From a virus, in IMG/VR virus record IMGVR_UViG_3300017706_001454, positions 1 through 32,142 of that record: a stretch of DNA of 32,142 nucleotides; one strand, 5' to 3'. This document shows positions 1-32,142 of the stretch, piece by piece (the first letter of the stretch is position 1; every line of letters starts with the position of its first letter). The notes below the pieces were generated by a model that saw nothing but the letters and a program-made list of their open reading frames with translations, had not been told where the DNA came from and made no database searches. The position numbers and the translations under genes are program-made.

Positions 1-94
1 CCCCGTAGCGCACACGCACCGACCCGTCCGTATTGGGGCCGCCCTTAGCGTAGATCCAGTCGGTCAGGGCGTTGGAGCCCAAAACAAAAGACAT
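1..94 (-). CDS. Partial virion-module protein, N-terminus only
   Basis: The first 31 residues of a minus-strand gene are present; the window edge cuts the rest. The ATG at 94 follows GGAGGACAGGC, a strong ribosome binding site, so the start is well supported. The peptide begins MSFVLGSNALTDWIYAKGG. I do not recognise the family. It lies directly downstream of the capsid and cement genes on the same strand, so a head-completion or tail role is likely by position only. Confidence 0.6.
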   Translation of the reverse strand, partial: MSFVLGSNALTDWIYAKGGPNTDGSVRVRYG

Positions 95-124
95 GCCTGT
101 CCTCCGGCCGTGTTAGGGGAAAGC

Positions 125-142
125 AGGGGGCCGGAGCCCCCT
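125..142 (-). terminator. GC hairpin after the 51-aa gene
   Basis: On the minus strand AGGGGGC and GCCCCCT form a 7-bp stem with a TCCG tetraloop just after the stop codon at 148. The following tract (GCTTTCCCC) is only weakly T-rich, so this may be a partial terminator or an mRNA-stabilising or processing hairpin, not a full stop. Confidence 0.45.
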
Positions 143-147
143 ACTCA

Positions 148-303
148 TTAGTCTTTTTTCGGCGCGGCTTTTTCGCCACGCGGAGCTTTGGGGCCTTCCA
201 TCCAAGAACCGATTTCGTCCTTGGACTGGACCACAAACTCCTCACCGGGCTCGCGAAGCTTCCCGTAGAAGCCCCGCGCCTTGGCTTTGACCTTAACGGT
301 CAT
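148..303 (-). CDS. Small basic/acidic hypothetical protein, 51 aa
   Basis: The ATG at 303 overlaps the last 11 bases of the cement-protein gene, so the two are probably translationally coupled. The product begins MTVKVKAKARGFYGKLREPG, contains a GEEFVV segment and ends in a Lys/Ala/Pro-rich tail (GEKAAPKKD). The first half looks like a small beta-rich domain. Short proteins of this sort commonly sit between capsid and tail genes in podoviruses, but I cannot assign a role. The hairpin at 125-142 follows its stop. Confidence 0.7.
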   Translation of the reverse strand: MTVKVKAKARGFYGKLREPGEEFVVQSKDEIGSWMEGPKAPRGEKAAPKKD

Positions 304-733
304 CCTGGTTGCCCATCGTGATGCCAGCCGTGAACTTGCCCGCGGTCAGCGGACCAGTGGCCACGGTGTAGTAGACACGCATGTAACGCTCGTCGATACC
401 TTTCGGGAGGTACTGAACGTTCCATTGCCAGCCAGCGACCAGATCAGCCTTGCCGACAGCCGCGGACTGAGCCACGACTTTGGCAGAGGCGAACGAATCG
501 TTGTCGTCGACTTCGATCGCGAACTGAACCGTAGCCGCACCAGCAGCGGTGGCTGCCTCGGTGGCTTGGATCAGGAAGCTGATCGGAGCACCGCGGCCCA
601 GATCACGCTCCAGAGCTGCGGCGGCACCGTAGACGGTGCCCATGGCGCCCAGGTCGATCAGATTGGTAGACGCGGCGGAAGCCGTGACTGCCTGATCGTC
701 GGAGAGCAGCAGGTTTTCAGAGAAAATAGCCAT
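293..733 (-). CDS. Bbp16-like capsid cement (decoration) protein
   Basis: This 146-aa protein matches from memory the Bbp16 family of capsid cement proteins of Bordetella phage BPP-1, which bind the outside of the capsid and stabilise it. It begins MAIFSENLLLSDDQAVT, followed by the Asn/Leu/Asp-rich DLGAMGTVYG segment and beta-rich stretches (VQFAIEVDDNDSF, RYMRVYYTV), typical of a jellyroll-like decoration protein. The ATG at 733 has GGAGGG at 8 bp. It lies 14 bp after the major capsid gene, the expected position. The family call rests on remembered sequence character, supported by the surrounding gene order. Confidence 0.8.
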   Translation of the reverse strand: MAIFSENLLLSDDQAVTASAASTNLIDLGAMGTVYGAAAALERDLGRGAPISFLIQATEAATAAGAATVQFAIEVDDNDSFASAKVVAQSAAVGKADLVAGWQWNVQYLPKGIDERYMRVYYTVATGPLTAGKFTAGITMGNQDDR

Positions 734-747
734 TATCGTGTCCCTCC

Positions 748-1785
748 TTAGACTACGCGGGCTTCGGTGTTGAGCAGCGCATCCGTCTCATAGATCGGGA
801 TACCGCGATAAGACATGACCTCTTGGCCCTGAATTTCCATCGGCTTCAGACGGATAAAGTTATCCGAAGCGCCACCGTTGGAACCCAGTGCGTCGAGAGC
901 TTCCAGAACGTCGCGGTTACAGTACATGACCGTGCCGCCCTTGTTCTCGCCCGTGATCGGACGACGCTTCTGCAGCTTGTAGTAAGCCTTGCGCAGGAAG
1001 TGGTACAAGTCGTTGCCAGAGCCGTCGATGTCGGTCGGGTCGGCCTGCAGGTTGCTCACGTCGATGTTGGCGACGCGGGCGTTGTAGCGCCAGTCTTTGA
1101 CGTACAGGCCAATGTTCCAGCGCCAGCAGTCTTCCATAACGTAGTACGGATTGCCGTCGGCGTCGGTAACGCGCTGCTCACCCTTGTCGTCGTGCTTGAC
1201 GCCTGCCTGAGTGCCTTCCGGGTACAGCAGACCACAAGTGTCTTCGCCCCACGTCACCATCCAGATGGAGGTGTTGTCGGAACCAGCGCCGCCAGCGTCG
1301 ACAATCTGGTTGCCCGCGCCACCGCCGCCGAGGGAGCCGTAACGCGCCGCGAGGCCCGTGAACTTCTCCGGGTCGGTTTTCTGGTCGTGGTAGAAGATAC
1401 CAGAAGCAATTTCCTGGTTCATGGCTTCCATGAACGGCTTGGCTTCGGACAGGCGCAGAGCGTTGCCGTTGTTGCCAGCCAGCTCAAGCAGGCGGGTGTC
1501 CACCTGAGAGGAAGCCTCCACGAAGCCCGTTACATCCTCGATCTGCTGGGTGTTGGACTTGGACTGAGCAACGCCCTTGTAGAGCTTACCCCAAGACACG
1601 GACGGAAGGCCCGTGCGAATGGCGTGGCGATGCTTGGTGCCATCGTTACACTCACGCGCAACGGCGTGGCGAACGACTTCGTTCTCTTGCATGAGAACTT
1701 CGATGATGTCCGCAACGGAACCATCGGGATCTTGGCGACGGTAGATGTCGACAAGATCGAGGTACGTATTAGAGAGAGTGGCCAT
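748..1785 (-). CDS. Major capsid protein (BPP-1-like)
   Basis: The 345-aa product is the likely main shell protein. It begins MATLSNTYLDLVDIYRRQDP and includes the segments RTGLPSVSWGKLYKGV and FMEAMNQEIASGIFYHDQ, and ends with YRGIPIYETDALLNTEARVV, the kind of C-terminal strand seen in podovirus capsid proteins (a fixed-up 'RGIPI...D.L...E..V' ending). BPP-1-type capsid proteins have an HK97-derived fold; that is family knowledge, not visible here. The ATG at 1785 has GGAGG 9 bp upstream. It lies between a scaffold-like gene and a cement gene. No delta-domain or protease-like extension is visible, so scaffolding is probably supplied by the separate upstream gene. Confidence 0.88.
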   Translation of the reverse strand: MATLSNTYLDLVDIYRRQDPDGSVADIIEVLMQENEVVRHAVARECNDGTKHRHAIRTGLPSVSWGKLYKGVAQSKSNTQQIEDVTGFVEASSQVDTRLLELAGNNGNALRLSEAKPFMEAMNQEIASGIFYHDQKTDPEKFTGLAARYGSLGGGGAGNQIVDAGGAGSDNTSIWMVTWGEDTCGLLYPEGTQAGVKHDDKGEQRVTDADGNPYYVMEDCWRWNIGLYVKDWRYNARVANIDVSNLQADPTDIDGSGNDLYHFLRKAYYKLQKRRPITGENKGGTVMYCNRDVLEALDALGSNGGASDNFIRLKPMEIQGQEVMSYRGIPIYETDALLNTEARVV

Positions 1786-1800
1786 GAGTTAGGTCCTCCG

Positions 1801-2418
1801 TTACTGGCCGCGATTTCCATAGAGCTTGTCTTCAATGGACCGATCGATTTTGCCCGCAGGCTTGCCATCGAAACTGTCCTCGGACGTGCTCTCACCGACG
1901 CGCTTGAAGAACGCAACCACGGCTGGGTGAGACCCCAGACCAGTCGAGTTCAACACGTTTGCAACCTCACCGTCAGCGTCGAAGCGCTTGAGACCTGCAA
2001 TAGCGACACCAATGTCTTCTTGCGACATGGCTTTTTGCGTCTCTGCAGTCCAAGTCTCCACCTGCGCGGTGTGGCTTTCTGCCATTGCCTCAGCTTGCTT
2101 CCCCGCCATCTCAGCATAAGCAGAAACGAGTTTCTGCGCCTGCCCTTGATCGAGGTTCAGCTCCTTGAAGATTGGCGTGGCCGCCTCAAGAGCGGCTGTG
2201 TCAACGTCAAAGCCTTCCGGCATCTCGAAGTCGGAATAAGACTCCGGGGCGCTTTGGGGCTCGTCAGCTGCGATTTCCTCACCTTCGGACGGCGCGTCGT
2301 CGCCCTCGGTGAGAACCGTTGAGGTCGGCTCGGTGGAGTTCGCCTCTACGGTTTCAGTGATGTCACCAGCATCCGCGTCGGTTGTTTCGGTAGCGGCCAG
2401 TTCGGTTTCGTCACTCAT
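1801..2418 (-). CDS. Capsid assembly scaffolding protein
   Basis: The 205-aa protein has a very acidic, low-complexity first half rich in Glu, Asp, Thr and Ala, then helix-forming sequence (LNLDQGQAQKLVSAYAEMAG) and a Lys-containing C-terminus, the pattern of podovirus scaffolding proteins. Such proteins guide procapsid assembly and leave before or during packaging. The ATG at 2418 is preferred over the in-frame TTG two codons upstream; AAGGA lies about 10 bp away. The start overlaps the previous stop by 8 bp, and the gene is followed by the major capsid gene, the classical order. A role as a maturation protease is less likely because no catalytic motif is seen. Confidence 0.78.
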   Translation of the reverse strand: MSDETELAATETTDADAGDITETVEANSTEPTSTVLTEGDDAPSEGEEIAADEPQSAPESYSDFEMPEGFDVDTAALEAATPIFKELNLDQGQAQKLVSAYAEMAGKQAEAMAESHTAQVETWTAETQKAMSQEDIGVAIAGLKRFDADGEVANVLNSTGLGSHPAVVAFFKRVGESTSEDSFDGKPAGKIDRSIEDKLYGNRGQ

Positions 2419-2722
2419 CTTCAAAAATTCCTTTTTCGTCCATCTTGCCAGCAGCGTTGGCTATTCTGTAATCCTGCAAGCCGGAGCACTCCTCCAGCAT
2501 TTTGAAATACAATTCCGGCACGCCTTGTGCGTCCCGCGCCAGTGCCAGGCCAACAGCACGAGCACCTTCTCGATAGCACGTAATACTGTTGTTGTTACTA
2601 AACGTCGTTGCGTAAATACCACACTTGTTGATGATATGCCACAGTAAACGTCGGCCGTATTGAGTTTTCAGCACGTCTTCCAGGTCGTGCATGTATTGGC
2701 TATGCCCGTCATCGCTTTTCAC
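2411..2722 (-). CDS. Bbp19-like phage protein
   Basis: This 103-aa protein carries features remembered for the Bbp19-like domain: QYGRRLLWHIINKCGI near residues 21-36, then the YREGARAVGLAL segment and PELYFKMLEEC. The family is found between portal and scaffold genes in BPP-1-like podoviruses, exactly as here; its function is not established. The start is GTG at 2722, sharing one base with the portal stop (TAGTG). The end overlaps the scaffold start by 8 bp, suggesting coupled translation. Confidence 0.8.
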   Translation of the reverse strand: MKSDDGHSQYMHDLEDVLKTQYGRRLLWHIINKCGIYATTFSNNNSITCYREGARAVGLALARDAQGVPELYFKMLEECSGLQDYRIANAAGKMDEKGIFEDE

Positions 2723-4392
2723 TAGACGCCTCCCAGCAGTCTATCCAGCGCCGTGCCGCCGTCCGTGACCTTGGTTTCGCTCAAAACTTTGGCGGACTGG
2801 ACAGCCGGTTGAGCCATAGCCATCGCCTGCTGCGCCTGCTCCTGTTGCGCACGCGAAGCCCGCAGCGCCTCGACGTCCTCGTCAGAGCGCACCAGAGATT
2901 GCGGAACGCCCTGAATGGAAGCGTACTCGTCGACGGCCTGGTCGAAATCAATCTTGTCCAGAACGGCAGGGTTCACCGCAGCCAGGTTGCCCGCGAAGCC
3001 GACCGTGCGCTCGATAGCGTTGACGCCCACGCTCTGCTGGGCTTGGGCCAGCATGGACACATACTCCACGCGCAGCTCCATCCCTTGGATCTCCTCGGGT
3101 GGTGGCGGCAGAACATCGACTTCCGGGCGCGTCATGATCGAGAACGTGCGGTCGATCAGCGGGTCAAACAGCTCGGACTGCATGCGCTGCAGCGTCGGGC
3201 CAAGCATGAGGAGCTTCTCCTCGTGCCGCTCTTGGATCTCGCGCGCCGTAATCTCGCGCCGGTCAAGCATGGAGATGGCGCGGAACAGGTCGACGAAATA
3301 GCTTTCCTTGATGCGCTGCTGGACTTCGCGAATATCCTCTTTCAGGTCGCCAATGCGCGGATCAACAGCGTAAGCCGGGCGCAATTGCGTCCCGCCCGTT
3401 ACCTCGTCCACAAACGTCATGCCGCCCGGAATCAGATTGACCGGGCGCTTTTGCATGGCAGACGGCGCAACCATCGGCGGCTTGACCATCTTGTCGATCG
3501 CCTCGGCCTTGCGGCGCTGCTCGTGTTGCAGTTGTTTCGTGCCGCCCAGGGCCAACATGCCGGGGCAGTCCACGCCGTAGCTGTCCGTTTGCGCCGCATA
3601 CCAGCGCGGCGCCATGATCGGGAATTCCTCGAAGCCTCGTTGCTCCAAGAATGCCCCGCCGCTCTCGCCCTCCTCGAACCACACGGACCGGAATGGCATG
3701 TTCTGCGCATCCTTGTATCCGCGAATCCGGCCGTCATTGGGCTCAATCGCCTGAATGACAGGAATGGCCTCGTCAGCGTCGCCACAATCCCACATATTGC
3801 CGACCGTGCGGCTTACATTGTCCCGGCCGAACTTCTTGACCAGCTGGCCGACGGTCATGGTCGTGCGGCGATAGAACGTGTCGACCAGGCCCCACTCATT
3901 CGTGGCAACCCAGTATTCACCCAGATTGAACGGGCGACACCAGATCATCGTCTCGGGCCGGTGATTCACGCCCATTGCCGCAGTGCCAAACGTGCCCACG
4001 TCGTCGTAAACATTCGGCAGCGCTTGATAGAGATTGGACTTGGAGAAAGCCAGCATCATGCGGCGCTCGACGGTTTCAAGCCATTCCTTGACCGCCTTGA
4101 ATTCGTTCAGGTCCTTATCATTGGTGCCGAGCTTGAACCACGGCCGCGCTGGGGAAGTCAGGCCCGCCATCATCCCGGACACAAAGTCACGCCGGGCGAG
4201 GAGCGCGGTTTCGTCGACAATCTTGCCATACTTCTTGCCGCCGTCGTTCCTGTCAGACGTGAACAAGCGCAGCTTCGCAGGCGCGATGTAGTCCGCGATG
4301 TCTTCCCAGTGCGGCTCAAAGTCGGTCCGCTCAGTCTTGAGTGCGGACAGGCGGCGGCGCCAAGGTGTCGTATGTTTCGGGTTATCCGCCAC
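2722..4392 (-). CDS. Head-to-tail connecting (portal) protein
   Basis: The 556-aa product matches the podovirus head-to-tail connector family (T7 gp8-like). Visible features are the N-terminal WRRRLSALKTERTDFEPHW segment, LARRDFVSGMMAGLTSPARPWFKL near residues 70-95, the DDVGTFGTAAMGV segment and ITAREIQERHEEKLLMLGPTLQRMQ in the stem and clip region, followed by a Gln/Ala-rich C-terminus. Portals form the dodecameric DNA channel and dock terminase. The start is GTG at 4392, overlapping the preceding stop by 11 bp; no nearby ATG would give the conserved N-terminus. Length fits the family. Confidence 0.93.
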   Translation of the reverse strand: MADNPKHTTPWRRRLSALKTERTDFEPHWEDIADYIAPAKLRLFTSDRNDGGKKYGKIVDETALLARRDFVSGMMAGLTSPARPWFKLGTNDKDLNEFKAVKEWLETVERRMMLAFSKSNLYQALPNVYDDVGTFGTAAMGVNHRPETMIWCRPFNLGEYWVATNEWGLVDTFYRRTTMTVGQLVKKFGRDNVSRTVGNMWDCGDADEAIPVIQAIEPNDGRIRGYKDAQNMPFRSVWFEEGESGGAFLEQRGFEEFPIMAPRWYAAQTDSYGVDCPGMLALGGTKQLQHEQRRKAEAIDKMVKPPMVAPSAMQKRPVNLIPGGMTFVDEVTGGTQLRPAYAVDPRIGDLKEDIREVQQRIKESYFVDLFRAISMLDRREITAREIQERHEEKLLMLGPTLQRMQSELFDPLIDRTFSIMTRPEVDVLPPPPEEIQGMELRVEYVSMLAQAQQSVGVNAIERTVGFAGNLAAVNPAVLDKIDFDQAVDEYASIQGVPQSLVRSDEDVEALRASRAQQEQAQQAMAMAQPAVQSAKVLSETKVTDGGTALDRLLGGV

Positions 4393-4585
4393 CGAGCAAC
4401 GTAGCTCCCGTCTTGTTTCCGCCGCCTAGCTGATTGCTTTGCGTCAGGATCGTGCCACGGCGACCAGAGCGAGAACGCTGGCGAGAACGCGCCTGCTGCT
4501 CTACAGACGCATCAGCGCCCGGAGCCTTGGGCGGCTCGGGGATAGTCGGCGGTGGAGGTGGCGCGGGCATTTGGCTGGAGCACAT
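4382..4585 (-). CDS. Proline-rich small protein upstream of portal
   Basis: The 67-aa product starts MCSSQMPAPPPPPTIPEPPK and ends with a Gly-rich tail (GGGNKTGATLLGGG). Similar short Pro-rich proteins precede the portal gene in many BPP-1-like and related podoviruses, with unknown function. I chose the ATG at 4585 because GAGG lies 9 bp upstream; an in-frame ATG at 4600 would overlap that site and has no ribosome binding site. The promoter at 4618-4646 would give a leader of about 26 nt. The 3' end overlaps the portal GTG. Confidence 0.7.
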   Translation of the reverse strand: MCSSQMPAPPPPPTIPEPPKAPGADASVEQQARSRQRSRSGRRGTILTQSNQLGGGNKTGATLLGGG

Positions 4586-4617
4586 GCGGTGTGGCCTCAT
4601 AGCAATATCAAGTTGCT

Positions 4618-4646
4618 TTGATATCACAAGTGTGGCGTCGCTGCAA
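4618..4646 (-). promoter_or_regulatory. Sigma-70-like promoter for the portal/capsid operon
   Basis: On the minus strand TTGCAG, a 17-bp spacer and TATCAA sit in the gap before the proline-rich gene. The predicted start is near 4611. The spacer ends in CACTTGTGA, resembling the spacer of the terminase promoter (CACTTGTG). It would drive the portal, scaffold and capsid genes independently of terminase. Confidence 0.6.
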
Positions 4647-4652
4647 CAGCGG

Positions 4653-4835
4653 TTAGGCGTCGTGGCTCTCCGGCTCAGGAACACGAACGCATGCAAGGCC
4701 AAACCCGACCGGCGGCTCGCCTCGCTCCTCGACCAGCTGCGTTGCGAACAGAGAGCACGCCTCAAAGTCGGTGAACACTTCAGGCCGCTCGACCATCTCG
4801 CCGTTGACGAAGAATATGATTAGGAGCTTCCACAT
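4653..4835 (-). CDS. Small hypothetical protein, 60 aa
   Basis: The product starts MWKLLIIFFVNGEMVERPEVF and continues with DFEACSLFATQLVEERGEP, giving a hydrophobic N-terminal strand and an amphipathic helix. I do not recognise a family. It sits alone between terminase and the proline-rich gene, flanked by a promoter on each side. There is no ribosome binding site, and the upstream promoter places the transcript start on or next to the ATG, so translation may be leaderless. The compositional character looks coding, but a short ORF of this size is not certain. Confidence 0.6.
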   Translation of the reverse strand: MWKLLIIFFVNGEMVERPEVFTDFEACSLFATQLVEERGEPPVGFGLACVRVPEPESHDA

Positions 4836-4841
4836 GTGGCG

Positions 4842-4870
4842 AATATATCACAGCGCTGTTGTGACCTCAA
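4842..4870 (-). promoter_or_regulatory. Sigma-70-like promoter upstream of the 60-aa gene
   Basis: On the minus strand TTGAGG, a 17-bp spacer and TATATT are present. The -35 box overlaps the terminase stop codon. The -10 box ends 6 nt before position 4835, the A of the ATG, predicting a transcript with little or no leader. The spacer (TCACAACAGCGCTGTGA) closely resembles that of the tail-fibre promoter at 31787. Confidence 0.65.
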
Positions 4871-6375
4871 GCAAACGGGTCATATTCGGTTTCGACGCTC
4901 GCGCGGTTGTGCATGTCATCGCGGTATGTCTTGCTGATCGGAACCGCGAACGTCAGAGCCAGGGCGTCGGCCCGGTCAGGAGACGACAGCCCGCGCTTCT
5001 TCATGTCGTCTTTCTTCTCTAGCTGGAGCTGGTGTTTTTCCGTGAACCCGTATTCGCGGCCCGTAAGATCCGCCACCAGGTCGCGATCATCCGGCAGGCA
5101 TAGGCCGTCAGCGATCATCGCTTTCATGCCAGCCCACATTTCAGCGTTCTTGTTGCGGTACTTGTCCGAGCGCGTGGCTTGCCCGCCACCGTTGACGTCG
5201 TGGACAGGGTAGCCCAGCTCTCGCAGCCTATCGACCACGCCGCCGCCTACGCCCACGCCATCCACGACAACCGCGTCGACCGCATGGCCGAGTGTGCGGA
5301 ATTCGTCCATGTATTCGATCACCCGGTGTACCGTGTCCATTGTGGATTGCTTTGGGTAAACCTTAGCCGGGAATGACTTCGCATCGCGCCCGATGCGCGG
5401 CTGGATTACCGTGTTGTCGTCGCCATAGCGCGCCACATCCACGCCCAGAATAACAGGCGCAGACCAGTCGACCGGGTTAGGCGTATCGCGAGCAATGGCC
5501 GCTTCTACGTCGCTTGTTGGAATGAATTGCAAATCGCCCGCGCTGGGAAACAGACCCCGGACACGCACGCGGCAATAGTCCGAATCCTCGCCCCAGTCCT
5601 CTATCATCTGGCCCAGTAGTTTCTTATTCGTGCCCTGCACGCTCCGAGAATCAATCTGCACGTTCGCCCAACGATGCCGCTGGCGGTTGAAGCACTCGAA
5701 GAAACGCCCAGAGTTCCGCGTCGGGTTGCCGAACACGAAGCGCATAGGCTCCCCGTCAGTCAGGCCACCGTCAGAGACTTCCCAGATCTTGTCAGGCACC
5801 GCCGACGCCTCGTCGAAGATATAGAACGGCGTGGAGTTCGCAGCGTGCAGCCCGGCGAAGCTTTCCGAATTCTCCTCACGGCATGTTTGCGCATCCACGC
5901 GCCATGTCTCGGGGTGACTCTTGCTCACTAGCGAGAGATTGCCCTTGCCGGTGTTAAAGTCGAACCAGTGCGCCGTCACGCTCATGCGCAGCCACTTGCC
6001 CAGCTCGCCCCAGGTTTTAGTCCGCAGCTGGTCCGACGTGTTCGCAGTCACCACGCCCTTGCAGTGCGGACGCGTCGACATAATGAAGTTGAGCAGCATT
6101 GCGACCAGGGCGGACTTGCCGATGCCGTGACCGCTAGACGTAGCACGCTGGATAGGCTCGACCGCATCGACGCCATCGAACCCGCGCCCGCGTATCTCCT
6201 CGCCCAGCCATTCGAGGAACTCCCATTGCCACCGCCTTGGCCCCTTGATCGATGCCAACGGCGTCCCAGGCTGGCCCCACGGAAACGCGAACAGGACGAA
6301 GCCCAGGGGATCGTCATAGTATTCGGCCACAGCATTGGCCAGTTCGATATCAGGATTAGGGCGCGCGTCAAACAT
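4867..6375 (-). CDS. terL: Terminase large subunit
   Basis: The 502-aa packaging ATPase/nuclease cuts the DNA concatemer and pumps it through the portal. The Walker A-like loop SGHGIGKS is at residues 81-88, a Walker B-like FYIFDEAS segment lies mid-protein, and the RNase H-like nuclease domain shows ILGVDVARYGDDN and DAVVVDGVGVGGG acidic motifs. I start at the ATG at 6375 (MFDARPNPDIELA), as an N-terminus close to DDPLGFVLFAFPWG is usual; the reading frame stays open 18 codons further. There is no ribosome binding site, and the promoter at 6382-6410 predicts a leaderless mRNA. The small subunit gene lies upstream behind a terminator. Confidence 0.95.
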   Translation of the reverse strand: MFDARPNPDIELANAVAEYYDDPLGFVLFAFPWGQPGTPLASIKGPRRWQWEFLEWLGEEIRGRGFDGVDAVEPIQRATSSGHGIGKSALVAMLLNFIMSTRPHCKGVVTANTSDQLRTKTWGELGKWLRMSVTAHWFDFNTGKGNLSLVSKSHPETWRVDAQTCREENSESFAGLHAANSTPFYIFDEASAVPDKIWEVSDGGLTDGEPMRFVFGNPTRNSGRFFECFNRQRHRWANVQIDSRSVQGTNKKLLGQMIEDWGEDSDYCRVRVRGLFPSAGDLQFIPTSDVEAAIARDTPNPVDWSAPVILGVDVARYGDDNTVIQPRIGRDAKSFPAKVYPKQSTMDTVHRVIEYMDEFRTLGHAVDAVVVDGVGVGGGVVDRLRELGYPVHDVNGGGQATRSDKYRNKNAEMWAGMKAMIADGLCLPDDRDLVADLTGREYGFTEKHQLQLEKKDDMKKRGLSSPDRADALALTFAVPISKTYRDDMHNRASVETEYDPFA

Positions 6376-6381
6376 GCGGCA

Positions 6382-6410
6382 TAAATACAACACAAGTGCG
6401 CTGCATTCAA
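6382..6410 (-). promoter_or_regulatory. Sigma-70-like promoter of terL
   Basis: On the minus strand TTGAAT, 17 bp and TATTTA are present. The -10 box ends at 6382, so the transcript should begin at about 6375, the A of the terL ATG. It lies between terL and a pair of GC hairpins that insulate it from the small terminase unit. Confidence 0.62.
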
Positions 6411-6417
6411 CCACCAG

Positions 6418-6450
6418 AGCCCCGGCCACCGCGCCGGGGCTTTTATTTGT
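6418..6450 (+). terminator. Rho-independent terminator, plus-strand orientation
   Basis: AGCCCCGGC and GCCGGGGCT form a 9-bp stem with a 6-nt loop, followed by TTTATTTGT. The T tract favours termination of plus-strand (antisense) transcripts, since all genes nearby are on the minus strand. The stem may also act on minus-strand RNA without a T tract. Confidence 0.65.
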
Positions 6451-6458
6451 CTAGCCGC

Positions 6459-6495
6459 AAAAGCAAAGCCCGGCAGTCGCGCGCAGCTGCCGGGC
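6459..6495 (-). terminator. Rho-independent terminator after terS
   Basis: On the minus strand GCCCGGCAG and CTGCCGGGC form a 9-bp stem around a 10-nt loop, followed by TTTGCTTTT. It lies 69 bp downstream of the small terminase stop and would end that transcript before the terL promoter. Confidence 0.7.
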
Positions 6496-6563
6496 CTCTA
6501 ACGTGGTTCACATCTTTGCAGATGGCCGCGCCCGCAGGCTAACGATCTCACGTATTCCAATAT

Positions 6564-6845
6564 CTAGCTCTCAGGCTTGGCCCGATCGGACGCGCGCTTG
6601 CGCCCAGCCTCCAGGCTGGCCAGCATCTCCGGACTTGCGTCAATCGTCGCCTTGATCTCAGCAGGGATAATCTTTGCCACAAGCTGCGCATAGGCGCGAG
6701 GCTCCTCGCTTGCCAGCTTCTGCAGCCATTCAATGCCACCCACAGCATCAAGCGACTGACGGACCAGCTCCCGCATGTCTTGCGTAACCTTGTTCGGCGT
6801 GCCCTTGGGCCGCCCAGCGCCTTCTCTCTTACCACCGCGCGGCAT
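6564..6845 (-). CDS. Small terminase-like protein (GAGRPKGTPNK type)
   Basis: The 93-aa product begins MPRGGKREGAGRPKGTPNK, the N-terminal signature of phage small terminase-like and DUF5681-type DNA-binding proteins, followed by an amphipathic helix (VTQDMRELVRQSLDAVGG) and a basic C-terminal helix (LEAGRKRASDRAKPES). Small terminases recognise the packaging site and recruit TerL. The ATG at 6845 has a weak GAGAGA ribosome site. It lies just upstream of terL, the expected place, but in its own unit with the promoter at 6882 and terminator at 6459. Other DNA-binding roles are possible because the signature is broad. Confidence 0.75.
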   Translation of the reverse strand: MPRGGKREGAGRPKGTPNKVTQDMRELVRQSLDAVGGIEWLQKLASEEPRAYAQLVAKIIPAEIKATIDASPEMLASLEAGRKRASDRAKPES

Positions 6846-6881
6846 TATGAATCTCTCAGGATTGTTTTTCAGACAAGGCAC

Positions 6882-6910
6882 ACCATACACCAACCGCAGC
6901 CAAGGATCAA
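6882..6910 (-). promoter_or_regulatory. Sigma-70-like promoter of the small terminase gene
   Basis: On the minus strand TTGATC, a 17-bp spacer and TATGGT are followed by a predicted start near 6875 and a leader of about 30 nt. The rest of the gap 6846-7023 shows no coding signal on either strand. Confidence 0.55.
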
Positions 6911-7023
6911 TCACCCGCAAAACCGCCATACAAGCCCGTACAGAGCCAAACAGCTCGCCAGCTACCCAAACACCCAAAACGCACCAAACGGCTCTCAGCG
7001 AGCTCTCACGCGGCGTACAGCCC

Positions 7024-7051
7024 AAAAAAAAGCCCCAGCCGAAGCCAGGGC
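7024..7051 (-). terminator. Rho-independent terminator with TTCG loop
   Basis: On the minus strand GCCCTGGC, TTCG and GCTGGGGC form an 8-bp stem (two wobble pairs) followed by eight T residues. It lies 23 bp after the stop codon of the gene at 7075-7269 and ends the small upstream operon. Confidence 0.85.
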
Positions 7052-7074
7052 GAGTTTAGGGGAAAGAGAAAGGG

Positions 7075-7269
7075 TTACTCCGGCGAGTAGTACGAGCCCA
7101 CAGACACAGAGGCAGTGCGCGCCAGGTCAATCGCGTATCGACTAAACGGCGGCGAACCGTCGACGTACAGGAACCGATCATCCTTGCGCTTGATGCGCTT
7201 GGTATAGATCGAGCCCGCGCCCGTCGTGTAATTCACCCAGTGCCCGACTTGCGCTTGGTCAAAAGTCAT
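7075..7269 (-). CDS. Small hypothetical protein, 64 aa
   Basis: The product begins MTFDQAQVGHWVNYTTGAGS and continues KRIKRKDDRFLYVDGSPPFSRYAIDLARTASV, a small basic beta-rich protein. I do not recognise it. I chose the ATG at 7269, which follows the preceding stop by one base (TGATATG) and has GGGGG 6 bp upstream; an ATG four codons earlier lies inside the preceding gene and has no ribosome site. A strong terminator follows. Confidence 0.7.
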   Translation of the reverse strand: MTFDQAQVGHWVNYTTGAGSIYTKRIKRKDDRFLYVDGSPPFSRYAIDLARTASVSVGSYYSPE

Positions 7270-7270
7270 A

Positions 7271-7366
7271 TCAACCCCCATACGGAATGGACAGAAGCGC
7301 CCAAGCGATAAAAAACAGAACCAGGGCCAGGCTGGCCTCGCGAAGGGCGTTCATAAACTTGTTCAT
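7271..7366 (-). CDS. Tiny single-span membrane peptide, 31 aa
   Basis: The peptide reads MNKFMNALREASLALVLFF followed by IAWALLSIPYGG: a short charged N-terminus and one hydrophobic span of about 19 residues. AGGAG lies 7 bp before the ATG at 7366, which is strong support for translation. It is coupled to the next gene by TGATATG. The function is unknown. Small early membrane peptides in phages often modulate the host envelope or block superinfection, but nothing in the sequence proves that here. Confidence 0.68.
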   Translation of the reverse strand: MNKFMNALREASLALVLFFIAWALLSIPYGG

Positions 7367-7394
7367 ATCGTTGCTCCTTACTTCAACACCGCCC

Positions 7395-7422
7395 ACCATA
7401 CACACCGTTGACCCGAAGTCAA
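7395..7422 (-). promoter_or_regulatory. Promoter for the 31-aa/64-aa gene pair
   Basis: On the minus strand TTGACT, a 16-bp spacer and TATGGT are present, with a predicted start near 7388 and a leader of about 22 nt carrying AGGAG. The -35 box is embedded in the dyad at 7407-7423, so repressor binding there would block it. Confidence 0.58.
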
Positions 7423-7423
7423 C
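7407..7423. promoter_or_regulatory. Candidate operator, perfect 6-bp dyad
   Basis: The sequence GTTGACCCGAAGTCAAC is a perfect inverted repeat of GTTGAC with a 5-bp centre. It covers the -35 box of the minus promoter. A near-identical dyad with the same 17-bp geometry occurs at 8614-8630, and variants at 12496 and 19569. Confidence 0.6.
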
Positions 7424-7429
7424 AGGCGA

Positions 7430-7939
7430 TCACATACTTCTGAGCTCCGCCTCCTTCGCCTGCAAAATCAGCGTGTCATGCTCAATCTCAACCTCGGATA
7501 CGCGCTTATCGAGCCCGCGCAGCCCGTCTTCAAGCTGACGGTCGGCTTGTCCGTGTGCGTCATCGCGCGCTTGTTCAATCTCATGCAGCGCAGCTTTGAA
7601 CTCGCGATCAGCTCTCTTGTAGGCGTCTTTGCGCACCTGCTCCAAGCGAGCGCGCTCGTCGGCTTGCTCCGTGGCGAGATTCTGTAGCGCTATTTTTTTG
7701 CGTTCGCGGCGGGCTCCAATTTCCTTGGGCCAGTGATCACCGCGCCTCGGCGCTTCTGTTTCCACCGTTACCGGAGCAGGGCGAAGGCGAGCCCGAAGCG
7801 CACCAACCTCCCGGCAATAAGCATCGAACTCACGCCGCTCGCTTGCATCCACCTCGCTCCCAGCTCCGGCCAGCTCATCAGCCAGCTCACAAACCTGCTC
7901 ATAAGACAGCCCGTCCAAATCATCACGAACAAAAGACAT
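7430..7939 (-). CDS. Coiled-coil hypothetical protein, 169 aa
   Basis: The product starts MSFVRDDLDGLSYEQVCELADEL. Its second half is strongly charged and helical, rich in Glu, Arg, Ala and Gln (residues about 85-160), so a long coiled coil is expected. No enzyme motif is visible. The ATG at 7939 overlaps the preceding TGA (TGATG), so it is coupled to the upstream gene. The position at the start of the leftward early operon suggests an early function, for example a host-takeover or structural adaptor role, but this is inference from location only. Confidence 0.75.
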   Translation of the reverse strand: MSFVRDDLDGLSYEQVCELADELAGAGSEVDASERREFDAYCREVGALRARLRPAPVTVETEAPRRGDHWPKEIGARRERKKIALQNLATEQADERARLEQVRKDAYKRADREFKAALHEIEQARDDAHGQADRQLEDGLRGLDKRVSEVEIEHDTLILQAKEAELRSM

Positions 7940-8175
7940 CAATCATCCTCCCCACGATAAACCCGCAAGCCCTCATCAGTCGAACGAGCAAACAAATTAA
8001 TCTTGTGGCGCTTGGCGTACTGATTCACAGAACAGCGCACGTTGCCGAAAGTTTTGGTGTCAGTCACAAGAAACGAATCGCCCGGCACCATCTCCTTGAA
8101 CGGATACCGCAGCGAACCAGGACCGACCGCTGGCTTATTGTCGGGCACGTCATGCCCTTTCTCTATCTCAAACAT
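7939..8175 (-). CDS. Hypothetical protein, 78 aa, possible DNA-binding type
   Basis: The protein begins MFEIEKGHDVPDNKPAVGPG and ends RSTDEGLRVYRGEDD. The middle segment (RYPFKEMVPGDSFLVTDTKT then VRCSVNQYAKRHKINLFARS) resembles short phage proteins in which a beta-strand region precedes a basic helix; the remembered type has the 'YPF..M..GDSF...' opening. Function is not established. The ATG at 8175 has GAGG 7 bp upstream, and a sigma-70-like promoter lies at 8204-8233. It is the first gene of the leftward operon from the control region. Confidence 0.78.
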   Translation of the reverse strand: MFEIEKGHDVPDNKPAVGPGSLRYPFKEMVPGDSFLVTDTKTFGNVRCSVNQYAKRHKINLFARSTDEGLRVYRGEDD

Positions 8176-8203
8176 TCAATAACCTCATAGCTGAAGAACC
8201 ACA

Positions 8204-8233
8204 TAAATACACCACCAATGCGCGCACAGTCAA
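8204..8233 (-). promoter_or_regulatory. Leftward early promoter
   Basis: On the minus strand TTGACT, an 18-bp spacer and TATTTA are present. The predicted start near 8197 leaves a leader of about 22 nt that includes GAGG before the ATG at 8175. Confidence 0.6.
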
Positions 8234-8238
8234 GCGCT

Positions 8239-8260
8239 CCAATTAATGCCCAATTAATAC
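8239..8260. repeat. 11-bp tandem direct repeat
   Basis: CCAATTAATGC is followed directly by CCAATTAATAC, two copies with one difference, flanked on both sides by CAAGCG (8231-8236 and 8261-8266). It lies just upstream of the -35 box of the leftward promoter, in a position suited to an activator, repressor or initiator. Confidence 0.6.
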
Positions 8261-8350
8261 CAAGCGTTTTGGCAAAAATTGGGAGGCAAAAAGAGTAGTA
8301 GAAACAAGAGAGTAGATATATTAAAGAGATATATTTTCTAATACTATTCA

Positions 8351-8379
8351 CTCTCTCTCTCCCTCTCTCTCCCCCTCCC
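8351..8379. repeat. 29-nt homopyrimidine tract
   Basis: This run contains only C and T on the plus strand, mostly CT dinucleotides then C-rich. It lies between an AT-rich patch and G-rich runs. Such mirror-like pyrimidine tracts can form triplex DNA; a role here is not shown. Confidence 0.6.
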
Positions 8380-8613
8380 GCCACCATTCTTCTGCTTTGA
8401 TGTGGGGGTGGGGGTATATCTCTCTCTAACCCTGTTTTCCGTGGTATTTTGGAAAAAAGCCCAGATTCAAGCACTTAGGCTGGGGTTTATACTAGATATT
8501 ATCTCCAGAATTAATAGACACCCCGCTCGCCTACCCCTCACCCCTCCCTCCCTTGTGGGTATGGGCTTCAGGGGGAGGGGGTGCATAAAAACGAACAAAA
8601 ACACAAACCCCCC

Positions 8614-8630
8614 GTTGACACCCGATCAAC
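8614..8630. promoter_or_regulatory. Candidate operator, 17-bp dyad
   Basis: GTTGACACCCGATCAAC has perfect 5-bp outer arms (GTTGA/TCAAC) and the same length as the dyad at 7407. It covers the -35 box of the rightward promoter. Confidence 0.58.
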
Positions 8631-8643
8631 AACGTGCTGATGT
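8615..8643 (+). promoter_or_regulatory. Rightward early promoter
   Basis: A consensus TTGACA is followed after 17 bp by TGATGT, a weak -10 box. The same arrangement (TTGACA, 17 bp, TGATAT) is seen at 12475. It would transcribe the accessory operon starting at 8667. Confidence 0.5.
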
Positions 8644-8666
8644 GAGGACAACAGAGGAGCAATGAC

Positions 8667-8858
8667 ATGGAAGTACTCACCTTGACCCTCGAAACCGGCA
8701 ACGCCGCTTTTGAAGACACGCCCGCAACCGAAATCGCGCGCATCTTGCGCGCCCAGGCCGACTTGATTGAGGCTGGCATGGCCACCGACGAAACGCCGCT
8801 CCGTGATATCAACGGGAACCGCGCCGGCGTTTGCACGATTGAAAACGTGGAGGCGTAA
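8667..8858 (+). CDS. Hypothetical protein, 63 aa
   Basis: The first gene of the rightward operon encodes a mainly helical, acidic protein; TPATEIARILRAQADLIEAG near residues 19-38 is an amphipathic helix, and NGNRAGVCTIENVEA ends it. This type of short phage protein ('...IARIL...AD.I..G') is common in phage early regions and has no known role. AGAGGAG lies 7 bp before the ATG. It ends 2 bp before the next gene. Confidence 0.8.
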   Translation: MEVLTLTLETGNAAFEDTPATEIARILRAQADLIEAGMATDETPLRDINGNRAGVCTIENVEA

Positions 8859-8860
8859 CG

Positions 8861-9112
8861 ATGGAACCCTATACAAAAAAGCTAGTGCGCGCCGCGTCCG
8901 ATTGGTTTAACCACCCCGACACCTATTGCCGCAAGTGCAACGCGAAAAACAGCGCCGCTTTTCTTGCGCCGGTATTCGTGGAAGGAATCGACGCCAGGAC
9001 CGGGCAGAAACACCCGACCGGAGTCGGCACGCATATCTGCCTAGATTGCGCCACCAAGCAAAACTGGATTGACGCGCGCACCGGAAACTTGCGCCCAGGC
9101 GTAACGCTCTAG
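8861..9112 (+). CDS. Putative zinc-ribbon protein, 83 aa
   Basis: A CRKC pair near residues 23-26 and a CLDC pair near 68-71 suggest a four-cysteine zinc ribbon; the linker is beta-rich (FLAPVFVEGIDARTGQ). DNA, RNA or protein binding is possible, but I do not recognise the family. GGAGG lies 8 bp upstream of the ATG and overlaps the end of the previous gene. Confidence 0.78.
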   Translation: MEPYTKKLVRAASDWFNHPDTYCRKCNAKNSAAFLAPVFVEGIDARTGQKHPTGVGTHICLDCATKQNWIDARTGNLRPGVTL

Positions 9113-9192
9113 CCCCGCCGGTTAGGGCATGGCCCCGCGCTATGCCCCTTCCCGCTGGACTGGCCAGCAGCAACGAAAAAAAGGAATCTGAC

Positions 9193-9684
9193 ATGCCGAA
9201 ACACGAAGTCAACGGCGTCCTAGGCACACTCAGCCCGGCCAATGCCGATGGATCTGGCACCTACTGGACAAGCGACTTTCGCCAGATCGGCGACGGCGAG
9301 CGCATGCAAGTCTATGTCCGCTATTCGCGCTATGGCGGCAAAAAGCACGCATCATTCGCCGTTACCGCGGAAATCAGGCGCGGCCGCAAGGTCGACGCGT
9401 GCGGATGCCTGCATGACGAGATCCGCGAGCACTTCCCCGAGCTGGCCCCGCTCTTGCGGTTCCATCTGCTCGACGACACCGGCCCGCTGCACTATATCGC
9501 CAACACGACGTATTGGGCTCGCCAGGGCGAACTTGACCACGCGCGAAAGTCCGCGTGCTGGCCGGACGCAACCGAGGCACAGCTCTTGAGCGAAACCGCC
9601 CTGACTGCGCGCCTGCCCGCTCTCCTGAACGAATTCCGCGCAATGCTGGCAGAAACCGGCATGAACATGGAGCCCGCGAAATGA
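9193..9684 (+). CDS. Hypothetical protein, 163 aa
   Basis: The product starts MPKHEVNGVLGTLSPANADG. The middle contains RKVDACGCLHDEIREHFPELAPLLRFHLLDDTGPLHYIANT, a recognisable phage motif in which an Asp/His-containing 'HLxxxxGPLHYxANxxYW' segment is conserved. The remembered family is of unknown function. I start at 9193, where AAGGAA precedes the ATG, not at an upstream ATG at 9142 without a ribosome site. The end overlaps the next start by 4 bp. Confidence 0.82.
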   Translation: MPKHEVNGVLGTLSPANADGSGTYWTSDFRQIGDGERMQVYVRYSRYGGKKHASFAVTAEIRRGRKVDACGCLHDEIREHFPELAPLLRFHLLDDTGPLHYIANTTYWARQGELDHARKSACWPDATEAQLLSETALTARLPALLNEFRAMLAETGMNMEPAK

Positions 9685-9935
9685 CCGACCAACACACCCC
9701 AGGCCCTTGGCGCTTTGAAGAAAGCACGAAGACCCTACGCGCCGTCCCGCAAAACTACTGGCTGGCCACGATGGACAGTTGGGACGGCGCCGTGAACCAC
9801 GAAGCAAACGCGCGCTTGATCGCCGCCGCCCCGGACCTGCTGGAAGCGCTGGAGCTGGCGCTTGTGGCTACCGATGGCACATGGGAGGACAAGGCCCGCG
9901 CAGCAATCGCGAAAGCAAGGGGACAGGAACTATGA
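9681..9935 (+). CDS. HTPGPW-type phage protein, 84 aa
   Basis: The protein starts MTDQHTPGPWRFEESTKTL and contains NHEANARLIAAAPDLLEALE, the two hallmarks of a very common phage accessory family whose function is unknown. The C-terminal helix continues AAIAKARGQEL. The ATG overlaps the preceding TGA (ATGA) and its own stop overlaps the next ATG in the same way, so three genes are coupled. Confidence 0.85.
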   Translation: MTDQHTPGPWRFEESTKTLRAVPQNYWLATMDSWDGAVNHEANARLIAAAPDLLEALELALVATDGTWEDKARAAIAKARGQEL

Positions 9936-10123
9936 GCCGGACATATGAGTTGATACAGGACCGATGCAAGCCGGGCGAATTCAGCCCAAGCGCCGGGCGA
10001 TGGCACTTCCAAATTGTCAACGCAGATGGCCATATTTGCCAAACGTCCCGCGCCGTGTACGCGAGCCCAGAGGAGGCCGAAATCGCAGCGCGTGAGGCAC
10101 TAACACAGGGGCAAGCAGCATAA
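9932..10123 (+). CDS. Hypothetical protein, 63 aa
   Basis: The product begins MSRTYELIQDRCKPGEFSPS and continues with a beta-strand pair (RWHFQIVNADGHI) and a helix (SPEEAEIAAREALTQG). It may share an ancestor with the next gene, which also has a strand-then-helix layout (FEFRVYDLNN). No function is recognised. It overlaps the previous gene by 4 bp and shares TAATG with the next. Confidence 0.8.
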   Translation: MSRTYELIQDRCKPGEFSPSAGRWHFQIVNADGHICQTSRAVYASPEEAEIAAREALTQGQAA

Positions 10124-10371
10124 TGTGGACGCGACGCAAAGACCCCAGCGGCCTGTTCGAATTCCGCGTCTACGACCTGAACAACCGGCTTTATGCGCGC
10201 GGCCAGGGCTACCCATGCCACAAAGAGTGCGAGCGCACCGCGCAAATTTATAACCGCGATGCGGTACTCTACCGCAAAGAGGCCCAGGGTGGGCCGATCC
10301 AGGCCGACTATATGGACCCGCAAGACTTTGACGCGGCGTTCGCTGCAATGCTGCAGGAAGTCGACCAATAG
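10123..10371 (+). CDS. Hypothetical protein, 82 aa
   Basis: The product begins MWTRRKDPSGLFEFRVYDLN and contains the segments YPCHKECERTAQIYNRD and DPQDFDAAFAAMLQEVDQ. Two cysteines (PCHKEC) could bind a metal or be chance. I do not recognise it. Its start overlaps the previous TAA (TAATG). The gap after it (10372-10509) has an inverted GGCGCC repeat at 10393-10414 but no T tract and no gene. Confidence 0.78.
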   Translation: MWTRRKDPSGLFEFRVYDLNNRLYARGQGYPCHKECERTAQIYNRDAVLYRKEAQGGPIQADYMDPQDFDAAFAAMLQEVDQ

Positions 10372-10509
10372 AACACCCGCCCCCTCCTTTCAGGCGCCTG
10401 CCAGCGGTGGCGCCAATCGGCCCGAATGTGTGCGACGGTCGGGGCAGCGGGTTTTGCATGTTAGACCTAATTCAGGCAAGCTGGCATTTTAACAACGAGG
10501 AGTAGATCC

Positions 10510-11163
10510 ATGAAAAAAGGCACAAACACCGGCAACTACAACACCGGCAACCGCAACACCGGCAACTACAACACCGGCGACCGCAACACCGGCAACCGCA
10601 ACACCGGCAACCGCAACACCGGCAACTACAACACCGGCGACTGGAACACCGGCGACTACAACACCGGCGACCGCAACACCGGCGACCGCAACACCGGCAA
10701 CTGGAACACCGGCGGCTGGAACACCGGCGACTACAACACCGGCGACCGCAACACCGGCTATTGCAACAGCGTCACGCCTAGCGAAATCTTGGTTTTCAAT
10801 AAACCGTGCTCGCGCGAAGAATGGCAAAACGCAGACAAGCCGCAATGGATGTGCTGTGCGCTTACAAAGTGGGTGCGCGAGGCCGATATGACCGACAAGG
10901 AAAAAGAGGCGAATCCGTCATACGTGACGACAGGCGGATATCTAAAGGCGTATTCGTCCCTGAAGGCCGCTTTTGTTGACGCTTGGGAAAATGCCGCGGA
11001 AGATGATCGCGAGCTGACAAAAAAGCTCCCGAATTTTGACCCGCACGTGTTCAAGGAAGTTTTTGGATTTGACCCGTTCAAAACCGACGAGCCGCGCAGC
11101 GATTGCGACGGCAAAACGGTTAAGATTGACGGCAAGCGTTATCGCCTGACCTTGGAGGAGTAA
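10510..11163 (+). CDS. Pentapeptide-repeat protein, NTG type
   Basis: The 217-aa protein has 16 consecutive five-residue units of the form [YRW]NTG[ND] at residues 5-84, then a conserved C-terminal domain beginning NSVTPSEILVFNKPCSREEW and including PQWMCCALTKWV and ELTKKLPNFDPHVF. NxGxx repeats form a right-handed quadrilateral beta-helix in related proteins. The C-terminal domain is one I remember from many phage proteins of this architecture, with no known function. GAGGAG lies about 7 bp upstream of the ATG. Variable positions alternate among Tyr, Arg and Trp, exposing an aromatic/basic face, so ligand, nucleic-acid or protein binding is plausible. It is not the Qnr-type A(D/N)LXX repeat. 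Confidence 0.88.
   Translation: MKKGTNTGNYNTGNRNTGNYNTGDRNTGNRNTGNRNTGNYNTGDWNTGDYNTGDRNTGDRNTGNWNTGGWNTGDYNTGDRNTGYCNSVTPSEILVFNKPCSREEWQNADKPQWMCCALTKWVREADMTDKEKEANPSYVTTGGYLKAYSSLKAAFVDAWENAAEDDRELTKKLPNFDPHVFKEVFGFDPFKTDEPRSDCDGKTVKIDGKRYRLTLEE
10522..10761 (+). repeat. 15-bp tandem repeat, 16 units
   Basis: The unit is AACACCGGC plus two variable codons (AAC/GAC/GGC, then TAC/CGC/TGG). It encodes the pentapeptide array. The core nine bases are essentially identical in all units while the variable codons change by two or more bases, which suggests copying or deletion of whole units. Confidence 0.92.
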
Positions 11164-11164
11164 C

Positions 11165-11275
11165 ATGACCTACACAGTCCAATTTGAAGACAAGACAACC
11201 AACGAGCTGTTCTGGCTCACGGTTCACCTGGTCGAAGATGTTGTCATTCCCCCGACAAGGGAAGGTGACGAATGA
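11165..11275 (+). CDS. Small hypothetical protein, 36 aa
   Basis: The peptide starts MTYTVQFEDKTTNELFWLTV and continues HLVEDVVIPPTREGDE, beta-rich and acidic. GGAGGAG lies 4-7 bp before the ATG. It ends with an ATGA overlap to the next small gene. I do not recognise it. Confidence 0.65.
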   Translation: MTYTVQFEDKTTNELFWLTVHLVEDVVIPPTREGDE

Positions 11276-11364
11276 CTTTTCGCCAGCGCCTCGCGGAAGC
11301 AACACAGGCCGCGATCGCCTTCTTTGTCACAGTCGCAATCTTGGGAGGCTTCAATGGAAGCTGA
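11272..11364 (+). CDS. Tiny membrane peptide, 30 aa
   Basis: The peptide has a basic amphipathic start (MTFRQRLAEATQ) and one hydrophobic span (AAIAFFVTVAILGGF). Its ATG overlaps the preceding TGA, and its stop lies inside the start of the next gene, which fits a coupled array. It could be a membrane-active accessory peptide; no family is recognised. Confidence 0.55.
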   Translation: MTFRQRLAEATQAAIAFFVTVAILGGFNGS

Positions 11365-11575
11365 ATGGAAACAGGAAGGTGTTTGGCTCAATGGCCAATA
11401 CATCGAGCACGCAGAGACGCGCCACGACGCCGCGAAAGCGGTAGACGAAATGGTCAACGCTTTGATGGAACTGCGTCAGAGCCTCGACCAGGGACCGCCT
11501 TGGACCCAGCAAGAGGCGGACGCCTTGAACGCCCTGCCGCACAGCGAACGACTAGCACAGAGGCTCGGAAGGTGA
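11354..11575 (+). CDS. Hypothetical protein, 73 aa
   Basis: The product starts MEAEWKQEGVWLNGQYIEHA and has a helical, acidic middle (AKAVDEMVNALMELRQSL) and a final TQQEADALNALPHSERLAQ segment. GGGAGG lies 5 bp before the ATG at 11354, so I prefer this over an upstream in-frame start. It overlaps both neighbours. No function is recognised. Confidence 0.75.
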   Translation: MEAEWKQEGVWLNGQYIEHAETRHDAAKAVDEMVNALMELRQSLDQGPPWTQQEADALNALPHSERLAQRLGR

Positions 11576-11763
11576 CGACCTATCTCATTAAAAAGCGCGT
11601 GCTGATCGAGGTCGAACACGAATTCGAGATACCGGCACTGACAGCAACGCAAGCAGGCCGGGAAGCGTCAAAGTATGACTTCCCGGTCCTAGTGATAGGC
11701 GGCCGCCAGACCGGCTATGTGGAGCCAGGAGAGACCGAGATTTGGGAGGAGGAAAGCCCTTGA
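11572..11763 (+). CDS. Hypothetical protein, 63 aa
   Basis: The start is GTG, overlapping the previous TGA (GTGA). The product begins MTTYLIKKRVLIEVEHEFEI and is a beta-helix-beta type of small protein with the segment LTATQAGREASKYDFPVLVI and an acidic end. Unknown function. Confidence 0.7.
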   Translation: MTTYLIKKRVLIEVEHEFEIPALTATQAGREASKYDFPVLVIGGRQTGYVEPGETEIWEEESP

Positions 11764-11837
11764 AACGCCCAAACTATTACAACCTGCTATTCGCGGTCGT
11801 GGTACTGGCCTACGTGCTCTGGCTTTGGGCCAGCTAG
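11760..11837 (+). CDS. Tiny membrane peptide, 25 aa
   Basis: The peptide reads MKRPNYYNLLFAVVVLAYV followed by LWLWAS: a basic start and a single hydrophobic span. It starts at TTG overlapping the preceding stop (TTGA), with GGAGGAGG upstream. The rightward array pauses here, facing the minus-strand nuclease cassette. Function is unknown. Confidence 0.5.
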   Translation: MKRPNYYNLLFAVVVLAYVLWLWAS

Positions 11838-11839
11838 GC

Positions 11840-12274
11840 CTAGCCCTCGTATTCCGCGACGATACTCTCGATCCGCTCCACGCACTCAGCAGGCGTCTTG
11901 GCTTTGACAACGTACACGTCATGACCAAGGCGCCTTAATTCGTCGTGGTACTGCGCTTGTTTCTCGCTCACGCGCCCGCCAGCCCGCTTCAATTCGACAT
12001 GGGCAGTGCGGCCGCCATCAAAGTACATGTCAATGTCAGGCGGCCCGGACTCAAGCCCCAGCGCTTTCAGTTTGCCAGCTTCGGAAGGTTTGCGCTTTGC
12101 GCCCTCCAGGCCGACACGAAACAAGATCCGCTCGCGGCGAAGGTACTGGACCGCAGCCATCTGCAGGTGATCTTCCCGCCAAGGAATTTTTTCGTCATGC
12201 CAATCGTGCTTGAGCAGGCTTGGGGATATTTTCTTTTGAGACATGGGATAAACCTGCAAGCCAGGGCGGCACAT
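11840..12274 (-). CDS. VRR-NUC family nuclease
   Basis: The 144-aa product carries the VRR-NUC/Holliday-junction-resolvase-like endonuclease core: an N-terminal WREDHLQMAAVQYLRRERILF helix with a Glu, GPPDIDMYF (residues 77-85) with the catalytic Asp, and TAHVELKRAGGRVSEKQAQYH (90-110) with the E-x-K pair. Such small nucleases cut branched or flapped DNA. The ATG at 12274 overlaps the preceding stop (TAATG); another ATG at 12244 (MSQKKISPSLL) with AGG 8 bp upstream may be the true start. It lies on the opposite strand to all neighbours. Confidence 0.88.
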   Translation of the reverse strand: MCRPGLQVYPMSQKKISPSLLKHDWHDEKIPWREDHLQMAAVQYLRRERILFRVGLEGAKRKPSEAGKLKALGLESGPPDIDMYFDGGRTAHVELKRAGGRVSEKQAQYHDELRRLGHDVYVVKAKTPAECVERIESIVAEYEG

Positions 12275-12429
12275 TATTGGTCAAGCCGGTGATAAATCTC
12301 CAGCCCAGCCACCCAAGGCCAGGACCACGCGGAAAATTCATAACGCTCGCGGTCGAACCAGCGGCTCAAGGCATCCAAAGCGACCGGCGTTAGGTACACG
12401 ACAAGAACAGTCCACAAAAACAAGAACAT
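12274..12429 (-). CDS. Small membrane protein, 51 aa
   Basis: The product starts MFLFLWTVLVVYLTPVALDA, a membrane span, then a basic segment (LSRWFDRERYEF) and a Trp-rich segment (SAWSWPWVAGLEIY). GGGAGA lies 7 bp before the ATG at 12429. Its stop overlaps the nuclease start (TAATG), forming a two-gene minus-strand cassette. I do not recognise it; a membrane partner or a superinfection-exclusion peptide are both possible. Confidence 0.68.
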   Translation of the reverse strand: MFLFLWTVLVVYLTPVALDALSRWFDRERYEFSAWSWPWVAGLEIYHRLDQ

Positions 12430-12458
12430 AAAGCGCTCTCCCAAAAAACATGCTTGAT

Positions 12459-12486
12459 ATTATCACACACCAGCTTGACAGGCCAA
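12459..12486 (-). promoter_or_regulatory. Promoter of the membrane/nuclease cassette
   Basis: On the minus strand TTGGCC, 16 bp and GATAAT with an extended TGT are present, giving a start near 12452. Its -35 box abuts the -35 box of the rightward promoter at 12475, so the two promoters are back to back. Confidence 0.5.
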
Positions 12487-12503
12487 CACTCATCTGTTGA
12501 TAT
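12475..12503 (+). promoter_or_regulatory. Rightward promoter of the second accessory block
   Basis: TTGACA, 17 bp and TGATAT match the arrangement at 8615. The predicted start near 12510 lies within the dyad at 12496-12512 and leaves a leader of about 18 nt with GGAG. Confidence 0.55.
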
Positions 12504-12512
12504 GACGTCAAT
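12496..12512. promoter_or_regulatory. Candidate operator, 17-bp dyad
   Basis: GTTGATATGACGTCAAT matches the GTTGA-N7-TCAAC pattern except at the last base, with a TGACGTCA palindrome inside. It overlaps the -10 box and start site of the rightward promoter. Confidence 0.55.
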
Positions 12513-12527
12513 CAATTGGAGCTAACC

Positions 12528-12725
12528 ATGACTGTATCAATTACACCCCTAGAGATAGGCCCGCCGCCCACCGACCGACCGTTTCTGGTGCGCGCCAAGG
12601 ATGAATTTGGTTTCTTCGACTTCGGCTCCCATTGCGTCGTGATCGACGGAAAGGTGTGCACGAAGAAGTTTCGCAAGCCCATCAAGCCCGAGGTGATCGG
12701 CTGGAGGGAGGTGCCTAATGTCTGA
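12528..12725 (+). CDS. Hypothetical protein, 65 aa
   Basis: The product starts MTVSITPLEIGPPPTDRPFL and has the 'FFDFGSHCVVIDGKV' strand segment and a final IKPEVIGWREVP. The pattern (a WxxVP ending) is common in small phage early proteins of unknown role. GGAG lies 6 bp before the ATG at 12528. It overlaps the next gene by 8 bp. Confidence 0.78.
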   Translation: MTVSITPLEIGPPPTDRPFLVRAKDEFGFFDFGSHCVVIDGKVCTKKFRKPIKPEVIGWREVPNV

Positions 12726-13152
12726 CGCCATCCTGGACAGCGCGATCGAACTGCACGCTCACGAGCCTTCGAGGGAAATTCTTCGCAAGTTTCGCGACGA
12801 GTTCCTGGCCCTGCAGCAATACGTGCAAGAGCTGACCGCGGAAACGCAGAGCGCCCCAGTCGAATGGAACCTGACCGAGAGCCAGGAGACAATCGTTCGC
12901 CTGCTGGCAGTAAACCAGACCGTGACCTACTCGGCGATCATGCATGCCCTTTATTCCGACCGCGCAGGGGATGAACCCTATAACGAAATCATCAAGGTGT
13001 TTATCTCCAAGGCGCGTCAGAAGTTACGCCCGTTTGGCATCACGATCGAGACGGTATGGGGCAAGGGCTTCGCCGTCGACGAGGACAACTGGAAGCGTTT
13101 GCGCGCTGGCTTTGGAATTGGGGAAGGCGAATGCCAAAGCTCTGGACAGTAA
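12718..13152 (+). CDS. Winged-helix (Trans_reg_C-like) regulator
   Basis: The 144-aa protein has a helical N-terminal half (LRKFRDEFLALQQYVQELTAET) and a C-terminal OmpR/PhoB-type winged helix: LTESQETIVRLLAVNQTVTYSAIMHAL (residues 52-78), then EIIKVFISKARQKLRPFGITIETVWGKGFAV (89-119), matching the recognition-helix and wing spacing. Similar single-domain proteins occur in phage early operons. It probably binds DNA and may regulate accessory genes. GGAGG precedes the ATG. There is no receiver domain. Confidence 0.82.
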   Translation: MSDAILDSAIELHAHEPSREILRKFRDEFLALQQYVQELTAETQSAPVEWNLTESQETIVRLLAVNQTVTYSAIMHALYSDRAGDEPYNEIIKVFISKARQKLRPFGITIETVWGKGFAVDEDNWKRLRAGFGIGEGECQSSGQ

Positions 13153-13307
13153 AGGACGACGCCTACGGGCACAGCATCGAAAGCGCCAACGGCGATTGGA
13201 TCAGCATCACCTCGGCCTTCGGTGCCGCCTGGCTTGCCGTGGAGCTGAACCGGCTTCACCAGGTTGAACTGAAACTGAAAGAACTAGAGAAGGAGCGGAG
13301 AAAATGA
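13131..13307 (+). CDS. Hypothetical protein, 58 aa
   Basis: The product starts MPKLWTVKDDAYGHSIESAN and has NGDWISITSAFGAAWLAVEL and a charged coiled tail (ELKLKELEKERRK). It starts 22 bp before the preceding stop, with GGGAAGG as ribosome site. No family is recognised. Confidence 0.72.
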   Translation: MPKLWTVKDDAYGHSIESANGDWISITSAFGAAWLAVELNRLHQVELKLKELEKERRK

Positions 13308-13507
13308 GCGAGCGCCTGGAATGCACTTGGTGCGGGACTGACACGGCAGAGCTGCGCTGGACGGGATATGACACGCGCCTGAATGACGCAAACCCGACCT
13401 GCGCAGAATGTTGCCCTGACTTCTCAACGGGCGGATGCGGTGATCCGGTGATGGATGGCCCATGCTTTGATGATCTGCCGATTGCTCAGAAAGGAGCGAG
13501 CAAATGA
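13304..13507 (+). CDS. Cys-rich small protein, 67 aa
   Basis: The product begins MSERLECTWCGTDTAEL and carries CTWC (7-10), CAECC (33-37) and later cysteines, a layout compatible with a zinc ribbon. Start overlaps the preceding TGA (ATGA), and its own stop overlaps the next ATG. Function is unknown. Confidence 0.78.
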   Translation: MSERLECTWCGTDTAELRWTGYDTRLNDANPTCAECCPDFSTGGCGDPVMDGPCFDDLPIAQKGASK

Positions 13508-14313
13508 GCCGTGACAAAAAATACGAATTTACCGGCGAGACAAAAACAGCCTTTGGCCGCACGCTCCACCAGATCCGGGCAGTCGTGCCCATCGACGCAA
13601 TCGGCGTGGCGGCGGGCGATGTAGGAGGCTGGATCGAGAGCGAGAAAAACCTTTCCCAAGAAGGCGATGCTTGGGTCTCCGGCAATGCTCAGGTCTACGG
13701 CAATGCTCAGGTCTCCGGCGATGCTCAGGTCTACGGCAATGCTTGGGTCTCCGGCAATGCTCAGGTCTACGGCAATGCTCAGGTCTACGGCGATGCTCAG
13801 GTCTACGGCAATGCTTGGGTCTCCGGCAATGCTCAGGTCTACGGCAATGCTCAGGTCTACGGCGATGCTTGGGTCTCCGGCGATGCTTGGGTCTACGGCA
13901 ATGCTTGGGTCTCCGGCAATGCTCAGGTCTACGGCAATGCTCAGGTCTACGGCAATGCTCAGGTCTACGGCGATGCTTGGGTCTACGGCAATGCTCAGGT
14001 CTACGGCAATGCTTGGGTCTACGGCGATGCTTGGGTCTACGGCAATGCTCAGGTCTACGGCAATGCTTGGGTCTACGGCAATGCTGAGTGCCTTTGGTTT
14101 TCAAAGGTTGGGTCAGAAAACGGCACGCTCACGGCATGTCGATCCAAGGACGGAGTTTGGGTTTCTCGCGGGTGTTTCTCAGGAAGCCTAGAAGAATTTG
14201 AGGAAGCCGTTCAAAAAACGCACGGAGACAGCCAGATTGCTAAGCAATATGCACTGCTGATCGAGTTCATTAGGCTTCGCGCTGCATCTTGGAAGGATCA
14301 AGCAAATGACTAA
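13504..14313 (+). CDS. Hexapeptide-repeat left-handed beta-helix protein
   Basis: The 269-aa protein has an N-terminal domain (YEFTGETKTAFGRTLHQIRA, ending GGWIESEKNL at about residue 50), then 23 exact six-residue units G[ND]A[QW]V[YS] at residues 54-191 and a degenerate final unit, then a C-terminal domain (ENGTLTACRSKDGVWVSRGC, then a helical QIAKQYALLIEFIRL). Such GNAxV repeats form left-handed parallel beta-helices. This architecture is common in phage proteins, but the role is unknown. AAGGAG precedes the ATG. Variable positions are limited to Asn/Asp, Gln/Trp and Tyr/Ser. Confidence 0.88.
   Translation: MSRDKKYEFTGETKTAFGRTLHQIRAVVPIDAIGVAAGDVGGWIESEKNLSQEGDAWVSGNAQVYGNAQVSGDAQVYGNAWVSGNAQVYGNAQVYGDAQVYGNAWVSGNAQVYGNAQVYGDAWVSGDAWVYGNAWVSGNAQVYGNAQVYGNAQVYGDAWVYGNAQVYGNAWVYGDAWVYGNAQVYGNAWVYGNAECLWFSKVGSENGTLTACRSKDGVWVSRGCFSGSLEEFEEAVQKTHGDSQIAKQYALLIEFIRLRAASWKDQAND
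13663..14076 (+). repeat. 18-bp tandem repeat, 23 units
   Basis: Units have the form GGC(A/G)ATGCT(CAG/TGG)GTC(TAC/TCC). Outside these three sites the units are the same, so the array is a binary mosaic. Gln/Trp alternation (CAG/TGG) needs two base changes, which points to unit duplication and shuffling. Confidence 0.93.
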
Positions 14314-14665
14314 CATTCAATTCAAACTCGGAGACGCCGTGCAACTGCGCAATGGCTGGGATGCCAAGGTGCTCGACGTGGTGGAAGGGCAGGAATATTG
14401 TGTATTCCTTCGGTATAGGGATGGTGACGGCAAATGGGACTTTATCTCCGTGCGTGCAGACGGTCGGTATCTACGTGACGAAAAAAGCCCCCTCGACCTC
14501 ATCCACAAGCCCAAGCGCATGTCTGGTTTCGTGAATGTGTATCAAGGGTATGCCACAGGAGTATTCACCAATCGCGCCAGTGCAGACATTGATGACAGGC
14601 ACGCGACATTCACCCGCATCGCCTGCATTGACCTGTCGCAATTCGAAGAAGGAGAAGGGCTGTGA
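14306..14665 (+). CDS. Hypothetical protein, 119 aa
   Basis: The product starts MTNIQFKLGDAVQLRNGWDA. The first half is beta-rich, SH3-like (AKVLDVVEGQEYCVFLRYRD), and the second half has RMSGFVNVYQGYATGVFTNRASADIDD followed by RIACIDLSQ, a conserved phage segment that I recall from many early-region proteins. Function is unknown. The start overlaps the previous stop by 8 bp; AAGGA is upstream. Confidence 0.82.
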   Translation: MTNIQFKLGDAVQLRNGWDAKVLDVVEGQEYCVFLRYRDGDGKWDFISVRADGRYLRDEKSPLDLIHKPKRMSGFVNVYQGYATGVFTNRASADIDDRHATFTRIACIDLSQFEEGEGL

Positions 14666-14811
14666 CCATTGAAGAACTGAAGAAGGCGCTTTTTACCGTC
14701 ACGCAGCGCGGCGTCTTGATCGTCAACAATCGCACACAGTTCGAACGGTTCCGTCGTCACGGCGTGCCAGCCGATCAGATGCGTATCAGCACGGAGATTC
14801 CGAAGTCATGA
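14662..14811 (+). CDS. Small hypothetical protein, 49 aa
   Basis: The GTG start overlaps the preceding TGA (GTGA). The product starts MTIEELKKALFTVTQRGVLI and continues VNNRTQFERFRRHGVP. The first nine residues resemble those of the next gene (MTVEELKQAL), so the pair may have arisen by partial duplication. GAAGGAGAAGG lies upstream. Confidence 0.7.
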   Translation: MTIEELKKALFTVTQRGVLIVNNRTQFERFRRHGVPADQMRISTEIPKS

Positions 14812-15152
14812 CCGTTGAAGAACTGAAACAGGCTCTTGAGGCGGCAACGCCGGGACCATTTGCCTGCGATCCACTCGACATTGGCCTTGTCGGCAATGTG
14901 TCCACTGTGGACGGCGACCCATTCGCCATGACAAGCGAACGGCCCGAGCGGGCGGGTGATGTGGTTCGCCAAAAACAGCAACGCCAAGCCAACGCCCGCC
15001 TAATCGTCGCAGCCGTCAACAACCTGCCCAAGCTGGTCGCAGTGGCAGAGGCGGCGGAAAACGCGGTGGACGGGGCGCGCCCTTGTTTGGGTGCAGATTT
15101 GGACGCCCTCGCCAAAGCAATTGAGGAGTTGAACGATGACCCCACGTCTTAA
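14808..15152 (+). CDS. Ead/Ea22-like hypothetical protein, 114 aa
   Basis: The product has the ALEAATPGPFACDPL start and QANARLIVAAVNNLPKLVAVAEAAEN helix typical of the Ead/Ea22-like group of small phage proteins, whose role is not known. The C-terminus (AIEELNDDPTS) shares an 18-bp segment with the end of the next gene. ATGA overlaps the previous stop. Confidence 0.78.
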   Translation: MTVEELKQALEAATPGPFACDPLDIGLVGNVSTVDGDPFAMTSERPERAGDVVRQKQQRQANARLIVAAVNNLPKLVAVAEAAENAVDGARPCLGADLDALAKAIEELNDDPTS

Positions 15153-15498
15153 AATTTCTGTTTGCACATTCCAGGGCGGCGACTTTGACGTAATGCTTAT
15201 CGACAAAGAAACCGGAGAGGAAGTTTGTTTTTCTGGCAATCAAAAGATAACCGACGAACAGCTTGATATTGTGAACAGGCTTGCGCCCGCTTGCGTCTGG
15301 ACAACCTATTACCCCTCTGAGCAGTACAAAGCACTCCAAGCCCGGTGCGACGAGCTGCTGAAGGTGGCCGAGGCGGCGAAAGACTTGCCGCACCTGTACG
15401 ACCAAGCAGCGGCAGACCCGTATGACGTGGGGTACAGCCAAGTATCCGACGAGATAGAGCTGCTACGCAAAGCACTGGAGGAGTTGAACGATGACTGA
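15136..15498 (+). CDS. Hypothetical protein, 120 aa
   Basis: The product begins MTPRLKISVCTFQGGDFDVM, a beta-strand domain, then helical sequence (QYKALQARCDELLKVAEAAKDL). It shares its last ten residues (ALEELNDD) with the preceding gene, including the ribosome site used by the next gene. No family is recognised. It starts inside the previous gene's 3' end. Confidence 0.75.
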   Translation: MTPRLKISVCTFQGGDFDVMLIDKETGEEVCFSGNQKITDEQLDIVNRLAPACVWTTYYPSEQYKALQARCDELLKVAEAAKDLPHLYDQAAADPYDVGYSQVSDEIELLRKALEELNDD

Positions 15499-15796
15499 GC
15501 AAAACACAGGCTGGAGAGACATTAGCACAGCTCCGTATGACGAAGTGGTTCTATTCTATACCCATGATGGGAACATTGTGCGGGACTTTATGTATGACTG
15601 CGGGACGAAAGAAATGGCGAGGTTCTACACACACTGGCAACCCCTTCCCCCACCACCCGATGAAGATGCAGCCGAATACCGTAACCAAGTCATCCAAGAG
15701 CTGATGGAGAAGGTTCCCGAAGGTCTTTGGGGCTTTTCACCCAGTGAGCAGGAGGCGGTTTCCGAATGGCTCAAGGATCAGATGGCGGGAGAATGA
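15491..15796 (+). CDS. DUF551-like hypothetical protein, 101 aa
   Basis: The product begins MTEQNTGWRDISTAPYDEVV, similar to the DUF551 type (GWxxISTAPxD), with a later HWQPLPPPPDED. The middle AAEYRNQVIQELMEK resembles the gene at 16311, and the end WLKDQMAGE is shared with two downstream genes. Function is unknown. Confidence 0.8.
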   Translation: MTEQNTGWRDISTAPYDEVVLFYTHDGNIVRDFMYDCGTKEMARFYTHWQPLPPPPDEDAAEYRNQVIQELMEKVPEGLWGFSPSEQEAVSEWLKDQMAGE

Positions 15797-16116
15797 AGAT
15801 GAGTAGTTTACGTTCTGACAAATGCTCCGCGACCTCGGGTGCGAGCCGGGGAGATTGGCGTCCCATAACCGACGAAATCAAAGACGGTCGGCTTGTCAAA
15901 CTGACATGGATGCATGACGGGGAGCCGCAAGACACCGCGCAAATGCGGTGGAGCGCTATCGCTCGAAACTTGCTCTTTCCCAAAGAGGTCGGGTTCTGGG
16001 TGACGCCCTGCGGAACATTTACGTGGAACCCGCACGACGGGTTCGGACCGACCCACTGGCGACCTTGTGACGAACCAAACTGGCTCAAGTCTCAGATGGA
16101 GGAGAGTGATGGGTGA
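15793..16116 (+). CDS. DUF551-like hypothetical protein, 107 aa
   Basis: The product contains DWRPITDEIKDGRLVKLTWM and GFGPTHWRPCDEPNW, the Trp-rich pattern of DUF551-like phage proteins, and ends WLKSQMEESDG. The ATG at 15793 overlaps the preceding TGA; an ATG at 15799 is possible. It appears related to the preceding gene by the Trp/His pattern. Confidence 0.75.
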   Translation: MKMSSLRSDKCSATSGASRGDWRPITDEIKDGRLVKLTWMHDGEPQDTAQMRWSAIARNLLFPKEVGFWVTPCGTFTWNPHDGFGPTHWRPCDEPNWLKSQMEESDG

Positions 16117-16324
16117 GACGTTAGCCGACACCCTGCGTCCGTGGGTCAGGTCAATCCAAGCCTCAGCCTCGACCGGCAACAAGACCGCATCCGAAATTAT
16201 CAACCTGTACGAAATGCACAGGCGCAGCCCTAGTGACCCTGCTGCGGTCGGATTATGCCGGGCGGCACTGAAAGGCTGGCTTCATGAGCAGAGCACCAAC
16301 AACAGGAGCAATGAAGATGATTGA
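16109..16324 (+). CDS. Hypothetical protein, 71 aa
   Basis: The product begins MGETLADTLRPWVRSIQASA and is mainly helical, containing TASEIINLYEMHRRSPSDPA and a Trp-containing end (ALKGWLHEQ). GGAGGAG lies just upstream, in the shared WLKSQM segment of the previous gene. No family is recognised. Confidence 0.72.
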   Translation: MGETLADTLRPWVRSIQASASTGNKTASEIINLYEMHRRSPSDPAAVGLCRAALKGWLHEQSTNNRSNEDD

Positions 16325-16598
16325 CATTCTTTGGCGAGCCTTCGCAGATGCGCACATCAAGGGCGCACAAGGCGTTCACGACGACCACGCCAAGTTGGTC
16401 GACTGGAAGGCAGAGGCCGCGCCGATTGCAGCCGAATGCCGCAACCAAGTCATCCGTGAGCTGATCGAGAAGGCGGAGAGTGATGAGGCAGTTTATGCTA
16501 TCCCGCTCCCGACACCGAAAGGGTATGATCCCATGTTTGTGCCTACTGTGAACGGCCCCCTGTCCGATTGGCTCAAGTCTCAGATGGAGGGAGAGTGA
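16311..16598 (+). CDS. Hypothetical protein, 95 aa
   Basis: The product begins MKMIDILWRAFADAHIKGAQ. It contains AAECRNQVIRELIEKAESD, related to the gene at 15491, and ends WLKSQMEGE. CAGGAG precedes the ATG at 16311; an ATG two codons later is possible. Unknown function. Confidence 0.75.
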   Translation: MKMIDILWRAFADAHIKGAQGVHDDHAKLVDWKAEAAPIAAECRNQVIRELIEKAESDEAVYAIPLPTPKGYDPMFVPTVNGPLSDWLKSQMEGE

Positions 16599-16817
16599 TG
16601 GTTAACTTTGCTGCTGCAATGCTGGTCATGACATCAGGCGCTCGCCGAAGGATGGACAGGGCGTGGGGCTACGGCCGGAGTGCGCCACCTCTACCTTAAT
16701 CAGCAGTTTTATGACTGGGTGGCGCTGGAACGCACCGAGACCACTACGCTTTTAGATACTCGCAAGACCGGCGCAGTTACCGAGTACCAAATTCTAATGA
16801 AGGATGATGTTAAATGA
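16598..16817 (+). pseudogene. Small gene split by an apparent +1 frameshift
   Basis: From the ATG at 16598 (GGAGGGAGAGTG upstream) a frame reads MVNFAAAMLVM and then runs into non-conserved, arginine-rich sequence to a stop at 16699. Skipping one base (A at 16631) joins the frame that continues HQALAEGWTGRGATAGVRHL, then YLNQQFYDWVALERTETT, and ends at 16817 with a clean ATGA overlap to the next gene. The composite is about 72 residues and looks more protein-like than either frame alone. Alternatives are a short 45-aa gene starting at GTG 16680, a sequencing error or programmed frameshifting. Confidence 0.5.
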
Positions 16818-17224
16818 CCAACGCACCCACCCTCGCCCCCGACAAGCGCCAACAGGTGATCGACGCAGCCGTCGCGGCGGCCGCGGATATTGACCCGGCC
16901 ACCGCCAGCCCGGCATTCAAGCGGTTGCTTGCGTCGGTCTTGGGCATGAACAAAGAAGCGCCCAAGGTCGGCCAAATCGTGGCGCTTAAAAATGAGTGCT
17001 GCGCCCTGTTTGGAGTGTCTTGGCTCGACATAGAAACGAAAAGAGACCACCGCCTGCGCAGCGCAAAACAGTGGTTTGCGTACAACGCCCTAAAAGCCGG
17101 GTTCTCTATTACGCGCGTCGGGCAGGTAATGAAGGCACACCACACCACCGTGATGCGCAACGCTGCGCTTTACCAGAAAGAGCGAAACGCTCCACACGTC
17201 ACAGGATTTGTGCTTAATGATTGA
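16814..17224 (+). CDS. DnaA domain IV-like DNA-binding protein
   Basis: The 136-aa protein lacks the AAA+ core but its second half resembles the DnaA C-terminal duplex-DNA-binding domain: SAKQWFAYNALKAGFSITRVGQVMKAHHTTVMRNAALY (residues 83-120) contains the HHTTV signature. The N-terminal half (PATASPAFKRLLASVLGM) is helical. It may help initiate replication by binding DnaA-box-like sites, or it may regulate transcription. It lies two genes before the primase. AAGGA precedes the ATG. Confidence 0.8.
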   Translation: MTNAPTLAPDKRQQVIDAAVAAAADIDPATASPAFKRLLASVLGMNKEAPKVGQIVALKNECCALFGVSWLDIETKRDHRLRSAKQWFAYNALKAGFSITRVGQVMKAHHTTVMRNAALYQKERNAPHVTGFVLND

Positions 17225-17381
17225 CAAAACAGCAGAGGAGCAAGCCGCCATCAAACGCGCCGGGAAGGCAGGCGGCGAGTACCTAGAGAGCATCGGCAAG
17301 GTTGACTTGTCGTCACTCACCGAAGATGAATGGCTGACATTTATCGAATGCGTCGTAACCGAGTGGAGCATCCCGTTTTGA
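17217..17381 (+). CDS. Small acidic hypothetical protein, 54 aa
   Basis: The product begins MIDKTAEEQAAIKRAGKAGG and ends with a recognisable EWLTFIECVVTEWSIPF-like helix, as in a DUF6511-like phage family whose members lie beside primase. It overlaps the previous gene by 8 bp and the primase start by 1 bp (TGATG). Role is unknown; its position suggests a replication accessory. Confidence 0.75.
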   Translation: MIDKTAEEQAAIKRAGKAGGEYLESIGKVDLSSLTEDEWLTFIECVVTEWSIPF

Positions 17382-19567
17382 TGGACATCAAAAACCACGC
17401 ACTGACCTACGCCCGCAAGTTCGGTTGGAAGGTGTTCCCCATTTTTGGTGTGGAAGACGGTTCCTGTCAGTGCGGCGAGCTGGATTGCGGATCCCCCGGC
17501 AAACACCCAACACAGCCAGGCGGGCTCAAGAACGCGACCACCGACGAGCGCCTGATAAATATGACGTTCCGGCCCGGCAATAATGTCGCCGTGGCCACGG
17601 GCGCAGACTCAGGCATTTTCGTGGTGGACGTGGACGGGCATGAAGGCGAACACAGCCTGACCCAACTGCAGCAGCAGCATGGCATGCTCCCCGCGACATT
17701 GGTCCACCGGACAGGCAAGGGCCGACACTTCCTGTTCAAGTACCCAGCAGAAGGCAAGGTCGCCAACTCCACCAGCAAGCTCGGCCCGAACATCGACGTG
17801 CGCGGGCACGGCGGATACATTGTGGTCGCTCCATCGACCCACATCTCCGGCGTTGAGTACCGATTTGACAATCTCGATCAGCCGATCGCCGAGGCACCCG
17901 GCTGGCTCCTCGACTTGGTGGTCAAGAAAGAGGCGCCGCTTCGGCTGGTAAGCCCAGCACCCTCGAACACGCCCGACGAGATTGAGAGCATGCTCTCAGC
18001 GCTCGACCCCGACATGCCATACGAGGACTGGGTGAACGTGGGTATGGCGCTGCATGCCGAAGGCTGCGACGTCACCGCATGGGACAGCTGGTCAAGCGGC
18101 GGGCAAAAGTATCGCGATGGAGATTGCGTCAAGCGCTGGCAGGGCTTCGACAAAACCGGCGGTGTGACTGCAGGAACGCTTCACCACATGGCCTGGGAAG
18201 CGGGCTGGCGCCCGCCCGAGCCTACCGGCCCCAACCCCGCGCAACCATTCCTCGACAAGATCCACGCCAACTATTACGGCACCGAGGACCTGACCGTCGA
18301 AACCGGCGGACTGCCTGATTTCCCGATCAAGTGCCTCGACATTCCCGGCATCATTGGCGACACCGTGCGCTGGATCGTGGCCAGCTCCATGAAGCCCCAG
18401 CCCGAACTGGCCCTCATGAACGTCCTGGCCGCACTGGGCTCTGTGATCGGCCGCGACTATGCAAGCCCGTGGGACACGCGCACCAATGTCTACATGGTCG
18501 GGCTTGGGCCAACTGGTTGTGGCAAGGACACGTCACGAAAACGCATCAAGGAACTGCTGGTTAAGGCGGGGCTTCACGACAAGCTGGCAGGCGACAGCGT
18601 GCGCTCTGGCCCCGGTTTGCTGCGCGGCATTCAGGACCGCCCCGCGTCGATCATGCACCTCGACGAGTTTGGCATGCTTCTCAAAGCCATCAACGACGAG
18701 AAGGCAGCGGGCTACATGCGCGAGGTCAGCAAGATCCTTACCGAGCTGTACTCGTCTTCTAACTCCACCTATCACGGCGGCACATACTCGGACAAAAAGA
18801 TCGAGCCAATCGTCATCGACCGGCCGCACCTGTGCATCTATGGCACGGCCACCGAGGAGACATACGCCGCAGCACTGACACGCTCCTCGATCGCGTCCGG
18901 CGAATGGAACCGCTTCATTGTTGCTCCCGTGCAGAACGACAGACCCCAGCGGAACCGGAGCGTTGCATCGGGCACACCCCCGGACTCACTGGTCGCAGCG
19001 TGGACAGCTCTCATGGACAACCGCCCCAACAAAACGGGCGGCAATCTGCAAGGCGTTATGCCGGCGTCCGCCCCCGAGCCAGCCATTGTGCAGTGGGGCG
19101 ACACCGAGGCGCGCATGCACGACCTGGGCGACAAGGAAGATGACCTCGCCTACGAGCACCGGGAGGACGGAACATCTGCGCTCTGGATGCGAATGCGAGA
19201 AAATGTTATTAAGATCGCGATGATATCGGCCGTTGCACGCAATCCCTTATCTCCCGTTCTGGAGCACGACGATGTGAGCTTTGGCGAAGCGCTAGTTCAA
19301 TGGTCGATCAGGTACATGAGCCATATCGCAAACCGCAAGATGGCCGACAGCCAAGCCGAGCAGGACTGCAATGTCATTCTCGACCTACTCACCAAACACC
19401 CCAGCGGTATGACGCGCACGGAGATTTCCCGCGCGACCAAAGCTATGTCGACACGACGGAGGAACGACGCACTGAAGGAACTTGAGTACGACCAGGAGCG
19501 CATTCGCGTCGCGGTCGATGGAGAAGGTAAAGGCCGCAAAGCGCAGAAGTTTTTTCTTTGCGCATAG
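17381..19567 (+). CDS. Prim-Pol primase with PriCT and DUF3987-like ATPase domains
   Basis: The 728-aa protein combines a Prim-Pol domain (residues about 1-185) with VVDVDG (81-86) as the catalytic acidic motif and HRTGKGRHFLF (109-119); a PriCT-type domain (about 195-285) with DPDMPYEDWVNVGMALH; and a C-terminal ATPase-like part with GPTGCGKD (376-383) as Walker A and IMHLDEFGMLL as Walker B. It should make primers, possibly with helicase or translocase activity. A Cys pair (CQCGELDC) lies near residue 29-36 and may bind zinc. The start at 17381 overlaps the previous stop. Confidence 0.92.
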   Translation: MDIKNHALTYARKFGWKVFPIFGVEDGSCQCGELDCGSPGKHPTQPGGLKNATTDERLINMTFRPGNNVAVATGADSGIFVVDVDGHEGEHSLTQLQQQHGMLPATLVHRTGKGRHFLFKYPAEGKVANSTSKLGPNIDVRGHGGYIVVAPSTHISGVEYRFDNLDQPIAEAPGWLLDLVVKKEAPLRLVSPAPSNTPDEIESMLSALDPDMPYEDWVNVGMALHAEGCDVTAWDSWSSGGQKYRDGDCVKRWQGFDKTGGVTAGTLHHMAWEAGWRPPEPTGPNPAQPFLDKIHANYYGTEDLTVETGGLPDFPIKCLDIPGIIGDTVRWIVASSMKPQPELALMNVLAALGSVIGRDYASPWDTRTNVYMVGLGPTGCGKDTSRKRIKELLVKAGLHDKLAGDSVRSGPGLLRGIQDRPASIMHLDEFGMLLKAINDEKAAGYMREVSKILTELYSSSNSTYHGGTYSDKKIEPIVIDRPHLCIYGTATEETYAAALTRSSIASGEWNRFIVAPVQNDRPQRNRSVASGTPPDSLVAAWTALMDNRPNKTGGNLQGVMPASAPEPAIVQWGDTEARMHDLGDKEDDLAYEHREDGTSALWMRMRENVIKIAMISAVARNPLSPVLEHDDVSFGEALVQWSIRYMSHIANRKMADSQAEQDCNVILDLLTKHPSGMTRTEISRATKAMSTRRRNDALKELEYDQERIRVAVDGEGKGRKAQKFFLCA

Positions 19568-19568
19568 C

Positions 19569-19585
19569 GTTGTTATGAGGTCAAC
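19569..19585. promoter_or_regulatory. Candidate operator, 17-bp dyad
   Basis: GTTGTTATGAGGTCAAC fits the GTTGA-N7-TCAAC pattern with one mismatch and lies between the primase stop and the metallophosphoesterase start. The minus-strand reading (TTGACC, then TCATAACAACGCTATGC) resembles the -35 and spacer of the promoters at 4842 and 31787, but lacks a -10 box. It also contains the ribosome site GAGG of the next gene. Confidence 0.5.
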
Positions 19586-19587
19586 GA

Positions 19588-20808
19588 ATGACACACCCCC
19601 TAGAATATCTGCGCATCCACTGCGCGACGGACCAGCAAGAGCAGAAACTCAACGCCTACATCAAGCACGGCACATGGGCAGGGGCCGCCCGCGAGCTGAA
19701 ATGCGACGAGAGCGCGGTGCGGCGATCGGTGGAAAGGCTCACCACACGGGCGACAATGTGCGCTCAAGGCCCACACTTCGCCGACCCGAATGGCATCCCG
19801 CGCCCCCTGCGCCTCAAAGGAACGTCCACGTACAAAGACGGTCAGTGGATCAAGACCGACGTGGACCGCATGCTGTACGAGCAGATGCAGCAGGAATTTG
19901 CGGAGACGTTCTTCCGAGACAGCTACGCCCCGCTCGACGTGAACAAGTGGGAAGGCTCGACAAGCAATGACGAGGACATCCCGTGGTTCCAGATCGGTGA
20001 CGCGCACCTCGGCATGCTGGCTTATTACAAAGAGGTCGGCCAAAACTTTGACTTGGATATTGCCGCGCGTGAAATCACCGCGGCATTTATGCATCTGATG
20101 GACAAAGCACCGAAGTCCAAGCGTTGCGTCATCAACGACCTGGGCGACTTCACGCATTACGAAAACTTCAAAAGCGAAACCGAGCATTCAGGCCACCGGC
20201 TAGACGCAGACGGGCGCTTCCCCAAGATGATTAGCGTCGTCAGCGCCGTGGTCCGTGGGTTTATACAGGCCGCGCTCACCAAGTACGAGTTCGTCGACTA
20301 CATCCCGAACCAGGGCAATCACTCCCGCACGAATGACATCTGGATGCGCGAGCTGATCGACGTGGCATACGGGCACACCGGCCGTGTTCATGCCCTGGAC
20401 AACCAAGGCGTTTTTGTCCCGTACAAGATGGGCAACACGTTCGTCATCACCCACCACAGCGACAAGGCCAGCGGTAAGAAATTGACCGACGTGGCGCTCA
20501 CGGACTATCGCGACTTCCTGAAAGAGTGCCGGCACCTTTACCTTGACACCGGCCACGTTCACCACGGGTTCTCGTTCAAGGAATACGCGCTAATTCAGGT
20601 CGAGAGCTGGAACAACCTCGCCGCCAACGACAAGCACCACCACGAGGCAGGTTGGCGATCCAAGCAAGCTATGTCGTGCGCCATACGAAACCGCAAGTAC
20701 GGCCAAGAAGACGTCCTGCGCGTGCCGATCGAGCGCATCTGGGACCAGCTGCAGGCCATGCCAAACGTCAAGACGTCCAAGCCGATCAGAACCGTCTACG
20801 AAGTCTGA
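19588..20808 (+). CDS. Metallophosphoesterase with N-terminal helix-turn-helix
   Basis: The 406-aa product has the five calcineurin-type motifs in order: GDAH (137-140), GDF (186-188), GNH (243-245), HH (289-290) and GHVHH (322-326), all of which bind the two metals. The N-terminal 60 residues include WAGAARELKCDESAVRRSVERL, a helix-turn-helix. This combination resembles phage DNA-repair phosphoesterases or Mre11/SbcD-like nucleases, so a DNA nuclease role is likely but not proven. It starts after GAGG, 20 bp from the primase. Confidence 0.88.
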   Translation: MTHPLEYLRIHCATDQQEQKLNAYIKHGTWAGAARELKCDESAVRRSVERLTTRATMCAQGPHFADPNGIPRPLRLKGTSTYKDGQWIKTDVDRMLYEQMQQEFAETFFRDSYAPLDVNKWEGSTSNDEDIPWFQIGDAHLGMLAYYKEVGQNFDLDIAAREITAAFMHLMDKAPKSKRCVINDLGDFTHYENFKSETEHSGHRLDADGRFPKMISVVSAVVRGFIQAALTKYEFVDYIPNQGNHSRTNDIWMRELIDVAYGHTGRVHALDNQGVFVPYKMGNTFVITHHSDKASGKKLTDVALTDYRDFLKECRHLYLDTGHVHHGFSFKEYALIQVESWNNLAANDKHHHEAGWRSKQAMSCAIRNRKYGQEDVLRVPIERIWDQLQAMPNVKTSKPIRTVYEV

Positions 20809-20817
20809 CGCCGAACA

Positions 20818-20842
20818 GCAAGGCAACCGCGTGTTGCCTTGC
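20818..20842 (+). terminator. 10-bp perfect hairpin
   Basis: GCAAGGCAAC and GTTGCCTTGC flank a 5-nt loop (CGCGT), 10 bp after the phosphoesterase stop. No T tract follows, so it may be a weak terminator or a 3'-end stabiliser; it also overlaps the -35 box of the next promoter. Confidence 0.5.
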
Positions 20843-20867
20843 AATCAATGTCAATACGCGCTATAGA
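20839..20867 (+). promoter_or_regulatory. Promoter of the Cro-like gene
   Basis: TTGCAA, 17 bp and TATAGA predict a start near 20874, inside the dyad at 20870-20883. This gives a leader of about 28 nt with GGAG before a GTG start. Confidence 0.62.
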
Positions 20868-20869
20868 TC

Positions 20870-20883
20870 GTCAACTTGTTGAC
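20870..20883. promoter_or_regulatory. Candidate autoregulatory operator
   Basis: GTCAACTTGTTGAC is a perfect 6-bp inverted repeat with a 2-bp centre. It uses the same GTTGAC half-sites as the 17-bp dyads but in opposite order. It sits at the predicted start of the Cro-like transcript. Confidence 0.55.
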
Positions 20884-20901
20884 AATTTCGGAGTCAAGAC
20901 T

Positions 20902-21132
20902 GTGACAGCCGCAGAATATGCAATCAATCTTTTCGGGTCGCCGTACAAAATGGCGAGCGCGTTTGAGAAAAACGGGTATCGAATCAACCCGTCAGCCATT
21001 TACCGCTGGACGTACCCACGCGACCGCAAGGGATCGGACGGACGCATCCCGTCAGACTGGCATAAAGCCATCATCGAGTGCGCAGAAGCAGAAGGAATTC
21101 AGGTAGATAGGGCAAAACTCATCAATGTGTGA
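20902..21132 (+). CDS. Cro/CI-like transcriptional regulator, 76 aa
   Basis: The product starts (GTG) MTAAEYAINLFGSPYKMASA and has the Cro-like helix-turn-helix layout: YKMASAFEKNGYRINPSAIYRWTYP, then GRIPSDWHKAIIECAEAEGI. The charged RKGSDGRIPSDWH loop and following helix are typical of phage Cro-type proteins. GGAG lies 8 bp before the GTG at 20902; upstream ATG and TTG codons in the same frame have no ribosome site and would cover the promoter/operator. It probably represses early or replication operons and itself. Confidence 0.82.
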   Translation: MTAAEYAINLFGSPYKMASAFEKNGYRINPSAIYRWTYPRDRKGSDGRIPSDWHKAIIECAEAEGIQVDRAKLINV

Positions 21133-21141
21133 TTTTTGTGC

Positions 21142-21170
21142 TTGCCATATTGATTTCAGATCATTATGTT
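21142..21170 (+). promoter_or_regulatory. Promoter of the recombination genes
   Basis: TTGCCA, 17 bp and TATGTT are followed by a predicted start near 21177 and a leader of about 24 nt with AAGGAG. It lies just after the Cro-like gene. Confidence 0.5.
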
Positions 21171-21200
21171 GAGTGCAAGTCATCAAGAAGGAGCAACCTG

Positions 21201-21662
21201 ATGAGTAACCGACTGACCCTTTCCGACATCGCCGACAAGAGTTATGGCGACCTGGTATCACTGAGCGCCCTTGAGCTGGGTATGCTGCTGGAGGAGTGCG
21301 ACGCACAACGCAAGTCCACCGAAGCTCTCAAGAAAAAACTCAAGAGCGCCGTCGAGCAGAAGTACGCGGTGCAGCTCAGTGACCACACCACCGGCACGGA
21401 CAAGTTTGAGGACGGCGAGGCCGTTGTCAAAATCTCCACGACCAAAAAGGTAACGTGGGACCCAGGCATCTTGAACGAGGCGTGGGCCACTCTCGAAAAC
21501 GAGTGGCAAGAAGATCCGTCCGAGTACATCGACATGAAAGCCTCGGTTTCAGAGCGCAAGTATGGCGCCTGGCCGACACCCATCAAGAAGTTGTTTGACC
21601 CCGCTCGCACTGTAGCGCCAGGCACGACTTCGATCACCATCGAGCAGAAGGAAGCCGAATAA
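21201..21662 (+). CDS. Hypothetical protein, 153 aa, recombination operon
   Basis: The product begins MSNRLTLSDIADKSYGDLVS and has a helical coiled N-terminal half (EALKKKLKSAVEQKYAVQL), then a DPGILNEAWATLENEWQEDPSEYI segment and a KYGAWPTPIKKLFDPARTV end, as in phage proteins found before Sak4/DUF669 genes, whose role is unknown. GGAG lies 7 bp before the ATG at 21201. It shares TAATG with the next gene. Confidence 0.8.
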   Translation: MSNRLTLSDIADKSYGDLVSLSALELGMLLEECDAQRKSTEALKKKLKSAVEQKYAVQLSDHTTGTDKFEDGEAVVKISTTKKVTWDPGILNEAWATLENEWQEDPSEYIDMKASVSERKYGAWPTPIKKLFDPARTVAPGTTSITIEQKEAE

Positions 21663-22426
21663 TGGCCATCTCACTTGAAAGCATCAAGCAGGGCGGCGAA
21701 GCAAAGCCGCCGCGCGTCCTACTCTACGGCGTGGAGGGCGTAGGCAAGACCACGTTCGCATCGTGCGCCCCATCACCGATCTTTATCCGCACCGAGGACG
21801 GGCTTGGCGACCTAGACGTTCCGGCATTTCCGCTGGCTCAGTCCTTTACCGACGTAATGGAAGCGCTCACGGCGCTTGCCACTGGCGACCACCCATACCA
21901 GACAGTCGTGGTTGACTCGGTGGACTGGCTTGAATCGCTCGTGTGGAAGTTCACGGCCGAGACGAACAACTGGAAGTCGATCGAAGATCCTGGCTACGGC
22001 AAGGGCTACATCGAGGCAGACAGTGCGTGGCTCGACTACACCGCAGCGCTGAACTACCTGCGCGACGAAAAGGACATGACGGTCATTCAGTTGGCCCACA
22101 ACGAGGTCAAGGCATACAACGACCCGGAGCGGGAAGCCTACGATCGCCATGTGGTCAAGCTCCACAAGCGGGCATCTGCCCTCTTGCGAGAGAACTGCGA
22201 CTATCTCTTGTTCGCCAACTACCGCGTCGGCACGACCAAAGACGGCCAGGGCTTCAACGAGAAGACGCGGGCTGTTGGTTCCGGTGAGCGCATCCTGTGC
22301 ACGCAGGAGAAGCCCGCATACATGGCAAAGCGCCGCACTCCCATGCCGGACGAGATCCCGATGGACTGGCAGGCGTTCGCACAACACATTCGCTTTTATA
22401 ACCAAGATACGACGGAGGCCGCATAA
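21662..22426 (+). CDS. Sak4-like RecA-fold ATPase
   Basis: The 254-aa protein has a Walker A GVEGVGKTT (residues 23-31) and a Walker B-like TVVVDSVDWLE (residues about 80-90), and a central IQLAHNEVKAYNDPEREAYDRHV segment, matching the AAA_24/Sak4 group of phage single-strand annealing-type recombinases and ATPases. It probably works with the DUF669 protein downstream and the nuclease after it. AAGGAA precedes the ATG. Confidence 0.85.
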   Translation: MAISLESIKQGGEAKPPRVLLYGVEGVGKTTFASCAPSPIFIRTEDGLGDLDVPAFPLAQSFTDVMEALTALATGDHPYQTVVVDSVDWLESLVWKFTAETNNWKSIEDPGYGKGYIEADSAWLDYTAALNYLRDEKDMTVIQLAHNEVKAYNDPEREAYDRHVVKLHKRASALLRENCDYLLFANYRVGTTKDGQGFNEKTRAVGSGERILCTQEKPAYMAKRRTPMPDEIPMDWQAFAQHIRFYNQDTTEAA

Positions 22427-22920
22427 TGGCACAACTTGGACAAACTTTTGACGCGACCCAGCACGATCCGGCGGGCGAAGGCTTTGAGCTGATCCCGGCA
22501 GGTGAGTACCCGGTGATGATTGTGAAGTCGGAAATGAAGCCGACCAAGGCAGGCACGGGCCAGTACCTCGAACTGGAGATGGACCTGCAGGACGGATCGA
22601 GCCGCAAGGTTTGGGATCGCCTGAACCTTATCAACCCGAACCCGAAAGCTGTTGAGATTGCGCAGCGATCGCTGTCAGCCATTTGTCATGCGACCGGCCA
22701 GATGTCGGTGCAGGACAGCGAGCAACTTCACGGCCGCCTGATGGTCGCCGTGATTAAGGTCGAGCCGGGTAAGGTCGAGCCGGGGCAGGGCGCATACGGC
22801 CCGAGCAACGGCGTGAAGACCTACAAGCCCGCGAATGCAAGTGGTGTGGCGCCTGCCCCTCAAGCCGCCGCACCGACGCAGACCCAGGCCGCTACCGCTT
22901 CCGCCCCTTGGCAGCGATAG
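22426..22920 (+). CDS. DUF669 protein, probable ssDNA-binding
   Basis: The 164-aa product matches DUF669: AGEYPVMIVKSEMKPTKAGTG, then GQYLELEMDLQDGS, RKVWDRLNLINPNPKAVEIAQ and RSLSAICHATG. The C-terminus is Ala/Pro/Gln-rich and ends APWQR, like the flexible tails of SSB-type proteins. DUF669 proteins are found next to Sak4 and have been linked to ssDNA binding. GGAGG precedes the ATG. A strong terminator follows. Confidence 0.88.
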   Translation: MAQLGQTFDATQHDPAGEGFELIPAGEYPVMIVKSEMKPTKAGTGQYLELEMDLQDGSSRKVWDRLNLINPNPKAVEIAQRSLSAICHATGQMSVQDSEQLHGRLMVAVIKVEPGKVEPGQGAYGPSNGVKTYKPANASGVAPAPQAAAPTQTQAATASAPWQR

Positions 22921-22933
22921 TCGCTTGAGGGCG

Positions 22934-22977
22934 GCCGGGGGAGGGTTTGCTCCTTCCCCTCCCCCGGCTTATTTTTT
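22934..22977 (+). terminator. Strong rho-independent terminator
   Basis: GCCGGGGGAGGG pairs with CCCTCCCCCGGC over 12 bp, with an 11- to 12-nt loop, followed by TTATTTTTT. It separates the Sak4/DUF669 unit from the nuclease gene, whose ribosome site lies in the tail, so read-through or processing is needed to express downstream genes unless a promoter exists within. Confidence 0.88.
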
Positions 22978-22986
22978 GAGGATCGC

Positions 22987-23892
22987 ATGGTAACTCTCCC
23001 CATATCCAACCAGGCCACGCGGGACGCGATCTATCGGCACTACGAAACCACGCAAGAGGATTCGCGCCGATCGCACCTTGGGGCGTCCATCATCGGGCGC
23101 TCGTGCTCGCGTCAGCTCTGGTACACGTTTCGGTGGGCACGCACGCAGCACCACGACGGTCGCTTGCTAAAGCTGTTTCGCCGCGGCCACGACGAGGAGC
23201 CGCGCCTGGTCAACGACCTGCGCGACGTCGGAGTTGAGGTTCATGTCGTCGACCGTGACACGGGCAACCAGTTTCGTGTCAGCGAGGTCGGCGGGCACTT
23301 CGGCGGCAGCATGGACGGGTGCGCGCTCGGCGTTCACGAGGCACCCCAGACTTGGCATGTGCTGGAGTTCAAGACGAGCGGCGACAAGCCGTTTCAGAAG
23401 CTCAAGAAGGACGGCGTGCAGTCGGCGAAGCCCGAGCACTTCGCGCAAATGCAGGTCTACATGCACCTGACTGGAATGACCCGCGCCTTCTATATGGCCG
23501 TCAATAAGAACGACGACGAGATTTACACGGAGCGTGTGAAGCACGACCCTGCAGCAGCCATCCGGTTGCTAGAAAAGGCGCGCCGGATTATCGAGGCGCA
23601 GAACCCGCCCGAGCGTATCGGCGACAAAACCTGGTACGAGTGCAAGTGGTGTGACTATTACGGCGTATGCCACGACACCAACTTGCCCGAGCGGAATTGC
23701 CGTACGTGCTTGCACAGCACCCCGGAGATGCACGGCCACGGCGAGTGGTCCTGTGCGAAAGGCAACGAGATGGGCGACGGCCGCGAGCGGCTGGAGTGCC
23801 ATCGTTTTATCCCTGCCTTGACGAACATGGGTGAGCCCACGGACGTCGACGGCGACAATATAGTTTACGAGAACTGGACGGATCGAGGATAA
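22987..23892 (+). CDS. Cas4/RecB-like PD-(D/E)XK exonuclease
   Basis: The 301-aa product shows GGSMDG (Asp110) and LEFKTSG (Glu127, Lys129), the catalytic PD-(D/E)XK core, then HFAQMQVYMHLTG, a RecB-type Q-x3-Y motif. Cys40 (GRSCSR) plus CKWCDYYGVC (219-228) could hold a 4Fe-4S cluster, as in Cas4 and AddB. Further Cys/His pairs (CRTCLH) follow. A 5'-end resecting exonuclease for the Sak4 pair is expected. GAGG lies 5 bp before the ATG. Confidence 0.88.
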   Translation: MVTLPISNQATRDAIYRHYETTQEDSRRSHLGASIIGRSCSRQLWYTFRWARTQHHDGRLLKLFRRGHDEEPRLVNDLRDVGVEVHVVDRDTGNQFRVSEVGGHFGGSMDGCALGVHEAPQTWHVLEFKTSGDKPFQKLKKDGVQSAKPEHFAQMQVYMHLTGMTRAFYMAVNKNDDEIYTERVKHDPAAAIRLLEKARRIIEAQNPPERIGDKTWYECKWCDYYGVCHDTNLPERNCRTCLHSTPEMHGHGEWSCAKGNEMGDGRERLECHRFIPALTNMGEPTDVDGDNIVYENWTDRG

Positions 23893-23894
23893 AG

Positions 23895-24158
23895 ATGACG
23901 CCAACCCCCAACATTTTATGGAAGTCCATACCTTTTTTCCGCGAAAAAAAATGGGACGGACAATATCGCGTGGTTGAAAGAACCCACAACTCGGGCAGGT
24001 CGTATTACGTCTCGCAGTCAAAGAGGATCGGAGTCTCTGGATTTCAATTGTGGCAAGACGTGTCCGATCAACAGCACGACGACAAAAAAACCGCGATTGC
24101 GCAGTGCCAAAGGTTGTTTAACGGTGAAATCAAATCAGAAAGGACGGTCGCGGAATGA
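23895..24158 (+). CDS. Hypothetical protein, 87 aa
   Basis: The product begins MTPTPNILWKSIPFFREKKW and has a beta-rich middle (QYRVVERTHNSGRSYYVSQS) with conserved aromatic residues, and a helical end. I do not recognise it. GAGG precedes the ATG 2 bp after the nuclease stop. Confidence 0.78.
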   Translation: MTPTPNILWKSIPFFREKKWDGQYRVVERTHNSGRSYYVSQSKRIGVSGFQLWQDVSDQQHDDKKTAIAQCQRLFNGEIKSERTVAE

Positions 24159-24400
24159 CCAAAGACGGAACGAAACAACTCCCAATGGGACCGCGTTATC
24201 TGCAGCAGTGCGCCAACGACCTGCGCAAACAGCGGGAAGGCGAGATTAGCGTCGAGGCCGTGATCGGCTACGCCTGGTGGTGGGCGCGCGAGCGAGGTGT
24301 CACGGGCTGGAGCAAGGCGAGACTGGCCAACGAAGAAGGCCACATGATGAAAGGCCCCGACGACATCGCGCACAACACGGAAGAACAGAAAGACGGATGA
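24155..24400 (+). CDS. Hypothetical protein, 81 aa
   Basis: The product begins MTKDGTKQLPMGPRYLQQCA and contains EAVIGYAWWWARERGVTGWSKA, a Trp-rich helix. I do not recognise it. The ATG overlaps the preceding TGA. Its 3' end overlaps the methyltransferase start by 4 bp. Confidence 0.78.
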   Translation: MTKDGTKQLPMGPRYLQQCANDLRKQREGEISVEAVIGYAWWWARERGVTGWSKARLANEEGHMMKGPDDIAHNTEEQKDG

Positions 24401-25164
24401 CAGCTTATTACAATGAGGTCGAGCCATATGCCGCTCAATGGCTTAGGAACTTAATCGAGGCGGGACACATCCCCGCTGGAGAAGTAGACGAACGGAGTAT
24501 CGAAGATGTCCATCCAGACGACCTTGTGGGATTTGATCAATGCCACTTCTTCGCCGGTATCGGCGTGTGGGCGTATGCAATGCGATGCGCAGGGTGGCCG
24601 GACAACCAAGAAGCGTGGACTGGATCCTGTCCTTGCCAGCCTTTCTCCGCGGCAGGCAAAGGAGGCGGGATTGCTGACGAGCGGCACTTGTGGCCGCACT
24701 GGCACCACCTCATTAGAGTCTGCGAACCTAGCCGCATCTTTGGCGAGCAAGTTGCAAGCAAAGACGGCCTTGGATGGCTCGATGTTGTTCAAGCTGACAT
24801 GGAAAAAACGGGATACGCCATTGGGTCGCTCGATTTATGCGCTGCGGGCTTCGGCGCTGCGCACATTAGACAACGCGTCTACTGGGCCGCTCACACTGCC
24901 GACGCCCGTGGCCAGCGAACCAAAAGACTGCGCAAGACCTTCGGTCCTCGCCAAATGCGACAAGGGTGGGCGGCTCGCCCGGAGGTTGTGCGCAAGATCT
25001 TCGAAGACCCTGAGCGAGAGCACGACGGTATCGTCAAACCCATCATTCGCCCGTCAGATGATGGGTTTGCCACAAGAGTGGGACGATTGCGCGCCTACGG
25101 AAACGCGATAGATGCGTACACCGCGCAGTCATTTATAGAAGCTGCTATGCAGGTGATGCCGTGA
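24397..25164 (+). CDS. DNA C5-cytosine methyltransferase
   Basis: The 255-aa enzyme has motif I (FFAGIGVW, 51-58), motif IV (GSCPCQPFSAAGKGGG, 76-91) with the catalytic Cys80, a motif VI-like FGEQV, motif VIII (HIRQRVYW) and C-terminal motif X (RLRAYGNAI). The gap between motifs VIII and X is short, so the target-recognition region is minimal. It should methylate phage cytosines, often to evade restriction. The ATG at 24397 overlaps the preceding stop. A second coding frame overlaps much of it. Confidence 0.9.
   Translation: MTAYYNEVEPYAAQWLRNLIEAGHIPAGEVDERSIEDVHPDDLVGFDQCHFFAGIGVWAYAMRCAGWPDNQEAWTGSCPCQPFSAAGKGGGIADERHLWPHWHHLIRVCEPSRIFGEQVASKDGLGWLDVVQADMEKTGYAIGSLDLCAAGFGAAHIRQRVYWAAHTADARGQRTKRLRKTFGPRQMRQGWAARPEVVRKIFEDPEREHDGIVKPIIRPSDDGFATRVGRLRAYGNAIDAYTAQSFIEAAMQVMP
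24506..25111 (+). CDS. Second protein encoded in an overlapping frame of the methyltransferase gene
   Basis: This 201-aa frame lies wholly inside the methyltransferase gene, yet begins after a good ribosome site (GGAG, 8 bp before ATG). Its sequence is of a known phage style: start LWDLINATSSPVSACGR, then SLSPRQAKEAGLLTSGTCGRT, LFKLTWKKRDTPLGRSI and the ending MGLPQEWDDCAPTET. I recall these from many phage proteins beside or inside cytosine methyltransferases. Function is unknown. Whether both frames are made should be tested. Confidence 0.62.
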   Translation: MSIQTTLWDLINATSSPVSACGRMQCDAQGGRTTKKRGLDPVLASLSPRQAKEAGLLTSGTCGRTGTTSLESANLAASLASKLQAKTALDGSMLFKLTWKKRDTPLGRSIYALRASALRTLDNASTGPLTLPTPVASEPKDCARPSVLAKCDKGGRLARRLCARSSKTLSESTTVSSNPSFARQMMGLPQEWDDCAPTETR

Positions 25165-26753
25165 TGCAACTGCGTCCCTACCAGCAAGAATCAATCGACG
25201 CGATCTATTCGTACTTCGGCCGCGCGAAGGGAAACCCCCTAGTCGCGCTGCCGACCGGCACGGGCAAGAGCGTGTGTATCGGTGAGTTCGTGCGCGGTGC
25301 GTGCAAGCAATACCCCGGCACGCGGGTGGTGATGCTAACCCACGTCAAGGAGCTGATCGAGCAGAACTTTAGCAAGCTCATTTCCCTATGGCCGGAGGCC
25401 CCGGCCGGGATCTACAGCGCCGGGCTTGGCAAGCGTGACCTAGACGCACAGATCGTGTTTGCCGGTATTCAGTCCATCCACCGGCATGCGCTAAATATGG
25501 GCCGCGTTGACTTGATCGTTGTGGACGAGTGCCACCTCATACCGCGCAAGTCAGACACGATGTACGGTCGCTTTCTCGCCAACGTTCGCCTACACAGCCC
25601 GCACGTCAAGATCATTGGCTTTACAGCAACGCCGTTTCGCATGGACAGCGGCATGCTCACCTCGGGCAAGGACGCGCTGTTCGACGAGGTGTGCTATGAG
25701 ATGACGATCCGCGAGGCCATCGAAGATGGCTGGTTGAGCGAGCCGCTGCCCAAAGCGACGAACACGAAGCTGGACGTGGCGGGCGTCGGCACGCGCGGCG
25801 GCGAGTTCATCCCAGGGCAGCTAGAGAAGGCCGTCGACGTTGACGAAACCACGCAAGCTGCAGTGTCCGAGATTATCGAGCACGGCAAGAGCCGCAAAGG
25901 CTGGCTTGTCTTTTGCGCAGGCGTTGAGCACGCGCACCATGTCCGCGATGCGATCCGAGCACACGGTATTTCTTGCGAGGCGATCACGGGTGACACGCCA
26001 AAGGGAGAGCGAGAGCGTATCTTGCGTGACTTCAAAGCGGGCCGCATTCAATGCCTGACCAATCGCGACGTTCTCACCACCGGGTTTGACGCGCCGCACA
26101 CAGACCTGCTCGCTTTGCTGCGCCCAACCAAATCCCCAGGCTTGCTTATCCAAATGGTCGGGCGCGGCACGCGCCTATCCCCCGGCAAGGAAAACTGCCT
26201 CGTCTTGGACTTCGCCGAGAACTTCTCACGTCATGGTCCGATCGACCGGATTAAGGTCAAGCGCCCGCGCGATAGCGCGGAGGAGGGCGAGGCGCCGGTC
26301 AAGGTGTGCCCCGAGTGCGCGGCCATCTGCTATGCGGGCGTGCGGGAGTGCGGCGACTGCGGCCACGAGTTTCCCGAGCCAGAGCTGAAGATCACCAAGC
26401 AAGCGGGCACCGCGGCCGTGCTATCGAACCAGCTCAAGGCCGAATGGGTCGACGTAACAAGTGTGATGTACGGACTGCACACAAAGCCCGGCAAGCCCAG
26501 CAGCCTAAAGGTAACGTATGTCTGCGGCCTGGTCGCGCATACAGAATGGATTTGCTTCGATCACTCAGGGTACGCGCGACAGAAGGCTTGCCAGTGGTGG
26601 CTTAAACGAGCGGGCCACCCCGCGCCGAGCACGGTGGCCGAGGCGCTGGAGCGGAAGGGCGAATTGAGAAACCCGACGCGCATCAGGATCGAGCCGGACG
26701 GGAAGTACAAAAGAGTAACAGCCGCCGAGTTCGGCGAAAGAGAGGTAGCATGA
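25164..26753 (+). CDS. SF2 DEAD/DEAH-type helicase
   Basis: The 529-aa product has RPYQQESIDAI (Q-like motif), PTGTGKS (30-36), VVDECH (119-124), TATPFR (154-159), a helicase C domain with GFDAPHTDLLALLRPT and QMVGRGTRLSPG (motif VI), and a CPECAAICYAGVRECGDCGHEF four-Cys zinc ribbon near residues 375-396. Similar phage helicases act in replication or recombination. The ATG at 25164 shares TGATG with the previous stop; a GTG one codon earlier (25161) is possible. Confidence 0.93.
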   Translation: MQLRPYQQESIDAIYSYFGRAKGNPLVALPTGTGKSVCIGEFVRGACKQYPGTRVVMLTHVKELIEQNFSKLISLWPEAPAGIYSAGLGKRDLDAQIVFAGIQSIHRHALNMGRVDLIVVDECHLIPRKSDTMYGRFLANVRLHSPHVKIIGFTATPFRMDSGMLTSGKDALFDEVCYEMTIREAIEDGWLSEPLPKATNTKLDVAGVGTRGGEFIPGQLEKAVDVDETTQAAVSEIIEHGKSRKGWLVFCAGVEHAHHVRDAIRAHGISCEAITGDTPKGERERILRDFKAGRIQCLTNRDVLTTGFDAPHTDLLALLRPTKSPGLLIQMVGRGTRLSPGKENCLVLDFAENFSRHGPIDRIKVKRPRDSAEEGEAPVKVCPECAAICYAGVRECGDCGHEFPEPELKITKQAGTAAVLSNQLKAEWVDVTSVMYGLHTKPGKPSSLKVTYVCGLVAHTEWICFDHSGYARQKACQWWLKRAGHPAPSTVAEALERKGELRNPTRIRIEPDGKYKRVTAAEFGEREVA

Positions 26754-26953
26754 GCACCCCAGTAGACCACCCACCACACTACAACAAGCATCCGAGCGGC
26801 GTTGAGTGCATCGACATTATCGAGCACATGGACTTCTGCTTAGGCAACGCAATCAAATACATTTGGCGTGCGGACCTAAAGGGTAAAGCGATCGAGGATC
26901 TTGAGAAGGCGAGGTGGTATATCGACCGAGAGATTGAGCGGAGAACGCGCTAA
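26750..26953 (+). CDS. DUF3310 protein (T7 gp1.7-like)
   Basis: The 67-aa product begins MSTPVDHPPHYNKHPSGVEC and has the GNAIKYIWRADLKGKAIEDLEKARWYIDREI core of DUF3310. T7 gene 1.7, a member, has nucleotide kinase activity; the family's role elsewhere is less clear. The start overlaps the helicase stop (ATGA). Its TAA overlaps the opposite-strand o-spanin stop. Confidence 0.9.
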   Translation: MSTPVDHPPHYNKHPSGVECIDIIEHMDFCLGNAIKYIWRADLKGKAIEDLEKARWYIDREIERRTR

Positions 26954-27222
26954 TCCTCGCTGACCACACCTTCAACCCAATCGACCAACTCGTTGTGGCG
27001 CGCGGCCAGCTCGTGATACTGACCGCCGACCACAACGAGACAGTCCTCTACAGCGGCGCTATCAGTCAGCGGCTTGCACGCCAGCGGTTCAGCCCGCGTC
27101 GTCAGCGCGCTGTCTGGCGGCGCGATCGTAGAGCCCATCGGGACCAGCGAGCGCGCGGTCGAGCAAGCGCTGAGTGTCGTCGCCAACAAGGCAGACAGGA
27201 TCGTCAGTCTCGGCCAATTCAT
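26950..27222 (-). CDS. o-spanin (Rz1-like lipoprotein)
   Basis: The 90-aa product begins MNWPRLTILSALLATTLSAC, a signal peptide ending in a lipobox (LSAC), so the mature protein is an outer-membrane lipoprotein. A Pro/Ala segment and a helical C-terminus (GGQYHELAARHNELVDWVEG) follow. It overlaps the 3' part of the i-spanin gene in a different frame by 134 bp, the typical embedded Rz/Rz1 layout. GAGG lies 9 bp upstream of the ATG at 27222. Confidence 0.88.
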   Translation of the reverse strand: MNWPRLTILSALLATTLSACSTARSLVPMGSTIAPPDSALTTRAEPLACKPLTDSAAVEDCLVVVGGQYHELAARHNELVDWVEGVVSED

Positions 27223-27478
27223 CTCGTATATCCTCTGTGTCCCGCTCGATGTACCGCACCACCTCTCGAACCTCGGCGCCTTGCTCCGCATTGGCTAGAG
27301 CTTGGGCCTGCAGCTCCTCGGCATGCTGAACGGCCAACTCTGAAATAGCGGCCTTGTGCTCCGTCTCCTTGGACACCCGCCCGTCAACGCGGCCTTTGAT
27401 GTAGGCGGCGCCAGTAGACGCGAGGACGGCAGTCAACCCGCCCAGGACCAGCCATTTATTCAGACCGAGACCGATCAT
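27089..27478 (-). CDS. i-spanin (Rz-like)
   Basis: The 129-aa product begins MIGLGLNKWLVLGGLTAVLA, an N-terminal membrane anchor, then a long helical periplasmic region (KETEHKAAISELAVQHAEELQAQA) and DTQRLLDRALAG. Together with the overlapping lipoprotein it should span the periplasm and fuse the membranes in the last step of lysis. The ATG at 27478 is preferred over an upstream one without support. It overlaps the upstream gene by 23 bp. Confidence 0.87.
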   Translation of the reverse strand: MIGLGLNKWLVLGGLTAVLASTGAAYIKGRVDGRVSKETEHKAAISELAVQHAEELQAQALANAEQGAEVREVVRYIERDTEDIRDELAETDDPVCLVGDDTQRLLDRALAGPDGLYDRAARQRADDAG

Positions 27479-27674
27479 CCCACACCGCTCCAAATACATA
27501 CGAAGCCACGATAGACATAATCCCTGCGATGCTCATTGTCACAGCGGCTTCGGCCGGGGACGTGTCCAACCCCTTCCAAAGCACCAAAGAAATTACAGCC
27601 ATAAAAAAAGCGATTACCGAGAACATCACCCGGCGGCGGATCTTCCAGCTCGTGCGCTTCGGTAGGCCGCTCAT
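27456..27674 (-). CDS. Two-span membrane protein, putative holin
   Basis: The 72-aa product has a basic N-terminus (MSGLPKRTSWKIRRRV), a first span (FSVIAFFMAVISLVLW), a short loop and a second span (TMSIAGIMSIVASYVFGAVW) ending DDRSRSE. This is the layout of a small holin or a membrane partner and matches a recurrent phage type ending GAVWDD. It lies in the lysis cassette between the upstream helix protein and the spanins. The ATG at 27674 shares TAATG with the previous gene. Confidence 0.72.
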   Translation of the reverse strand: MSGLPKRTSWKIRRRVMFSVIAFFMAVISLVLWKGLDTSPAEAAVTMSIAGIMSIVASYVFGAVWDDRSRSE

Positions 27675-27946
27675 TATTGCCCGCCCCATGCGCGATCAAG
27701 GAGCGCCACCGCGCCGACTGCAATGCCAACCAGGGCGCCCCAGCGTGCCGGAGCATCGCTGGCGTTGTCGTCGCGATCCTCAAGCACTGCAACGCGCTGC
27801 CCCAAGTCGCTAACCGTTGGCTCGATCTTGGCTGCTGATTCCATTTTCGTTTCGATCTTTATCACGCGATCGCGCATGTCGCGCATGTCGCTCGCAATCT
27901 GAGCCAAAACGTCGTCGTTGTCTTTACCTTGAAAATACTCAGCCAT
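27674..27946 (-). CDS. Helical protein with C-terminal span, lysis cassette
   Basis: The 90-aa product begins MAEYFQGKDNDDVLAQIASD and has coiled helices (DMRDMRDRVIKIETKME) followed by a C-terminal hydrophobic span (WGALVGIAVGAVALLDRAWG). The shape resembles hemolysin XhlA-like or holin-associated proteins. The ATG at 27946 overlaps the endolysin stop by 8 bp. Either this or the next protein could be the holin. Confidence 0.68.
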   Translation of the reverse strand: MAEYFQGKDNDDVLAQIASDMRDMRDRVIKIETKMESAAKIEPTVSDLGQRVAVLEDRDDNASDAPARWGALVGIAVGAVALLDRAWGGQ

Positions 27947-28331
27947 AGGTCCAAAGAGCGGGGCGCTTCCCTTGTTGAATGTAATCTTCGTTGTCGTCCA
28001 CATGGATGAAGCTTTTGGCCACACCTACACCTTGAAAGTTCATAGCACTGATGTCGCGCAGCAGCTTGTGCATGTAGCGCGATCGAATGTCCGCAGCCCA
28101 CCCGCCCGAGTGGTTGCCCTTACCGCCTATAGACTGGTCGTGCTCGCGTGTGCGATACCACGACGCGATGTGAATTGGTTGACCGTGGAGGTCCCGCAGC
28201 TCGTCCATCTTGAGGCCAAACAGGACCCAGAGCTTGACCTCGCCCGAGCGGCTATCCGCCACCTCCTTAGTTGTGAAGTGGCGGAGTGGCCAATCAGGGC
28301 AATCAGAGTAGTGGGCGGCTTCGTAAATCAT
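27939..28331 (-). CDS. M15-family peptidase endolysin
   Basis: The 130-aa product contains the M15 zinc-peptidase motifs: SIGGKGNHSGGWAADI (His74, Asp81) and FIHVDDNEDYI (His110, Asp112), plus the IHIASWYRTREHD segment. Such D-Ala-D-Ala-type or L,D/endopeptidases cut the peptide crosslinks of peptidoglycan. The start overlaps the tail-fibre stop by 4 bp (ATGA). No signal peptide is visible, so a holin is expected to release it. Confidence 0.9.
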   Translation of the reverse strand: MIYEAAHYSDCPDWPLRHFTTKEVADSRSGEVKLWVLFGLKMDELRDLHGQPIHIASWYRTREHDQSIGGKGNHSGGWAADIRSRYMHKLLRDISAMNFQGVGVAKSFIHVDDNEDYIQQGKRPALWTYG

Positions 28332-31300
28332 GACGCAATAAGACCGTGACCCGTGTCGTCGAGGCGTGCCTTCAGCGTCTCAATCTGATTCTTTAGCTCG
28401 ATGCACAGCTCCAGCAGTTCTGAGCCGGTCGGGGCGGCACCATCTGCGATAGTAACCGCATCGTCAGGCGTGATGGATGGGTCGTTCGCGGTAAAGGTGA
28501 TCGTCGTGTTAGACACAGCCGCGCCACGCTCGCCCAAGACTTGGTCCCCGTCTTTGTCCACATAACCCCGGATCGGAATTGACGATGATCCGGTAATGTC
28601 AGCGGTGTTGTTCAAGAAAATGACAGAAGGCTCAATAACGGCAAGCTGGACTAGGCTGTCAACCAGAATGCCGTCAGCGCCACCGAGAGACCTGCCGTCA
28701 ATGAGGGAGTTGCGAAGGTAGAAGTTATCCAGGTTATCGTCGAGGTACATACCCTCACAGCTACCGCTACCTGCCGAAAAGACGTAACCGTTCACATCGC
28801 AGTAATCGATATCCCGGAGGCGGAGGCCGGTGTTGTCGTACTCGTCAATGCGAATATTGTCGATGGAGACGCGAGAAACTTCATCGATATATAGAGCTTG
28901 CCCTGTAACGTTAGCACAGTCGGAAATGAACACGTTCTTTATCACAACTTCTTCGATGGGGTTAGCTGCGATAAAGCCGATTTCAAAGAGGTTTTGACCG
29001 GATCCGTTACAGTTAAACGCCTTAAACCCGTCGATGTGGACGCGGTGGAGGGTTCCCGCACCTGACACAGGGCGGACAGATAGAGCCTCCTCGGCTGCCC
29101 CGTTGACCTCGATGTCACGGAACGTAAAGTGACCCGGCTGGTCCGAGTAATGAAGCACCCGAATGCCGGCTGCGCCTGATCCGATAACCTTCAACCGTTC
29201 GCAGATGACGTTAGCCGCTTCGATGTTCACAGCGTCACCAGACGATCCGTAGATCGTGATGTCGTGGTAGTGGACAGACGTACAAGCAGCATGTGTGTCA
29301 AGGGGCGAAGTGGCCACACCACCGGGGTTCGTCAGGGGTGAGCCGAAGATGTCACCAAAGCCGGCACGCACTTCCGGGGCGCCACCTCGGCCCGAGCTGT
29401 TGTTGGTGCTGATGGCGTGGCGGACGTCAGAGGCTTCCCAGTTGAAGATGCGGACACCTTTGGAGCAACCGATGATGGACACGCCGTAGCCGGTGCTGGA
29501 TGTTTCGGTGTTCTTGCACGTCCAGTTTTCGATCAGAGCGCCAGCACAATCCTCAACTCCGACGGCTCTGTCGTCAATACGTTCTGCGTCGAACCCCGAA
29601 CAATAAACCGACTCACACAGCAAAAATCGGCAGAAATAAAGATCGTTATCAGCGGCCCCGGTTGCATATACCTTAAAGTCGCCCCTCAAAACAGGGCTTT
29701 GCACAAGGGTCACGGGCACGATGCTTGGAGACGTTGCGTAGGTAAACTCCAGCGATTGATCCAAGACAATTGAGCCCGAGGAGGTTGACTCAACTCGGAC
29801 TAGCTCTGCTACCTTCGTGGACGTGCGTTGGCTGTCGATTACGTCTGTGGCGTAGATGCGAGCCCAACCCCCCGCGGTGAACCCGCTCTCGTCTCCAGCC
29901 CCGACGGTTACTGACGTGTCGCCTTTGGTTGCAGTCGCAGTGACCGATACTGCACTCCCCTCAGAACCGGAAACAAAGTAGGCCGGGGTGTTGGCAGCGG
30001 TGCCCATCAGGTAGTCACCGTATAGCTCAATGGCCACACCTTCTGCTCCCGTAACTTGGGCGTTCCATGCGTAAGCGTTGGCATCGCGGGGAAGGAAGAC
30101 AGCCCCGATCGAGTTGGTGTCTGCGAGGTCGATGGCGTCTTGGAGTTTGGCAGCAATGTCCGTAGACCCGTCCGCCACGATGCCAAACCATTTGCCGTTG
30201 TATCGCCCATCAGCCACGTTGCGAGCCCAGGCGCCGGACGCCCCGGTTACGTCCGACGACGGCGGGACGTAGATGCCTTCTGAGGGGTCTGCTGTGATGT
30301 TTGCCGATTGGTCGCCAGAGCGCCAAGTAAACATTCCGCCCCGAGCGGCGGCTTTAACGCTAACAACCCCAAGCCCACCCGCCGCCAATGCCTTGAGTGC
30401 GGTATAATCACTAACCTGGCCCACCTCGTTGGCAGCGGCCGCAGCGCTGGCCGCGCTCGCAGCCGCTTCTGCCGCAGAGATAGCCGCGTTAGACGCATTC
30501 GCTTGCGCAGCCGTGACAGTCCCAGCCGTCAACACCACCAGTTCAATATTCACGCCTGTGCCCGGCGCTGTGTTAAAAGTGATATTGTCACCAGCCACGG
30601 ACCACTCGGAGTCGTCCTGCATGAGGCCGTCCAAGTACGCAAAAACCACAGCGTCCGCCCACGGGGCAGACGGGAGGGTGAACGTCGCAGTTGAGTTGTC
30701 GCCCGTGTAGGTGTTGCGCTGTACGCCCGCCGCGGCCTGGCTAGCCGCGTTCGTGATGTCCGTGATATTAGAGCCTACAGCATCTACGTTTGAGATGCTC
30801 GCAGCAACCGTACCGATATCGTCATCGCCCGTCAGATCGGTGGCAACCGTGTTGATCGCCGCGGCGTCGCCCGCCACGGTGGCAACGTTCGCCGAAATGC
30901 CCGCAACCGTGTTGATGTCCGCGATGTTCGAGGACACTACGCCAATGTCCGCAGCGTCAGCCGCAACAGCCGCGACATCAGCAGAGATGCCCGCCACGGT
31001 GGTGACATTCGTCGAAATGCCCGCAACCGTGTTGATGTTGGTCGCGTTCGCGACCGCGGCGTTGATGTTGGCCGCGTTGCCGTCAACCGCAATCACGTTT
31101 GAAATGTTGCCGCCGACGCTGTTTACGTTTGCGATCGAGGCCGCAACAGTGCCAATCGTGTCGGCGCCGGTCAGGTCGGCGGCAACCGTGGTGATGTTGG
31201 CGTCGTTCGCAGCAACCGTGGTGATGTCACCAGAGATGCCCGCAAGCGTCTCTAAGTTGTCGATGTTCGCCGCCTCGGACAGCTTCAGAACGCCCGCCTG

Positions 31301-31759
31301 AATATAAAGTACACCACCAGCAGACCCGGCAACATCCGTGGTCAGCTCCGTTGCAGTGTTGGACGTGTCTGACGTCGGAAGCTTGAACGCGCGGTCAATC
31401 TTCTCGTCCAGCTCTTGCAAAATCATCATGGCGCGGTCGTCCGCGTCCTCGTGGTTTTGCGGCAGGAACGCACCCTGTGACGTGAAGTCAACGCTTTGAG
31501 CGCGAACAGTCACACGAATAATGGTAATCTTCTCACCCGAGGCGAGAGGCGAGCCAGTGTTAGGATAAGTGACGGTGCCGCCACTCTCCCCGTTTACAAC
31601 AACCGAAAAGTTCGACGTGATTTCTGTTTGCACGCCGGATGCGTCGGTCTTGTAAATCTCAAGGTCACTCGAATCAAAGATGCGAAACGAGAACGGCCAC
31701 GACGTTGTTGCGCCGTTACCGTTCTGGGTGACTTTGTTGGCAGCAGATGCGACTGTCAT
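28328..31759 (-). CDS. Tail fibre / tailspike protein
   Basis: The 1143-aa product has an N-terminal T7 tail-fibre-like domain (residues about 1-130), then a repeat region at about 172-338 made of ITTVAAN/INTVAGI-type units, including two copies of a longer DLTGxDxIGTVAASI block, an Ala-rich helical stretch (about 420-445) and a large beta-helix-like body beginning near WFGIVADGSTDIAAKLQDAI. Such proteins bind or digest host surface polysaccharide. GAGG precedes the ATG at 31759. It is the first gene of the unit with the promoter at 31787. Confidence 0.88.
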   Translation of the reverse strand: MTVASAANKVTQNGNGATTSWPFSFRIFDSSDLEIYKTDASGVQTEITSNFSVVVNGESGGTVTYPNTGSPLASGEKITIIRVTVRAQSVDFTSQGAFLPQNHEDADDRAMMILQELDEKIDRAFKLPTSDTSNTATELTTDVAGSAGGVLYIQAGVLKLSEAANIDNLETLAGISGDITTVAANDANITTVAADLTGADTIGTVAASIANVNSVGGNISNVIAVDGNAANINAAVANATNINTVAGISTNVTTVAGISADVAAVAADAADIGVVSSNIADINTVAGISANVATVAGDAAAINTVATDLTGDDDIGTVAASISNVDAVGSNITDITNAASQAAAGVQRNTYTGDNSTATFTLPSAPWADAVVFAYLDGLMQDDSEWSVAGDNITFNTAPGTGVNIELVVLTAGTVTAAQANASNAAISAAEAAASAASAAAAANEVGQVSDYTALKALAAGGLGVVSVKAAARGGMFTWRSGDQSANITADPSEGIYVPPSSDVTGASGAWARNVADGRYNGKWFGIVADGSTDIAAKLQDAIDLADTNSIGAVFLPRDANAYAWNAQVTGAEGVAIELYGDYLMGTAANTPAYFVSGSEGSAVSVTATATKGDTSVTVGAGDESGFTAGGWARIYATDVIDSQRTSTKVAELVRVESTSSGSIVLDQSLEFTYATSPSIVPVTLVQSPVLRGDFKVYATGAADNDLYFCRFLLCESVYCSGFDAERIDDRAVGVEDCAGALIENWTCKNTETSSTGYGVSIIGCSKGVRIFNWEASDVRHAISTNNSSGRGGAPEVRAGFGDIFGSPLTNPGGVATSPLDTHAACTSVHYHDITIYGSSGDAVNIEAANVICERLKVIGSGAAGIRVLHYSDQPGHFTFRDIEVNGAAEEALSVRPVSGAGTLHRVHIDGFKAFNCNGSGQNLFEIGFIAANPIEEVVIKNVFISDCANVTGQALYIDEVSRVSIDNIRIDEYDNTGLRLRDIDYCDVNGYVFSAGSGSCEGMYLDDNLDNFYLRNSLIDGRSLGGADGILVDSLVQLAVIEPSVIFLNNTADITGSSSIPIRGYVDKDGDQVLGERGAAVSNTTITFTANDPSITPDDAVTIADGAAPTGSELLELCIELKNQIETLKARLDDTGHGLIAS

Positions 31760-31786
31760 TCAGGGACCTCATGAATAGGTGTTGCT

Positions 31787-31815
31787 CTTATAGCACAGCG
31801 TTGTTTTTACGTCAC
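31787..31815 (-). promoter_or_regulatory. Promoter of the tail-fibre/lysis unit
   Basis: On the minus strand GTGACG, a 17-bp spacer and TATAAG predict a start near 31780 and a leader of about 21 nt. The spacer (AACAACGCTGTGC) resembles those at 4842 and 19565. It lies after the stop of the upstream virion gene. Confidence 0.62.
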
Positions 31816-31816
31816 G
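31800..31816. promoter_or_regulatory. Weak member of the 17-bp dyad set
   Basis: GTTGTTTTTACGTCACG keeps GTTG and GTCA but not the full right arm. It overlaps the -35 box of the tail-fibre promoter and aligns with the site at 19569. Confidence 0.4.
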
Positions 31817-31818
31817 GG

Positions 31819-32142
31819 TTAGTTGTCGTCGTCGGGACCGGTAATCAGCGCCTCAAGGATGGTCGGGTCGTCGTCCTCGGTGAGGGTGCGAAGCACCTGG
31901 TCAACCTGAACCGTGCCCGGCGCCCCAACCCCAAAACCAATGGCGCCCATATTTCTGCGCGCAAAATTGGCGACAGTTTCAGCGTCAATCTGTCCGTCTT
32001 CGGCAAAGTCCTCGCCCAAGCTCACATAAGAATCCATCGCCTGGCTGACTTTTGTGCCGAAGTTTTGAATGGCTGGTCCGTCGCCATAGCGGTTATCAAG
32101 CACCAGGCTAGAGCCCGGCACCAAGCCAGCGGCATTCCGGCG
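31819..32142 (-). CDS. Partial large virion protein, C-terminus
   Basis: An open minus-strand frame enters at the right edge and ends at 31819, giving the last 107 residues. The sequence contains RYGDGPAIQNFGTKVSQAMD, then DAETVANFARRNMGAIGFGVGAPGTVQVDQVL and an acidic tail. The repeat-free, Gly/Ala-rich end and its place before the tail-fibre gene suggest an internal virion or tail protein, but there is too little to assign a family. Confidence 0.65.
   Translation of the reverse strand, partial: RRNAAGLVPGSSLVLDNRYGDGPAIQNFGTKVSQAMDSYVSLGEDFAEDGQIDAETVANFARRNMGAIGFGVGAPGTVQVDQVLRTLTEDDDPTILEALITGPDDDN

Follow-up and report, generated by a model that had tools for sequence, protein, structure and literature searches.

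The reading best supported here, to which we give a probability of about 0.72, is that a nuclease for branched DNA has become detached from the helicase operon of its phage and lies in a leftward two-gene unit together with a lineage-restricted membrane gene. The unit was found in the viral record IMGVR_UViG_3300017706_001454, the whole of which (32,142 bases) constituted the window analysed. The oddity of the pair is limited to its gene order and its small lineage-specific membrane partner. The relevant features are the following.

Left part of the record, minus strand: portal, capsid, protease and terminase genes
About 8667-26953, plus strand: gene block between two minus-strand flanks
11761-11838, plus strand: possible 25-aa hydrophobic peptide (by-eye reading and alignment; weak)
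11840-12274, minus strand: VRR-NUC nuclease, 144 aa, standalone domain
12274-12429, minus strand: 51-aa protein with one N-terminal transmembrane (TM) segment and a Trp-rich tail (ORF, hydropathy)
12430-12527: divergent intergenic region with two overlapping candidate sites (consensus scan and alignment with the relative)
12459-12486: candidate leftward extended -10 site, TTGGCC-16-GATAAT, 9/12 match
12528-12725, plus strand: 65-aa protein (ORF), first rightward gene of the divergent pair
12718-13152, plus strand: 144-aa winged-helix (Trans_reg_C) protein, PF00486 at 26.8 bits against a cut-off of 26.2
25164-26753, plus strand: RadD-like SF2 helicase, with RadD-like, PF04851/PF00271 and phrog_16 matches
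26750-26953: gene of a DUF3310 protein, directly 3' of the RadD-like helicase gene
27089-28331: recognisable lysis genes
Right part of the record, minus strand: lysis and tail genes

The portal protein is 46-49% identical to portals of epsilon15-like phages. The pair comprises the sole minus-strand genes retained by a simple gene caller between 8667 and 26953, and its strand is that of the terminase and capsid genes. The record also carries a recombination set consisting of PrimPol, Sak4, a DUF669 SSB-like protein, a Cas4-type exonuclease and the RadD-like helicase.

Between the structural genes, which point leftward, and the early genes, which point rightward, lies a non-coding divergent region of about 490 bases (8176-8666) with long CT-rich tracts, possibly an origin or a regulatory region. 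A fast-evolving pentapeptide-repeat protein, rich in Asn-Thr-Gly repeats, is encoded at 10510-11163 (dN/dS 0.58 against the close relative introduced below), and a tRNA-Tyr called inside this gene at 10686-10768 is probably an artefact. The 269-aa protein encoded at 13504-14313 has YdcK beta-solenoid repeats and a bactofilin-like match, odd for a phage early region. The possible 25-aa peptide would start with TTG here and with ATG in the close relative; it converges on the nuclease gene, the stop codons being a few bases apart. On the other side of the pair, the 65-aa protein is without a family match in Pfam, PHROGs and NCBIfam and shows a dN/dS of 0.086 against the close relative, and the winged-helix protein is a candidate regulator of the divergent region.

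Both members of the minus-strand pair are genuine proteins

The sequence-only reading had described a coupled minus-strand pair of a 51-aa membrane protein and a VRR-NUC nuclease. The existence of this pair was borne out by the ORFs, by purifying selection and by the same arrangement in a relative. The stop codon of the membrane ORF and the start codon of the nuclease share one base (TAATG). In the single close relative found, IMGVR_UViG_3300044274_000081 (hereafter the sibling), the pair occupies the same place with the same orientation and overlap. Comparison of the two genomes gave 19 synonymous and 1 non-synonymous change in the nuclease gene (dN/dS 0.013), and 14.5 synonymous and 4.5 non-synonymous changes in the membrane ORF (dN/dS 0.061; 92% amino acid identity). 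This purifying selection equals or exceeds that of most neighbouring genes, and the annotated frame is the constrained one. Both pair members are thus genuine proteins, and a spurious membrane ORF was ruled out by the codon substitution pattern.

The gene caller placed the nuclease start at 12244, giving a protein shorter than the 144-aa version. Since both base differences within the ten extra codons are synonymous, the 144-aa start is slightly favoured. The one-base overlap, present in both genomes, suggests coupled translation, and the membrane gene is probably translationally coupled to the nuclease gene on the strength of this junction. Searches with the DNA of the pair against plasmid records and with the DNA of the region against phage records were without a match, and an Rfam search returned nothing.

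The nuclease is of an ordinary kind

VRR_NUC was the only Pfam domain to match the nuclease (PF08774, 25.6 bits against a cut-off of 23.8, E 1.4e-5), and in PHROGs it matches, among others, families of phage endonucleases and Holliday junction resolvases. The E-PD-ExK-Q site, as described for VRR-NUC in PMC4103454, is complete (E34, P79-D80, E94-x-K96, Q106) and invariant among 48 aligned sequences. A degenerate nuclease was ruled out by this intact active site.

The predicted model has a mean pLDDT of 75, with about 90 in the C-terminal half and low confidence for the first 27 residues. In a Foldseek search with this model, ranks 1 to 5 were all VRR_NUC chains (probability 0.99-1.00), with a best E of 6.1e-3 and none at E <= 0.001. 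VIA-align placed 4qbn first (Z 9.4, rmsd 3.2 over 90 residues), ahead of 4qbo (Z 8.5), the archaeal Hjc 4tkd (Z 8.3) and 4qbl (Z 8.1, rmsd 5.2 over 100), the Hjc being tied with 4qbo and 4qbl. A scan of a genome collection for nuclease relatives gave pattern matches, none of them confirmed.

Its sequence and predicted fold mark the nuclease as a standalone VRR-NUC of the standard type. It resembles the standalone endonucleases of known structure (PF08774; psNUC, 4QBL; 4qbn and 4qbo) in single-domain size, in the E-PD-ExK-Q site and in predicted fold, but shares only about 16-21% identity with them over the aligned structure and is known here from its sequence and model. According to PMC4103454, standalone viral and bacterial VRR-NUCs are dimers that cut four-way junctions; psNUC cuts them symmetrically and leaves linear duplex uncleaved, and the standalone enzymes studied there prefer branched DNA.

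VRR-NUC genes of other viruses usually accompany a RadD-like helicase

The gene neighbourhood was surveyed in the best 80 of at least 271 confirmed VRR-NUC loci. One of these is the sibling; the 79 others include many near-duplicates and form 31 clusters at 80% identity. In this best-80 sample a relative of the RadD-like helicase occurs at 64 of the 79 other loci, always on the nuclease strand, and within 700 nt at 53. These counts were obtained at E 1e-4; at E 1e-10 they are 63 of 79 and 52. Among the non-redundant clusters drawn from the same sample the helicase relative is present in 24 of 31, and within 700 nt in 22. Relatives of the Cas4-type exonuclease accompany the nuclease at 42 of the 79 loci from the best 80, and DUF669 at 21, again all on the nuclease strand. 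In GenBank phages VRR-NUC lies beside a polymerase and a helicase in some genomes and near the terminase in others. Together with the sequence, active site and fold, this neighbourhood bears out the ordinary explanation already allowed for by the earlier reading, namely that VRR-NUC is a common junction-processing enzyme of phages.

The usual adjacency fails in the present record: the nuclease gene (11840-12274, minus strand) and the helicase gene (25164-26753, plus strand) are separated by about 12.9 kb and lie on opposite strands, so the linkage argument rests on relatives that are 28-37% identical to this nuclease. The record thus shares with the helicase-linked phage modules (RadD-like helicase followed by VRR-NUC) the presence of both genes, and differs from them in the distance, in the strands and in having DUF3310 after the helicase. 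The slot occupied by the DUF3310 gene is often the place of VRR-NUC in other phages. The nuclease ORFs of loci L032 and L166 are on the minus strand.

The distribution of VRR-NUC among related viruses is sporadic. It was found in 2 of 19 portal-related records (19 of 27 loci examined), in 3 of 39 helicase-related records, 2 of them above the cut-off, and in 4 of 50 exonuclease-related records (50 of 80 loci examined), none above the cut-off; many records in each of these sets are fragments.

Regulatory signals around the pair

The claim that the pair has its own extended -10 promoter, back to back with a rightward one, held in part. The description of 12430-12527 as a divergent regulatory region is fair, and a separate extended -10 promoter for the pair is plausible only: the leftward site is one of two found in a consensus scan with a chance expectation of 1.1 +/- 1.0. 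In the sibling the corresponding hexamers are TTAGCG and GATACT, so that the -35 is changed and the TGTG ahead of the -10 is retained. As to the rightward promoter, the candidate TTGACA (about 12477) is unchanged in the sibling, but its -10 is poor (about 3/6 match) and the site is absent from the scanner output.

No terminator after the nuclease gene was reported in the scan; 11780-11860 folds only modestly (z -1.96) and has no U run. A leftward transcript might therefore run antisense through the genes of 8667-11763. A motif search between the divergent regions 8100-8700 and 12400-12560 gave 9-base matches only, for example GATATTATC at 8495 and 12456, too short to imply co-regulation.

The membrane protein is restricted to one lineage

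The best 19-residue Kyte-Doolittle mean of the 51-aa protein is 1.96, and its tail is mostly polar. The protein had no match in Pfam, PHROGs, NCBIfam or PADLOC, and tblastn against phage records returned none at E 1. A scan of the genome collection gave pattern matches and no confirmed relative. Among the 19 portal-related viral records it occurs only in the sibling, and tblastn detected a relative at none of the 79 other VRR-NUC loci (best 80 of at least 271, minus the sibling).

A small TM ORF of any sequence whose end is at most 60 nt from the nuclease frame was likewise seen only in the sibling, among the 77 of these best 80 loci (sibling included) that have sufficient upstream sequence. 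Raising the limit to 150 or 300 nt brings in one or two further loci (L211; L234), with ORFs that look unlike this one. On these comparisons the membrane gene is real and lineage-restricted. Most likely this small gene is either a hitchhiker or, through the coupling, a determinant of how much nuclease is made.

Alternative explanations of the pairing

A serious alternative, if a doubtful one, is that the two proteins are unrelated neighbours, the membrane protein acting as a peptide for host takeover or lysis timing, with the nuclease merely sharing its transcript. It agrees with the lack of a membrane protein relative near the 79 other VRR-NUC genes (from the best 80 of at least 271) and with the faster evolution of the membrane protein (dN/dS 0.061 against 0.013 for the nuclease). 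The one-base overlap retained in both genomes points instead to coupled translation, and the genes recognisable as lysis genes are found away from the pair, at 27089-28331.

It is unlikely that the membrane protein serves as a tether holding the nuclease at the inner membrane and so confining junction cutting to membrane-associated sites of replication or packaging. The overlapping genes, the single TM segment with its mostly polar tail and the conservation of both proteins would fit such a role, but other phages with a related nuclease have no such partner (best 80 of at least 271 loci) and the nuclease bears no extra domain apart from its low-confidence first 27 residues.

The pair had also been proposed to be an anti-phage, exclusion or host-control cassette, for which a comparison of synteny in relatives was suggested; this proposal was not supported. 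In the exclusion version the membrane protein would sense or mark the DNA entry of a second phage and the nuclease would destroy that DNA. The small membrane gene overlapping the nuclease gene, inverted relative to the surrounding operon and with a separate upstream region, has the look of such a cassette; both genes are under purifying selection, and in other settings the VRR-NUC domain has been put to use in conflict, in T6SS effectors (PMC9635880). The synteny comparison, however, found the pair travelling together in one close relative only and the membrane gene at 0 of the 79 other loci (best 80 of at least 271 VRR-NUC loci). Its absence from most relatives is the result that had been named as counting against a role in defence or exclusion.

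In PADLOC 8 proteins, among them the two of the pair, were without a match up to E 1. The standalone VRR-NUCs characterised in PMC4103454 prefer branched DNA, psNUC leaving linear duplex uncut, which does not favour the destruction of entering DNA. No integrase or lysogeny gene was present among the proteins scanned (part of the small ORFs included) or in the flanks as extended from relatives, although some of the genome may lie outside the records examined; an exclusion gene of a prophage is thereby less likely from the outset. A phage cassette of VRR-NUC with a membrane protein was not noticed in a literature search, although one may exist in print. The exclusion reading is considered very unlikely, and is retained at all since such a device could be built from a nuclease and a small membrane protein coupled to it.

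Very unlikely too is a membrane-coupled junction nuclease, in which the phage would have taken the enzyme out of the helicase operon and given it a membrane partner so that branched or forked DNA is cut solely at the membrane, be it at the phage's own packaging sites or at the entry of a competitor's DNA. A T6SS-type toxin with its immunity protein was ruled out: the antibacterial VRR-Nuc effectors (TseV) described in PMC9635880 belong to the same nuclease domain family, but neither their PAAR-like domain nor a DUF3396 immunity gene was found at this pair in Pfam.

A nuclease probably uncoupled from the helicase operon

We favour a branched-DNA nuclease set apart from the helicase operon, and the following picture would account for the arrangement. 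The nuclease would be the phage's branched-DNA endonuclease, of the Holliday-junction type, serving recombination-dependent replication and probably also the clearing of branches before packaging. Its partners would be the RadD-like helicase, the Sak4 annealing protein, the Cas4-type exonuclease and the SSB-like protein, whose genes are all on the opposite strand. In this lineage the nuclease gene appears to have been uncoupled from the helicase operon and to form a leftward two-gene unit with a separate upstream region, the membrane gene being presumably coupled to nuclease translation. Because the unit shares its strand with the terminase and head genes and has its own upstream region, expression of the nuclease may come later than that of the early operon or be independent of it. 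Independent and perhaps late expression would suit branch clearing before packaging.

The pair calls for some caution in the interpretation of gene neighbourhoods, since a membrane gene adjoining a nuclease gene resembles a defence cassette, and the neighbourhood counts give the helicase as the usual partner of this nuclease. If placement on the late strand does mean late expression, the phage would offer a natural case of a junction nuclease re-timed for packaging.
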